Shown: in pieces, positions 1-49,937 of the stretch
Layout: each line of letters begins with the position of its first letter
Position numbering within the stretch: the first letter of the stretch is position 1
DNA from: a bacterium
Lineage (GTDB): Bacteria; ARS69
Direction: 5' to 3'
Length of the DNA stretch: 49,937 bases
NCBI GenBank assembly: GCA_025774805.1
Contig: JALGZR010000009.1
Coordinates: 1-49,937 of the forward strand
The notes under the pieces: generated by a model
What the model saw: only the letters and a program-made list of their open reading frames with translations
Told to the model about the DNA's origin: nothing
Databases searched by the model: none
Position numbers and translations under genes: made by a program

Positions 1-967
1 CGTCTCCGTCCTCATGCAGCAGCGTCACGTTGAAGTCCCAGCGTCCGGCATCGGGAGCCGACGACGCGTGGGCACGGTGGCAGGTGAGGCACATGATCTT
101 GTCTGATGCGGTCGGACCCAGCGTGGAGGAAGTGGTATTCGTCGAATCCGCGGACTCGAACGGAACCGCCGCCAGATACGCCGTGGCCTGGGTGCCCCCG
201 GTGATGTCCTCGGTGCCGTTGTACAGGTTGTACACGCCCGCGACTGTGCCGCCCAGCGTGGCGCCCGACTTGTGGATCAGGTCCCCGTCGGGATTGGCGT
301 GGAAGTCGTTGTGGCAGTTTCCGCACCAGGCGCTCACGCCCGAATGGTAGGCCGTGTGGTTGTTGTTGGCCTCGGAGCCGAAGAAGATGGAGATTCCCTC
401 CGCCTCGGGAGCATCGTTCAGGAACGTCGCGACGCCGTCCTGAACGTTGGCGCCGGCACCATAGAGCAGACGGAAGTTCGTGTTGCCGTGAGGATCATGG
501 CAGCTCGTGCATCCCAGCGCCGTGGAGGGGAAAGTTCCTCCCGGCGCGTTTCCCGTCAGCGTCCCGTCGGGGCCGACGTTCTTGGACGGCGCGTCGATGT
601 TGTGACCGGCGGCATCACCGCTGATCCAGTTCGCCGAATCCGCACCGGCGTGGCCGTCGTTCAGATTGTCTTCCAGAAGGAAGGTGAAGTTCCCGGCGCC
701 CTTCTCGGGCGAGGGGGCCATCGGATCCGCGGCGAACACCGCGCCGAGCCCTTCGGCGTGGCACGAAAGACAGACGTCGCTCGGCGTCGCGTCCTTCAGC
801 AGATACGCGTTGCCTCCGTCCTCGTCCGGATCCACGAGCACGCCGTCTTGGCTGTTGTGCATCGTGTGGCAGCCATTACAGTGCGCGACACCGGCGTCGT
901 GGAAGGCGAATCCAGTGCTGGCGAGGGCAAAGCACCCTCCCAGGGCGAGTACAAGGGCTTTCCGCAT
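1..967 (-). CDS. Multiheme c-type cytochrome, doubled-CXXCH type (3' end cut by window)
   Basis: Reading back from ATG at 965-967 gives an uninterrupted frame of 322 codons running off the window start, so the C-terminus is missing. The N-terminus is a Sec signal peptide (MRKALVLALGGCFALASTGFA). Five CXXCH motifs are visible: CNGCH, CLSCH, CTSCH, CGNCH and CLTCH. The CTSCHDPHG context is typical of doubled-CXXCH cytochromes, so the product should be a periplasmic or extracellular electron carrier with covalently bound hemes. A strong Shine-Dalgarno (GAGGAGGTG) lies 6 nt before the start. The gene begins 20 bp after the NHL-repeat gene, so the two are probably one operon. The total heme number cannot be known from this window. 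Confidence 0.88.
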   Translation of the reverse strand, partial: MRKALVLALGGCFALASTGFAFHDAGVAHCNGCHTMHNSQDGVLVDPDEDGGNAYLLKDATPSDVCLSCHAEGLGAVFAADPMAPSPEKGAGNFTFLLEDNLNDGHAGADSANWISGDAAGHNIDAPSKNVGPDGTLTGNAPGGTFPSTALGCTSCHDPHGNTNFRLLYGAGANVQDGVATFLNDAPEAEGISIFFGSEANNNHTAYHSGVSAWCGNCHNDFHANPDGDLIHKSGATLGGTVAGVYNLYNGTEDITGGTQATAYLAAVPFESADSTNTTSSTLGPTASDKIMCLTCHRAHASSAPDAGRWDFNVTLLHEDGD

Positions 968-987
968 TGAGCACCTCCTCATCGGGA

Positions 988-2043
988 TCAGGTCTTCCCT
1001 TGTGGTTGCCGAGCCGACCTTGCCTGCATGATGCCTGCCGCGATGGACTCGGGCATGCGACAGACCTGAATCTTGCTTTGGAATATCTGGCCGACGTAGA
1101 TCTGGTCGTGATCGTCGGCCGCCAGGAGCGTGGGGTGGTAGAACCAGCCGGGGGAGGATCCCTTGCCGCCGAACTCGCCGAGGAACTTCCCGTCGAGCGT
1201 GAAGCACAGGACGTTGAAACGGTGCTTGTCGAGCACCATGACGAGGTCGCCGTCCTTCACCGCAACGCTCACCGGAAAGTTGAGCTCCCCGACGTTGTTG
1301 CCCCGGTAGCCGATCCCCCCGAGACGCTTGCCACTCCGGTCGTAGAGGTGGACCGTGCCCAGCGAAGAGATCGGAACGAAGATCGTCTCCCCGCTCACCT
1401 GGATCGAACCGAAGACCGCCTTGCGCCTCGCCTCCTCGGAGTGATCGGCGAGCAGCGGGAACGCGCTCAGAAAGCGGCCCGTGCGATCATAGGAGCAGAT
1501 CCGCGCGCGCCCTCGATCGAGAACCAGGAGATCGTCGTTATCGCCGATGGCCAGGGAGTGAATGTCCACCGGCGGCCCGTCCGGCGTGTCCGAAAGATCC
1601 AAGTCGGTCAGGAACTGCCCGTCGTAGTCGAAGACGGCGACCTTGCGGCCGCCCCGGATCGATCCGAGGACGTAGATGTATCCTTCGGAATCGACCGCGA
1701 CGCCGACGGGGCTCGAGAAGTGATTCCCCCCGGGGAACGCGTGCTTGTAGGTCCCGAAGCAGTCGAGAATCACGATCCGGTTGTGCCCCGTGTCGGCGAC
1801 CAGCACCTCGTGAGCGGTCCTGTCGACGAAGATCGCGGCCGGGCGCAGAAACGCGTCGGCGCTGCCGGGCAAGTCGAGCTGCCTCATGAACTCCGCGGGA
1901 ATGGAGATGGAGGCCGAAGCCTCCGGGCCCCCGGTTGCCACAATGAGGCCGAGAGCCAGCGCGACGAGGCACCCGGTCCGCGTCCCGGAGACCGGGACGA
2001 AACGCGAGGGGTCAGGAGCCGAGATCTTGTCGCCGGGATGCAT
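988..2043 (-). CDS. Secreted NHL-repeat (beta-propeller) protein
   Basis: A 351-residue protein with a hydrophobic segment around residues 22-42 ending in ASAS, read as a signal peptide. It then has repeated NHL blades with cores such as RPAAIFVD...EVLVADTGHNRI, SSPVGVAVDSEGYIYVLG, IHSLAIGDNDDLLVLDRG and FPVSVAVKDGDLVMVLDK. NHL repeats form beta-propellers used for binding; the sequence does not show the ligand. It lies first in an apparent operon with the multiheme cytochrome and directly downstream of the predicted sigma-54 promoter. NHL proteins accompany multiheme cytochromes in some metal-reducing bacteria, so a scaffold role in extracellular electron transfer is possible but inferred. 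The RBS is weak (GAAGAG), so the exact start is less certain. Confidence 0.85.
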   Translation of the reverse strand: MHPGDKISAPDPSRFVPVSGTRTGCLVALALGLIVATGGPEASASISIPAEFMRQLDLPGSADAFLRPAAIFVDRTAHEVLVADTGHNRIVILDCFGTYKHAFPGGNHFSSPVGVAVDSEGYIYVLGSIRGGRKVAVFDYDGQFLTDLDLSDTPDGPPVDIHSLAIGDNDDLLVLDRGRARICSYDRTGRFLSAFPLLADHSEEARRKAVFGSIQVSGETIFVPISSLGTVHLYDRSGKRLGGIGYRGNNVGELNFPVSVAVKDGDLVMVLDKHRFNVLCFTLDGKFLGEFGGKGSSPGWFYHPTLLAADDHDQIYVGQIFQSKIQVCRMPESIAAGIMQARSARQPQGKT

Positions 2044-2090
2044 TCAGGGCTGCTCTTCGGGGAATCGGATTGTGAATCTCTTCACATGCG

Positions 2091-2109
2091 TTAGCATCCT
2101 TTATGCCAA
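2091..2109 (-). promoter_or_regulatory. Predicted sigma-54 (-24/-12) promoter for NHL/cytochrome operon
   Basis: On the minus strand the site reads TTGGCATAAAGGATGCTAA. The invariant GG and GC are exactly 10 nt apart, as sigma-54 promoters require, with TTGGCA at -24 (consensus TGGCAC) and TGCT at -12 (consensus TTGCW). Transcription should begin near 2082, giving a leader of about 40 nt to the ATG at 2043. The divergent neighbour encodes a sigma-54 activator, which supports the call. Confidence 0.7.
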
Positions 2110-2218
2110 ACCGCCGCGTCGCCCCGTCTTTCCCGATCGTACAAACCCTTGAAAATGCTTGAATTATCGATTCCTTCCAGCGACCCGGAGACGGTTTGTG
2201 GCGACCGGGACCCGCCGC

Positions 2219-2253
2219 GCGCCATATGACGAGAAGGGTGCGCCAAATGGCGC
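2219..2253. promoter_or_regulatory. Candidate enhancer (UAS) sites for the sigma-54 activator
   Basis: Two related decamers, GCGCCATATG (2219-2228) and GCGCCAAATG (2240-2249), lie exactly 21 bp apart, about two helical turns. The second is part of the inverted repeat GCGCC-AAAT-GGCGC (2240-2253). They sit about 150 bp upstream of the predicted sigma-54 start site, the usual range for NtrC-class enhancers, and directly upstream of the activator gene. Assignment to that activator is inference. Confidence 0.4.
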
Positions 2254-2364
2254 TTTCGGAGGGCGGAAGAGGCGCAGCGGACGATCATCGGATAAGATCG
2301 AGTGGGGCGTTCGCGAATCCCCCGCCGGGTCCGGGAGCGAGCACCCCGACCCACCGGAGGAGCC

Positions 2365-3789
2365 ATGCCGCAGGCCGACGGGAGTGGAGGGGTCTTTGTC
2401 GTCGAGGACGAGCAGCTCCTCCGGTGGGGGCTCGTGACCCAGCTCCGCCGGGCGGGATTCGAGGTCGAGGGGTGCGAGAGCGCCGAGGACGCCCTACAAC
2501 GCATGGAGGAGAAGCCCGCCCGCGTCGTGCTCCTGGACATCCGGCTGCCCGGAATGGACGGGATGGAGTGCCTCCGGATCCTGCGGGAGAAGTACCCGGG
2601 CACCGCGGTCGTCATGATGACGGGGCACGGGGCCATCGAGTCGGCCGTCGAGGCGATGAGGCTGGGAGCCTACAACTACCTCACGAAGCCCTTCGACTCG
2701 CGCTCCGTCCTCTCCATGGCCGATGCAATCCTGGGCGCGGCCGAGTCGGTTCCCGCGCCGGCCCCGGAGACAGCTCGGGAGAGGACCCGGACGACGGTCG
2801 AGCCGGAGGCACCGCCCGGCCCGCCGGCGGGCTACCGCATCGACAACCTCATCGGGAGCTCACCCGCGATGGAGCAGATGCGGCGCCTCGTACTGAAGGT
2901 GGCGCGAAGCAGCGCCAATACCGTGCTTCTCACGGGGGAGAGCGGCACCGGCAAGGATCTCGCCGCGCAGATCATCCACTACTCGAGCCGACGCGCCTCG
3001 AAGCCCTTCGTCCACGTCAACGTCGCGGCCGTTCCGTCGGCGCTCTTCGAGAGCGAGCTGTTCGGTCACGAGAGGGGGAGCTTCACGGATGCCCACGCCC
3101 AGAAGCAGGGCCTGCTCGAGCTCGCCGGCGGCGGGACGATCTATCTCGACGAGATCGGAGAGCTCACTCGAGAGGTTCAGACCAAGCTGCTCCATTTCTT
3201 GGAGCACCGGTCCTTCCGGCGCGTCGGCGGCGTGGACCCCCTGCAGGTCGACATTCGGGTCGTCGCCGCGACGAACGTGGACCTGCGGGCGAGAATCGCC
3301 GCCCAGGAATTCCGCGAGGATCTGTACTTTCGTCTCCGGGTCATCCCGATTCACATGCCCTCGCTCGAGGGAAGGGAAGACGACGTGCTCGAGCTGGCCG
3401 AGCATTTCCTGGCCCGGTTCAACCGGCGTCTCGGGAAGCACTTCGTGGGCTTCGACGCAGAGGCCCGCAGAAAGCTGCGCTCCCACCGCTGGACCGGAAA
3501 CGTCCGGGAGCTCAGAAACGTCATCGAGCGCGCGGTGACCTTGGAAGACGGGACCCGAGTGGAATCGTCCATGCTCGTGTTCGATGAGGGACCCCGAGCG
3601 GCAGATACGCCGGAGAGCGCCGGCTCGGGCGAGCTTGTCGCCGGTACCGGCGGCCTCAAAGAGGTGGAAAAGCGGATGCTGATATCCGCCCTCGATCGGA
3701 CGAACTGGAACCAGGTCCGCGCGGCGGAGATCCTGGGAATCGGTCGCGACGCGCTGCGGTACCGCATGCGAAAGCACGGGCTTCTTTGA
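2365..3789 (+). CDS. NtrC/AtoC-family sigma-54-dependent response regulator
   Basis: A 474-residue protein starting at ATG 2365, preceded by GGAGGAG. It has a receiver domain (about residues 10-125; phospho-acceptor D58 in LLDIRLPG; KPF), an AAA+ domain with Walker A GESGTGKD (191-198) and Walker B IYLDEIGEL, and a C-terminal Fis-type helix-turn-helix (NWNQVRAAEILGIGRDALRYRMRK). Such proteins, once phosphorylated, oligomerise on enhancers and remodel sigma-54 RNA polymerase. The sigma-54-contacting loop reads GSFTDA (238-243) instead of GAFTGA; the essential Thr is kept. The gene heads an apparent operon with a solute-binding lipoprotein and a histidine kinase, which is its likely partner. 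The divergent cytochrome operon with its sigma-54 promoter is the obvious target. A longer frame begins at 2302 but lacks a comparable RBS. Confidence 0.93.
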   Translation: MPQADGSGGVFVVEDEQLLRWGLVTQLRRAGFEVEGCESAEDALQRMEEKPARVVLLDIRLPGMDGMECLRILREKYPGTAVVMMTGHGAIESAVEAMRLGAYNYLTKPFDSRSVLSMADAILGAAESVPAPAPETARERTRTTVEPEAPPGPPAGYRIDNLIGSSPAMEQMRRLVLKVARSSANTVLLTGESGTGKDLAAQIIHYSSRRASKPFVHVNVAAVPSALFESELFGHERGSFTDAHAQKQGLLELAGGGTIYLDEIGELTREVQTKLLHFLEHRSFRRVGGVDPLQVDIRVVAATNVDLRARIAAQEFREDLYFRLRVIPIHMPSLEGREDDVLELAEHFLARFNRRLGKHFVGFDAEARRKLRSHRWTGNVRELRNVIERAVTLEDGTRVESSMLVFDEGPRAADTPESAGSGELVAGTGGLKEVEKRMLISALDRTNWNQVRAAEILGIGRDALRYRMRKHGLL

Positions 3790-3812
3790 GGGACAAAAAG
3801 GGGAGCCGGAAG

Positions 3813-5588
3813 GTGTTCGACAAGTCGAAGGGTGTCCCACTCCGGGCACGAGGTTCCAGGGGGAGGAATGCGCGCGCACGGAGGGTGGCGCTGGCCGTGG
3901 CGTTCGGTCTCGCGGCGGGGGGATGTGCGCGGGAGGAGCCCGCCCCGAGCGGGGAAGGCGGCGACGAGCAGATCATCCGGGTTGCGGGCTCGGATGACGT
4001 CTATCCACTCGCCCGGGCGCTGGCGCGTCAATTCGAGAACAGTCATGCCGGCCATCGAGTCGTGTTCACGCCGCCGGCGCACACGCGCGGGGGGGTCGCC
4101 GCAATCTCGGTCGGCGACGCCGACATCGCGCTCGCTTCCCGACCCCTGACGATGGAAGAGAAGGAGACGGAGGCGACGTATCTTCACCTCGCCCACGATC
4201 CGCTGGTCTTCGCCACCCATCGCAACGTGAAGGTCGGGCGACTCACCCGCCAACAGCTCCTCGACATCTACAGCGGCCAGATCTCCAACTGGCGGGAGTT
4301 GGGGGGGCACGACGCGCCCATCACGGTCCTCGACCGTTCCGAGCACACGTCGCTCAAGGTGATCCTCCGGAAAGAGCTATTCGACCCCTCCTTCGCCGTC
4401 ACGCCGAGCGCGCTCGTCCTGGAACGTCCCGAAGACGTCATCACATCGCTCGTCATGGTCGAGAACACGATCGGCTACCTCTCGTTCGGCAACGCCCTTC
4501 TCGAAGGTGTCGCGGTCAACTTCCTGGGAATCGACGGGGCAAGGCCGTCGCCCGAGAGCCTTCGGAAGGAACACTATCCCTACACGCGCCCGTTCGGGTT
4601 TCTTTTGGGGCCGGATCCCAGCCGCGCCGTCATGCGGTTCGTCCAGTTCGTGTACGGGGAGGAGGGCCAGCGAACGATCGAGGGCCACGGCTTCACTCCG
4701 GTCACCATGAACCTCATCATCGCCGTGCTGCCGGAACAGGACCTCCTGGCTCAGGAGCAGCGGTATGCTCCCCTCGTGGAGTACCTCAGCCGACAGTTCG
4801 GCCTGCAGACGACCGTGACGCTCCGGCTCCTGCCGAACTACGGGGAGGTGATCAAGGAGTTCAAGGCCGGCCGGATCAACGCGGCTTTCCTGGGAAGCCT
4901 GGCGTTCGCCCTGGCGTACGCGCAGGCCGGCGTGACTCCGATCGCCCGTCCGGAAAAGGACGGGGTCTCCCAGTATCGAGGCCTCATCGTCACGCGAAAG
5001 GACAGCGGGATCAGGAATTGGGCCGACCTCCACGGCAAGTCTTTCGGTCTCGTCGACACGGCGACCACCGCCGGATACCTCTACCCGCTTCTCTACTTCC
5101 GAGAGCACGGCGCCGGGCGCCCCGAGGACCACCTCGGTTCCCTCGTGTTCACGGGTAGCCACGACCTGCTGTTCCTCAAGGTGTACGAGGGCGAGCTGGA
5201 CGCCGGTGCGGCCAAGAATCTCATGTTGGACGAGGTGGCGAAGAGGCGCCCGGAGGTCAAGGAGGAGCTCCGGATCCTCGCCGTCTCGCCGCCGGTGCCC
5301 AACAATGCTTTTGTCCTCGGACCGGACGTGGGTTTTCCGTGCTACAAGTGTCACCAACTCGTTCCCGACACCGGAGTCGAGGCCGCCGCTCTCCCTCCTC
5401 GCGAGCCGGAGGAGCTCTACGAGTGGATGACTGGTCTACTTTTGAGCCTCCACGAATCTCCCGGGGGTCCCGAGGTCCTGGAGGCGCTGGGCGCGGATCG
5501 GTTTGTGAGGACCACCGCGCGGGACTTGGACGAGGTCTTCCGAATGATCGATCAGGCGGGCTTGGATCCTCGAGACTATCGTCCCTGA
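3813..5588 (+). CDS. Tandem PstS-like/PhnD-like binding lipoprotein with a CXXCH heme motif
   Basis: About 591 residues from GTG 3813, with GGGAG/GGA upstream; TTG 3786 is an in-frame alternative. The N-terminus has a hydrophobic stretch ending in the lipobox AAGGC. Residues about 50-295 resemble PstS-like phosphate-binding proteins (VAGSDDVYPLARALARQF, LTRQQLLDIYSGQISNWRELGG, NTIGYLSFGNAL). Residues about 300-590 resemble PhnD/SsuA-type binding proteins (LIIAVLPEQDLLAQEQRYAPLVEYL, AGRINAAFLG, GLVDTATTAGYLYPL). CYKCH at 510-514 is a c-type heme attachment motif inside the second domain, where such proteins normally have a loop. No transporter genes are nearby; it sits between an activator and a kinase, so it is probably a periplasmic sensor presenting ligand or redox state to the kinase. 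That role is inferred. Confidence 0.85.
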   Translation: MFDKSKGVPLRARGSRGRNARARRVALAVAFGLAAGGCAREEPAPSGEGGDEQIIRVAGSDDVYPLARALARQFENSHAGHRVVFTPPAHTRGGVAAISVGDADIALASRPLTMEEKETEATYLHLAHDPLVFATHRNVKVGRLTRQQLLDIYSGQISNWRELGGHDAPITVLDRSEHTSLKVILRKELFDPSFAVTPSALVLERPEDVITSLVMVENTIGYLSFGNALLEGVAVNFLGIDGARPSPESLRKEHYPYTRPFGFLLGPDPSRAVMRFVQFVYGEEGQRTIEGHGFTPVTMNLIIAVLPEQDLLAQEQRYAPLVEYLSRQFGLQTTVTLRLLPNYGEVIKEFKAGRINAAFLGSLAFALAYAQAGVTPIARPEKDGVSQYRGLIVTRKDSGIRNWADLHGKSFGLVDTATTAGYLYPLLYFREHGAGRPEDHLGSLVFTGSHDLLFLKVYEGELDAGAAKNLMLDEVAKRRPEVKEELRILAVSPPVPNNAFVLGPDVGFPCYKCHQLVPDTGVEAAALPPREPEELYEWMTGLLLSLHESPGGPEVLEALGADRFVRTTARDLDEVFRMIDQAGLDPRDYRP

Positions 5589-5595
5589 CCGGACC

Positions 5596-7473
5596 ATGAA
5601 GCTCGAACTCGATCTTCTCGGTAAGGGGCGACTCTCCCGCCGGCTGTTGGGCGCCTTCTTCGTGATCGCCGCGGTCCTGGTCGGGGCCGGGATGATGGTC
5701 GCGGTCCAGATCACCGGTCGGAGCCTCGAGGCGCGGGCGAAAAGTCAGCTCGCCTCGGACGAGGGGATCGTTCATCTCGTTCTTCGCGATCTCGAGGAGC
5801 AGGTGACCCTCTACAGCGACTTGCTCGCGGACGCCGAGATCCTCACCGAGCACCTCGATCATCCGACCGACACGCGTTCGCTGACCATCTCTCTTCTCAG
5901 CGGCGCCCGCCGCGCGGGGATGCGCGTGCATCTTCATCGAGAGGACCCTCCGCGGAGCGAGGCCGGCGCGGATGTCATCCGAAAGGGGTTCCTCGGCATT
6001 CGCTCCATGACGCTCACGCGGGGCCCCGCGGGAGACTCCTGGCTGGCGGGGATCCAGAGCGTGGCGCCCGTCGAGAGCAGCGCGGGGATCGAACGCGTCG
6101 TCGCTGTATCGTTCCCGCTCACGCCCGCGTATCTTCAGGAGATCCGGGGGCGCATCGGATCCGACATCTCCCTGGTGGTGCTCGGCGATCGCGTGATCTC
6201 CACGCTCCCGGGGTCTGATGTCGCGACGCTGATGTCGCACCTCAGGGAGCTCGACTCCGTCGAGACGGCGGACCGCCCGTTCGTCATCGACACCGCCTCC
6301 GGCTCGGGACCGGTCAAGACGCGGGTCAGCCCCCTTCACATCGGCATGAGGGAAGAGGGGCTGTTGCTCCTGACGATGCCCATGAGTCATCTGCTGACGG
6401 CAAAACGGACGATCTTCCTCCGGGGTCTGCTCGTCACCGCCCTCCTTCTCTCCGGCGCGAGCCTTCTCTACCACTCACTCATTCGACGGGTCACGACGCC
6501 CCTGGAAAAGCTGTCGGAGGCCACGCGCGCCATCGCCCGCGGCGATCTCGATCTCCGGGTGGACGTGACCACGCGCGACGAGCTCGGGAGACTCGCCACG
6601 TCCTTCAACGTGATGGTTCAACGGTTGCGGCAAGCGCGCCGGGAGATCGAGGACTGGAACCGGACGCTCGAGCGTCGGGTGGAGGACCGCACGAAGTCGC
6701 TCCAAATAGCCCAGACGCAACTGGAGGGTGTGAACGCGCAGCTTCGCCGGGCCCTGGAGGAGCTGCGGGAGACGCAGGAGCAGATGATCCAGACCGAGAA
6801 ACTCGCCGCGGTCGGCCAGATGGCCTCGACGATGGCCCACGAGATTCGCAATCCCCTGTCGGGCATTCGGGCGGCGCTCGAGGTGATGGCCCCCGAGTTC
6901 GGGGACACGGAGTATGCGGAGGTGCTCGAGCAGGTCCTTCATCAGGTGGACCGGCTCGGACGCACCACGACCCAGCTCCTGAGCTTCGCGCGTCCGGCCG
7001 AGCCGCAGCTCGCCCCCACCCGTCTGAGGGAGCTGATCGAGAGCACCTGCTTCCTCGTGGAGGGCCAGGCCGAGAGGCAGGGCGTGGAGATCCGCACGGA
7101 TCTGCAGCCGCCGGATCGCGCGATCTTCCTCGATCCGCAGCTCACCGCGCAGGCCTTCCTGAACATCGCCCTCAACGCCCTGCAAGCCATGGAGGGAAAG
7201 GGGGCGCTCACCATCCGCTCTCGGTGGCACCCCGACGAAGAGGCGGTGAGCATCGCGTTCACCGACACGGGACCCGGCATGCCCGCCGACGTTCGCGAGG
7301 AGATCTTCACTCCCTTCTTCACGACGAAGCGCCACGGGACCGGACTCGGCCTCTTCGCCGTGAAGGACATCATCGAGAGGCAGGGAGGTGACGTGTCGGT
7401 GGCCAGTGCCCCGGGGGAAGGCACGGTGATTACCGTCCGGCTTCCCGCCAAGGACGGTGCGGCACCGGCCTAG
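5596..7473 (+). CDS. Membrane sensor histidine kinase (HAMP-HisKA-HATPase)
   Basis: 625 residues. TM1 spans about 17-40, an approximately 230-residue periplasmic sensor domain follows, and TM2 covers about 275-295. Then come a HAMP domain (TPLEKLSEATRAIARGDLDLR), a coiled coil (about 345-400), a HisKA domain with MAHEIRNPLSG (phospho-accepting H415), and a HATPase domain with NALQAMEGKG, DTGPGMP and GTGLGLFAVKDI. It starts 7 bp after the binding lipoprotein and is the third gene of the activator-lipoprotein-kinase operon. It should phosphorylate the sigma-54 activator in response to the lipoprotein or its own periplasmic domain; the signal is unknown. Its stop codon TAG is the first triplet of a dispersed repeat copy. 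Confidence 0.93.
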   Translation: MKLELDLLGKGRLSRRLLGAFFVIAAVLVGAGMMVAVQITGRSLEARAKSQLASDEGIVHLVLRDLEEQVTLYSDLLADAEILTEHLDHPTDTRSLTISLLSGARRAGMRVHLHREDPPRSEAGADVIRKGFLGIRSMTLTRGPAGDSWLAGIQSVAPVESSAGIERVVAVSFPLTPAYLQEIRGRIGSDISLVVLGDRVISTLPGSDVATLMSHLRELDSVETADRPFVIDTASGSGPVKTRVSPLHIGMREEGLLLLTMPMSHLLTAKRTIFLRGLLVTALLLSGASLLYHSLIRRVTTPLEKLSEATRAIARGDLDLRVDVTTRDELGRLATSFNVMVQRLRQARREIEDWNRTLERRVEDRTKSLQIAQTQLEGVNAQLRRALEELRETQEQMIQTEKLAAVGQMASTMAHEIRNPLSGIRAALEVMAPEFGDTEYAEVLEQVLHQVDRLGRTTTQLLSFARPAEPQLAPTRLRELIESTCFLVEGQAERQGVEIRTDLQPPDRAIFLDPQLTAQAFLNIALNALQAMEGKGALTIRSRWHPDEEAVSIAFTDTGPGMPADVREEIFTPFFTTKRHGTGLGLFAVKDIIERQGGDVSVASAPGEGTVITVRLPAKDGAAPA

Positions 7474-7524
7474 CCTGCACACCTCACCGGCCCCTGCTGT
7501 GGCAGCGGCTCGCCGCGCTTCGTC
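7471..7524 (+). repeat. Dispersed TAG-ended repeat, copy A
   Basis: Begins with TAGCCTGCACACCTCACC, whose TAG is the kinase stop codon, and continues with CTGCTGTGGCAGCGGCTCGC and CGCGCTTCGTC. It closely matches copy D at 49081-49139. Internal complementarity (GCTG-TGG-CAGC and GCGG-CTCG-CCGC) allows small hairpins. No ORF lies within it. Confidence 0.7.
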
Positions 7525-7592
7525 GTTGGGGCACCTCCGCCCTGCGACGGGGCTACGGCCCCGCCTCGGGCGAAAGCACCCCTCATGGTCCG

Positions 7593-7614
7593 AGCGCGCT
7601 GAAAGGGCGCTTTT
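7593..7614 (+). terminator. Possible rho-independent terminator after the kinase operon
   Basis: AGCGC (7593-7597) pairs with GCGCT (7607-7611) around a 9-nt loop and is followed by TTTT. The stem is short (5 bp), so the call is weak. A second hairpin, GGGGC-TACG-GCCCC at 7549-7562, lies just upstream. Confidence 0.35.
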
Positions 7615-7715
7615 GTCGAACTTCCCAACGCCCTATTCTAGTATCTTTGATTCGAGCGAGCTGCCGGAACAGGTACGGCACACATCGTCTACCATCTACC
7701 TGCCGGAGGTCCGCC

Positions 7716-8978
7716 ATGCACGAACGTGACGCACTCGTCCCCCTCGTCGCTTCGCTCGCCTCGCTTCTGCTCACCGCGCCTTCCCACGCCGCGACCTGGG
7801 TGATCCACCCGGACGGCACCGGGGACGCCCCGACGATCCAGGCGGGGATCGACGCGGCGGTAGATACGGACATCATCGAACTGGTCGACGGGACGTTTCT
7901 CGGCCCGGGAAACCGCGACATCGACTTCGGGGGCAAGGCAGTCACCGTCCGATCCCAGAGCGGGGACGCCACCGTGTGCATCATCGATTGTCAGGGCACG
8001 CCCGCGGACCCGCACCGGGGATTCCACTTCCACTCGGGTGAGACGGACGCGTCCGTCGTGGAAGGCTTGACCATTCGCGGGGGCTTCGCCCCCGGCGTCG
8101 ATGCCTCCGGCGGGGGGATCCTCTGCGAAGCCTCTTCCTCTCCGCTGATTCGCGCGTGCGTCCTCACCGAGAACGAAGCCGCCAACGCCGGAGGCGGCCT
8201 GAAATGCGCCACCGGAGCGAGTCCTCGGATCGAGACCTGCACCCTCTCGGGAAACACCGCGATCGTCGGCGGGGCCGCCGACTGCACCGATCCGGTCACC
8301 TTCATCGATTGCCAGTTTCTCGACAACATGGCCGGTCAGGTCGGAGGAGCGCTCCGGATCGAAGGGGGCGCGACCGTGAGCGGTAGCACGTTTGCCGGCA
8401 ACCAGGCAGCTTACGGCGGCGCCTTGGACTGTCTCGGCAGCACTCCCACATTCGACTTTTGCGTGTTCTTCGAGAACTCGGCCGAATTCGGTGGTGCGAT
8501 CTTCTGCCCTCATGTTGCGTGTCAGACGACACTCACGAGTTGTACGCTCGCCGGCAACTCCGCGACCTACGGTGGCGGGATCTACTCGATGTCCGCGGCC
8601 GGTCCCGTTGTCCGGCAGACGATCGTCGCGTTCAGCACCTCGGGAGCGGGAGTCGAATGCTTCATGGAAGGCGCGGTCTCCCTCCAGTGCAGTGACGTCT
8701 TCGGGAACGCGGGGGGCGACTGGGTGGGCTGCATCGCGAGCCAGGCCAAGATCAACCAGAACTTCTCGGCCGATCCCCTGTTCTGTGACCTCGCCGGCGG
8801 CGACCTCGGCCTTTTCTCGAACTCTCCCTGTCTGCCGAGTCCGCCGGGGGAGGGTCCGTGTGAATTGCTGGTCGGAGCGTTCGGGGAAGAGTGCTCGAGT
8901 CCGTCCTCAGCGGATGCCACGCAGGAGATTTCGAGCTGGGGTCGGGTCAAGCTCCGCTACCGGGGCGAGGGGCGCTGA
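7716..8978 (+). CDS. Secreted right-handed parallel beta-helix protein
   Basis: 420 residues from ATG 7716 with GGAGG 7 nt upstream. A signal peptide (LVPLVASLASLLLTAPSHA) leads into ATWVIHPDGTGDAPTIQAGI, the usual opening of right-handed beta-helix (pectin-lyase-fold) repeat proteins. Repeats follow, such as SSPLIRACVLTENEAANAGG, SPRIETCTLSGNTAIVGG and GATVSGSTFAGNQAAYGG. This fold occurs in surface adhesins and polysaccharide-active proteins; no catalytic residues can be pointed to, so the function is unassigned. The gene stands alone between the kinase operon and the oppositely transcribed cytochrome block. Confidence 0.85.
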   Translation: MHERDALVPLVASLASLLLTAPSHAATWVIHPDGTGDAPTIQAGIDAAVDTDIIELVDGTFLGPGNRDIDFGGKAVTVRSQSGDATVCIIDCQGTPADPHRGFHFHSGETDASVVEGLTIRGGFAPGVDASGGGILCEASSSPLIRACVLTENEAANAGGGLKCATGASPRIETCTLSGNTAIVGGAADCTDPVTFIDCQFLDNMAGQVGGALRIEGGATVSGSTFAGNQAAYGGALDCLGSTPTFDFCVFFENSAEFGGAIFCPHVACQTTLTSCTLAGNSATYGGGIYSMSAAGPVVRQTIVAFSTSGAGVECFMEGAVSLQCSDVFGNAGGDWVGCIASQAKINQNFSADPLFCDLAGGDLGLFSNSPCLPSPPGEGPCELLVGAFGEECSSPSSADATQEISSWGRVKLRYRGEGR

Positions 8979-9108
8979 GGCGGCGCACCGCTCGTCACCG
9001 CACCGTTCTTCACTGCACGATGTCCGTGGTCTGTGTGCTCCGGAAGCTCCCCGCTTCGACCACGGCGAGGGAGACGGCCACGGATCGCTGCCGCGAGAGG
9101 CGCCGCGC

Positions 9109-9128
9109 CTGGTGAGAAATGCAGGCTA
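9109..9128 (-). repeat. Dispersed TAG-ended repeat, copy B
   Basis: The minus strand reads TAGCCTGCATTTCTCACCAG. The TAG (9126-9128) is the stop codon of the 18-heme cytochrome. Only the head of the repeat is clearly conserved; the 147-bp convergent intergenic stretch 8979-9125 otherwise shows no recognisable feature. Confidence 0.65.
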
Positions 9129-10817
9129 GTGGCAGTCGGTGCAGACCTCACGGTCGGCCTTCGCCCGGACGTGAACTCCCTCGCCGTGACAGGCCACGCA
9201 TTCGAGCTCCGCGTCGTCGAGATGCGGGGTGTGGTCGAAGTCCCCTTCCTCCGTCGAAAATGTCCGCCGCCGGATAACGGAGTGGCAGTCGATACAGTCC
9301 CGCTCCTGATCTCCGTGGTGGCAGGATGAACAGGCGTCCCGTTCGATCTTCAGCGGCTCCGCACCCGTCGCGTCCCGCTCCTCGTGCGTCGTATGACACC
9401 GCTCACAGCGGAGTCCCTCGGTGAGGACGTGCGGCCGGTGGGGGAAATCGGCGCCGAACGCCTTGACTCGCCGCGACTCGACCCCGACGTGGCAGTCGAG
9501 GCACGGCGTCTCGTAGGGCGGGTCGGGCCAGGGGCTCGGAAGGCCGTCGAGGGACCTCTCCCGGCGGGCCTCGTTGATCTGGGAGTGGGCGGCCTCCAGC
9601 AGCGCGAGGCTGTAAGGCAAGTTGTGGATTCCCCGGCCCTGTTCCACCAGCTCGAGATTCGCTCGGGCATCGGCGAGAGCGGCAGGCGGCGACGAGCCCA
9701 GAAGGCGGGTTGTCTCCTCGAGCTGCCGGCGCGTCGCCGCGCCTCTCTCCTCGAGCGTCTCTTTCCATCCGCGGAAGACGTTCCGGTAGGTGGGCCCGTG
9801 GCAGCTCATGCAGGACACCTCCCCGGCCGTGGCGCCGACGTAGGTGGGCTCGAAATGGCACCCCTCGCAGCGGACCCCGGCCCGGTACATGACGTCCGGC
9901 GAGGGGGGAACGCCCTTTCCGCCCAGGCCTGCGTAGAGGTCCCGTTGGGGGGAGTGCCGGCTCCCGTGGCAGGTCGAGCACTCGGTCCGGACGACCTCCA
10001 GATGCCGGGGCGCGACGTGTTCGATCTCCAGGTGGCAGTTCGTGCACTCCACCTTGTGCTCAGTGACGTGGCTCCGGTGGAGAAGATCCCCGTTCTCGTA
10101 CTCCGACAGGCGCTCGGGGTCGTTGTGACACGTGAGGCAGCGCTCCCGCGGGACCTCGCCATCTTGCGGCCCCGGGGGGGTGTGGCAAGAGAGACAGTCC
10201 ATTCCGAACCGGGTGACGTCGGAGTGATCGAACCGGAGCCCGTCCGCGTCCACGATCCTCTCCGGCGTCTCGTGGCACAGCGTGCAGCGCGCCGTGCCGG
10301 TTCCCGCCGGCTGGCCCTTGAAGTGGCACAGAGTGCAGGTGGTGGTCGTGACCGTGATGTGGCTGCCCTGAACGATCTGAGAGTGACACGACGTGCAGCG
10401 CAGTCGCTTGCCCCGCCGGAGCTCCGCCAGGTGGGGGCCATGGTCGAAGAGCACGTCGCCGAAGAGCTCCTTGCCCACCAGGAGTCTGCGCTCGTGGCAC
10501 TCGAGACAGGCGGCGTCGTCCACCTCGGCCCACGGGTTCGTGCCGTACGTGCCGGTGAAGTAGCGAGCCACCATGGACACGGCCTCGTACTTCTTGCGGA
10601 ACTCCGCGGTGATTCCCGGCGGGATGTGACACTCGACACACGCGATGTCGGCGTGGGTGGACGTCTTCCACGACTCGAAGTACGGGGCCATGACGTGACA
10701 GGAGCCGCAGAAGGACGGAGTCGAGCTCATCTCCATCGCTCCGTAGCCGAGGATGAGTCCGATGCCGAGCAGCAGTCCCACCGCGTAACCGGCGACCGTG
10801 AAGCGTCTGAGCTTCAT
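9126..10817 (-). CDS. Eighteen-heme NapC/NirT-like membrane-anchored multiheme cytochrome c
   Basis: 563 residues from ATG 10815-10817, overlapping the upstream gene's stop as ATGA. One N-terminal transmembrane helix (residues about 8-28) is followed by a NapC/NirT-like segment (STPSFCGSCHVMAPYFESWK, HADIACVECHIPPG). In total 18 CXXCH motifs are present: CGSCH, CVECH, CLECH, CTSCH, CTLCH twice, CLSCH, CLTCH, CTNCH, CSTCH, CEGCH, CMSCH, CLDCH, CERCH, CSSCH, CIDCH, CVACH and CTDCH. A helical insert between hemes 12 and 13 carries GIHNLPYSLALLEAA, a helix typical of NrfA-like multiheme cytochromes. The last motif ends exactly at the stop codon. As the last gene of the Rieske/cytochrome b operon it likely carries quinol-derived electrons across the periplasm. 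Confidence 0.92.
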   Translation of the reverse strand: MKLRRFTVAGYAVGLLLGIGLILGYGAMEMSSTPSFCGSCHVMAPYFESWKTSTHADIACVECHIPPGITAEFRKKYEAVSMVARYFTGTYGTNPWAEVDDAACLECHERRLLVGKELFGDVLFDHGPHLAELRRGKRLRCTSCHSQIVQGSHITVTTTTCTLCHFKGQPAGTGTARCTLCHETPERIVDADGLRFDHSDVTRFGMDCLSCHTPPGPQDGEVPRERCLTCHNDPERLSEYENGDLLHRSHVTEHKVECTNCHLEIEHVAPRHLEVVRTECSTCHGSRHSPQRDLYAGLGGKGVPPSPDVMYRAGVRCEGCHFEPTYVGATAGEVSCMSCHGPTYRNVFRGWKETLEERGAATRRQLEETTRLLGSSPPAALADARANLELVEQGRGIHNLPYSLALLEAAHSQINEARRERSLDGLPSPWPDPPYETPCLDCHVGVESRRVKAFGADFPHRPHVLTEGLRCERCHTTHEERDATGAEPLKIERDACSSCHHGDQERDCIDCHSVIRRRTFSTEEGDFDHTPHLDDAELECVACHGEGVHVRAKADREVCTDCH

Positions 10818-12028
10818 CCGGACTCGCCGCCTCGCGCCAATCGACTCCGGTAGAAGACCAGGATCGCGATCGTCATGAGAACGTAGAACCAGAAGACGGC
10901 CAGGCCGACGTGCTTCGTGCGGCGATCGAGCTTGCCGTAGATCTCGTGCTGGACCTCCTCGCCGATCGAGCGCGCGCGCCGGGTGACCTGCTCCACCGGT
11001 TCGAGCGAGACCGTATGGATCAGGGAGAGCGCCTCGGTCACGAGGGTGCGCGCCTCTCCGATCCGACTGAGATGATCCTCGATCTCCAGCGCCTCGCGCT
11101 CGGCCCTGACCGTGAGGGCTTCCGCCCGGTCGATCTCGTCCGTCGCGGAACGGATCATCATCCGGAGCTTCTCGCCCAGAAGAACCTGATCCGATCCGTC
11201 TCCGTGGCACTCGGAGCAGAGCGATTCGAGACCATCCATCGCGAGGGGTCGGATGGCGTGGTGCGAGTGACAGGAGGAGCACTCCGGGACCCCGGCATCG
11301 GCCATCAGGGGATAATGATCCCCCTCGAGAAAGGCCCGCCGCACATCCACGTGACAGGCGCCGCACACCTTCTCGGTGTCTCCGATACCCGGGGGAGTGG
11401 CGCCGTGAACGCCGTGACAGCTCGTACACGTGGCGGCGGCCAGGTTTCGGCCGTCGAGCAGGGAATGTCCGTGCACACCCTCCCGGTAGTCGTCGATGAC
11501 GCCGATGTCGAGCTCGTAGGGCTCCATCAGGTTATCGTCCGCGTGGCAACCGCCGCAGGTGGAAGGCAGGTTCGAGGGAAAGACCCGGCTCGCGGGGTCG
11601 TCGGGAGCCAGAGTGTCGTGGGCACCGTGGCAGTCGGAGCAGACGGCGGTCCGGTCGTCACCGCCGGCAAGCGACCGGCCGTGCTGGGAGGTCTGGTACA
11701 CGGCATACTGATCCACGGGGAGGTTGTAGGCCCGCATCTTCTCCAGAACGGAGTGGCACTCCGCACACAGCTCCGGGATCCCGCTGCGGTGGGACAGGGG
11801 TCGGAAGTCCCCGGCGTGGGCCGCATCCGTGTCCCGGGTGTCCGGATTTCCGCGATGACAGTCGGCGCAGGAGACCTCCTCGCGCGCGTGAATGCTCTTC
11901 TCGAAGGAAACCTTCTCCCGAGGATGGCAGATACCGCACTGACTCTCGGCGGCGGTCGAGATCCCGACCGACGCCAGAGCGACCCCGGACAGGAACAGTA
12001 CGTGGAGCACGAGGGAGTTATTTCTCAT
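10814..12028 (-). CDS. Nonaheme c-type cytochrome with C-terminal coiled coil and membrane anchor
   Basis: 404 residues from ATG 12026-12028, overlapping the cytochrome b stop as ATGA. A signal peptide (HVLFLSGVALASVGISTAA) precedes nine CXXCH motifs: CGICH, CADCH, CAECH, CSDCH, CGGCH, CTSCH, CGACH, CSSCH and CSECH. The C-terminal third is a charged helical region (about 290-370) followed by one transmembrane helix (VGLAVFWFYVLMTIAILVFY) and a short basic tail, so the heme domain is periplasmic and tethered to the inner membrane. Its position between cytochrome b and the 18-heme protein suggests it is a subunit of the same quinol-oxidising complex and accepts electrons from the b or Rieske subunits. 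Confidence 0.9.
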   Translation of the reverse strand: MRNNSLVLHVLFLSGVALASVGISTAAESQCGICHPREKVSFEKSIHAREEVSCADCHRGNPDTRDTDAAHAGDFRPLSHRSGIPELCAECHSVLEKMRAYNLPVDQYAVYQTSQHGRSLAGGDDRTAVCSDCHGAHDTLAPDDPASRVFPSNLPSTCGGCHADDNLMEPYELDIGVIDDYREGVHGHSLLDGRNLAAATCTSCHGVHGATPPGIGDTEKVCGACHVDVRRAFLEGDHYPLMADAGVPECSSCHSHHAIRPLAMDGLESLCSECHGDGSDQVLLGEKLRMMIRSATDEIDRAEALTVRAEREALEIEDHLSRIGEARTLVTEALSLIHTVSLEPVEQVTRRARSIGEEVQHEIYGKLDRRTKHVGLAVFWFYVLMTIAILVFYRSRLARGGESG

Positions 12029-13146
12029 ACCGCTCTTGCGCCGTAGTAAGTCAGCAGGATCCATACGATCAGGGCTATCAGGCCTCCCCCCAGGGCGACG
12101 GATCGGGACGCGGTGCCCTCCCGGGAGCGATCGAGAAACGGAAGGGCCAGCAGCGCCAGAAACACGAGAAAGAGCAACAGACCGACCAGCCACGAGGGAA
12201 GGTATCCGGAAGTCCACTGCAAGAAGCCGAACGGCGCGAGCAGGTACCAGGGAGGACCGACGCCGGGGACGGTCGCGTAGAGATCCGCCTTGCCGAGCAG
12301 GGGCCTGGGAACCAACACCGCCAAGCTGACGAGCAGCCCGAACAGGAGGCTGAGGAGGATTGCCAGGTTGATCAGGTGACGCCGGAAGTCCGTATCCCCC
12401 CGAGCCCTGCTCCTGCCCGAGACCTCGCTCAATCCGACCCGGCGTACGGAGGAGAAGTGGAGGTAGATCAAGCCGACGGCGAGAATCGGGAGAACCGCCA
12501 CGTGAAGCACGTAGAATCGGATCAGCGTCAGATCCGAGATGTGCGTGCCGTCGCCGCCGATCAGGGCCGAGATCAGGGGACCCCAGAGAGGGACCGCGCG
12601 GATGATCTCGAGCGCCCGGACGCTGGACCAGTAGTCCTGGGCGGTCCACGGCAGCAGCCGGCCCGTCAGATCGGAGTGCAGGCAGACCACCAACAACAGG
12701 AAGCCGAACACCCACATGAGCTCCCGAGGCGTCCGGTAGACTCCCTGAAGGAAGAACCGCAGAAAGCGTAGGATCAGAACCCCCACCAGAAGCTGGGCGC
12801 CCCAGTAGTGGATCTGGTGGATGAACCACCCGAATTCCACTTTGCGCACGATCGTGCCCAGGCTCGCGTGCGCGGTCTGCGGGGTGGGCAGATAGTAGAG
12901 GGCCAAGAGAGCTCCGGTGACGATCTCCAGCGTGATTAGGACGACCACGATCAGTCCCAGAACCCGCGGCCAGCGACCGTAGGAGGGCAGAGCTCGGTCG
13001 CGGGCCTCCGCGATGGCCTCTCGGATGCCCTTCCGACTGTCGAGCTCCGCGTAAAACAGCCCGTAGCTGGTGAGCAGTGAGAGGATCTCCGTGAGGTTCA
13101 GACGGCGCGAGAGCCAGTCCAGAACCCCGGAACGCTCGTTCTCCAC
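12025..13146 (-). CDS. Cytochrome b subunit (b6/bc1 type), one heme ligand replaced
   Basis: 373 residues from GTG 13146, about eight transmembrane helices, covering both the cytochrome b6-like and subunit-IV-like parts. The segment from FGWFIHQIHYWGA onward aligns without gaps to plant cytochrome b6. The first helix-B histidine (H-YWGA) is present, but the second, expected in ILHVFR, reads ILRFLR; this Arg codon is at 12766-12768. Both helix-D histidines are kept (RFYVLHVAVLP and GLIYLHF). The Qo-site PEWY motif reads PPWY, and LPWDQ reads LPWTAQ. It is encoded between the Rieske and nonaheme genes and should be the membrane quinol-binding subunit. The alignment is from memory of the family. 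Confidence 0.9.
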   Translation of the reverse strand: MENERSGVLDWLSRRLNLTEILSLLTSYGLFYAELDSRKGIREAIAEARDRALPSYGRWPRVLGLIVVVLITLEIVTGALLALYYLPTPQTAHASLGTIVRKVEFGWFIHQIHYWGAQLLVGVLILRFLRFFLQGVYRTPRELMWVFGFLLLVVCLHSDLTGRLLPWTAQDYWSSVRALEIIRAVPLWGPLISALIGGDGTHISDLTLIRFYVLHVAVLPILAVGLIYLHFSSVRRVGLSEVSGRSRARGDTDFRRHLINLAILLSLLFGLLVSLAVLVPRPLLGKADLYATVPGVGPPWYLLAPFGFLQWTSGYLPSWLVGLLLFLVFLALLALPFLDRSREGTASRSVALGGGLIALIVWILLTYYGARAV

Positions 13147-13165
13147 GATCGGCCCCCGGTCCCTC

Positions 13166-13672
13166 CTAGAGGTGCACGAAGATCTCGCCCAAACGGGTCT
13201 CGACGCGGTGCCGCCTCAGCGGCCCCGGTGGCGGGCCCTTGAGCACGTTGCCGTTGAGGTCGAAGGCCCCGTCGTGACAGGGGCATTGAAGCAGCCGCCG
13301 ATCACCGTCCCACGTCAGGACGCATCGCAGATGGGTGCAGATTGCGGAGAGTCCGATCAGGCGGTCTTCACCGGTGCGGACGACGTAGATCGGCTCCCGA
13401 CCGTGGCGGACGAGCTGGGCGTGGCCGACCGGGAGGGAATCGAGCGGCCCCACCCGGATGATCCGGTCCGCCAGGCTCTCCCGGGCCCGCGGGGGCTTCA
13501 GGAAGGCCGCGACCACCCACAGAAAGCCGAACCCCCAGAGCGAGAGAAAGCCCCCACCCAACCAGCGCAGGATGCGCCGCCGCCGGGGCACCGGAGCCTC
13601 GGCGCTCTCCTCCCGATCCCCGGGACGCCGCTCGCTCCCGCTCCCCTCCGATCGATCCCGTGAAGGCTCCAC
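13166..13672 (-). CDS. Rieske [2Fe-2S] protein of a bc-type complex
   Basis: 168 residues from GTG 13672, with GGAG 6 nt upstream. A basic N-terminus and a single membrane anchor (LGGGFLSLWGFGFLWVVAAFL, about 39-59) precede the Rieske fold with cluster motifs CTHLRC and CPCHDG. The family transfers electrons from quinol at the Qo site to a c-type acceptor. It is first in the four-gene operon Rieske-cytochrome b-nonaheme-18-heme; its stop lies 19 bp before the cytochrome b start. Confidence 0.93.
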   Translation of the reverse strand: MEPSRDRSEGSGSERRPGDREESAEAPVPRRRRILRWLGGGFLSLWGFGFLWVVAAFLKPPRARESLADRIIRVGPLDSLPVGHAQLVRHGREPIYVVRTGEDRLIGLSAICTHLRCVLTWDGDRRLLQCPCHDGAFDLNGNVLKGPPPGPLRRHRVETRLGEIFVHL

Positions 13673-13694
13673 TCGGTCTCCACTTCCCGGGCAT

Positions 13695-13714
13695 CACCTG
13701 GCGGCACCTGGCGG
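13695..13714. promoter_or_regulatory. Tandem decamer repeat upstream of the Rieske operon
   Basis: CACCTGGCGG occurs twice head-to-tail, 23-42 bp before the Rieske start codon. A 10-bp period puts both copies on one helix face, as for a regulator site. The remaining 153-bp gap to hemA shows no clear terminator or -35/-10 pair. Confidence 0.3.
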
Positions 13715-13825
13715 CGCGCCCGCCCGATCCTCCCGTGCTCGTGCGTCCGGGAGCGGGCGACATTGTCTCGATCCCGCGTCGGCCAAGTTACCGGCTCGAC
13801 GAGTGGATCGGCAAGCGGAAGCGGA

Positions 13826-15184
13826 TCACTCCGGCGGCGGGGTGGGCCCCGCCTCTCGGCTGAAGAGGCGCCGCAGAAGGTAGAGGTTCATCCGACGCTC
13901 CTCGCTGGATTCGGCCTCCTTCAGCCGGGTGACGGAGCGACGCAGGAGAGTCTTGACGTATCGCTGGAGGCAGGCGTCGACGACGGATTCGATCTCGTCC
14001 GAGGTTTGGCGCCGGATTCTCCGGAGCTCAATCTCCCGCAGCTCCTCGAGGAACGCTTTGAACTCCTGAAGGGTCGGACGCAGCTCAAGGTCGCGGATCC
14101 ACTGCTGGAGCTCCTTCAGCTCCTCCTCGATCAGCTTCTCCGCGTTCGGGATCTCCTTTCGCCGCGCGGCCAGATTGCTCTGCACGATCTCGTTCAGATC
14201 CTCCAGGCCGAACAGATAGACGCCGTCCACGCCCGCGACGTCGGGGTGCACGTCCCGCGGAACCGCGATGTCCAAGATGAAGAGCGGCGTCCCTCTCCGC
14301 TCCGCCATGGCCGCGCGCACCATCTCCGGGAGAATGACGGGTTCCGTGCTTCCCGTCGTCGTCAGGACCACGTCGGCCTCGGCCACGGCGTCGGAGAGCT
14401 CCGCAAAGGAGCGGGCTCGAACCTCGAGATTGCTCTTTCCGTTCAGCTCCCGGACGAGGGATCGACTGCGCTCTTCGCTCCGGTTCACGATCGTCAGGTT
14501 CGCGATTCCCTGCCGGAGGAAGTGCCGGGCCGCCAGGCCCCCCGTCTTGCCCGCCCCCACGAGGAGGGCGCGGCGCCGGCCCAGATCGTCGAACAGCTTT
14601 CGGGCGAGCTCCACGGCGGCGAACGCCACGCTGATCGCTCCCTCCCCGATCTTGGTCTGGGTGCGGACCATCTTCCCGGCGCGGAATGCTCCCTGAAACG
14701 CCCGCATGAGGATCGGCCCCAGAGGAAGGGTCTCTTTCGCCGTCCGGTAGGCGTCCTTGACCTGTCCCGCGATCTGGGGCTCGCCGAGCATCATGCTCTC
14801 CAGACCCGCGACCACTCGATAGAGGTGGCGGAGGGCTTCCTCTCCACGGAGGTGCTGACCGTGAGGCCCCTCGAAGTAGGAGCTGTCGATCCCGACGCGA
14901 TCGAGCGCCGCTCGCACGCCGTCCGCGATCGGCGCGCCGTTCGCGGTCTCGACGTAGATCTCCGTCCGGTTGCAGGTGCTGAGCACGATGCCGGCCACGA
15001 TTCCGTCGGCTTCCGCGATCGTCTCGAGGAAGGCCCTCACCTGGTCGGAGCTCATGGCCACCCGCTCCCGGATCTCCGTGGTCGCCCGATGGTGGTCGAT
15101 CCCCCAGAGCTGGACCTCGCCCTGATGCCGAAGAGACTCCCCGTTCCCCGGAGTGCCCGCTCGGGTGCTGCGCGGTTCCGTCAT
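13826..15184 (-). CDS. hemA: Glutamyl-tRNA reductase HemA
   Basis: 452 residues. It reduces glutamyl-tRNA(Glu) to glutamate-1-semialdehyde, the first committed step of C5-pathway tetrapyrrole synthesis. Family signatures are GIDHHRATTEIRERVA, the catalytic-Cys motif LSTCNRTEIY, GLESMMLGEPQIAGQVK, the NADPH-binding GAGKTGGLAARHF and the C-terminal helical dimerisation region. The start ATG 15182-15184 overlaps the stop of the hemX-like gene (TGATG), implying translational coupling. It is last in the heme operon, although its product feeds the first gene, hemL. Confidence 0.96.
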   Translation of the reverse strand: MTEPRSTRAGTPGNGESLRHQGEVQLWGIDHHRATTEIRERVAMSSDQVRAFLETIAEADGIVAGIVLSTCNRTEIYVETANGAPIADGVRAALDRVGIDSSYFEGPHGQHLRGEEALRHLYRVVAGLESMMLGEPQIAGQVKDAYRTAKETLPLGPILMRAFQGAFRAGKMVRTQTKIGEGAISVAFAAVELARKLFDDLGRRRALLVGAGKTGGLAARHFLRQGIANLTIVNRSEERSRSLVRELNGKSNLEVRARSFAELSDAVAEADVVLTTTGSTEPVILPEMVRAAMAERRGTPLFILDIAVPRDVHPDVAGVDGVYLFGLEDLNEIVQSNLAARRKEIPNAEKLIEEELKELQQWIRDLELRPTLQEFKAFLEELREIELRRIRRQTSDEIESVVDACLQRYVKTLLRRSVTRLKEAESSEERRMNLYLLRRLFSREAGPTPPPE

Positions 15185-16044
15185 CACGCCTCTCCGGTGG
15201 TGAATTCGTGGAAGCTCGACGCGAAGTGGTCCACGAGGCCGATACCGCAAACCAGGGCGAGAAAGGCGATGATGGAGAGGATGTTCATACGCCTGCCGCG
15301 CCAACCGAACCCTCGGTGGAGCACGAGGCCCGCCGCGTAGAAGAAGAAGACCGTCCAGGAGGCCAGGATCTTCGGATCCAGATGGGACAGGGGAACCGGG
15401 GCCTCCCATTCGACCCGGTTCGCGAGGGAGGTCAGCCACACGTGTCCCGTGAGCAGGCCGCCCAGGAGGAGCGGCACGCCCAGCTGAACGGCCCCGACGC
15501 TCATTCTCTCCAACACCTCCAGGGAGGGAAGGCGACGGAAGAAGAGGCCGAAGTGCCGGCGGGAGAGCTGGCGGGCCTGGATCAGGTAGAGAAGGGAGTA
15601 CAGGAATCCGATGCTCAGGGCCGTGTACGCCAGAAGGACGAGGACCGCATGTCCGACGTAGCCGGGATCGTGAAGGAGCGGACTGTCGGGCGTCTTCGTC
15701 TCGAAAAGGAGGCTCGAGAGGAGCTGAACGAGCAGCGCGAGCGCGATGACCTGATAGCCGGTCGCCCGGACTTTCAGGCGCGCCTCCACGATGGAGTAGA
15801 TGGCGAGGATCGAGAGGGCGAGCAGCGAGAGGAACTCCGACGTCGTAGCCATCGGAAGGCGATGCCAGGCGGCGACCCGGGCGAGCACGACCAGGACGTG
15901 AAGGGCGAGAGTTCCTCCGAGTACGCGGCGGCTCCACCGCGCCGCCCCGCCGTACGCGCCGAGGAAGATCCGGAGGTAGACGAGCCAGAGGGCCAGGTAG
16001 GCGATCGGGAGCAGAGCGTTGGACCACCGGACGAACGCCTCCAT
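15184..16044 (-). CDS. hemX: HemX/CcsA-like membrane protein of cytochrome c assembly family
   Basis: 286 residues with about eight hydrophobic helices, matching the CcsA/HemX (cytochrome c assembly) family in length and pattern: a histidine-containing loop (LLHDPGYVGHAVLVLLAYTAL) and SHLDPKILASWTVFFFYAAGL, the equivalent of the DPKETW region. The tryptophan-rich WWD heme-handling motif of true CcsA/CcmC is not evident, so HemX is a better label than CcsA. HemX proteins are encoded next to hemA and influence its level or heme traffic. The start ATG 16042-16044 falls just inside the gap after hemY. Confidence 0.85.
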   Translation of the reverse strand: MEAFVRWSNALLPIAYLALWLVYLRIFLGAYGGAARWSRRVLGGTLALHVLVVLARVAAWHRLPMATTSEFLSLLALSILAIYSIVEARLKVRATGYQVIALALLVQLLSSLLFETKTPDSPLLHDPGYVGHAVLVLLAYTALSIGFLYSLLYLIQARQLSRRHFGLFFRRLPSLEVLERMSVGAVQLGVPLLLGGLLTGHVWLTSLANRVEWEAPVPLSHLDPKILASWTVFFFYAAGLVLHRGFGWRGRRMNILSIIAFLALVCGIGLVDHFASSFHEFTTGEA

Positions 16045-16045
16045 G

Positions 16046-17485
16046 TCAGTCCTCCTTCCCGGCGGGGAGTCCGAGCCAGCCCAGGACCTCGCTCGCGATC
16101 CTCTCGGCCTCGGCCACGCAATGGTTCACGGACACGCCGCGGTAGGAGCTGCCCGACAAGAAGAGACCGGGATATCTCGACCTCGCCGCGTCGATGGCGG
16201 CCAGTCTCGCCACGTGCCCGGGCTCGAACTGGGCAATGGCCCGCTCGTGCCGGATGATCCAGTTTCGTTCCGGACTCGATCGCAGGCCGTAGAGCCCGCG
16301 TAGCTCGTCGAAACAGAGTCGGGCGAGGGATTCGTCGCCCTGCTCCACGACCTCCGGGTCTTGCGCGCCCCCCACCATGCAGCGGACCAGCACTTTGTCC
16401 TCGGGTGCCCGGCGCCGGAAGATGCTCGAGGACCAGAGCACTCCGATCAGTCGGCGGCGCTCGGACGACGGGATCAGCATCCCGAACCCGTTCAGGGGAT
16501 GGCTCACGTCGCCGCGGGCGAAGGCCAGGGTCACGACGACCAGCGGGGCGTAGGGGATTTCACCGAGAAGCCGCCGGAGATCGGAATCCGGCAGATGGTC
16601 GCGCGCTCGATGGGCCGGGGAGGTGTCTACGATCGCGTGGAACGGACCGCACTTCTCCGCTCCGGCGCATACCCACCACGCGCCTTTCTCCCGGACGAGT
16701 CGATCCACTGCGAACCCGGTGCGGAGCGATCCTCGGAGGGAGTCTCCCAGACGTTTCGGCAGCGTTCCCATTCCCTCCCGGAAGCTGCAGAGCGTGCCGC
16801 CCGGGCCCACCGCGGAAGGACCGGATCCGTTCTTCCGGCGCTCGCGGGACAGGCGGATCATCGCGCGGAACAGACCCCCGTAGTCTCGCTCGAGCTCGAC
16901 CATTCGGGGAAAGGTCGCGGCCAGGCTCAGCCGGCGCGAGTCGCCGGCGAAGATCCCCTTGACCATGGGATCGAGAAGCCGCTCCGCGAACGCGCGCCCC
17001 AGGCGGCGCCGGCCGAAGGCATCGACGGTCTCGTCCTTCTCCGGATCCGTCCCGGCCTCTCCGAGACCTCGGCGCGGGGGCAGGATGATCTCTGCCGCCA
17101 TCCGGAGCTTCGCCCCCGGAGACAGAACGTCGGACCGGAGGAACGCAATCGGGGAGAGCGGCACTTCCCGCAGGCGACCGCCGATCAGGAGAAACCGGTG
17201 CCGAGCCGAGTCTTCGCTGGGAAGAAGGTCCTCGCGCAGTCCCAGGCGGTCCACGAGCCTCAACGTCGCGGGCTCGTTGTCGAGGAACCCGTTCGGGCCC
17301 CACTCCAGGTGATAGCCCTCTTCGTGCAAGGTGCGCAGCTTGCCGCCGACCTCGCCGTCCCTTTCGAAGACGGTCACCTCGATCTCGTGACCCCTCCCTG
17401 CCGCCAGAGCCTCGAGTTGGCTCGCGGTGCTCAATCCGGCGATTCCCGCGCCGACGACGGCGACCGCAGGCGGGCGCTCAGGCAT
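16046..17485 (-). CDS. hemY: Protoporphyrinogen oxidase, HemY type
   Basis: 479 residues. An FAD-dependent oxidase that removes six hydrogens from protoporphyrinogen IX (or coproporphyrinogen III in some lineages). The N-terminal Rossmann motif VAVVGAGIAGLSTASQLE, the second box FERDGEVGGKLRT and the substrate-side GYHLEWGPNGFLDNEP are family hallmarks. The C-terminal LFLSGSSYRGVSVNHCVAEA completes the FAD site. This enzyme classically uses oxygen, while HemN in the same operon is oxygen-independent, a mix seen in organisms of low or variable oxygen. The start overlaps hemH by 8 bp. Confidence 0.95.
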   Translation of the reverse strand: MPERPPAVAVVGAGIAGLSTASQLEALAAGRGHEIEVTVFERDGEVGGKLRTLHEEGYHLEWGPNGFLDNEPATLRLVDRLGLREDLLPSEDSARHRFLLIGGRLREVPLSPIAFLRSDVLSPGAKLRMAAEIILPPRRGLGEAGTDPEKDETVDAFGRRRLGRAFAERLLDPMVKGIFAGDSRRLSLAATFPRMVELERDYGGLFRAMIRLSRERRKNGSGPSAVGPGGTLCSFREGMGTLPKRLGDSLRGSLRTGFAVDRLVREKGAWWVCAGAEKCGPFHAIVDTSPAHRARDHLPDSDLRRLLGEIPYAPLVVVTLAFARGDVSHPLNGFGMLIPSSERRRLIGVLWSSSIFRRRAPEDKVLVRCMVGGAQDPEVVEQGDESLARLCFDELRGLYGLRSSPERNWIIRHERAIAQFEPGHVARLAAIDAARSRYPGLFLSGSSYRGVSVNHCVAEAERIASEVLGWLGLPAGKED

Positions 17486-18602
17486 GGGCCCGCTCCCGCT
17501 CCTCGACCGCCGGTGCCTCCCCGCCCTCGAACGCGACCGTCACCAGGTGGTCGGCCAGGGACTTCAGCCAGCCCGCGTCCAGGTTCAGCGCCTCGCCGCG
17601 GACGAAGTCCTCCACGCCCAGGCCCCGGGCCTCTCCGGCCAGCCACTGATCCAGCTCCTGTAGGGTCTCGATGTGCTCGCACGTGAAGCTGACCGGAATC
17701 ACGAGCAGCCGGCGGCACCCCCGGACCACGAGGCGCCGGGTCTCTTCCAGGACGAACGGTCCGATCCATCGGATGGGGCCGACCTGGCTCTGGAAGGCCA
17801 GGAGCGGACGAGCGGCGCCCATCACCCCATGCCACCAGCTCCCGATGTCGGCCAGGCGGGAGGAGAGGTGCTCATGGACGCCGGCCACGGTCGCACGCGT
17901 CTGGGAGAGGTAGGGATCGCCCTGACGAATGAATCTCTGGGGCAGCGAGTGAGCCACGAAGAGAAGGGCGCACTGCTCCGGGGCCACGCCCTGCCCCGCC
18001 CAGCTCCGGAGCGCCGGCTCCGCTCGGCCCGAAAGAGCGGCGAGGTATCCGGGCAGGTCGTGCCATTCCGGAATCACGTGGACGGCGGCGTCGGGGGCGA
18101 GCTCCGAGAGAGCGCGCAGCACCTTTCGAAGAACGGTTCCGGTGGTCGCTTCCGCATACTGCGGGTACATGGGCAACACCAGGTACTGTCGCGCTCCCCT
18201 CTCCCACAGCGCACGGACGGCCTGCTCCGGGAACGGATGCCAGTAGCGCATGGCCGGCTCCGCCTCGAAGGGAAGACCGCGGTCGCGTGCCAGCTCCGCG
18301 AGTCGCTCGCCCTGTTTGCGGGTCCACTCGAGCTGGGGGGAGGCGCCCCCGTAACCCAGGGAGAGATAGCGATCGCGGACCTCCTTCGCGCGGCGGAAGA
18401 CGAGCCACGACCCGATCACGCGTGAAAGGGGGGTTGGGAGAGGCAGAACGGCGGGATCCGCGAAGAGATTGCGGAGGAAGGGAGCGACCGAATCCGGTCC
18501 GTCGGGCCCTCCCATGCCGCCGAGGATCAGTCCCGTCTTCTTGTCCGCGTCGAGAATCGCCCGAGGGACCGCGTGCTTTCGCGCCGGCCGCTTCCTCGTC
18601 AT
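17478..18602 (-). CDS. hemH: Ferrochelatase HemH
   Basis: 374 residues. It inserts Fe2+ into the porphyrin ring. Family motifs are GLILGGMGGPDGPDSVAPFLRNLF near the N-terminus, VLPMYPQYAEATTGTV, the metal-site histidine in LFVAHSLPQRFI, and the C-terminal signature IPVSFTCEHIETLQELD. The start ATG 18600-18602 overlaps the hemN stop as TGATG. It has an approximately 20-residue basic N-terminal extension relative to short ferrochelatases. Confidence 0.95.
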   Translation of the reverse strand: MTRKRPARKHAVPRAILDADKKTGLILGGMGGPDGPDSVAPFLRNLFADPAVLPLPTPLSRVIGSWLVFRRAKEVRDRYLSLGYGGASPQLEWTRKQGERLAELARDRGLPFEAEPAMRYWHPFPEQAVRALWERGARQYLVLPMYPQYAEATTGTVLRKVLRALSELAPDAAVHVIPEWHDLPGYLAALSGRAEPALRSWAGQGVAPEQCALLFVAHSLPQRFIRQGDPYLSQTRATVAGVHEHLSSRLADIGSWWHGVMGAARPLLAFQSQVGPIRWIGPFVLEETRRLVVRGCRRLLVIPVSFTCEHIETLQELDQWLAGEARGLGVEDFVRGEALNLDAGWLKSLADHLVTVAFEGGEAPAVEERERAHA

Positions 18603-19978
18603 CAGACCGTCCTCGAAAACACCGGCTTGCCCCCCGTGGGATCCAGATACGCATCCAGCTCCATGCAGAGGTTCCGGAGAAAGAACCTTCCGGTTTCCGT
18701 CACGGCCACCCGATCGGTCTCGAAGCGGACGAGTCCGTCCTTCTCGTAGGGCCGCAGCCGCTCCAGCTCCTCACGGAGTGCTTCGTGGAGCCTCACTCCG
18801 AATCGCGCCGAGGTCAGGTCGAAGGGGAGCTCGAGGTTGCACATCAGGTTCAGAATGGACTCGCGCCGGAGCAGATCATCCGGGCTCAGACGATGCCCGC
18901 GAACGACCGGGAGCCGATCGGACTCGAGCGCCTGCTGCCATCCGTCGAGACTCGAGTCGTTCTGGACGAAGCGATTCGCCAGGTCCCCGATGCCGCTCAC
19001 CCCGAAGGCCAGAAGGTGCTCGGCCGGTCGGGTCGTGTATCCCATGAAGCTCCGGTGGAGCGAGCGCCGTTGGAGCGCGACGGCGAGCTCGTCGTCGCTC
19101 CGGGCGAAGTGATCGAGGCCGATCCACTCGTACCCGGCGGCCTGGAACCGCTCCACGGCGAGCTGGAAGAGACGGAACTTGTCGTTCGGCGCGGGCAGGA
19201 ACGTCGTGTCGACCTTCTTCTGGTTCGGGCGCACCCAGGGGACGTGGGCATAGCTGTAGCAGGCCACTCGGTCCGGCCGGAGCTCCAAGATCGTGCTCAG
19301 GGTCCGCTCGAAAGACTCCGGGGTCTGGGCGGGGAGACCGTAGATGAGGTCGAGGTTGACGCTCTCGAAACCGGCGTCCCGGCAGGCGGAGTAGAGCTCG
19401 CGGGTGGGGTGCTCGTGTTGGGTCCTTCCGATCGCCTTCTGGACCCGGCGGTCGAAGTCCTGGATCCCCAGACTGATCCGATTGAAGCCGAGCTCTCGGA
19501 GAAGAAAGATCTGCTCCCGCGTCGCGATGCGGGGGTCGATCTCGATGGAGATCTCTCCTTCGGGCTCGATCTCGAACGCCGAGCGGATCATTCCGAACGC
19601 GCGGCGGAGCTGTGACTCGTCCAGGTAGTTCGGGCTGCCGCCGCCCCAGTGAAGCTGGACGACACGGCGCTTCCGTCCGAGGAAACTCGTGACGAGTCCC
19701 AGCTCCCGTTCCACGTGGTCCAGGTAGCCGTCGATGATCTCGGGGTCCCGGGACACGATGGAATTGCAGCCGCAGTAGTGACAGCGGGCCAGACAGAACG
19801 GGAGATGCAGGTAGAGGGACAGCTCGTCCTCGGGGAGCCGGGCGAGATCCCCGAGGGCCCGGCGATACTCGGCATCGCCGACCTCGGGTGTCCAGACGGG
19901 CACCGTGGGGTAGCTCGTGTAGCGAGGCCCCGGCCGGTCGTACTTGGAGAGGAGCTCGGTGGGGACGGCGACGCTCAC
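18602..19978 (-). CDS. hemN: Oxygen-independent coproporphyrinogen III oxidase HemN
   Basis: 458 residues from GTG 19978, which overlaps the hemE stop as GTGA; this coupling and the typical N-terminus (LLSKYDRPGPRYTSYPTVP) decide the start. The radical-SAM motif CLARCHYCGC (CxxxCxxC plus the fourth HemN-type Cys) distinguishes true HemN from HemW-like paralogues. The downstream LHWGGGSPNYL, ISIEIDPR and NRISLGIQDF are HemN signatures. It decarboxylates two propionates without oxygen. Confidence 0.96.
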   Translation of the reverse strand: MSVAVPTELLSKYDRPGPRYTSYPTVPVWTPEVGDAEYRRALGDLARLPEDELSLYLHLPFCLARCHYCGCNSIVSRDPEIIDGYLDHVERELGLVTSFLGRKRRVVQLHWGGGSPNYLDESQLRRAFGMIRSAFEIEPEGEISIEIDPRIATREQIFLLRELGFNRISLGIQDFDRRVQKAIGRTQHEHPTRELYSACRDAGFESVNLDLIYGLPAQTPESFERTLSTILELRPDRVACYSYAHVPWVRPNQKKVDTTFLPAPNDKFRLFQLAVERFQAAGYEWIGLDHFARSDDELAVALQRRSLHRSFMGYTTRPAEHLLAFGVSGIGDLANRFVQNDSSLDGWQQALESDRLPVVRGHRLSPDDLLRRESILNLMCNLELPFDLTSARFGVRLHEALREELERLRPYEKDGLVRFETDRVAVTETGRFFLRNLCMELDAYLDPTGGKPVFSRTV

Positions 19979-21018
19979 GCTTCGACCTCCGGACGGTGGC
20001 CGCGGACCGTCTCCACGAGCGTCTCGACGGCCTCGATCGGTGTCGTCGGCAGGATGCCGTGTCCCAGGTTGAAGACGTGCCCCGGCGCCAGGTCTCCCGC
20101 GCGGCAGATCTCCCGGGTGCGGCGACGGATCTCGTCGCGGCTTCCGTAGAGCACGGTGGGATCGAGATTGCCCTGTACGGGAAGGGAGCCCGTCTCGGCC
20201 AGCGCCGACGCGAGGTCGAACGTCCAGTCCAGTCCGAGGGCGTCGGCTCCGGATCCCACCATCTGCCGGAGGTACGGCGCCCCGCCCTTCATGAAGAGGA
20301 CGCGCGGCACGCCGGTGCCCTCCAGCGACTCGAAGATCCGACGCAGTCCGGGCAGGACGAGGATCTCGTAGTCCGCGGGGGTGAGAATTCCCGCCCACGT
20401 ATCGAACAACTGAACGGCGTCGACCCCCGCGCTCACCTGCATCCGGAGAAAATCCGCGATCTGATCGGTCAGCTTGGCGAGAAGCCTCCGGAGGAGATCG
20501 GGCCGTCCGTAGAGCATGCTCTTCAAACGAACGAAATCCTTGCTTCCACCACCCTCCAGGAGATAGGCGGCGAGCGTGAAGGGGGCACCGGCGAATCCGA
20601 TAAGGGGTGTCGTGCCGAGCTCTTCCCGCAGCGTCCGGATGGTGTCGCCCACGAAGGCGAGGTGCTCCCGGGAATCGACGATCCGAAGGGCGTCGACGTC
20701 GTCCTCGGATCGCACGGTGTGCAGCAAGCGCGGTCCCCCGTCGGTGAGCTCGAAGGGAGCGCCCATGGGCTCCAGCGGAACGAGAATGTCGCTGAAGAGG
20801 ATGGCCGCATCGAATCCGAAGCGTCGAATCGGTTGCAGTGTCACCTCACTCGCGAGCTCGGGGGTCTGGCAGAGCTCGGAGAACGTTCTCTTTTCCCGGA
20901 CCGCCCGATACTCCGGCAGATAGCGCCCCGCCTGTCTCATGATCCAGATCGGGCGACGCGACGTGGGCTGGCCGCGGAGTGCCGCGAGGAAGGGAGGAGT
21001 CACGGTGCCCGCCCTCAC
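19975..21018 (-). CDS. hemE: Uroporphyrinogen decarboxylase HemE
   Basis: 347 residues from GTG 21018, overlapping the hemL stop as GTGA. It removes four acetate carboxyls from uroporphyrinogen III. Family signatures are RRPIWIMRQAGRYLPEYR, ILFSDILVPLEPMG, GFAGAPFTLAAYLLEGGGS and VQGNLDPTVLYG, and the conserved GHGILP is near the C-terminus. Length is normal for the family. Confidence 0.96.
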   Translation of the reverse strand: MRAGTVTPPFLAALRGQPTSRRPIWIMRQAGRYLPEYRAVREKRTFSELCQTPELASEVTLQPIRRFGFDAAILFSDILVPLEPMGAPFELTDGGPRLLHTVRSEDDVDALRIVDSREHLAFVGDTIRTLREELGTTPLIGFAGAPFTLAAYLLEGGGSKDFVRLKSMLYGRPDLLRRLLAKLTDQIADFLRMQVSAGVDAVQLFDTWAGILTPADYEILVLPGLRRIFESLEGTGVPRVLFMKGGAPYLRQMVGSGADALGLDWTFDLASALAETGSLPVQGNLDPTVLYGSRDEIRRRTREICRAGDLAPGHVFNLGHGILPTTPIEAVETLVETVRGHRPEVEA

Positions 21019-22313
21019 GCCGTCATCTCCTGAGCGAGGCGCGTCAGCGCCCGGCGCGTCGCCTCGCCCGTGGCGAGGATGTCCCGCTCCGAGTGCGCCG
21101 CCGAGACGAATCCGACCTCGTAGCCCGAGGGTGCGAGATAGATGCCTTCCGAGAGCATGGCTCGATGGAAGGCGCGATAGGCCGACATGTCCGTCTCGAT
21201 CGATCCGAAGGAGCGCGGCGCGCTCTCCTGAAACGTCAACCAGAAGAGGGAAGCGACACGAACGATCCGGGCCGTGACGCCGCTGTCCCGGATCGCCTCC
21301 GCCAGGGCTCTCTCCAGGAGGGCGGCCTTGGACTCCAACTCCTCGTAGAAACCGGGCCGTCCCGTCTTCTCCAGGGTCGTGAGCCCGGCCGCCATCGCCA
21401 CCGGATTTCCGCTGAGCGTGCCCGCCTGGTACACGGGCCCGAGCGGGGAGACCGCGGCCAGGATGTCCCCTCGGCCGGCGAAGGCACCGACCGGCATGCC
21501 TCCTCCGAGAATCTTCCCGTAGGTCGCGAGATCCGGCCGGATGTCGAGCGACAGCGCGGCCCCGCCCGGGCCGACCCGGAAGCCGCTGATGACCTCGTCA
21601 AAGATGAGGAGCGCGCCGTGGTGAGCGGTGAGCTCGCGGCAGCGCCGGAGGAACTCGGGAGTCTGGACCAGAAGTCCCGCATTCGCGGGAACGGGCTCGA
21701 TGATCAGAGCCGCCACCTCGTCGCCGTGCTCTCGGAAGAAGCGGTCCAGCGCGGGCTCGTCGTCCAGAGGAAGTACGGCGGTGTGACGTGTGAAGTCCGC
21801 GGGGACCCCGCCGCTGGAGGGGGTCCCGAAGGTGGCGAGGCCGCTTCCGGCCTCCACCAGGAGACTGTCCGCGTGACCGTGGTAGCAGCCTTCGAACTTC
21901 ACGACGAGATCGCGGCCGGTGAATCCCCGCGCCACGCGAATCGCGCTCATGACGGCTTCCGTGCCGGAGCTCGTGAAGCGGATCTGGTCGAAGATCGGGA
22001 CCCTCTCCAAGACCGCCTCGGCCAGCAGGACCTCCCGGCGGCTGGGCGCGCCGAAGCTCATTCCCTCGGCCACCGCGTCCCGGACCGCCGTCACGACGTC
22101 GGGATCGGCGTGTCCGAGAATGAGCGGTCCCCAGCTCTGGCAGTAGTCCACGTAGCCTCGCCCGTCCTCACCCGTGAAGCGGCTGCCCGCCGCCCGGGCG
22201 AAGAAGACCGGGTCTCCGTCAACCGCCTGGAACGATCGGACCGGGCTGTTGACCCCGCCCGGCATGACGCGGCGGGCCCGCTCCCACCACGCGCTGTTTT
22301 CCGCCCGACTCAT
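21015..22313 (-). CDS. hemL: Glutamate-1-semialdehyde 2,1-aminomutase HemL
   Basis: 432 residues from ATG 22311-22313, chosen because AGGGGGTGG sits about 6 nt upstream; GTG 22322 is an in-frame alternative. A PLP enzyme producing 5-aminolevulinate. Signatures are VMPGGVNSPVRSF, FTSSGTEAVMSAIRVAR, FEGCYHGHADSLLV, LIFDEVISGFR and the PLP-lysine segment ATYGKILGGGMPVGAFAG. It leads the overlapping gene string hemL-E-N-H-Y-X-A, which lacks hemB, hemC and hemD; these must be elsewhere. Confidence 0.96.
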   Translation of the reverse strand: MSRAENSAWWERARRVMPGGVNSPVRSFQAVDGDPVFFARAAGSRFTGEDGRGYVDYCQSWGPLILGHADPDVVTAVRDAVAEGMSFGAPSRREVLLAEAVLERVPIFDQIRFTSSGTEAVMSAIRVARGFTGRDLVVKFEGCYHGHADSLLVEAGSGLATFGTPSSGGVPADFTRHTAVLPLDDEPALDRFFREHGDEVAALIIEPVPANAGLLVQTPEFLRRCRELTAHHGALLIFDEVISGFRVGPGGAALSLDIRPDLATYGKILGGGMPVGAFAGRGDILAAVSPLGPVYQAGTLSGNPVAMAAGLTTLEKTGRPGFYEELESKAALLERALAEAIRDSGVTARIVRVASLFWLTFQESAPRSFGSIETDMSAYRAFHRAMLSEGIYLAPSGYEVGFVSAAHSERDILATGEATRRALTRLAQEMTA

Positions 22314-22376
22314 TCGATCCACCCCCTGCGAAAGGCCTCGCGGTCTTCGAAGGTACCTCGCCAGGGGATTGTGAGT

Positions 22377-22394
22377 GTCACGGGATCGTCACGG
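22377..22394 (-). promoter_or_regulatory. PhoB/OmpR-like box upstream of hemL
   Basis: Two identical heptamers (CCGTGAC on the minus strand) separated by 4 bp, an 11-bp period. This is the geometry recognised by PhoB/OmpR-family winged-helix regulators. It lies 65-80 bp before hemL and just after an OmpR-family regulator gene. Which protein binds is inferred. Confidence 0.45.
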
Positions 22395-22430
22395 AGCGCG
22401 GCGAGCCGGTGAAAAAAGCGGGCTCGGGGA

Positions 22431-23120
22431 TCAGAGCGCGAGGCGATAGCCGGAGCCCCGGACGGTCAGAATGTGTCTCGGGTCGGCGGGATCGGGCTCC
22501 AAGATCTTGCGGAGGCGGACGATGAAGTTGTCGACGGTCCGCGTCGTCGGGCTGGCGTCGTAGCCCCAGACGCGGTCGAGGATGGTGAACCGATCCACCG
22601 GTTGACCCTGCCGCTCGGCGAGGAGACGGAGGATCATGACCTCCTTCTCCTTCAAGGTGAAGCGACCTCGGGGCGTATCGACCTCGAACGTCTCCAGGTC
22701 GACCCGACTGCCGCCGATCTCCAGGACGGTCGGCGTGGGCGTCTCCCGGTACCACTCCTGGCGACGGAAGATGCCCTTTATTCGGGCCAGAAGCTCGCCC
22801 AGGTTGAACGGCTTGGTCAGGTAGTCGTCGCCGCCCTCCTCGAGGCCGCGGATTCGATCCTCGTCCCGGTCGCGGGCCGTGAGGAAGAGTACGGGGACCC
22901 GGTCTCCGGCCCCTCGGAGGCGGCGGCAGAGCTCGAAACCGTCCATTCTCGGGAGCATCACGTCGAGGAGGATCAGGTCGATCCCGCCCCGTTCCCAGTA
23001 GCGAAGCCCTTCCTCGGCGGATCGCGCGAGAATCGGCTCGTGACCCTCCAGCTTCAAGTTGATCTGCAGGCCGTCCGCCAGGTGCTCGTCGTCTTCCACG
23101 ATGAGGATGCGCTTCCTCAC
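22431..23120 (-). CDS. OmpR/PhoB-family response regulator
   Basis: 229 residues from GTG 23120, overlapping the kinase stop as GTGA. The receiver domain carries ILIVEDDEH, the phospho-acceptor Asp in LILLDVMLPRMDG, FLTARD and YLTKPFNLGELLAR. The C-terminal winged helix has FTLKEKEVMILRLL, ILDRVWGYDASPTTRTVDNF and HILTVRGSGYRL. Its kinase is the overlapping upstream gene. The next gene downstream is hemL, 117 bp away, with a matching direct-repeat box between them, so regulation of heme synthesis is plausible. Confidence 0.95.
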   Translation of the reverse strand: MRKRILIVEDDEHLADGLQINLKLEGHEPILARSAEEGLRYWERGGIDLILLDVMLPRMDGFELCRRLRGAGDRVPVLFLTARDRDEDRIRGLEEGGDDYLTKPFNLGELLARIKGIFRRQEWYRETPTPTVLEIGGSRVDLETFEVDTPRGRFTLKEKEVMILRLLAERQGQPVDRFTILDRVWGYDASPTTRTVDNFIVRLRKILEPDPADPRHILTVRGSGYRLAL

Positions 23121-24223
23121 GGTCTCTCCTCTTCGTGCACGGGAAGCAGCACGATGAAGGTCGAGCCCTCGCCCTCCCGGCTCTCCACTTTCAGCCGACC
23201 TCCGAACGCCTCCACGTTTCGCCTCGCGAGATAGAGCCCGAGCCCCGCCCCGCGCGTCGGCCGGTGGGAGACATCGCCGGATTCCTCGATCCGGTAGAAG
23301 TCGTGAAAGATCTTCCTCTGGAACTGCTTGCGGATGCCGGGACCCCAGTCGCGGACCGAGAGCCGATGCCAGGAATCGGCCCGGTCCAGGGTGACGGAGA
23401 TTCGGGCCGGAGGGGGCGAGAACTTCATCGCATTGTGAATGAGATTCCGCAATGCCACGCCGAAGGCGGGCCGCTGGCCGAGGAAGTACCGGCCGTCGGG
23501 GAGGCGCGTCTCCACCTGCGCGCCCTCTTGGTCCAGCAGCTCTCTCATCTCGTCCAGAACCTCCCGCACCACGGCCGCGAGATCGAGGGGCTCGAAGGAT
23601 CGCGAATCGATCTTGCGGTCCCGGCTGGCGGCCAGCACCTGCTCCACCAGCTGCTCGAGCCGCCGAAAGTTCCTCATCATCCTCTGGTGGATCCGCGATC
23701 GATCCTGCGGTTCGAGGTCGGGGCGATCGAGCGTTTCCGCGTAGAGCTGCAGGCTGGCCAGCGGCGTTCGAAACTCGTGGGTCACTCCGGCCAGAAAGAG
23801 CTCGCGTGCCGTCCGGAACCTCCACTCGGCCCGGTAGGCCAGGGCCAGAACCGTCCCCACCGCGATCAGAAGACCCAGGAAGAAGATGCCCTCGTAGAGG
23901 AACATCCGCTCCCTCCGCCCGGCCTCGTATCGCACACGGTCCTCGACTCCGGGGTCGACCTCCAGCGCGGGCCCCTCCGGCGTCTCGCGGAGAACGAGGT
24001 CCGGGAAGTGCCTCCGAAGAAACGCCGCGGGGTCCTCCCGAAACGAATCCTGCGTTCCGAGCAGGACGGTCGCGACGGTTCGTTCCCGCTCGAGGCGCTC
24101 GAGGCGGTCCTCCTCGTAGCTCCGCCCTTCCCGGCCGAGGAAGATGACCCACCAGGTTCCCTGGGCCACGAGAAGGACCAGGAGGAGGCCGTAGAGTAGG
24201 CGGAGAGTGGGCAGATATCTCAT
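23117..24223 (-). CDS. Sensor histidine kinase
   Basis: 368 residues. TM1 (about 8-29), a short periplasmic domain of about 80 residues, and TM2 (about 110-130) lead without a recognisable HAMP domain into HisKA (AGVTHEFRTPLASLQ, H149). The HATPase domain has NLIHNAMKFS, DWGPGIR and GAGLGLYLARRNVEAFGG. The periplasmic part is too small to classify. It is translationally coupled to the downstream OmpR-type regulator and likely phosphorylates it. Confidence 0.93.
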   Translation of the reverse strand: MRYLPTLRLLYGLLLVLLVAQGTWWVIFLGREGRSYEEDRLERLERERTVATVLLGTQDSFREDPAAFLRRHFPDLVLRETPEGPALEVDPGVEDRVRYEAGRRERMFLYEGIFFLGLLIAVGTVLALAYRAEWRFRTARELFLAGVTHEFRTPLASLQLYAETLDRPDLEPQDRSRIHQRMMRNFRRLEQLVEQVLAASRDRKIDSRSFEPLDLAAVVREVLDEMRELLDQEGAQVETRLPDGRYFLGQRPAFGVALRNLIHNAMKFSPPPARISVTLDRADSWHRLSVRDWGPGIRKQFQRKIFHDFYRIEESGDVSHRPTRGAGLGLYLARRNVEAFGGRLKVESREGEGSTFIVLLPVHEEERP

Positions 24224-24272
24224 GACCGAGGGCTCTCGGCGGGGACTTTGCCCATCTTCACGCGAATCGACA

Positions 24273-24527
24273 TCAGGATCTCGACGACCACCACCGCCGA
24301 AGCCGTGCCCCGAGGAACTGGCCCGCGACGAAGGCGCTGATCAGGACCGGGAAAGTGCCGACATGCCAGCCGAGTCCCGCCATATGACGGAGCCCGACCA
24401 CGAAGGGAACGGGAGCGTGAACGGCCACGAACCAGAGCGGGGAGAACCGCTGGGCGCCGGCCCTCAGAAAGCCGAAGGGAAGATTGAGTAGCAACACGCC
24501 GAGGGCTACGGCGCTCAGTTCCTGCAT
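24273..24527 (-). CDS. Small membrane protein, unknown function
   Basis: 84 residues from ATG 24525-24527. It contains two or three hydrophobic helices (SAVALGVLLLNLPFGFLRAG, LWFVAVHAPVPFVVGLRHM, FPVLISAFVAGQFLGARL) and a basic tail. The VHAPVPFVVGLR and GWHVGTFPVL segments look like a conserved uncharacterised inner-membrane family. It ends 49 bp before the kinase, on the same strand, so it may be the first gene of that transcript. No function can be assigned. Confidence 0.7.
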   Translation of the reverse strand: MQELSAVALGVLLLNLPFGFLRAGAQRFSPLWFVAVHAPVPFVVGLRHMAGLGWHVGTFPVLISAFVAGQFLGARLRRWWSSRS

Positions 24528-24579
24528 GTTCCGGGGTCCGACGTCAGGGGCGGTGCTCCGCCGGGCATGGTACCATTTC

Positions 24580-24608
24580 TTGCCGGTCCCATGCGTCCGG
24601 AGTAAGAT
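24580..24608 (+). promoter_or_regulatory. Candidate sigma-70-type promoter for the spermidine-synthase-like gene
   Basis: TTGCCG (24580-24585), a 17-bp spacer and TAAGAT (24603-24608), each four of six to consensus. The predicted start near 24615 leaves an approximately 87-nt leader before GTG 24702. No competing pair is evident in the 174-bp divergent gap. Confidence 0.4.
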
Positions 24609-24701
24609 AACGGGTTCTTCCGTTGCGCATTTGCCTCGCACGGGTCTTCCCTCACCCACAAGTCGACAGGCGCGCTCGCAGACTGTCCGAGGCGTATCCA
24701 G

Positions 24702-27700
24702 GTGCATCGAGGACCACGCACGCGGCTCATCGTTCTCCTGATCTTCTTTCTCTCCGGGATATCAGGGCTCGTCTACCAGATCGTCTGGACCCGGATGCTG
24801 GTCCTTGTCTTCGGCAACACGCTGCTGGCCACGAGCACGGTCCTGAGCGCATTCATGGCCGGTCTCGCCGCCGGGAGCTTTGCCCTCGGTGAGCACATCG
24901 ATCGCAAACCCCGCCGTCTGCTCAAAGTCTATGCGGTTCTGGAGGCGGGCATCGGGATCTTCGGTCTCGTGTTCCCCTTTCTCTTCACCGTCGTGGCGCC
25001 GCTCTATACAACCGTCTACCAGAGCTTCGGCGGGAACCTCGCGATCGCCAACCTCGTCCGATTCCTCGTCTGCTTCCTTCTAATCCTCCTTCCGACGTTC
25101 TGCATGGGCGGGACTCTTCCGGTCTTGCTGAAGCACGTTGCCGAGAGATTCGGGAAACTCGGCTATCAGGTCGGCTTCTTGTACGGTCTGAACACCGCCG
25201 GCGCAGTCGTGGGCTGCGTGGCCGCCGGCTATTGGCTGCTGGGAACGATGGGACTGCAGCGGACGACATGGATCGCAGTGGCCATCAATCTTGGTGTAGC
25301 GGTCATTGCGTGGCTGCTGCCGGAAAAGAAGATCGAGATCGGGACCACGGCCACCCTCGGACGCCGACGGGAGCTCTCTCCGACCACCGGGCACCGCTAC
25401 CCGAGACCGGTCGTGACCGCGGTGCTGATCGGCATCGCCCTCTCAGGATTCTGTGCCCTGGCCTACGAAGTCCTGTGGGTCCGGATGCTGAATCTGTTTC
25501 TTAACAATAACACCTTCTCGTTCACTGCGACCATTGCCACGTTCCTCCTCGGTATCGCCATCGGAAGCCTGCTGTTCGCGCGATTTCTGTCCCGGTTGAA
25601 AGCGGAGCTCTCGCTCTTTGCCGGCCTGCAAGTCGCCATCGGGCTCATGGCCTGCGCGACACCCTTTCTGTTCACTCTCCTGCAAGATCCACTCTTTTCG
25701 AAGCGGACCGAGACCCTGACGATCCTGAAGACCGCGGTCATCATGATCGGACCCACGATCATGATGGGAATCGCGGTTCCTCTGGCTGTGCAGATCTGCC
25801 AGTGGGGGCGAGGCCGAGAGGGGAGAAGCGTCGGCGCGGTTTACGCGTTCAACACGATCGGCTCGATCTTGGGCGCCTTCGTCGCGGGGTTCATCCTGAT
25901 TCCCTCCCTCGGGCTCCACCCGGCGCTCCTCACCGTAGCCAGCCTGAATCTTGGCGCGGGAATGCTCCTCCTCGCGGCGCAGACGGCGGCTGGCCGCCGC
26001 CTCGGTCTTGTCGCCGGATGGTGGGCCGTGGTTCTGCTTCTGTTCCACACGGCTCCCGATGCGCTTTTCCGCGAAATCTACCAGCGATCCGCGCCCCGGT
26101 CCGAGATCCTGCACTACAAGGAAGGCAAGGTCGTGAACGTGGTGGTCTACGACTTCGAGGCCGGCTACAAAGATCTCCATCTGAACGGCATCGAGGAAGC
26201 ATCCTCCCGACTGTGGCACGTCCAGCTCTTCAAGCTTCTCGGCGTTTTGCCCACGGTGGTCCATGACCGGCCCGACGAGGCGCTCATGATCGCGTTCGGG
26301 GCCGGGATGTCCGCGGGCGCTGCCATTCGGCAGGTGAACTCACTCGAAGTCGTGGATCTGAATCCCGACATCTCCGGACCGGCAGAGATCTTTCGGCGGG
26401 AGAACCTCGATGTCCTCGACAATCCGAAGCTGACCTTCACGGTGAATGACGGCCGAAATACGCTCCTGCTCAATCCGAAGAAGTACTCCGTCATCATCTC
26501 CGATGCGACTAACCCCAAGATGTTCGATTCTTGGACTATGTATACCCGCGAGTTCTACGAGCTGACCAAGAGCCGGCTGCTTCCCGGAGGGGTCTTCGCC
26601 CAGTGGCTCGTCTATCCCCTGCCGGGAGATTCGTTCACATCGATCCTGAGGACCTTTCGCTCGGTCTATCCCCACATGAGTCTGTGGAGCATCCACGGCT
26701 CTTCCCAGTGCTTGATGCTCGGCACCCCCGATCGACTGGACATCGACTTCACGCAATTCGCGAAGAGACTCGAGCCCGTCCTAGTGTCATCGAAGCTGGC
26801 CGAGTACGGAGTCGGCTCGGCGCCGAAGTTCTTGAGCTTCTTCCTTCTTGGCGAAGACGAGCTCGATGAGATGCTGGCGGATGCGGGCCCCATAAGCACC
26901 GATGATCTGCCCCACCCGCAATTCCAGTACGGTGGGGCTCTGGAGGGAATCCAGGAGTGCCTCGATCTGCTCAAGCACCAGAACACGATCCTGCCCTACC
27001 TTCGAAATCTGGGTGCCGAACGGAGGGAGGTCGAGGCCGAGCTAGAGGCTCACCGCGACATCTCACAGCACCTGAATCTCGGATTCTTCTTGAAGCGGTG
27101 GGACGAGTTCATGAAAGCGGCGCATCTCGCGAGACGCCATGGCTTCCCCGACGACGCCAACGTCGCCTCGGCCTTGAGATACGACTCGGAACGGATGAGG
27201 TATCATCTCGAACGGGCCACGCGTCACCCGAACGACCCTGAAGTGCACAACAGCTTGGGCTATGTCTACTGGCGTCGGGGGGACCACGAGCGCGCGATCG
27301 AGCACCTCACGGAGGCAACGGCCCTGTCAGCCGGGTTTGCCAACGCTCTGGCGAATCTGGCACAGGTGCAGATGGCGACCGGAGACTTGGAAGGAGCGAC
27401 TCGAAGCCTCCGCCAGTTGCGGGAGACGAAATCGGCTTCGACCATGCAGGCATTCTTGAAAGGCGCAGAACGGGTCCTTCATCTCCGGCGCCGGCTTGAG
27501 TCCGAGGAGCATTCTTTCGAGCTGTACCACGAGCTCGCGACCGCCTACGTGGGAATCGGTGATCTGCTCAGTGCCGTGGACGTCGCGGGGAAGGCGGAGG
27601 GGCTGATCGACCGAGATGCCCCCGCCTTTCGGAAGCTGGCCGAATTGTACCTGGGGCTGGAGTTCACCGATGAGGCGGCGGAAGCCTATCGGAGGGCCGC

Positions 27701-27845
27701 CGAGCTCGTCCCCGGCGATCCTCACTTGGCCGCGGCGGCTCGGTTCGCCGGGGTCCTGCAAGGCGACGCGAAACAACGACAGCGCTGGCTGCATCAGAGG
27801 CACTTGCTGATTCCGGAAAGTGCCGGCCGTGCGGACCAGCGCTAG
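24702..27845 (+). CDS. Fused membrane/spermidine-synthase-like protein with C-terminal TPRs
   Basis: 1047 residues from GTG 24702. Residues about 8-450 hold a dozen or more hydrophobic helices arranged as two related halves: FFLSGISGLVYQIVWTRMLV is echoed by GIALSGFCALAYEVLWVRML. Residues about 470-720 resemble the Rossmann methyltransferase-like part of spermidine synthases (LMIAFGAGMSAGAAIR, VVDLNPDI, SVIISDATNP, LLPGGVFAQWLVYPL), but the canonical GGGDGG loop is replaced by GAGMSAGA. Residues about 810-1040 form tetratricopeptide repeats (HNSLGYVYWRRGDHERAIEHL). Membrane-fused spermidine-synthase-like proteins are widespread, but a polyamine product is unproven. The stop TAG starts repeat copy E. 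Confidence 0.85.
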   Translation: MHRGPRTRLIVLLIFFLSGISGLVYQIVWTRMLVLVFGNTLLATSTVLSAFMAGLAAGSFALGEHIDRKPRRLLKVYAVLEAGIGIFGLVFPFLFTVVAPLYTTVYQSFGGNLAIANLVRFLVCFLLILLPTFCMGGTLPVLLKHVAERFGKLGYQVGFLYGLNTAGAVVGCVAAGYWLLGTMGLQRTTWIAVAINLGVAVIAWLLPEKKIEIGTTATLGRRRELSPTTGHRYPRPVVTAVLIGIALSGFCALAYEVLWVRMLNLFLNNNTFSFTATIATFLLGIAIGSLLFARFLSRLKAELSLFAGLQVAIGLMACATPFLFTLLQDPLFSKRTETLTILKTAVIMIGPTIMMGIAVPLAVQICQWGRGREGRSVGAVYAFNTIGSILGAFVAGFILIPSLGLHPALLTVASLNLGAGMLLLAAQTAAGRRLGLVAGWWAVVLLLFHTAPDALFREIYQRSAPRSEILHYKEGKVVNVVVYDFEAGYKDLHLNGIEEASSRLWHVQLFKLLGVLPTVVHDRPDEALMIAFGAGMSAGAAIRQVNSLEVVDLNPDISGPAEIFRRENLDVLDNPKLTFTVNDGRNTLLLNPKKYSVIISDATNPKMFDSWTMYTREFYELTKSRLLPGGVFAQWLVYPLPGDSFTSILRTFRSVYPHMSLWSIHGSSQCLMLGTPDRLDIDFTQFAKRLEPVLVSSKLAEYGVGSAPKFLSFFLLGEDELDEMLADAGPISTDDLPHPQFQYGGALEGIQECLDLLKHQNTILPYLRNLGAERREVEAELEAHRDISQHLNLGFFLKRWDEFMKAAHLARRHGFPDDANVASALRYDSERMRYHLERATRHPNDPEVHNSLGYVYWRRGDHERAIEHLTEATALSAGFANALANLAQVQMATGDLEGATRSLRQLRETKSASTMQAFLKGAERVLHLRRRLESEEHSFELYHELATAYVGIGDLLSAVDVAGKAEGLIDRDAPAFRKLAELYLGLEFTDEAAEAYRRAAELVPGDPHLAAAARFAGVLQGDAKQRQRWLHQRHLLIPESAGRADQR

Positions 27846-27860
27846 CCTACGCCTCTCATA
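27843..27860 (+). repeat. Dispersed TAG-ended repeat, degenerate copy E
   Basis: TAGCCTACGCCTCTCATA matches the repeat head TAGCCTGCATCTCTCACC at 13 of 18 positions. The TAG is again the stop codon of the preceding ORF. Only the head is recognisable. Confidence 0.4.
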
Positions 27861-27895
27861 CGGCTCGTCCCGCGATTTTGATCCCGGGCGTCCCT

Positions 27896-28780
27896 CTACT
27901 GCAGCCGCATCGACCCCATCACGGCGAAGACGTGGTTGCGCGCATCCCCGTTGGCGCCCTCGCCGGCGACGTTGGTCAGTCCCCTCGAGTAGCGCAGGTC
28001 GACTCCGTACGTGTGCTCACCCACCGCGAAGTCCACTCCGCCTCCGATCACGAGACCGAAATCGAACGTGCGAACGTCTTCCTTGACATCGAGGTCCATG
28101 TCGCTTCCGCCGCCCTCGAACTTCGAGTTCGCGGAGACGTTGACGCCCACCGAGGGTCCGAGGAAGAGCGACGGCCGGGCCGGCGACCCGTGCAGAAAGC
28201 CGATCTTCGCGAGCACCGGCACGTCGATGTAGCCCATGCGCGTTGTGGCGGTATAGCCGTCACCGCTCTCGGAGTCCCCCTTGACCGAGTAGATCGCCTC
28301 CGTCTGAATCGTCAGGCGGCGATTGAGGGGGACGCCATACCAAGCGCCGATCGCATAGCTTCGGAGAGAGTTCTCCTCCTCCAGGTCCTGCGGATCGACA
28401 CTCATGTTCGCGATGTTCATGCCGCCCTTGATGCCGAGATGATGGGTGGAACCGGTTTCGCGGCTGCGGCGCCCTCGGGTCGACAGCGAGTTCAGAAGAT
28501 CGGGGTCCGACTTGTCCAGGGCGGCGGGCGAGTTGCCGATGATGTGGTAGACGTTCTTCTGGGGAATCGAGATGATGCGGCCGTCCTCGGTTTCGACCTT
28601 CAGGTGGCGCTCCGTCTTCTCCACGATCGTTCCGGAAACCGACTCGATGCCCTCGCCCCCGGACGCCGAGTAGAAGACGATGGCGACCTGGGCGAGAGCC
28701 GGGCAGGCCAGCGCGAGGAGCGCGAGAAGGACGGCGAGCGGGAGATGGCAGATTCTCACGGGAACACCGAGTGGGGGCAC
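27896..28780 (-). CDS. Outer-membrane beta-barrel protein (OmpA/OMP_b-brl-like)
   Basis: About 294 residues from GTG 28780, chosen for AGGGGTGG 7 nt upstream; GTG 28759 is also possible. A signal peptide (LAVLLALLALACPALAQ) is followed by an approximately 70-residue SH3-like/LSm-type segment (GTIVEKTERHLKVETEDGRI). Then comes a beta-barrel of alternating strands from HHLGIKGGMNIANM to the C-terminal NHVFAVMGSMRLQ, as in porin-family outer-membrane proteins. No specific function is visible. The 50 bp to the convergent upstream gene hold only repeat copy E. Confidence 0.8.
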   Translation of the reverse strand: MPPLGVPVRICHLPLAVLLALLALACPALAQVAIVFYSASGGEGIESVSGTIVEKTERHLKVETEDGRIISIPQKNVYHIIGNSPAALDKSDPDLLNSLSTRGRRSRETGSTHHLGIKGGMNIANMSVDPQDLEEENSLRSYAIGAWYGVPLNRRLTIQTEAIYSVKGDSESGDGYTATTRMGYIDVPVLAKIGFLHGSPARPSLFLGPSVGVNVSANSKFEGGGSDMDLDVKEDVRTFDFGLVIGGGVDFAVGEHTYGVDLRYSRGLTNVAGEGANGDARNHVFAVMGSMRLQ

Positions 28781-28830
28781 GGGATTTCCACCCCTGGGAT
28801 CGGCGAGGTCCCCGACGACCTTGAGCCCGG

Positions 28831-28850
28831 GGTGAGAGTGCCCCGTCCTA
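28831..28850 (-). repeat. Possible dispersed repeat, weak copy F
   Basis: The minus strand reads TAGGACGGGGCACTCTCACC. It keeps the TAG end and the CTCTCACC tail of the repeat head at the stop codon of the lipoprotein gene, but the middle diverges. It could be chance. Confidence 0.25.
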
Positions 28851-29807
28851 TTGGGTGGTCGGCTTGGTGGTCGGCCCCACGGGCAAGTCCGCGGCCGATC
28901 GGGTCCACATCGGTGTCGGCAACGGCCCCGTCGTTCGAGTGAACGTGGCGATTTCGACGCCACTCCCGAGTCCGCCCGCGTCGCCCGAGCCCTGGAACGA
29001 TCCGCGGTAGATCTCAATGTCGCCTCCGTTGTTGACGAGCACGGTGTAGTTCGTCCGGGAGACGTCGCAGCTACTCCAGTAGTCGACCCGAACCGTGTAG
29101 GTGCCCCGCGGCGCGCGTCCGACGCTCCAGGTGATGTTCTCGTTGCGCACGCCGTCGATGGCGCAACCGGCGTTCGAGTCGAGGTCCAGCTCGCCGCCGC
29201 TCAGGGAATGACGATCGGCCCAGTAGATCTCCTCCCCGGCCGGGTCGACGACATGGAGGTCGACGTCGCTGTCCGCGTCCCAGTTCAACGTCACCTGCAC
29301 GTCCCCGGTGCCGACGGCGATCGCGTCGAAGGACCTCTCCGCCAGAGTCCCGATCCTTCCCGCGGCGTCCGCCGCGGCGAAATACAGCTCGAAGTCGCTG
29401 CCCGGAAGGGTTTGAGGAAACGTGATCAGCAGTTCGGCGGACGTGGTCGGCTCCGCAAGCGGAATCTCGAAGAATCCGGTCACCGGAATGAAGAGCCCGG
29501 AGATGGGGGCGCTGGCCGCCACGTAGAGAACCTCGAAATCGGTGGGCGACGAGACGTTCAACGTCGCCGTACCGCCGTTCACGATCGTCTGATGTCCCTC
29601 GACGGTGAGAGAGGGCCCTCCGGACGTCGGCCGGGGGATGTCGCTGGTTCTCAGTGCCCCCTCCGTGCCGCCGACGGAAGCGGAAGCGACGTAGTCCACG
29701 ATGGTCTCTCCGTCCGCAGATGGAGAAGAGGGATCGTCTTCACACGCCCCTGCGAGAAGGGCGATCGCAGCCATCGTTGCGAGCCGGGTCAATCGTCTCT
29801 GGAACAC
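28848..29807 (-). CDS. Lipoprotein with a DUF2135/YfaP-like beta-sandwich domain
   Basis: 319 residues from GTG 29807, with GAGGG upstream. The N-terminus has a lipobox (ALLAGAC). Residues about 60-190 form an Ig-like, Thr/Pro-rich region. The C-terminal domain has NWDADSDVDLHVVDPAGEEI, GGELDLDSNAG, ENITW and GTYTVRVDYWSSC, which fits DUF2135/YfaP-type domains. The product is probably surface- or periplasm-exposed. It precedes the beta-barrel gene on the same strand with 67 bp between them. Function unknown. Confidence 0.75.
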   Translation of the reverse strand: MFQRRLTRLATMAAIALLAGACEDDPSSPSADGETIVDYVASASVGGTEGALRTSDIPRPTSGGPSLTVEGHQTIVNGGTATLNVSSPTDFEVLYVAASAPISGLFIPVTGFFEIPLAEPTTSAELLITFPQTLPGSDFELYFAAADAAGRIGTLAERSFDAIAVGTGDVQVTLNWDADSDVDLHVVDPAGEEIYWADRHSLSGGELDLDSNAGCAIDGVRNENITWSVGRAPRGTYTVRVDYWSSCDVSRTNYTVLVNNGGDIEIYRGSFQGSGDAGGLGSGVEIATFTRTTGPLPTPMWTRSAADLPVGPTTKPTTQ

Positions 29808-29933
29808 GGGTCTGCCCTCGTTTCGGAGCTCGGCGGCGGTACAATCCTCCGCCCTGAGGTGTCGGCTTTCCGCAGGATCCACTTGAGACGGGTTGGGGAG
29901 GGTGCCCGTGGCCGGGGCAGGCTCCCGTCCGGG

Positions 29934-29998
29934 CCGCATTTTTCACCACACGCGGGATTGCCGCTGCCACCGCAGAGACTGGTGAGAGATGCGGACTA
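29934..29998 (-). repeat. Dispersed TAG-ended repeat, copy C (with inverted ends)
   Basis: From the stop codon of the LVIVD gene (TAG, 29996-29998) the minus strand reads TAGTCCGCATCTCTCACC and continues with AGTCTCTGC and GTGGCAGCGGC, as in copies A and D. Uniquely it ends in GGTGAAAAATGCGG, an imperfect inverse of its own head, giving a 61-bp palindromic element (arms 29934-29947 and 29981-29994). Confidence 0.7.
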
Positions 29999-32302
29999 CC
30001 GAACGCGCTGGATCTTCCGGACGGTCCTCTCGTCCTCGACGTCCAGCCGGACGAAATACACGCCGGAGGCGCTTGCACGACCGCTTCCGTCCCTCCCGTC
30101 CCAGCGGATCACGTACCGCCCCGAGCCCACCGTCTCGTTCAGCAGCACGCGGACGAGGCGACCCGCCACGTCGTACACCGCGACGCGGGCGTCTCCCCGG
30201 CCGGAAGCCCGGAAGGCGAAGGTCGTGGCCGAGCGGAAGGGGTTCGGGTGGGCCTCGGTGAAGGCGCCGGGATTCCCGTGTGGCTCGGGAGCTGCGAGAG
30301 CGGGACCCGTGGACGGCTCGTGCCGGGGAAGAACGGCGAGGCCGAAGTTCCCGCCCGAGTAGGCCAGACCGTTCGCGAACTCGATCGTGCCGGAGACCCC
30401 GATCTGGTCCGGAGGGACCATCGTAGCGCCCAAGAGCACGGGGGCCACGGGATCGGAGACGTCGATGACGTTTACTCCCCACCAGAGGGAGGACACGTAG
30501 GCGAAGTCTCCGTCGACGTCGACGTCGGCCGCCCGGTACACGCCCTCGACCCCGGAGGAGAGCAGGACGGGCGCGAGGGGGTCGGAGACGTCCGCGATCT
30601 TGAGCCCCTCGTAGTCGATCGCGAGATATGCGAGGCCGTCGACAACGCGGAGATCTTCCCCTCCGCCGACCTCGAGCTCCGAGAGGAGAACGGGCTGCGT
30701 GGGAGTCGAGACGTCCACGAGGGCCAGGTGGCCCGACGTCACGACGTAGGCGATGTTCCCTGAGACCTCTACGTGGTGCGCGTGACCGTCCATGAGGGGC
30801 AGAGCCGTCACGACGGTGGGGATTGCCGGGTCCAGTAGGTCCATGACCACGAGCCCCGCCACGGGCGACGGCCGAAGGCGAGCCCCCACGTATGCGTACC
30901 GACCGACGACGTCGAGCCCGTACAGGTCGTAGACCTCATAGGGCTCGATGCTGCCAAGGAGCTGGGGGGATGTCGGATCGCTCACGTCGGCCACGCTCAG
31001 CCGCCCGGCGGTCGTCTCGACGTAGACCACGTAAGGAAACGCTGCTGGCGCGACTTCCCACCCCCCGTAGGGGATGGCGAGCTCCCCGAGGATCTCCGGT
31101 TGCGTCGCATCGGTCACGTCGTGGACACGGAGAGTCGGGCCGACCGTGTACGCGTATCCTTCCGACACCGCGACGTCCATGACCTGCTGGCCGTGGTAGC
31201 TCCCGCCGTGGTCCGCGAACCCGACCGGAGCCGGCGACGGCCTCCCTCTCGCGTCGACGATCTGGATCGAGCCCACTCCTCCCCAGAAATGAGAGAGGAC
31301 GATCCAGTGCCCCATGCGGTCCACCCCCATCGTGTACCGGGCCCGGATGCCGCTGAAGATCACCGGGTTCTCGTCGTTCGAGACGTCGGCGAGATAGAGC
31401 CCCTGGTTCTGGGCAGCCAGGTGGGCGACTCCACCTTCCACGTGGACGGCCCCGACCGCATAGCCGTTCCCGTAGTACCCGCCGATCACCGAGCGGCCCT
31501 GCGGACGGGGATCGGTGGGATCAGAGACGTCGTAAACCTGGAAGAAATCGGTACCCCCGACGTAGAGGGACGTGTCGACGACGCGGACCTCGATGGCTCC
31601 CGGCTCGTCCGATACCCCGACGACCTGGAGGTTGGCCGGATCAGTGACGTCGACCACGAGAACGCCTTCCGCACTGTCGGCCACGTAGAGTAAGCCGGCT
31701 TGGTAAGCCACGCCGTAGGCACTCTCCGTCTCCAGCTCCCCGACGATCCGCGGCACCGAGGGCGTGCCGACGTCAATCACCTGGATACCCCGCCAATCGC
31801 CGGCGACATAGACGAACCGCGCGGGACCGGTCGACGGGTTCAGCGCGATCCGGCGCGCGTACCCGGGGGTGTCCACGCTCCCGAGCAGGACCGGATCGTC
31901 CGGGCGGCTCACGTCGAAAACGAACACGCCCGACGTGTGGGCGGCGACGTAGAGGATGTCTTCCCGTCCCACAACCCCGTTCACGACGTCCGGAACCGGG
32001 GCCGAACCAACGAGAGCGGGGTGCTCCGGAACGGAGAGGTCGAAGACCAGGACTCCGTCGTCGTACGTGCCGACGAACGCCAAACGTCCCTCGACGTCGA
32101 GGTGCCGCGCATGCGAAGGGAAGTCGTAGCGGGCGACGACTTCGATCTGGCCGGAGTAGTCGGCCTCGTAGGGCACGGCCGCGCTCGGCCCGGCCGCCGT
32201 CCCGGCGACCGCGGCCGCGAGCGCGAGCGTCGAGCGGCGTCCGACGAGTGTCGACGCAGCCGCGGGCACGAGGGGAGGCCTCGAACGCTTCCGTCTCTTC
32301 AT
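29996..32302 (-). CDS. Secreted LVIVD-repeat beta-propeller with FlgD-like C-terminal domain
   Basis: 768 residues from ATG 32300-32302, with GGAGGTG 5 nt upstream. A signal/TM segment (about 24-42) leads to more than ten repeats of the LVIVD type (VFDLSVPEHPALVGSAPVP, VVDVTDPANLQVVGVSDEP, IADVSDPLAPVLLSS). The last 80 residues form a FlgD-Ig-like domain (ARVAVYDVAGRLVRVL, WDGRDGSGRASASGVYFVRL), the style of C-terminal sorting/anchoring domain seen in many FCB-group secreted proteins. Sorting by a type IX-like system is inferred. The stop codon lies in repeat copy C. Confidence 0.88.
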   Translation of the reverse strand: MKRRKRSRPPLVPAAASTLVGRRSTLALAAAVAGTAAGPSAAVPYEADYSGQIEVVARYDFPSHARHLDVEGRLAFVGTYDDGVLVFDLSVPEHPALVGSAPVPDVVNGVVGREDILYVAAHTSGVFVFDVSRPDDPVLLGSVDTPGYARRIALNPSTGPARFVYVAGDWRGIQVIDVGTPSVPRIVGELETESAYGVAYQAGLLYVADSAEGVLVVDVTDPANLQVVGVSDEPGAIEVRVVDTSLYVGGTDFFQVYDVSDPTDPRPQGRSVIGGYYGNGYAVGAVHVEGGVAHLAAQNQGLYLADVSNDENPVIFSGIRARYTMGVDRMGHWIVLSHFWGGVGSIQIVDARGRPSPAPVGFADHGGSYHGQQVMDVAVSEGYAYTVGPTLRVHDVTDATQPEILGELAIPYGGWEVAPAAFPYVVYVETTAGRLSVADVSDPTSPQLLGSIEPYEVYDLYGLDVVGRYAYVGARLRPSPVAGLVVMDLLDPAIPTVVTALPLMDGHAHHVEVSGNIAYVVTSGHLALVDVSTPTQPVLLSELEVGGGEDLRVVDGLAYLAIDYEGLKIADVSDPLAPVLLSSGVEGVYRAADVDVDGDFAYVSSLWWGVNVIDVSDPVAPVLLGATMVPPDQIGVSGTIEFANGLAYSGGNFGLAVLPRHEPSTGPALAAPEPHGNPGAFTEAHPNPFRSATTFAFRASGRGDARVAVYDVAGRLVRVLLNETVGSGRYVIRWDGRDGSGRASASGVYFVRLDVEDERTVRKIQRVR

Positions 32303-32507
32303 CGTGCACCTCCGATCGACGTCCGGGAGAGCTGCTGTGACCGAATGGTACCACGCTGGACGCCACAGGAGTGGGGTGGCGTGCGGGAAGCCGACTTCCA
32401 CACCCCTTTCCGGGCGCCATGGACGCTCCCCTCAAGCAACGTCGGGATTCGACCGAAACGTCGAACAGCGATATCGCCCTCTCGCACGCTCGCGACCGGA
32501 GGACCTC

Positions 32508-33593
32508 ATGCCCGTTCAGATCGACACTCTTCTCAAGGGGATGGTCCAGTTCGACGCCTCGGATCTTCACCTGAAGGTGGGCAGTCCTCCCGGATACCGG
32601 ATCGTCGGGGAGATCAAGCCGCTCCAAAACATGGAGAAGCTCCGGGCCCCGGAGACCCTCGAGCTCGCGAAGCAGGTCCTGACCGAGGCGCAATTCGCGG
32701 AGTTCGAGGCGCGCGGCGACTACGACTGCGCCCACAGCATCCCCGGCGTCGCACGTTTCCGACTCAACGTGATGAAACAGCGCGGGTCGGTGTCGCTCGT
32801 ATTTCGGAAGATCCCGGTGGAGGTTCCGAACATCGACAGCCTCGGCCTTCCGGCCATCTGTCGCGATCTGGCCCTGCGGCCGCGCGGTCTCGTCCTCGTG
32901 ACGGGGCCCACCGGGAGCGGCAAGTCGACCTCGCTGGCGGCGATGATCGACTACCGCAACGCGAAGGAGCGCGGGCACATTCTCACGATGGAAGATCCCG
33001 TGGAGTTCGTGCACTGCGACAAGCTGAGCTTCGTGAACCAGCGCGAGGTCGGCAGCGACACCGAGTCGTTCGGCTCCGGGCTGAAGCGTGCGCTTCGCCA
33101 GGATCCGGACGTGATCCTGGTCGGCGAGATGCGGGACCTCGAGACCATCTCGTTAGGAATCACGGCGGCCGAGACCGGTCACCTGGTGTTCGGGACACTG
33201 CACACGACCGGAGCCACCCAGACCGTGGACCGCATCGTCGACGTGTTTCCCTCCGACCAGCAACAGCAGATCCGGGTGCAGTTGGCCGAGACCCTTCAGG
33301 GGGTGATCTCGCAGGTGCTGGTCCCGAAGGTGGGCGGGGGTCGGGTGGCGGCCCACGAGGTCATGCTCGGCACCGACGCGATCCGAGCGTGCATCCGGGA
33401 CGGCAAGACGACCCAGATGCAAAACGTCCTGCAGACGAGCTCCAAGGTCGGAATGCAGCTGCTCGACAACACTCTGATCAGCCTGGTCAAGGCCGGGACG
33501 ATCCGGGTCGAGGACGCGATCGCGAAGGCCGACTCTCCGGACGTCGTTCGCCGGTCCTGCGGCGCGGCGGGAGCGATGCCGGCGGGAGTCTGA
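32508..33593 (+). CDS. pilT: PilT-like twitching-motility ATPase
   Basis: 361 residues from ATG 32508, with GGAGG 5 nt upstream. All PilT/GspE boxes are present: Walker A GPTGSGKST, Asp box ILTMEDPVEF, Walker B DPDVILVGEMRD and His box TGHLVFGTLHTTGA. The PilT-type DRIVDVFP and the AIRNLIRE-like TDAIRACIRDGK are also present. It powers type IV pilus retraction from the cytoplasm. No other pilus gene is in the window, so it is separate from the main pilus cluster. Its stop is 9 bp from the convergent anchor gene, leaving no room for a separate terminator. Confidence 0.95.
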   Translation: MPVQIDTLLKGMVQFDASDLHLKVGSPPGYRIVGEIKPLQNMEKLRAPETLELAKQVLTEAQFAEFEARGDYDCAHSIPGVARFRLNVMKQRGSVSLVFRKIPVEVPNIDSLGLPAICRDLALRPRGLVLVTGPTGSGKSTSLAAMIDYRNAKERGHILTMEDPVEFVHCDKLSFVNQREVGSDTESFGSGLKRALRQDPDVILVGEMRDLETISLGITAAETGHLVFGTLHTTGATQTVDRIVDVFPSDQQQQIRVQLAETLQGVISQVLVPKVGGGRVAAHEVMLGTDAIRACIRDGKTTQMQNVLQTSSKVGMQLLDNTLISLVKAGTIRVEDAIAKADSPDVVRRSCGAAGAMPAGV

Positions 33594-33602
33594 CGGCGGG
33601 TC

Positions 33603-35168
33603 TCAGCGGCGTCCTCGGGAAGCCTCGCTTTCCCTTCGAAGGATCATCTCCCCGACGTCCCGGTCGATCTGTCGCCGGGGCGTGAGAACGTCGAGCTCCA
33701 GGTAGTACTCGACGCGATCGATGATCTCACCCAGGGCGACGCCCACGAACGACGCCGTGAGCAGGAGGGCATCCTCGGTTCCGAGGACCCCCGGTCGCAG
33801 CGCCTCCGCGTGCCGAGCCCAGAGCACGGCCGGCACCAGGAACCCGAAGAGCAGACGAGGTGCCGTGAGCCAGGGTCGATGGGGTTCGCCGTCGCGGGCG
33901 AATTGGATCTTGCGGGCCCCGTAGAGTGCAAACCTCACCAGACCCACAGTTCCCGCCACCCGCGGATCCGACGCCCCGAGGCCGAGCAGGAACAGGCCGA
34001 CGAGAGTCACGTGGGCGCTGTGAAGCGGGAAGCGCGGGCGGAGCGAAACGACTTCGTAGACGCGATCCATGGAGAAGAGCGCCGTGAACCCGACGGCGGC
34101 GGCGAGCGAGCCCCACCCTCCGTTCGATTGCCTCGCGACGGTGTACGCCCCGGCCAGGGCCACGAAGGCGCCGAAGAGGAACACCTCCCGGCTGAGCCAG
34201 GAATGGCGGAGATTGAGGACCGCCCGCCACGCTCGTCTCTTCCTTCCCAGATGGAGGGTGCTGAGTCCCAGTCCCAGGCCGGCCAGCCCCAGGAGAGCGA
34301 TCGGACGGACCGGGTACGGGGAGATGGACGCCGGGGGGGAAGGTCCGTGGCCCGGTCGAGACACGAGGGACGCCGCAAGGGAAGCGACCAGAACCGCGGC
34401 GATCAACGTAAACGCGACGAGCGGCCATACCTCACGCAGGGCAATCTTCTTCGTTCGCCCTCGGCCGGTCGTTCCCGCCGGGACGAAGGACGGACCGTTG
34501 TCGGGCGGAGCGCCTGCCGGCCGCACCGGCTCCTCGGACGGTGCCTCCCGCTTCCCCGTGAAACGGATCCGCGGACCGATTCCCACGTCGGGGAATCCGG
34601 GCACGCTCTCGAGCACCGGCCGCGCCGAGTCGGAGACGCGCCGCGCCTCCTCGCCGTGCCGGTGCGAGCTCCTCCACCCGCCGCCGTTCGCCGCCCTCGC
34701 GGGGGATCCGGATCCGGACTCGGTGTCGATCACGCGACAGCGCAGCGCACCGGTGGGACAGAGCGCGACGCACGCCGGATCCCGCCCGTCCAGCAACCGT
34801 GTCCGGCAAAACGTGCACTTCTCCATGACGCCGCGCTCCCGGTCGTAGCGGGGCGCGTCGTAGGGACAGGCCCAGCTGCAGTACCTGCAGCCGATGCACC
34901 GATCTCCGTCGATCAGGACGGCGCCAATCCGCTCATCCCTTTCGTAGGCCCGCGCCGGGCAGCTCGTCACGCAGGGCGGATCCTGACAGTGATTGCACGC
35001 GATCGAAAGATGATAGACCGGCAGGGCGGGATGCCGGCGCTCATTGAAGGTGAGAACCTCGCGCCAGCTCCGGTCCCAGGCGAGACCGTTCTCGATGGTG
35101 CAGGCCAGCCGGCAGGCGTCACAGCCGGTGCACTTGTCGAGATCGACCCAGAATCCGTTCGAGATCAA
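33603..35168 (-). CDS. Fused DmsB-like FeS subunit and DmsC-like membrane anchor
   Basis: 521 residues. Residues 1-150 carry sixteen cysteines in four ferredoxin clusters (CTGCDACRLAC; CNHCQDPPCVTSC; CIGCRYCSWAC; CTFCRTRLLDGRDPACVALC), the four-[4Fe-4S] pattern of DmsB/PsrB electron-transfer subunits. A Gly/Pro-rich linker (about 150-240) joins it to about eight transmembrane helices resembling DmsC (GEIIDRVEYYLELDV near the end). In most relatives these are two proteins; here one chain combines them. It is encoded 67 bp after the catalytic subunit and should pass electrons between the quinone pool and the molybdenum site. Confidence 0.92.
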   Translation of the reverse strand: MISNGFWVDLDKCTGCDACRLACTIENGLAWDRSWREVLTFNERRHPALPVYHLSIACNHCQDPPCVTSCPARAYERDERIGAVLIDGDRCIGCRYCSWACPYDAPRYDRERGVMEKCTFCRTRLLDGRDPACVALCPTGALRCRVIDTESGSGSPARAANGGGWRSSHRHGEEARRVSDSARPVLESVPGFPDVGIGPRIRFTGKREAPSEEPVRPAGAPPDNGPSFVPAGTTGRGRTKKIALREVWPLVAFTLIAAVLVASLAASLVSRPGHGPSPPASISPYPVRPIALLGLAGLGLGLSTLHLGRKRRAWRAVLNLRHSWLSREVFLFGAFVALAGAYTVARQSNGGWGSLAAAVGFTALFSMDRVYEVVSLRPRFPLHSAHVTLVGLFLLGLGASDPRVAGTVGLVRFALYGARKIQFARDGEPHRPWLTAPRLLFGFLVPAVLWARHAEALRPGVLGTEDALLLTASFVGVALGEIIDRVEYYLELDVLTPRRQIDRDVGEMILRRESEASRGRR

Positions 35169-35235
35169 TCGGCGTCCTCGTCGTCAGGCTCTTTCCCGGG
35201 CCCCCGGGGAACGGAGACGCGGGCGCCGGAGCTCC

Positions 35236-37395
35236 TCATCGTTCCCGCACGACCTCGACCAGGTTCTCATGGAAGGCGGCGCCGTGACCCATGTCCGTTC
35301 CCCGTCCCTTCGAGCAGAAGTTGACCGTCCCTCCCTCGCCTATCCACCACCCGTTGGTCACGCAGACGCAACCCGCCTTCATTCCGAAGTCCAGCCGCGC
35401 GGGGACGACGATCCGTCCCCGATCGTTGTAGACCACGACGCGGTCTCCGTCCCCGATTCCCCGCGCTCCCGCGTCGTCGGGATGAATGGAGAGAGTCGGC
35501 CCCGGGCTCACCTCCCGGATCATCCGCAGATTGTTGAACTGTGAGTGAATCCGGTTCTTGGTGTTGGGCGTCATGAAGTGGAGCGGGTACCGGACGCCCT
35601 TGGAGTCTCCCCCCTCGGGCGACGAGCCGCGAACCGACTCCACGGGCTCGACGTATCGCGGCAGCGCGTCCACACCCCAGCGCGCCGCGGCCTCCTCCGA
35701 GACGAGCTCGATCTTTCCGGTCGGCGTGGGAAAGACGAGATCGGAAAAGGCGATCTCCCGGTGTCCGGGGGGCAGGGCCGGGCCGGCGCGCAACCTCTCC
35801 AGCGTGAGACCGGGAAACGGCTCGAGCCGTGCTTCGAGCCAGGCCTCGATCTCCGCGTCGCTCTCGCCCGGGAAGTGACGGGCGATCTCGTCGGCCGGGA
35901 ATCCAAGGCGGTGGGCGAGTCGTCGGTAGATCTCGCTCTCCGGTTTCACCTGACCCGGAGGATCGAGCACCTTCTGCTTGAACTGGATGTAGGGATGCCA
36001 GTACGCGGTGATGACGTCGGACTGCTCGAACATGCTCTTCGCGGGGAGGACGATGTCCGCCTCCCGCGCGGTGTCGGTCAGAAACTGGTCCACCACCACC
36101 CGAAACTTCAGCGCCCGGAGGGCCTCGAGGACGGCCGGCGTCTCCGGATTCTGCGTCACCGGATTGCCGCGCTCGACCCAGATCATCTCGAGCTTCGGAT
36201 CCCGGGCGGCGCGCATGTCCCGCCCCAACCGTGCCATCGAGATGGAGACCCGGATCGTCCCATCCGGCTCCTCGGGCGGATAGAAGGCGATCGGATCGCG
36301 AACGGCGTCGAAGACGTGGGACTGGAGATTCGCGAACTGCCAGCCCGCGCCTCGGCGTCCCAGGTTTCCGGTCAGAGCGAGCAGCGCGATGAGGGCGCGC
36401 ACGGTCTGTCCGCTGTTCGTGTATCGCTGCATGCCGTACCCGGCGCAGATCGTGGCCGGTCTCACGTCCGCGAGGAGATCGGCCATCGCGTCGATGTGGG
36501 ATACGGGGATCTCACAGACGCTTGCGGCCCACGACGGCGGATGCCCGCGCGCCAGATCGCGGAACTCGGGGAATCCATGGACGTGTTCCGCCACGAACTC
36601 GTGATCGATGCGGCCCTGCTCGATCAAACGGTGAGCCACGGCCAGGGCGAGGGCGCCATCGGTGCCGGGTCGGGGCTGAATCAGGAGCTCGGCCCGCTCG
36701 GCCGTCTCGGTTCGTCGTGGATCGATCACGACGAGCCGCGCCCCCTTCGCGATCGCCGCGTCGATGAACTCCATCTGATGGATGTTCGTCTCCGCCGAGT
36801 TCTTGCCCCACAGGATGAGGAGACGGGCGTGGGCCAGATCCCACGGGGCGTTGTGCTCGTTCTCGCCCAGGGTGAGCCGCGTCGCCTCGAGCCCGGCCGG
36901 CCAACAGAGGTCCCCGTAGGTCGTGGTGCAGCCTCCGAACAGACGCCAGAAGGTGGAGCCCACCCCGTTCAAGAGCCCCTTGGTGCCACTGGCCGAGTAG
37001 TAGAGGACGCTCCGGGGACCGGATGTCTCCTTGATTCTCCGAAGCTCCCCCGCGATCTCCTCGAGCGCTTCCTCCCAGGAGATCGGCTCGAAGTCGGCGG
37101 ATCGGGCCGACTCGTCCCGACCCCCGGGGCCGGCCGCACCTCGTCCCGTCGAACGGACGGCGCCTCGGCCTCGGGGGCGGGAGGACATGCCCCCTCTCCG
37201 TCGCAGGGGGGTGAGGATTCGATCCGGGGAGACCACCCGCTCCACGTAACTCAAACCTTTCAGGCAGGGTCCCTCGGGGGTCGCCTCGTTTTCGGGATGC
37301 GGCTCGATCGCCGTCAGTCGGCCGTTCTCGACCCGCACCCGAAGACCGCAGGTGCTGTAGCAGTTCCGCGGGCAGGCCGTGGTGAACCAGGGCAT
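35236..37395 (-). CDS. Molybdopterin oxidoreductase, DMSO/polysulfide-reductase family catalytic subunit
   Basis: 719 residues. The N-terminal [4Fe-4S] motif is CPRNCYSTC...CLKG. The bis-MGD-binding fold contains TYGDLCWPAG, where alignment with DmsA (YGDYS) places a Cys at the Mo-ligand position, and LLILWGKNSAETNIHQM, LVVIDPRRTETAERA, GAGWQFANLQ and HFMTPNTKNRIHSQFNN follow. No Tat signal precedes the cluster (the protein begins MPWFTTACPRNC), so the site is predicted to face the cytoplasm unless a signal is supplied in trans. The substrate is not deducible; a sulfur oxyanion or polysulfide, or DMSO-type compounds, are family options. It follows sodN by 23 bp in the same operon. Confidence 0.92.
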   Translation of the reverse strand: MPWFTTACPRNCYSTCGLRVRVENGRLTAIEPHPENEATPEGPCLKGLSYVERVVSPDRILTPLRRRGGMSSRPRGRGAVRSTGRGAAGPGGRDESARSADFEPISWEEALEEIAGELRRIKETSGPRSVLYYSASGTKGLLNGVGSTFWRLFGGCTTTYGDLCWPAGLEATRLTLGENEHNAPWDLAHARLLILWGKNSAETNIHQMEFIDAAIAKGARLVVIDPRRTETAERAELLIQPRPGTDGALALAVAHRLIEQGRIDHEFVAEHVHGFPEFRDLARGHPPSWAASVCEIPVSHIDAMADLLADVRPATICAGYGMQRYTNSGQTVRALIALLALTGNLGRRGAGWQFANLQSHVFDAVRDPIAFYPPEEPDGTIRVSISMARLGRDMRAARDPKLEMIWVERGNPVTQNPETPAVLEALRALKFRVVVDQFLTDTAREADIVLPAKSMFEQSDVITAYWHPYIQFKQKVLDPPGQVKPESEIYRRLAHRLGFPADEIARHFPGESDAEIEAWLEARLEPFPGLTLERLRAGPALPPGHREIAFSDLVFPTPTGKIELVSEEAAARWGVDALPRYVEPVESVRGSSPEGGDSKGVRYPLHFMTPNTKNRIHSQFNNLRMIREVSPGPTLSIHPDDAGARGIGDGDRVVVYNDRGRIVVPARLDFGMKAGCVCVTNGWWIGEGGTVNFCSKGRGTDMGHGAAFHENLVEVVRER

Positions 37396-37418
37396 GGGCG
37401 AAGTCCGTCGAGTCGGTC

Positions 37419-37883
37419 TTACTCCGCCGCCATCGCGGCGATCGCCTCGTCGAGGTCAGCCGCCGCCTCGGGGGACGCCTTCTGCTTCGTCTTCATCGCG
37501 GCAACCATCACCGTGTGCACGCGAGCCAGGCGCTCGAGATAGGCGTCGCGTTCCTCCGCCCCCTTGGCAACCGGCTTGATCCTTTGAGTGAGGAAGTACT
37601 CGGCGCAGACCTCGACGATGTGCGACGCATGGGCGTCCTTCGTGGTCACCCAACGGATCGCCTGGTTCAGGCTCTGGGCATCGTGCTTGCCGGAGAGCTC
37701 GGCGATCTTGCCGATCGCCTTGGAGATAGTCGCGGCGTCCTCCTGCAGGCGGGCGATCCGGGCCGGATCGTCGTAGATGCCGCACGGCACCTGGCAGTGA
37801 GCCGACGCTTTGTCGGCGGAGCCGACGAGAGCCAGCAGCGAAATGGCGAGGAGCGCGGCGCGGGCGAGGGCGAATCTCTTCAT
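37419..37883 (-). CDS. sodN: Nickel superoxide dismutase with export signal
   Basis: 154 residues. A Sec-type signal (AALLAISLLALVGSADKASA) is followed immediately by HCQVPCGIY, the nickel hook (HCxxPCGxY) whose His1 amino group, Cys2 and Cys6 bind Ni in SodN. Cleavage after ASA would expose His1 exactly, replacing the SodX-type pro-peptide processing of Streptomyces. The remainder is an approximately 110-residue helical bundle, as expected. SodN disproportionates superoxide; this copy should act in the periplasm. It heads an operon with the molybdoenzyme and its anchor, behind a good promoter. Confidence 0.93.
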   Translation of the reverse strand: MKRFALARAALLAISLLALVGSADKASAHCQVPCGIYDDPARIARLQEDAATISKAIGKIAELSGKHDAQSLNQAIRWVTTKDAHASHIVEVCAEYFLTQRIKPVAKGAEERDAYLERLARVHTVMVAAMKTKQKASPEAAADLDEAIAAMAAE

Positions 37884-37927
37884 GGGAACGACTCCGGGTG
37901 ATTTCGGTCGAAGGGGAACGACTCCGG
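37884..37927 (-). repeat. Direct 14-bp repeats in the sodN leader
   Basis: CCGGAGTCGTTCCC (minus strand) occurs at 37884-37897, directly before the ATG and containing the GGAG Shine-Dalgarno, and again at 37914-37927, exactly 30 bp upstream. A regulatory or slippage origin cannot be distinguished. Confidence 0.6.
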
Positions 37928-37954
37928 ACGAAGCCGGACTCGGTCGGGACAGGC

Positions 37955-37983
37955 AATGTCGGCCCGTCGGTGACGCGTGTCAA
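37955..37983 (-). promoter_or_regulatory. sodN: Predicted sigma-70 promoter of the sodN operon
   Basis: The minus strand has a perfect -35 TTGACA (37978-37983), a 17-bp spacer and the -10-like GACATT (37955-37960; three of six). The start would fall near 37948, about 65 nt before the sodN ATG. Confidence 0.5.
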
Positions 37984-38087
37984 CCGCCGAACGGGAGTCC
38001 GGCCTTTCCGTGCCCGACGGGTCTTATGCTCGCGAGACGGCATCCTCCGCCAGTGCCCTGTCACCCGCCCGGCGGCCGCACCCTCCC

Positions 38088-38342
38088 TCACACCGGATCG
38101 TGCGGAAGGCTGCCCCGGGGCGCGCGGAAAAAGTGAAACGCGCGCCGCTCCCACTCCTCCGCCCGGTAGTGGACGAGCGTGTGGTCCATGTCGTACCCAA
38201 TCGCCTTGACGGTGCGGAGATTCAGGGTCTGGTTGCAATGGATGCCGCGTCCGGGGGGTGTCTCCGGGCTCGCGGCCGTCTCGGCGTCGGCCGCCTCGGA
38301 ACGGGATCGGGACGTCACGGGCGCTTTGTCGCGAGAACTCAC
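38088..38342 (-). pseudogene. Truncated HAD-family 5'-nucleotidase (N-terminal remnant)
   Basis: 84 codons from GTG 38342, overlapping the YbhB-like stop as GTGA. The segment from CNQTLNLRTVKAIGYDMDHT through YRAEEWERRAF matches the N-terminus of HAD-IG/cytosolic 5'-nucleotidases, including the catalytic DxDxT (DMDHT). Relatives run to roughly 450 residues; here similarity ends at ERRAFH and the frame stops 15 codons later. No continuation is seen in other frames of the 200 bp downstream, before the sodN promoter and gene. I read it as a gene remnant left by a deletion or junction; a short functional peptide is less likely. Confidence 0.6.
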
Positions 38343-39040
38343 CGCGATCGCTCATAGGTTCCGACGAGCTCGCACTTCGCGAGCACGTGTCCCTTCATCG
38401 CCTTCTCGAGCTCGGCCTTCGTGGCCCGGCCGAGGTCGGGCAGGACGACGTCCAGGGCGTAGAGCTTGTGGAAGTAACGATGCCTTCCCTTGGGAGGGCA
38501 GGGGCCGCCGTAGCCGGTTCTCTTCCAGTCGTTGAGACCCTGTCCCGTTCCTTTCGGGAGCTCGTCCGTCGCGATCCCCTCGGAGAGTCCGAGAGTATCC
38601 GGCGGAAGGTTGTAGAGAACCCAGTGCACCCAGGTCATCTTCGGCGCCGCCGGGTCCGGGGCGTCCGGATCGTCGACGATCAGGGCGAGGCTCTTCGTTC
38701 CCTCCGGCGGACCGGACCAGACCAAGGGGGGCGAGATATCCTCCCCGTCGCACGTGAAGCGAAGAGGAATCTCCCCGTCGGGAGCGAACTCCTCCGAAGA
38801 GATCACGAAGGTCATGGGGAGCTCCTTCTCGGCGGAAGTCGGTGCTTCCGCATTCTCGTTAGCGGGATCACGCCCGACCGTATCGTCCGGGGCGGCCTTC
38901 GGAGCCGCGGTTTCCGTTGATTGGCTCGTCTCGCGCGGCTCGGCCGCCGGAGTCTGCGCCCACGCGGGCCCCCCGACGGTTCCGACCGCGATCGCGGTCG
39001 TCGCCGCAAGCCAGTGACGAGCACGGGACCATCGACACAT
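38339..39040 (-). CDS. Exported PEBP/YbhB-like (Raf-kinase-inhibitor-like) protein
   Basis: 233 residues from ATG 39038-39040, with GGGAGGAG upstream. A signal peptide ending AWA precedes a low-complexity Ala/Pro/Thr linker (about 30-72). The YbhB/PEBP fold follows: IPLRFTCDGEDISPPLVWSG, SLALIVDDPDAP, WVHWVLYNLPPDT and YGGPCPPKGRHRYFHKLYAL. The bacterial family's role is unclear; ligand binding is presumed. It overlaps the downstream nucleotidase remnant by 4 bp. Confidence 0.92.
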   Translation of the reverse strand: MCRWSRARHWLAATTAIAVGTVGGPAWAQTPAAEPRETSQSTETAAPKAAPDDTVGRDPANENAEAPTSAEKELPMTFVISSEEFAPDGEIPLRFTCDGEDISPPLVWSGPPEGTKSLALIVDDPDAPDPAAPKMTWVHWVLYNLPPDTLGLSEGIATDELPKGTGQGLNDWKRTGYGGPCPPKGRHRYFHKLYALDVVLPDLGRATKAELEKAMKGHVLAKCELVGTYERSR

Positions 39041-39147
39041 GGTGCTCCTCCCTCGGAGGCCGCGTTCGACCCGCGCGACGCCGGACCGCGCGGCCTCCCT
39101 CGGCCCGGAGCGTAGCACGCCCGCGGGAAGTGCGGCTCTCGGTCCGC

Positions 39148-41700
39148 CTACGACCCCTTGACCTGCAGCGGACGCCGCGCCGAGCGACCGCGATCGTCCT
39201 TGACGCACACGTCGTGCAGGCCCTCCACGGCGTCCACGAAGACGGGCCGGTCGGGCGGTCCCTTCCACACGAGGCTGCCGTCCACGAACCAGAAAACCTC
39301 GTGCGTGCCGCGCGAGACCGCCGCGATCAGGGCGATGCGCTGGTCCTCCGCGGGGACCCCCGGACGGACCTCGTACACGACGTCCGTGGCCGGGCTCAGG
39401 ATCCGCGGCGGCGATCCGGGTTCGAGCGCGGGACAGCGCGGCTTGTGGGCCGGAATCACCGGGGCCGGGAGCCCTTCCGACCGGAGATACTGCGAGACGG
39501 CGCTCGACCACCACTCCACGACTTGCCGTCGGGGGCTTCCGCTCTCCCGGCAGCGGGAGCACACCGTGTAGCCGGTCGCGGTGTCGATCCAGACCTCCCG
39601 GTGTAGATCACAGGAGCGGGCCGGCGACACGCCGGGCAGGAAGGACCCTCGCCGCGCGTAGGGGCAGTGCGGACCGATCGGGTGTCCGCTCGTGGCGCAG
39701 ATCCTCCGCTCTCGAAGTCCGGGCGCCCGGCGGTGCCAAGTTCCCGGATCGTCATGCGGGAGCGCCTCGATCAGATCGAAGAGAAGGGGCGCCGCCACCT
39801 CGGAGCCGACGAGCGGGGGGACCCCCCTTCCGTCGAAGTTGCCGAGCCAGACGCCGACGACGAATCCTCCCGCGATCCCGATGCTCCACGCGTCGCGGTG
39901 TCCGTAGGAAGTTCCGGTCTTCCAGGCCACGGGGAACGAGCTCCGTCCGGAGCGCCAGACGGCGCCGAGCTCCGGACGCTCGACGTCGACGAGGACTTCG
40001 AGCGCGAGCGAGGCGGCCTCGGCCGAGAAGAGCCGCGCCGCGGCTTCGCCCGGCTCGGCTACCACCGCCGCGGCGTCCGATCGCCCCGCATCGGCCGGCT
40101 CGGCCCCCGCGCGGCCGGTCTCCGATGGTCCCGACTCGGCCGGCCTTCCCGCGGTCAGTGGGTCCGCCCGCACCGCCGTGACCTCCATGCGCTGGCCGTG
40201 CCGCGCGAGGATCCCGTACAGCATGGTCAGCTCCAGCAGCGAGACCTCACCTCCCCCGAGCACGAGAGTCAGCCCGTAGTGCCCGTCCGGATGGGCGAGC
40301 GATTGCACCCCGGCCGCCTCGAGAAAGTGGTAGAGGCCTCGCCCCTCCGCCCGGCGGAGTTCGCGGGCCAGTCGCACCGCGGGCACGTTGCGCGAGGTGC
40401 GAAGGGCTTCCTCCGCGCTCATCGGTCCCCGAAACTCGCCGTCGTAGTTCTCGGGCCGGTAGGAGCCGAAGCAGGTCGGCACGTCCTCGACCAGCGTGTC
40501 CGGCGTGAGGAGACCCCGGTCGATCGCCAGCGCGTACAGGAACGGCTTGAGCGTGGAGCCGGGCGAGCGGGGCGCGAGGGCGCCGTTCACCTGTCCCTCG
40601 TGAGCGACGTCGTGCCAGTCGGCGGATCCCACGAACGCCCGGATCTCCCCGGTGGCGTACTCGAGAACCACGGCCGCCCCTTGCCCGATCCCGATCGGGC
40701 GGAGATCGCGAACGTGACTCCGGACGAGCGACTCCGCGCGGGCCTGGATCTCGCCGTCGATCGTGGTGGTCCAGATGCCGTGACCCGGCTCCCCTCTCCA
40801 GACGACCCACTCGGCGAGGTGCGGCGCCCGGAACGGCCACGGATGCCTCTCTCCGGGCAACGGCAACGCCGTCGCCTCGAGCGCCGCCTCCTCGTCGATC
40901 CGGCCCCGCCGGCACAGCGTGCGGATCAACCGGTCGCGCGCGTCCTTGGCCGCCGCGGGGCGGCGCAGCGGATGGTGGCGCACCGGGGCCTGCGGGATCA
41001 CCGCCAGGAGGGCACTCTCCCCGAGGGAGAGCTCCCGGGCGGGCTTTCCGAAGTAATGGTGGGCCGCGGCCTCGACGCCCTCCAGGTTGCCGCCGTAGGG
41101 CGCCAGCTCGAGGTACGCGGCCAGGATCTCCGCCTTCGAATACAGCCACTCGTACTGCACCGCGCGGTACACCTGGGCGACCTTGGCGCGGAGCGAGCGC
41201 GGCCGCGACCGGGTGAGGCGCGCGAGCTGCATCGTCATGGTGGAGGCGCCGGACACGATCCGGCGGTGCGTGAGATTCGTCCACGCCGCGCGCACGACCG
41301 AGAGCGGGTTCACGCCCGGATGGCGGAAGAAGTGGCGGTCCTCGTGCTCGAGGACGGCCGTCAGGAGGTGGGGGCTCACGACCTTGGGGGAGACCGGGGA
41401 CCCCGGCTTCACCGGCAGTCGCAGCCTCCACTTCTCGTCGGAGCTCGTGAACGCGCGAAGCAGCGAGCCGTCGCGCGCGAGTACCTGGATCGCGGGCGGC
41501 TTGTTCGCGTAGGGGTCGGGCGGTGGATCCACTCTCAGGAGGAGGAGCCAGAGGACGAGGACGCCGAGCGACACCCCCACCCCGATCGCCGCCCCCCGGG
41601 CGGGCCACCGGATCACGGCCCGCCGGAGAGGCCGCCCGAACGCAGCCCGCGGCGGACACCGCCCGTGCGACGGTCGTCGTTCAATCGGCGGCGACGACAC
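39148..41700 (-). CDS. pbpC: Penicillin-binding protein 1C
   Basis: About 850 residues from GTG 41700, preceded by GGGAGAGG; GTG 41718 is an in-frame alternative. An N-terminal TM anchor precedes the GT51 glycosyltransferase domain (EHEDRHFFRHPGVNP, SGASTMTMQLARL). The transpeptidase domain has SxxK in SPGSTLKP, SRN and KTGTSYGHRDAW. A C-terminal BiPBP_C beta-domain (PRILSPATDVVYEV) is typical of PbpC. A Gly/Ala/Glu-rich insert lies before the KTG box. The start overlaps the alpha-2-macroglobulin gene by 20 bp; yfhM-pbpC pairing is a conserved arrangement in Gram-negatives, thought to link envelope repair with protease trapping. Confidence 0.94.
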   Translation of the reverse strand: MSSPPIERRPSHGRCPPRAAFGRPLRRAVIRWPARGAAIGVGVSLGVLVLWLLLLRVDPPPDPYANKPPAIQVLARDGSLLRAFTSSDEKWRLRLPVKPGSPVSPKVVSPHLLTAVLEHEDRHFFRHPGVNPLSVVRAAWTNLTHRRIVSGASTMTMQLARLTRSRPRSLRAKVAQVYRAVQYEWLYSKAEILAAYLELAPYGGNLEGVEAAAHHYFGKPARELSLGESALLAVIPQAPVRHHPLRRPAAAKDARDRLIRTLCRRGRIDEEAALEATALPLPGERHPWPFRAPHLAEWVVWRGEPGHGIWTTTIDGEIQARAESLVRSHVRDLRPIGIGQGAAVVLEYATGEIRAFVGSADWHDVAHEGQVNGALAPRSPGSTLKPFLYALAIDRGLLTPDTLVEDVPTCFGSYRPENYDGEFRGPMSAEEALRTSRNVPAVRLARELRRAEGRGLYHFLEAAGVQSLAHPDGHYGLTLVLGGGEVSLLELTMLYGILARHGQRMEVTAVRADPLTAGRPAESGPSETGRAGAEPADAGRSDAAAVVAEPGEAAARLFSAEAASLALEVLVDVERPELGAVWRSGRSSFPVAWKTGTSYGHRDAWSIGIAGGFVVGVWLGNFDGRGVPPLVGSEVAAPLLFDLIEALPHDDPGTWHRRAPGLRERRICATSGHPIGPHCPYARRGSFLPGVSPARSCDLHREVWIDTATGYTVCSRCRESGSPRRQVVEWWSSAVSQYLRSEGLPAPVIPAHKPRCPALEPGSPPRILSPATDVVYEVRPGVPAEDQRIALIAAVSRGTHEVFWFVDGSLVWKGPPDRPVFVDAVEGLHDVCVKDDRGRSARRPLQVKGS

Positions 41701-44700
41701 GGACCTCTCCCGCGCCACGGATCGCGACGACGGCCGGGTCGTACATGGCCTCCGCCTGGACCGGCGGCAGGGCGAACCGTCCCCGCGTCACGGCCCGCAG
41801 CGTGTAGCAGAACTGATGCTCGCGAGGCTGCGCGGTCGTGAAGAGGAGAAGGCGGTCGTCCCGGACGTCGAGGTACTCCACGGGGAGCGCGGGCTGCCCG
41901 GCGGTCCATTCGGGTGCGCCCCGCCTCCGCAGCCTCGGGTTCTCGATCTCCAGGCCGGCCGGGACGAGATCGGCCACGACCACGTTGCTCACCGGGCCGG
42001 ATTGCGAGGCGAGCGAGATCTTCGCGACGATCACGTCGCCCTGGGGAATGCTCGCGGGATCGACGGGATCGCCCGACATCGAGAAGTATTCGCGGGAGAG
42101 CATGAGCCCGTTCGTCACGTCCCGCGTCTCGACGCCGCGCGGGACTCCCTCGTCCACGATCGACCAGTACGCGGGCCCGGGTCCGTTCGACACGATCTCG
42201 ATCTCGCGGCCCGCCCATTCCTGCTCTGCGGAGATCACGAGCCCGTCGCTCCCGAACTCGCCGGCCGGCTCGCCGTCCACGAGAACGAGGCCCGAGATGC
42301 CGGTCCCCCCGAGGCTCGCCGCGAGCTTCCCCAGGGCCAGGAACGCCCAGGCGTTCTCCTGCGTGTTTCTCCAGCGGCCGTTCTCCGTCTGCGACAGCAG
42401 CTTGATCACGAGGTCGAACACGAGTCGGTGGTCGGGATCGACCGTGGCGAGGACGTCCAGGAGGATGGCGTCGTCCCGGGCCGCGGATCGGAACGCGAAG
42501 CCGGTCTCACGCGACTCCGGACCCTCCGCCACCGACACCGGCAGGAGATCGTCCCGCCGCACCGCGTGGTCCGTCAGCCCGTAGGCTCCGGCGAGGTGGT
42601 ATCGGGCGGACGCTGGCAGTCCGTCCGCGTTCAGGTGGCGCAACCGCTCCATCACGCCCCGCTCGGGACGGCCCGCGAGCGCGAGAACATACACCGCGTA
42701 GGCCTGGACGGCTCGTTGCCGATCCTCGGACCAGGTCCGGAGTGGAGAGCTATCCGCCGAGCGCGCGACCTTGGTCAGGTAGTCAAGCGCGTCGTCGAGC
42801 ACGCGGTCCGGAACCACGAGCTCCCTGCGACGCGCCTCCACGAGGAAGTGCGTCGCGTAGACCGTGGCCCACGGATTCGACTCTCTCTCGGATCCGCCCG
42901 GCCAGTAGGAGAAGCCGCGCTCCGAAAGGTGCATCGCCAGGACGCGGTCCAGTCCCGACAGGAGGAAATACTCGGCGCCCGACTCCCCGAGCACGTCCGG
43001 CGCCACCTCCGACGCGAGCTCCGGGAAGTAAAGGAGCGGGAAACAGCTCGAGACCGTCTGCTCGATGCAGCCGTAAGGATAGCGCAGCAGGTACTCGAGC
43101 CCGGAGGCCACCTGCGCCACCGGCAGCGTCGACACGACCACCTCCGCGCGTTGCGTTCCCGGGTGGAAGTCGCTGGACAGCCGCGCCGCTCCCGTCTCTC
43201 CCTCCCGGGCGAGCCCGCTCCACGCGCGGGTCTCCCGAGGGCGCGGTGGGCGAACCGCCAGCTCGGTCCGCACCGAGGCCTCCTCGTCCCCGCCCCCCGC
43301 GCGGAACTCGAATACGGCCCGCCCGATGGAGTCGCGGGCCTGCACGCGGAAGGTCACGAGCTCTTCCCGACCTCCCGCCACCGGCACTTGGAACCGGCTC
43401 TCCGCGTCCGGTCCCCATGCGACCGGACCGGAGAGGTCCGCCGTCACCGCGATGTCGACGCTCTCGCCGGTCGCCTCCGTGATCCCGTTGTAGACCTGGA
43501 CCGGCACGGCGATCTCGTCTCCCGGCGCCAGAAACCGCGGGAGGTTCGGGGACAGTACGATCGGATCGCGCACGCGCGTCGTGTGCTCCGCGCTGCCGAA
43601 CCGCCGGTCTCCCGCGGCCACCGCCATGATGCGCAACGATCCGCTGAACTCCGGGACGTCGAGCTCGACCGTCTGCCAGTCGGGGCCGGCGGGGAGCACG
43701 CCCGACCAGAGCGCCACGGGCTTCACCCGCCGGACGGAGATCGGGTTCAGGTTTTCACCCGGTATGCTCGCCTCCCCCCGGCTCAACCCCCCGCCCGGAC
43801 GGGACCGCCGCAGCACCTGGGCGAACTCCGGCAGGAGACGGGTCCAAATGTCGTAGCTGTCGACATCGAGACGCCGCCGCTGGAAGTAGTGCTCCAGCGG
43901 CGAGGGGGTCTCGAAGTCGGTGATGCGGAGAATCCCCTCGTCCACCGCGGCCACGGTGACCTGGGTACTCCGGTCCGCGCCGGGAACGCGGAGCCTCACG
44001 GGCAGCGGGCTCTCGGGGCGGAGCTCGTCGGGAGCCTCGACCTGCACGTCCAGGCGCGCTCGCTCGTGGCTGACGAAGAGCGGCACCGCGCCGAACGCGC
44101 GGGCCGGCGCGTGAACCTCCACGGAGTCGAGCGGGCGCAGCAACGTGGCCACGACGTACGCGTTCGGCTCGTGGGCGACCTCCACCGGGATCTCCGCCAC
44201 CGCGGAGTTCGAGTCCAGGCGGACCCACCGTTGCGTGAAGACCTCGTCGCGCTCCACCGTGAGGAGGAGGAGCCCGGCGAACGGCGCCTCGATCTGGACC
44301 TTCGCGACCTCGCCCGGATCGTACTTCTCCCTGTCAAGGCGGAGGACGACCTTCTCCGGAGCCGACATCGCCCAGGGCGCGTAGCCCCAACCGTAGACCG
44401 AAAACGGCAGGGAGGAACGCGCGCCGTGCCCCGCATCCTCCACCTGCAGGCGGTAGCTGCCGTGGCGGTCGACCGTGAACTCGACGGTGGTCGCGTCCGC
44501 CGGCAGATCGAGCCGCCGCTCCTCGATGCGCTCCTCGTCGTAGTGGGACACGTAGCGGTACCGGGCTCCGTCCTTCTCGAGAATGGTCCGCCACTTGCGC
44601 CGGAACAGCGTGGCCACCGCCTCGGACGACTTCACGGGACGCCCTTCCAGATCCACGAGCACGACGCGAAACGGGATCGGCCGGCCCGGCTCCTCGTAGC

Positions 44701-47224
44701 GGCTCTCCGGCGGATCTTCGTTCCCCCCGCGCTTCAGGCCGATGAGGTGCGTGACGGGCGAGACGACGAGCGAGCGCCGTCCCCCGATCACCCGACCGCC
44801 CCCGAGCTCGGTCACCTCGACCTCGGCCTCGGCGCGGAGCCAGCCGTGGTAATCGTCGAACTCCGGAATCTCGATCTTCCAGTCGGCGTGTCCATGCTCG
44901 TCCGTCTTGCGGGTGCCGAGCGGGATGTTCCGGGCAGCCGGCTCCTCGTCGGCGTGACCGAACGTGTAGCTCTCCCAGTCGTCCAACCGGATCGGGATCG
45001 GGGCCACGCGGAGCCGGCCGTCCGCGTCGCGGCCCGGCGCCGGCGGACCGAAGAGCGACGTCGCCTCGACCCGCAGCTCGATCGCGTCGCCGGGGGCCGC
45101 GAGCTGCGCCGGTTCCCCCCCGACCAAGAGATCCAGGTTCACCTTCAGACGGTCGGGGATGAAGTCCTCCACCCGAATTCTGCGAGAGCCGAGCGAGGTC
45201 TCCGGGTCGAGAAGAATGCGGGCGTAGTACTCTCCGGTAGGCATCCACTCCGGGAGGTCGAGGGTCCACTCGGCGAAACCGTGCTTCCCGGTGGTGGCGC
45301 GTTCCTCCCGGAAGACACGCCCGGACATTCGGCCCTTGACCTGCACCGTGACAGGGAACTCGGGGGGAATGCGCAGGTCCTCGTCGCGCGTGATCCAGGC
45401 CAACCGCGCGACGTCTCCCGGGCGGTAGATGCCGCGGTCCGAGTACACGAAGCAGCGGGTCCCGGTCCTCGGTCGGTGCGCGCCTCCGATGTCGAAGTCA
45501 CCGACGGGTGTAGGCCTCTTCTCAAAAGAGAACTCCAGGAAACCGAGATCGCCGCCACGCCGCGCCGTGATCACGAAAGGAAGCCCTCCCGCGTGCCCCT
45601 CGTAGGGAGTCCCCCGACCGATGCCCCGGAAAACGGCGAAGCCGTTCTCGTCGGTTCTTGCGGATCTCATGATCTGGTTGTTTCGGCTGAAGACCTCGAC
45701 CTCGATCCCGGGGAGCGGTGTCAGGTCCGCGATGGAGACCGCCGCGACGAGAATCTCCCGGTGCGCTCGCTTCACCACGAGGCCGATGTCAGTGGCGATG
45801 ACGAGCTTCGACGCGTGCCGATACGGTTTGCCGGGGGTCTTCACGGTCAGCCGGAAGATGCCGCGGGAGTCCGCGCGGAGCGCCTCGCGGAGATCGACAG
45901 GCGTGACCACGCGCCGATTCCGCTCGTGGGAATCCAGAGTCTGCAGGCGCCGGTAGATCCTCTCGGCGTGATCGTGGAGAGGGGCGCGGGGACTCCAATC
46001 GGTCGACGCGAGCTTCTCCCTCTGGAGGAAGGGGACCAGGTTGTTCGCGAAAACCCGGTCCAGCGTGATCTCGATCTCCTCCACGTTCACGGTCTCGACG
46101 GCGATCGCGCCCTCGCCCCGCAGGGAGAGATAGTTCCCGACGCCGGCGATCCGGAGCGACGGGGAGAGGTCCTCGATGAACACGCCTCCGCGGTACTCCC
46201 GCGCGAGCTGCATGCCGTTCTCGGCAACGAGGTCGGGGCTCACCGTCATCGAGTAGCTCCGGGAGAGCTCCCAGTCGCCATGGAGGAGAATCTCGCGGCC
46301 TCGGTCGCGGGTATCGATGCGCAGGCCGGGGACCTCCGGGTCGAGCGTCAGCCGACTCTCGAACTCGCCGGGATCCACCGCGTGCGACAGGTAGACGCTC
46401 ACGACGGGGCGGTCTCCCTGGGCGTCGCTCCGCACGCGGCGGATCGCGAGACGGCGGAACGAGGGAATCCATCTCGACTCCTCGACCGACTCTCCCATCG
46501 GAATGTCGCCCTCGAGAGGGCGCAGCTCCCCCTCGACGGTGACCTTTGCCCGCTCATCCTTCTCGTCAGCGTCGATCGGCGCGGTGCGAAAGGAGTGGTG
46601 CCGGGAGGAGCCCTCCGTCTCGATCTCGACGTCGATCTCGCCGCGGCGCTCTCCCTCGACCCGGAGGTGACGCGCCAGCTCCTCCGGCCCCACGGGCAGG
46701 TTGAAGTCGATGTTCCCGTGAATCCGGTATGTGCGAAGCTCGCCGGGCTCAAGCCGCACGTAGAGCTCTTCTCGCTCGACGAGCAGCGGGTCCGTCACGA
46801 CGGAGAAGGCGCGCTTTCCACGGAATCGGAGGCCGGCGCTCTTCGCGATGTCCCGATCGACGATCACCTCGTATGTGGCGGCCGGGCGGAAGTCCTCTTC
46901 GGGGACGAACCTGAGCGCGGACCGATGCGTCCATTTCCAGAAACCGGCCACGGGGGGATCGAGCGACGCGGGCGGAGAGTCGAGACGAACGTTCAGCTCC
47001 GCCTCCTCCGGGGCCACGTCTTGCGTGAATCGGATGGAGACCGAGCGCCCGTGCTCGAGCGTGCCGTCCGACGGGTAGAACTCGGCCACCGCGACATCGT
47101 CGGGGCCGAGCTCGGGAATCTCGTAGACGGACGGGCCGCAGGAGGAGAGCGCGGCGGCGACGGCCGCGATCAGGGCGAGAGACCCCCGGGTCTCCGCGCG
47201 CCGGAATCGGATGCGAGCCTCCAT
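41681..47224 (-). CDS. yfhM: Bacterial alpha-2-macroglobulin lipoprotein (YfhM type)
   Basis: 1847 residues. Lipobox LSSC at about residues 26-29 indicates an inner-membrane-anchored periplasmic lipoprotein. It has MG-type beta-sandwich domains (FVYSDRGIYRPGDVARLAWI, YDPGEVAKVQIEAPFAGLLL), a bait-like region, and a thioester domain with the CxEQ motif in YPYGCIEQTVSS (Cys about 1386). The C-terminal receptor-binding-like domain (YEVRD-type strands) closes the protein. The family traps attacking proteases via the thioester. It precedes and overlaps pbpC. The 141-bp upstream gap 47225-47365 shows an RBS (GGAAGGGGG) but no convincing -35/-10 pair. Confidence 0.94.
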   Translation of the reverse strand: MEARIRFRRAETRGSLALIAAVAAALSSCGPSVYEIPELGPDDVAVAEFYPSDGTLEHGRSVSIRFTQDVAPEEAELNVRLDSPPASLDPPVAGFWKWTHRSALRFVPEEDFRPAATYEVIVDRDIAKSAGLRFRGKRAFSVVTDPLLVEREELYVRLEPGELRTYRIHGNIDFNLPVGPEELARHLRVEGERRGEIDVEIETEGSSRHHSFRTAPIDADEKDERAKVTVEGELRPLEGDIPMGESVEESRWIPSFRRLAIRRVRSDAQGDRPVVSVYLSHAVDPGEFESRLTLDPEVPGLRIDTRDRGREILLHGDWELSRSYSMTVSPDLVAENGMQLAREYRGGVFIEDLSPSLRIAGVGNYLSLRGEGAIAVETVNVEEIEITLDRVFANNLVPFLQREKLASTDWSPRAPLHDHAERIYRRLQTLDSHERNRRVVTPVDLREALRADSRGIFRLTVKTPGKPYRHASKLVIATDIGLVVKRAHREILVAAVSIADLTPLPGIEVEVFSRNNQIMRSARTDENGFAVFRGIGRGTPYEGHAGGLPFVITARRGGDLGFLEFSFEKRPTPVGDFDIGGAHRPRTGTRCFVYSDRGIYRPGDVARLAWITRDEDLRIPPEFPVTVQVKGRMSGRVFREERATTGKHGFAEWTLDLPEWMPTGEYYARILLDPETSLGSRRIRVEDFIPDRLKVNLDLLVGGEPAQLAAPGDAIELRVEATSLFGPPAPGRDADGRLRVAPIPIRLDDWESYTFGHADEEPAARNIPLGTRKTDEHGHADWKIEIPEFDDYHGWLRAEAEVEVTELGGGRVIGGRRSLVVSPVTHLIGLKRGGNEDPPESRYEEPGRPIPFRVVLVDLEGRPVKSSEAVATLFRRKWRTILEKDGARYRYVSHYDEERIEERRLDLPADATTVEFTVDRHGSYRLQVEDAGHGARSSLPFSVYGWGYAPWAMSAPEKVVLRLDREKYDPGEVAKVQIEAPFAGLLLLTVERDEVFTQRWVRLDSNSAVAEIPVEVAHEPNAYVVATLLRPLDSVEVHAPARAFGAVPLFVSHERARLDVQVEAPDELRPESPLPVRLRVPGADRSTQVTVAAVDEGILRITDFETPSPLEHYFQRRRLDVDSYDIWTRLLPEFAQVLRRSRPGGGLSRGEASIPGENLNPISVRRVKPVALWSGVLPAGPDWQTVELDVPEFSGSLRIMAVAAGDRRFGSAEHTTRVRDPIVLSPNLPRFLAPGDEIAVPVQVYNGITEATGESVDIAVTADLSGPVAWGPDAESRFQVPVAGGREELVTFRVQARDSIGRAVFEFRAGGGDEEASVRTELAVRPPRPRETRAWSGLAREGETGAARLSSDFHPGTQRAEVVVSTLPVAQVASGLEYLLRYPYGCIEQTVSSCFPLLYFPELASEVAPDVLGESGAEYFLLSGLDRVLAMHLSERGFSYWPGGSERESNPWATVYATHFLVEARRRELVVPDRVLDDALDYLTKVARSADSSPLRTWSEDRQRAVQAYAVYVLALAGRPERGVMERLRHLNADGLPASARYHLAGAYGLTDHAVRRDDLLPVSVAEGPESRETGFAFRSAARDDAILLDVLATVDPDHRLVFDLVIKLLSQTENGRWRNTQENAWAFLALGKLAASLGGTGISGLVLVDGEPAGEFGSDGLVISAEQEWAGREIEIVSNGPGPAYWSIVDEGVPRGVETRDVTNGLMLSREYFSMSGDPVDPASIPQGDVIVAKISLASQSGPVSNVVVADLVPAGLEIENPRLRRRGAPEWTAGQPALPVEYLDVRDDRLLLFTTAQPREHQFCYTLRAVTRGRFALPPVQAEAMYDPAVVAIRGAGEVRVVAAD

Positions 47225-47293
47225 CCCGGTCGACCCCCTTCCGTTTGCTTTGGGTATGATTCGCTGCGAGTGCGACTACCTTACGTCCCGATC

Positions 47294-47309
47294 CCGGCAT
47301 TGTCGCCGG
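47294..47309 (-). terminator. Hairpin that may terminate the kinase/regulator operon
   Basis: CCGGC-ATTGTC-GCCGG forms a perfect 5-bp stem with a 6-nt loop between the kinase stop and yfhM. It has no T-run, so intrinsic termination is uncertain. A second GGCGCC/GGCGCC pair lies at 47314-47339. Confidence 0.25.
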
Positions 47310-47365
47310 AAAGGGCGCCGTCTCGTGCGGCGAGGCGCCGCCCGGCCGGACGCCCCGCGCTCCCG

Positions 47366-49090
47366 TCAGGCCCGACGCAGTCTCACGGTGAAGAGGGATC
47401 CGCCCCCTGTGGCTGGCGCGTACTCGACGGATCCGCCCTGGGCCTCGGCCAGCGCCCGGACGATGGTCAGCCCGAGCCCGAGGCCGGTCGGAGAATCGGC
47501 GGAGCGGCCCCGCCGGAACGGGCGAAACAGCCGGCGCCGCTCCCGGCGCGAGATCCCCCGCCCCCGATCCCGGATCGAGAGCAGAGCCGCGTCATCCTCG
47601 GAGGAGAGCGTGACGGTGAGCGCTCGATCCGCCATCCCCCGGCCGTACCGCTCGGCGTTGTCGAGGAGGTTCTGGAGAATCTGGAAGAGCGCGTCCGAGT
47701 CGAAGAGGGCGGGGAGGGGGCCGTCGGGGATTCGGATCTCGAGCGAGGCCCCGTTCGTCTCCAGTCCCGGCCGCAGTCGCTCGACGTCGCTCCGGATCGC
47801 CTCCGCGAGGTCTCCCGGAACCGGATCCACCCCGAACGCGCCGCGTTCGAGGTGCGTGTAGCCCAGTACGTTGGACACCACCCGACCGAGCCGGTCCGCC
47901 TCGGACGCGATCCGGCGGGCATAGGTCCGCCGGCTCTCGGGATCCCCCAGGTCCTCGGCGAGCATGTCCCCGTGGAGCCGCAGCCCGGCGAGCGGCGTGC
48001 GGAGCTCGTGCGCGGCGGCCGCGGCGAACCGGGAGCGCTGGCGGACGAGCCGCTCCGACTGCCCCACCAGGCCGACCACGAAGATCGCGGCGAGGAGGGC
48101 GCCTCCCGTGCCGCCGAAGAACGTCCGGCGAAAACGACCCCGAGTCCGCTGTCCCTCGCGGCGGGCCTCGGCGAGGATCTCCTGCGCGTCGATGGCCACC
48201 TCCCAGTCCGCGCCCTCGAGCCCGAGGCTCTCTCCGATGACGTTCGGCTCGTCGCGGGACGGACGGAAGTCGGCGGGCATCGGCTCGGTCTCGAGCACGG
48301 AACGGATCGCGGCGTCGTCGACGAGAAAGCCCTGAATCCGGCTTCCCTCGGAGGCCCGAACGATGCGGAGCGCGACGAGCGACGGTCGGCCGTCGATCAC
48401 GATGGTGTGCCAGCGGAGCGACCCCACCGTCGCGACCTGCTCGCCGTAGGAGACCGAACGCGCCGCGACGGGTTCGGGGAGCCGGAGCGACGCCGGGACC
48501 GCGTCCGGGCTCTGCCCCGCCGGGGACCGCTCAGCCGCGACCGCCGCGACGATCGCTCCCGCTCCCCGCCGGAGGCGATCGAGCAGCTCCCTTCGGGCTC
48601 GTGCGTCCTCGGGGAGCTCGTGGCACGCCGAGGCGAGTGCCTCCGGGGATGCGGCCGTCTCACCCGCGGCGTCGGACCCCTCCGGCTCGGCCGCCGGCGG
48701 ATCCTCCGGGGGAACGGAGGGCATGGTCAACCGGTGTCGCCGATCGATCTCGAAGTGAGCCGCGAGAATGGACTCGATCGGTCCGCGCGCCAGGGGTGAC
48801 TCGATCCACGGGGCGCACTCGCAGCTGTGGGTCGACTCGCGGAAACGGTGGAGGTACTCGTAGAACGGACGCCGGTTCTCGTTCTCCAGAATCGTCTCGA
48901 AGCGGCCGTGAAGCCGCTCGGCCTGCCGGAACGCCGCTTCCCGCACCCGAAGCTCGGCGAGCGACACGAGCGCGCGACTCTCCCGCTCCGCCGCCCGCGA
49001 ACCCATCCAGTACCACGCGGTGGCGGGGACGATCACCGCCGCGGCCACGAGGACCGCGGCCACCGCCGGACGATTCCATTTAGCCTGCAT
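47366..49090 (-). CDS. Sensor histidine kinase with large periplasmic domain
   Basis: 574 residues from ATG 49088-49090. TM1 (about 8-30), an approximately 290-residue periplasmic domain without recognisable family signatures, and TM2 (FFGGTGGALLAAIFVVGLVG) lead to HisKA (AAAAHELRTPLAGLRL). The HATPase domain has NLLDNAERYGRG, RDRGRGIS and TGLGLGLTIVRALAEAQGG. The start codon lies inside dispersed repeat copy D, 47 bp after the partner regulator's stop. Alternative starts further in would remove part of TM1. Confidence 0.92.
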   Translation of the reverse strand: MQAKWNRPAVAAVLVAAAVIVPATAWYWMGSRAAERESRALVSLAELRVREAAFRQAERLHGRFETILENENRRPFYEYLHRFRESTHSCECAPWIESPLARGPIESILAAHFEIDRRHRLTMPSVPPEDPPAAEPEGSDAAGETAASPEALASACHELPEDARARRELLDRLRRGAGAIVAAVAAERSPAGQSPDAVPASLRLPEPVAARSVSYGEQVATVGSLRWHTIVIDGRPSLVALRIVRASEGSRIQGFLVDDAAIRSVLETEPMPADFRPSRDEPNVIGESLGLEGADWEVAIDAQEILAEARREGQRTRGRFRRTFFGGTGGALLAAIFVVGLVGQSERLVRQRSRFAAAAAHELRTPLAGLRLHGDMLAEDLGDPESRRTYARRIASEADRLGRVVSNVLGYTHLERGAFGVDPVPGDLAEAIRSDVERLRPGLETNGASLEIRIPDGPLPALFDSDALFQILQNLLDNAERYGRGMADRALTVTLSSEDDAALLSIRDRGRGISRRERRRLFRPFRRGRSADSPTGLGLGLTIVRALAEAQGGSVEYAPATGGGSLFTVRLRRA

Positions 49091-49139
49091 CTCTCACCAG
49101 TCTCTGCTGCGTCAGCGGCTCGCCGCGCCCGGCTTCGTC
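49081..49139 (+). repeat. Dispersed TAG-ended repeat, copy D
   Basis: TAGCCTGCATCTCTCACCAG, then TCTCTGCTGCGTCAGCGGCT and CGCCGCGC...GGCTTCGTC, nearly the same as copy A. It fills the gap between the regulator stop and the kinase start; the kinase ATG is on its complement. Confidence 0.7.
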
Positions 49140-49833
49140 AACCGTCTCCCCAGGCGTAGCCGACGCCCTTCACCGTGACGACGATTCGAGGCTGCGCCGG
49201 TTGCCGCTCGATCTTGCGGCGTAGATTCGAGATCGTCATGTCGACCGTTCGGGTCCGGAGATCCCCGGGCACCCCCCAGACCTGCTCCAAGAGCTCGGAA
49301 CGAGGCACGGCACGGTCCCGGTGGTCGTACAGCCAGCGGAGGATTCCCACTTCGCGGTAGGTCAGCCCCACCGAGCTTCCGTTGCGGACGGCCCGACAGT
49401 GCCCCAGGTCGAGACGACAGTCGTCAACCTCGATCTCCTCGATCGGGGCCGTCGCGGTCTTCGCTCGCCGACGGAGCGCCTGCACGCGGGCCAGCAGCTC
49501 CCGTGCTCCGAACGGTTTCGTGACGTAGTCGTCCGCACCCACTTCGAGCCCGCGGACCTTGTCCTCTTCCGAGCCGCGGGCGGTCAACATCAGGATCGGA
49601 AGGCCGGGACGGACCTCCCGCAGACGGCGGCAGACCTCGATCCCGTCGAGTCGCGGGAGCATGAGATCCAGGAGGATCAGGTCGAAGGGCTGGGCCGTTC
49701 CCCGCTCGACAGCCGACGGTCCGTCCTCGACCGCCTCCACCCGATGTCCGTCGCCGGTCAGGAGATCGACCAGCGCTCGGCGGAGGCCCGGCTCGTCCTC
49801 GACGACCAGGATGTTCATCGGATCGCTGAACAT
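49138..49833 (-). CDS. OmpR-family response regulator
   Basis: Up to 231 residues. ATG 49833 gives MFSDPMNILVVEDEP, while ATG 49818 gives the canonical MNILVVEDEP; neither has a clear Shine-Dalgarno. The receiver domain has LILLDLMLPRLDG (Asp acceptor), LMLTARG and YVTKPFGARELLAR. The winged helix carries GLTYREVGILRWLY, LLEQVWGVPGDLRTRTVDMT and RIVVTVKGVGYAW. It is paired with the downstream kinase. It may regulate the downstream envelope genes (yfhM-pbpC), as these follow on the same strand, but that is inferred. Confidence 0.94.
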   Translation of the reverse strand: MFSDPMNILVVEDEPGLRRALVDLLTGDGHRVEAVEDGPSAVERGTAQPFDLILLDLMLPRLDGIEVCRRLREVRPGLPILMLTARGSEEDKVRGLEVGADDYVTKPFGARELLARVQALRRRAKTATAPIEEIEVDDCRLDLGHCRAVRNGSSVGLTYREVGILRWLYDHRDRAVPRSELLEQVWGVPGDLRTRTVDMTISNLRRKIERQPAQPRIVVTVKGVGYAWGDG

Positions 49834-49845
49834 GGCATGTCCATT

Positions 49846-49899
49846 ATCGGAGGGGATCGCCCGACCACGAGGTCAAAGGGGGGTAAAAGCCCCTCCGAT
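49846..49899. repeat. Inverted repeat upstream of the OmpR-type regulator gene
   Basis: ATCGGAGGGG (49846-49855) and its exact complement CCCCTCCGAT (49890-49899) are separated by 34 bp, directly upstream of the regulator start. It could be an operator with two half-sites or a leader hairpin. A minus-strand GATAAT lies at the inner edge of the left arm, but no -35 at suitable spacing is found. Confidence 0.4.
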
Positions 49900-49937
49900 C
49901 GGGACGGGGATCGGTGGAACCGAGCGAGCTCGCTTCT

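Follow-up and report, generated by a model that had tools for sequence, protein, structure and literature searches.

The window, a stretch of 49,937 nucleotides from a bacterium of the ARS69 lineage, carries a predicted extracytoplasmic three-component sensor in which a heme-bearing dual binding protein would signal to a membrane histidine kinase, and the kinase to an NtrC-family regulator. We assign this reading a probability of about two in three. One domain of the fused binding protein contains a CxxCH motif, which suggests that small-molecule binding is combined with heme chemistry outside the membrane. In related loci the heme site is swapped between the binding protein and its transducer, and this exchange is a new observation of the present study. 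We also lean, with some reserve, toward the broader view that these loci represent a widespread and undescribed class of sensors, wherein a PhnD-like protein and a transducer (a kinase or a GGDEF/EAL protein) share one relocatable c-type heme. In the window this heme would be inserted in a periplasmic-binding-protein fold, and a sensor scaffold would thus have acquired a cytochrome-like fragment independently for a second time.

The regulator, binding protein and kinase genes lie in this order on one strand within positions 2302-7473. The regulator (2302-3789, + strand) belongs to the NtrC/AtoC family, with a receiver domain, a sigma-54 AAA+ domain (Sigma54_activat) and a Fis-type helix-turn-helix domain (HTH_8) recognized by Pfam, and it retains both the phosphoacceptor Asp and the Walker A motif. 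The GAFTGA loop that contacts sigma-54 has the sequence GSFTDA in this regulator and GAFTDA in that of locus L151; the other regulators keep GAFTGA or GSFTGA. The binding protein (3813-5588, +) is encoded in an ORF spanning 3786-5588 (+), with a start codon that is either TTG at 3786 or GTG at 3813. Depending on this uncertain start, it begins within a few bases of the end of the regulator gene, and 7 bases separate it from the kinase gene. The kinase (5596-7473, +) consists of a transmembrane segment, an extracytoplasmic domain lacking cysteine, a second transmembrane segment, and HAMP, HisKA and HATPase_c domains as assigned by Pfam, with the H-box and G-box retained. A sequence search with its sensor domain gave no match to solved structures. 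The flanking sigma-54 activator and membrane kinase described in an earlier sequence-only reading are thus confirmed, as is the absence of a nearby transporter, because no ABC permease (PF00528) is encoded on the contig. A search for sigma-54 promoters yielded matches at chance level only, and one for sigma-70 promoters and terminators yielded nothing exceeding chance.

Pfam matches support the proposal that the binding protein fuses a PstS-like to a PhnD-like domain. The PBP_like_2 domain occupies residues 57-293 (3e-28; 3954-4664, +) and can be aligned with the structure 4gd5, and the Phosphonate-bd domain PF12974 occupies residues 312-580 (3e-55; 4719-5525, +). A fold search with the modelled PhnD-like half ranked ArrX at the top, followed by PtxB, PhnD and AioX. 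There are only three cysteines in the protein, namely C47 in a plausible lipobox and C519 and C522 of the CxxCH motif. Export and membrane anchoring are predicted from the signal-like N-terminus, and the protein is probably a lipoprotein. In the PstS-like lobe, the alignment with 4gd5 places HTSLK opposite SGTR and SRP opposite SRD, positions that we take to be the phosphate-coordinating residues of PstS. The lobe does not carry the residues aligned to the phosphate site, and phosphate is therefore unlikely as its ligand. The pocket of the PhnD lobe retains Tyr, Tyr, Thr-Thr, His and Asp/Glu across most members with or without heme, plus an added invariant Lys, where these positions were equated with the tyrosines, serines, His and Asp of AioX by alignment and not by structure. 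This conservation suggests that the PhnD lobe still binds a ligand.

The motif itself, CYKCH (5340-5354, +), is a predicted c-type heme attachment site at the coordinates originally given. It falls in an insertion of ~25 residues (5334-5408, +) that is missing from heme-less relatives, and these relatives align cleanly on both sides of it. The earlier description had the motif replacing a normal loop; alignments and model point instead to an added stretch of residues. In both, the insert is located after the last inter-lobe strand and before the next helix of the PhnD-like domain. Structure prediction, which had been proposed as a check, was applied to the PhnD-like half folded alone, that half being poor in the full-length model. 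It gave a mean pLDDT of 75, with the insert disordered at pLDDT <50.

Five further full-length homologues from several phyla, which are 38-69% identical to the window protein, have both domains and a C[YF]xCH motif, and in each case a kinase gene lies downstream. The motif is CFRCH in an Acidobacteriota MAG (69% identity), CYNCH in a Nitrospinota MAG (44%), and CFDCH, CFECH and CFECH in three genomes of one phylum. All six members of this heme clade, including the window protein, keep the His and both Cys, whereas the rest of the insert is divergent, a pattern that supports selection on the motif. Chance occurrence was rejected, given this conservation and a frequency of 0.03% among shuffles of the protein's own residues. 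The possibility that CxxCH is a general trait of PF12974 proteins was also rejected, because PhnD-only relatives and a paralogue in the same genome lack it. The heme-clade dual proteins and the heme-less dual protein of L151 form one clade, which takes in all seven dual proteins of the tree and has 95/98 support. No further PhnD relatives were found on the viral contigs scanned. Homologues that keep both domains and the motif beside kinases, as had been anticipated, are thus present throughout the heme clade. The expected conservation of the three-gene order holds in part: a kinase is located downstream in six of six cases, but an NtrC regulator is linked in only four (the window, L036, L149 and L150), with differing order. 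No regulator was found next to the binding protein-kinase pair in L035 or L040, and L039 could not be judged.

We examined 60 further loci with PhnD-only relatives from one large phylum along with the loci of the first survey, and counted a kinase as adjacent if it was within 400 bases on the same strand. When the binding protein carries CxxCH, none of the five complete adjacent kinases does (0/5); a sixth kinase of the heme clade is cut by an assembly gap, and its sensor part also lacks the motif. When the binding protein lacks CxxCH, 42 of 48 adjacent kinases carry one CxxCH before the catalytic part, and two later loci raise this count to 44/50. The contrast between 0/5 and 44/50 gives a Fisher p of 1.3e-4, and that between 42/48 and background kinases chosen without regard to neighbours (2/29, from a sample of 30 kinases from five genomes) gives p 8e-13, although these tests overstate independence because no more than about four lineages are represented in the heme clade. 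Loci from related genomes are likewise not independent observations, and the genome sample is uneven.

The same exchange is seen within the dual family alone, where kinases carry CxxCH in 0/5 cases beside heme-bearing duals and in 3/3 beside heme-less duals. The latter, from G362, G729 and G730, adjoin kinases with CFRCH or CYRCH. Formally, they are the homologues without CXXCH beside kinases that the sequence-only reading had named as evidence against heme, yet their kinases carry the motif instead, which strengthens the heme reading. In 27 kinases for which both transmembrane segments were detected, the motif is mostly 62-71 residues past the first segment and ~85 residues ahead of the second. 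It thus sits between the two membrane segments, on the exported side, at a nearly constant distance.

In addition, nine loci pair a PhnD-like protein with a GGDEF/EAL protein that has one CxxCH (L175, L176, L182, L185, L186, L194, L200, L202 and L212). These partners were identified by sequence motifs, and that of L175 was checked with Pfam. The pairing therefore reaches into c-di-GMP signalling. Exceptions exist, in that six of the 50 kinases beside heme-less proteins lack CxxCH, and at two such loci a protein with CxxCH is encoded on the opposite flank. At about ten loci, no adjacent transducer is identifiable.

Attachment of heme c is possible in this organism, as judged from its genes. A CcsA-type cytochrome c assembly protein (PF01578; 15184-16044, − strand) is encoded in the genomic context of the sensor, and a ResB gene is found elsewhere in the genome. 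The organism thus combines CxxCH on a predicted exported protein with the machinery for c-type heme attachment, which speaks to its capacity rather than proving attachment to the binding protein. The CcsA-type gene is part of a long cluster beside the sensor (9126-22322, −) in which genes for heme synthesis and respiration are found together. Its heme genes are hemA, the CcsA-type assembly gene, and those for ferrochelatase, a HemN-type protein, uroporphyrinogen decarboxylase (UroD) and a class III aminotransferase; the others encode multiheme cytochromes, cytochrome b, a Rieske protein and an amine-oxidase-type flavoprotein.

The sequence-only reading knew of no described system with this exact architecture. 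Close relatives in kind do exist, and what the window system adds to them is the heme insert and the fusion to a PstS-like domain. The AioX, ArxX and ArrX proteins are members of the PhnD-like fold that serve in sensing, alongside a kinase and a regulator linked to RpoN (PMC5908839). The window shares with AioXSR, ArxXSR and ArrXSR a PhnD-like protein used for sensing rather than transport, a membrane kinase and a regulator of the type acting at RpoN promoters (PMC5908839). Specifically, its PF12974 protein has ArrX as the best structural match, lies on a contig lacking a permease, and is linked to a membrane kinase and an NtrC/RpoN-type regulator. In contrast, no heme, PstS-like domain or CxxCH is described for AioX or ArrX (PMC5908839), and none of the three cysteines of the window protein corresponds to Cys106 in the AioX pocket. 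No arsenic molybdoenzyme was seen among the neighbouring genes scanned. The module is best read as belonging to the AioXSR/ArrXSR type, in a variant form whose receptor complex would include a c-type heme.

The tetrathionate and thiosulfate sensor kinases TtrS and ThsS also couple a PhnD-like sensor domain to a kinase, but in those proteins the sensor domain is built into the kinase itself, and the word heme is absent from the report (PMC5408782). The TtrS model matches the binding protein weakly (0.0023). Another parallel is provided by sCache_heme (DUF3365/Tll0287), in which a cytochrome-derived CxxCH fragment is inserted into Cache domains and whose signalling members bind NO; the authors consider this insertion to be the first such case (PMC12889525). 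Both involve a short CxxCH fragment in a pre-existing extracytoplasmic sensor scaffold, but here a type II periplasmic binding protein, with no match to PF11845, provides the scaffold and would partner a kinase in trans. Since the scaffold is unrelated and acts in trans, the window insert would be the second case after sCache_heme. The ABC-type binding proteins PstS, PhnD and PtxB have domains of like fold, but the window protein differs from these in its tandem fusion, its heme insert and the permease-free contig.

These features suggest that the anchored PstS-like and PhnD-like protein holds a c-type heme, attached to the loop that is inserted close to the hinge of its PhnD-like domain. We infer that it takes in two signals, one from a small ligand that is most likely an oxyanion and one from the heme, such as redox state or an NO-like gas. 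The protein would then dock onto the neighbouring kinase at the extracytoplasmic domain of the latter, and the kinase would phosphorylate the NtrC-family regulator and thereby turn on sigma-54 transcription of its target genes. Presumably, ancestral pairs of a PhnD-like protein and a transducer had the heme site on the transducer, and in the heme clade it was transferred to the binding protein.

Several other explanations were weighed against this sensor model. One is that the heme is the sole sensor, of redox state or NO, with the two lobes of the binding protein merely providing a scaffold and a dock for the kinase. NO binding by sCache_heme signalling proteins (PMC12889525) and the replaced phosphate-site residues of the PstS-like lobe favour this explanation, but the largely kept PhnD-lobe pocket points to continued ligand binding, and we consider this explanation unlikely. 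An improbable option is that CxxCH forms a metal site or a disulfide, as might be imagined for a motif on a flexible loop in the model when heme is itself predicted from sequence. However, retention of the His with both Cys in 6/6 proteins, recurrence of CxxCH on the exported side of partner kinases, and the CcsA-type and ResB genes all argue for heme. Finally, the protein might serve an unlinked ABC transporter with the kinase linkage incidental, since both Pfam domains are known in transport proteins. The kinase linkage is retained across phyla and the contig lacks a permease, which makes this explanation very improbable and supports the role in sensing, by stable pairing with a kinase, that had been proposed at the outset.

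To our knowledge, periplasmic binding proteins are not known to carry covalent heme, and no heme-bearing binding protein acting with a kinase was found in the open-licence papers searched. If the sensor model is correct, the receptor complex could report an electron acceptor and the envelope redox state at once. The exchange of CxxCH between partners is a direct, testable sign that the heme acts where receptor and kinase meet, and it singles out dozens of sensor pairs, so far unstudied, as subjects for experiment.

Some loci depart from the common arrangement. In L187, L203 and L207, neither the binding protein nor the adjacent kinase has CxxCH. In L188 (6155-7192), the gene after that of the PhnD-like protein encodes not a transducer but a protein containing nine CxxCH motifs. 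A paralogous module in the genome of the window, L038 (G000:C105, 7024-13026), contains a PhnD-like protein and a kinase that both lack the motif, together with an NtrC regulator, and a second kinase with two CxxCH motifs is located ~2 kb further on.
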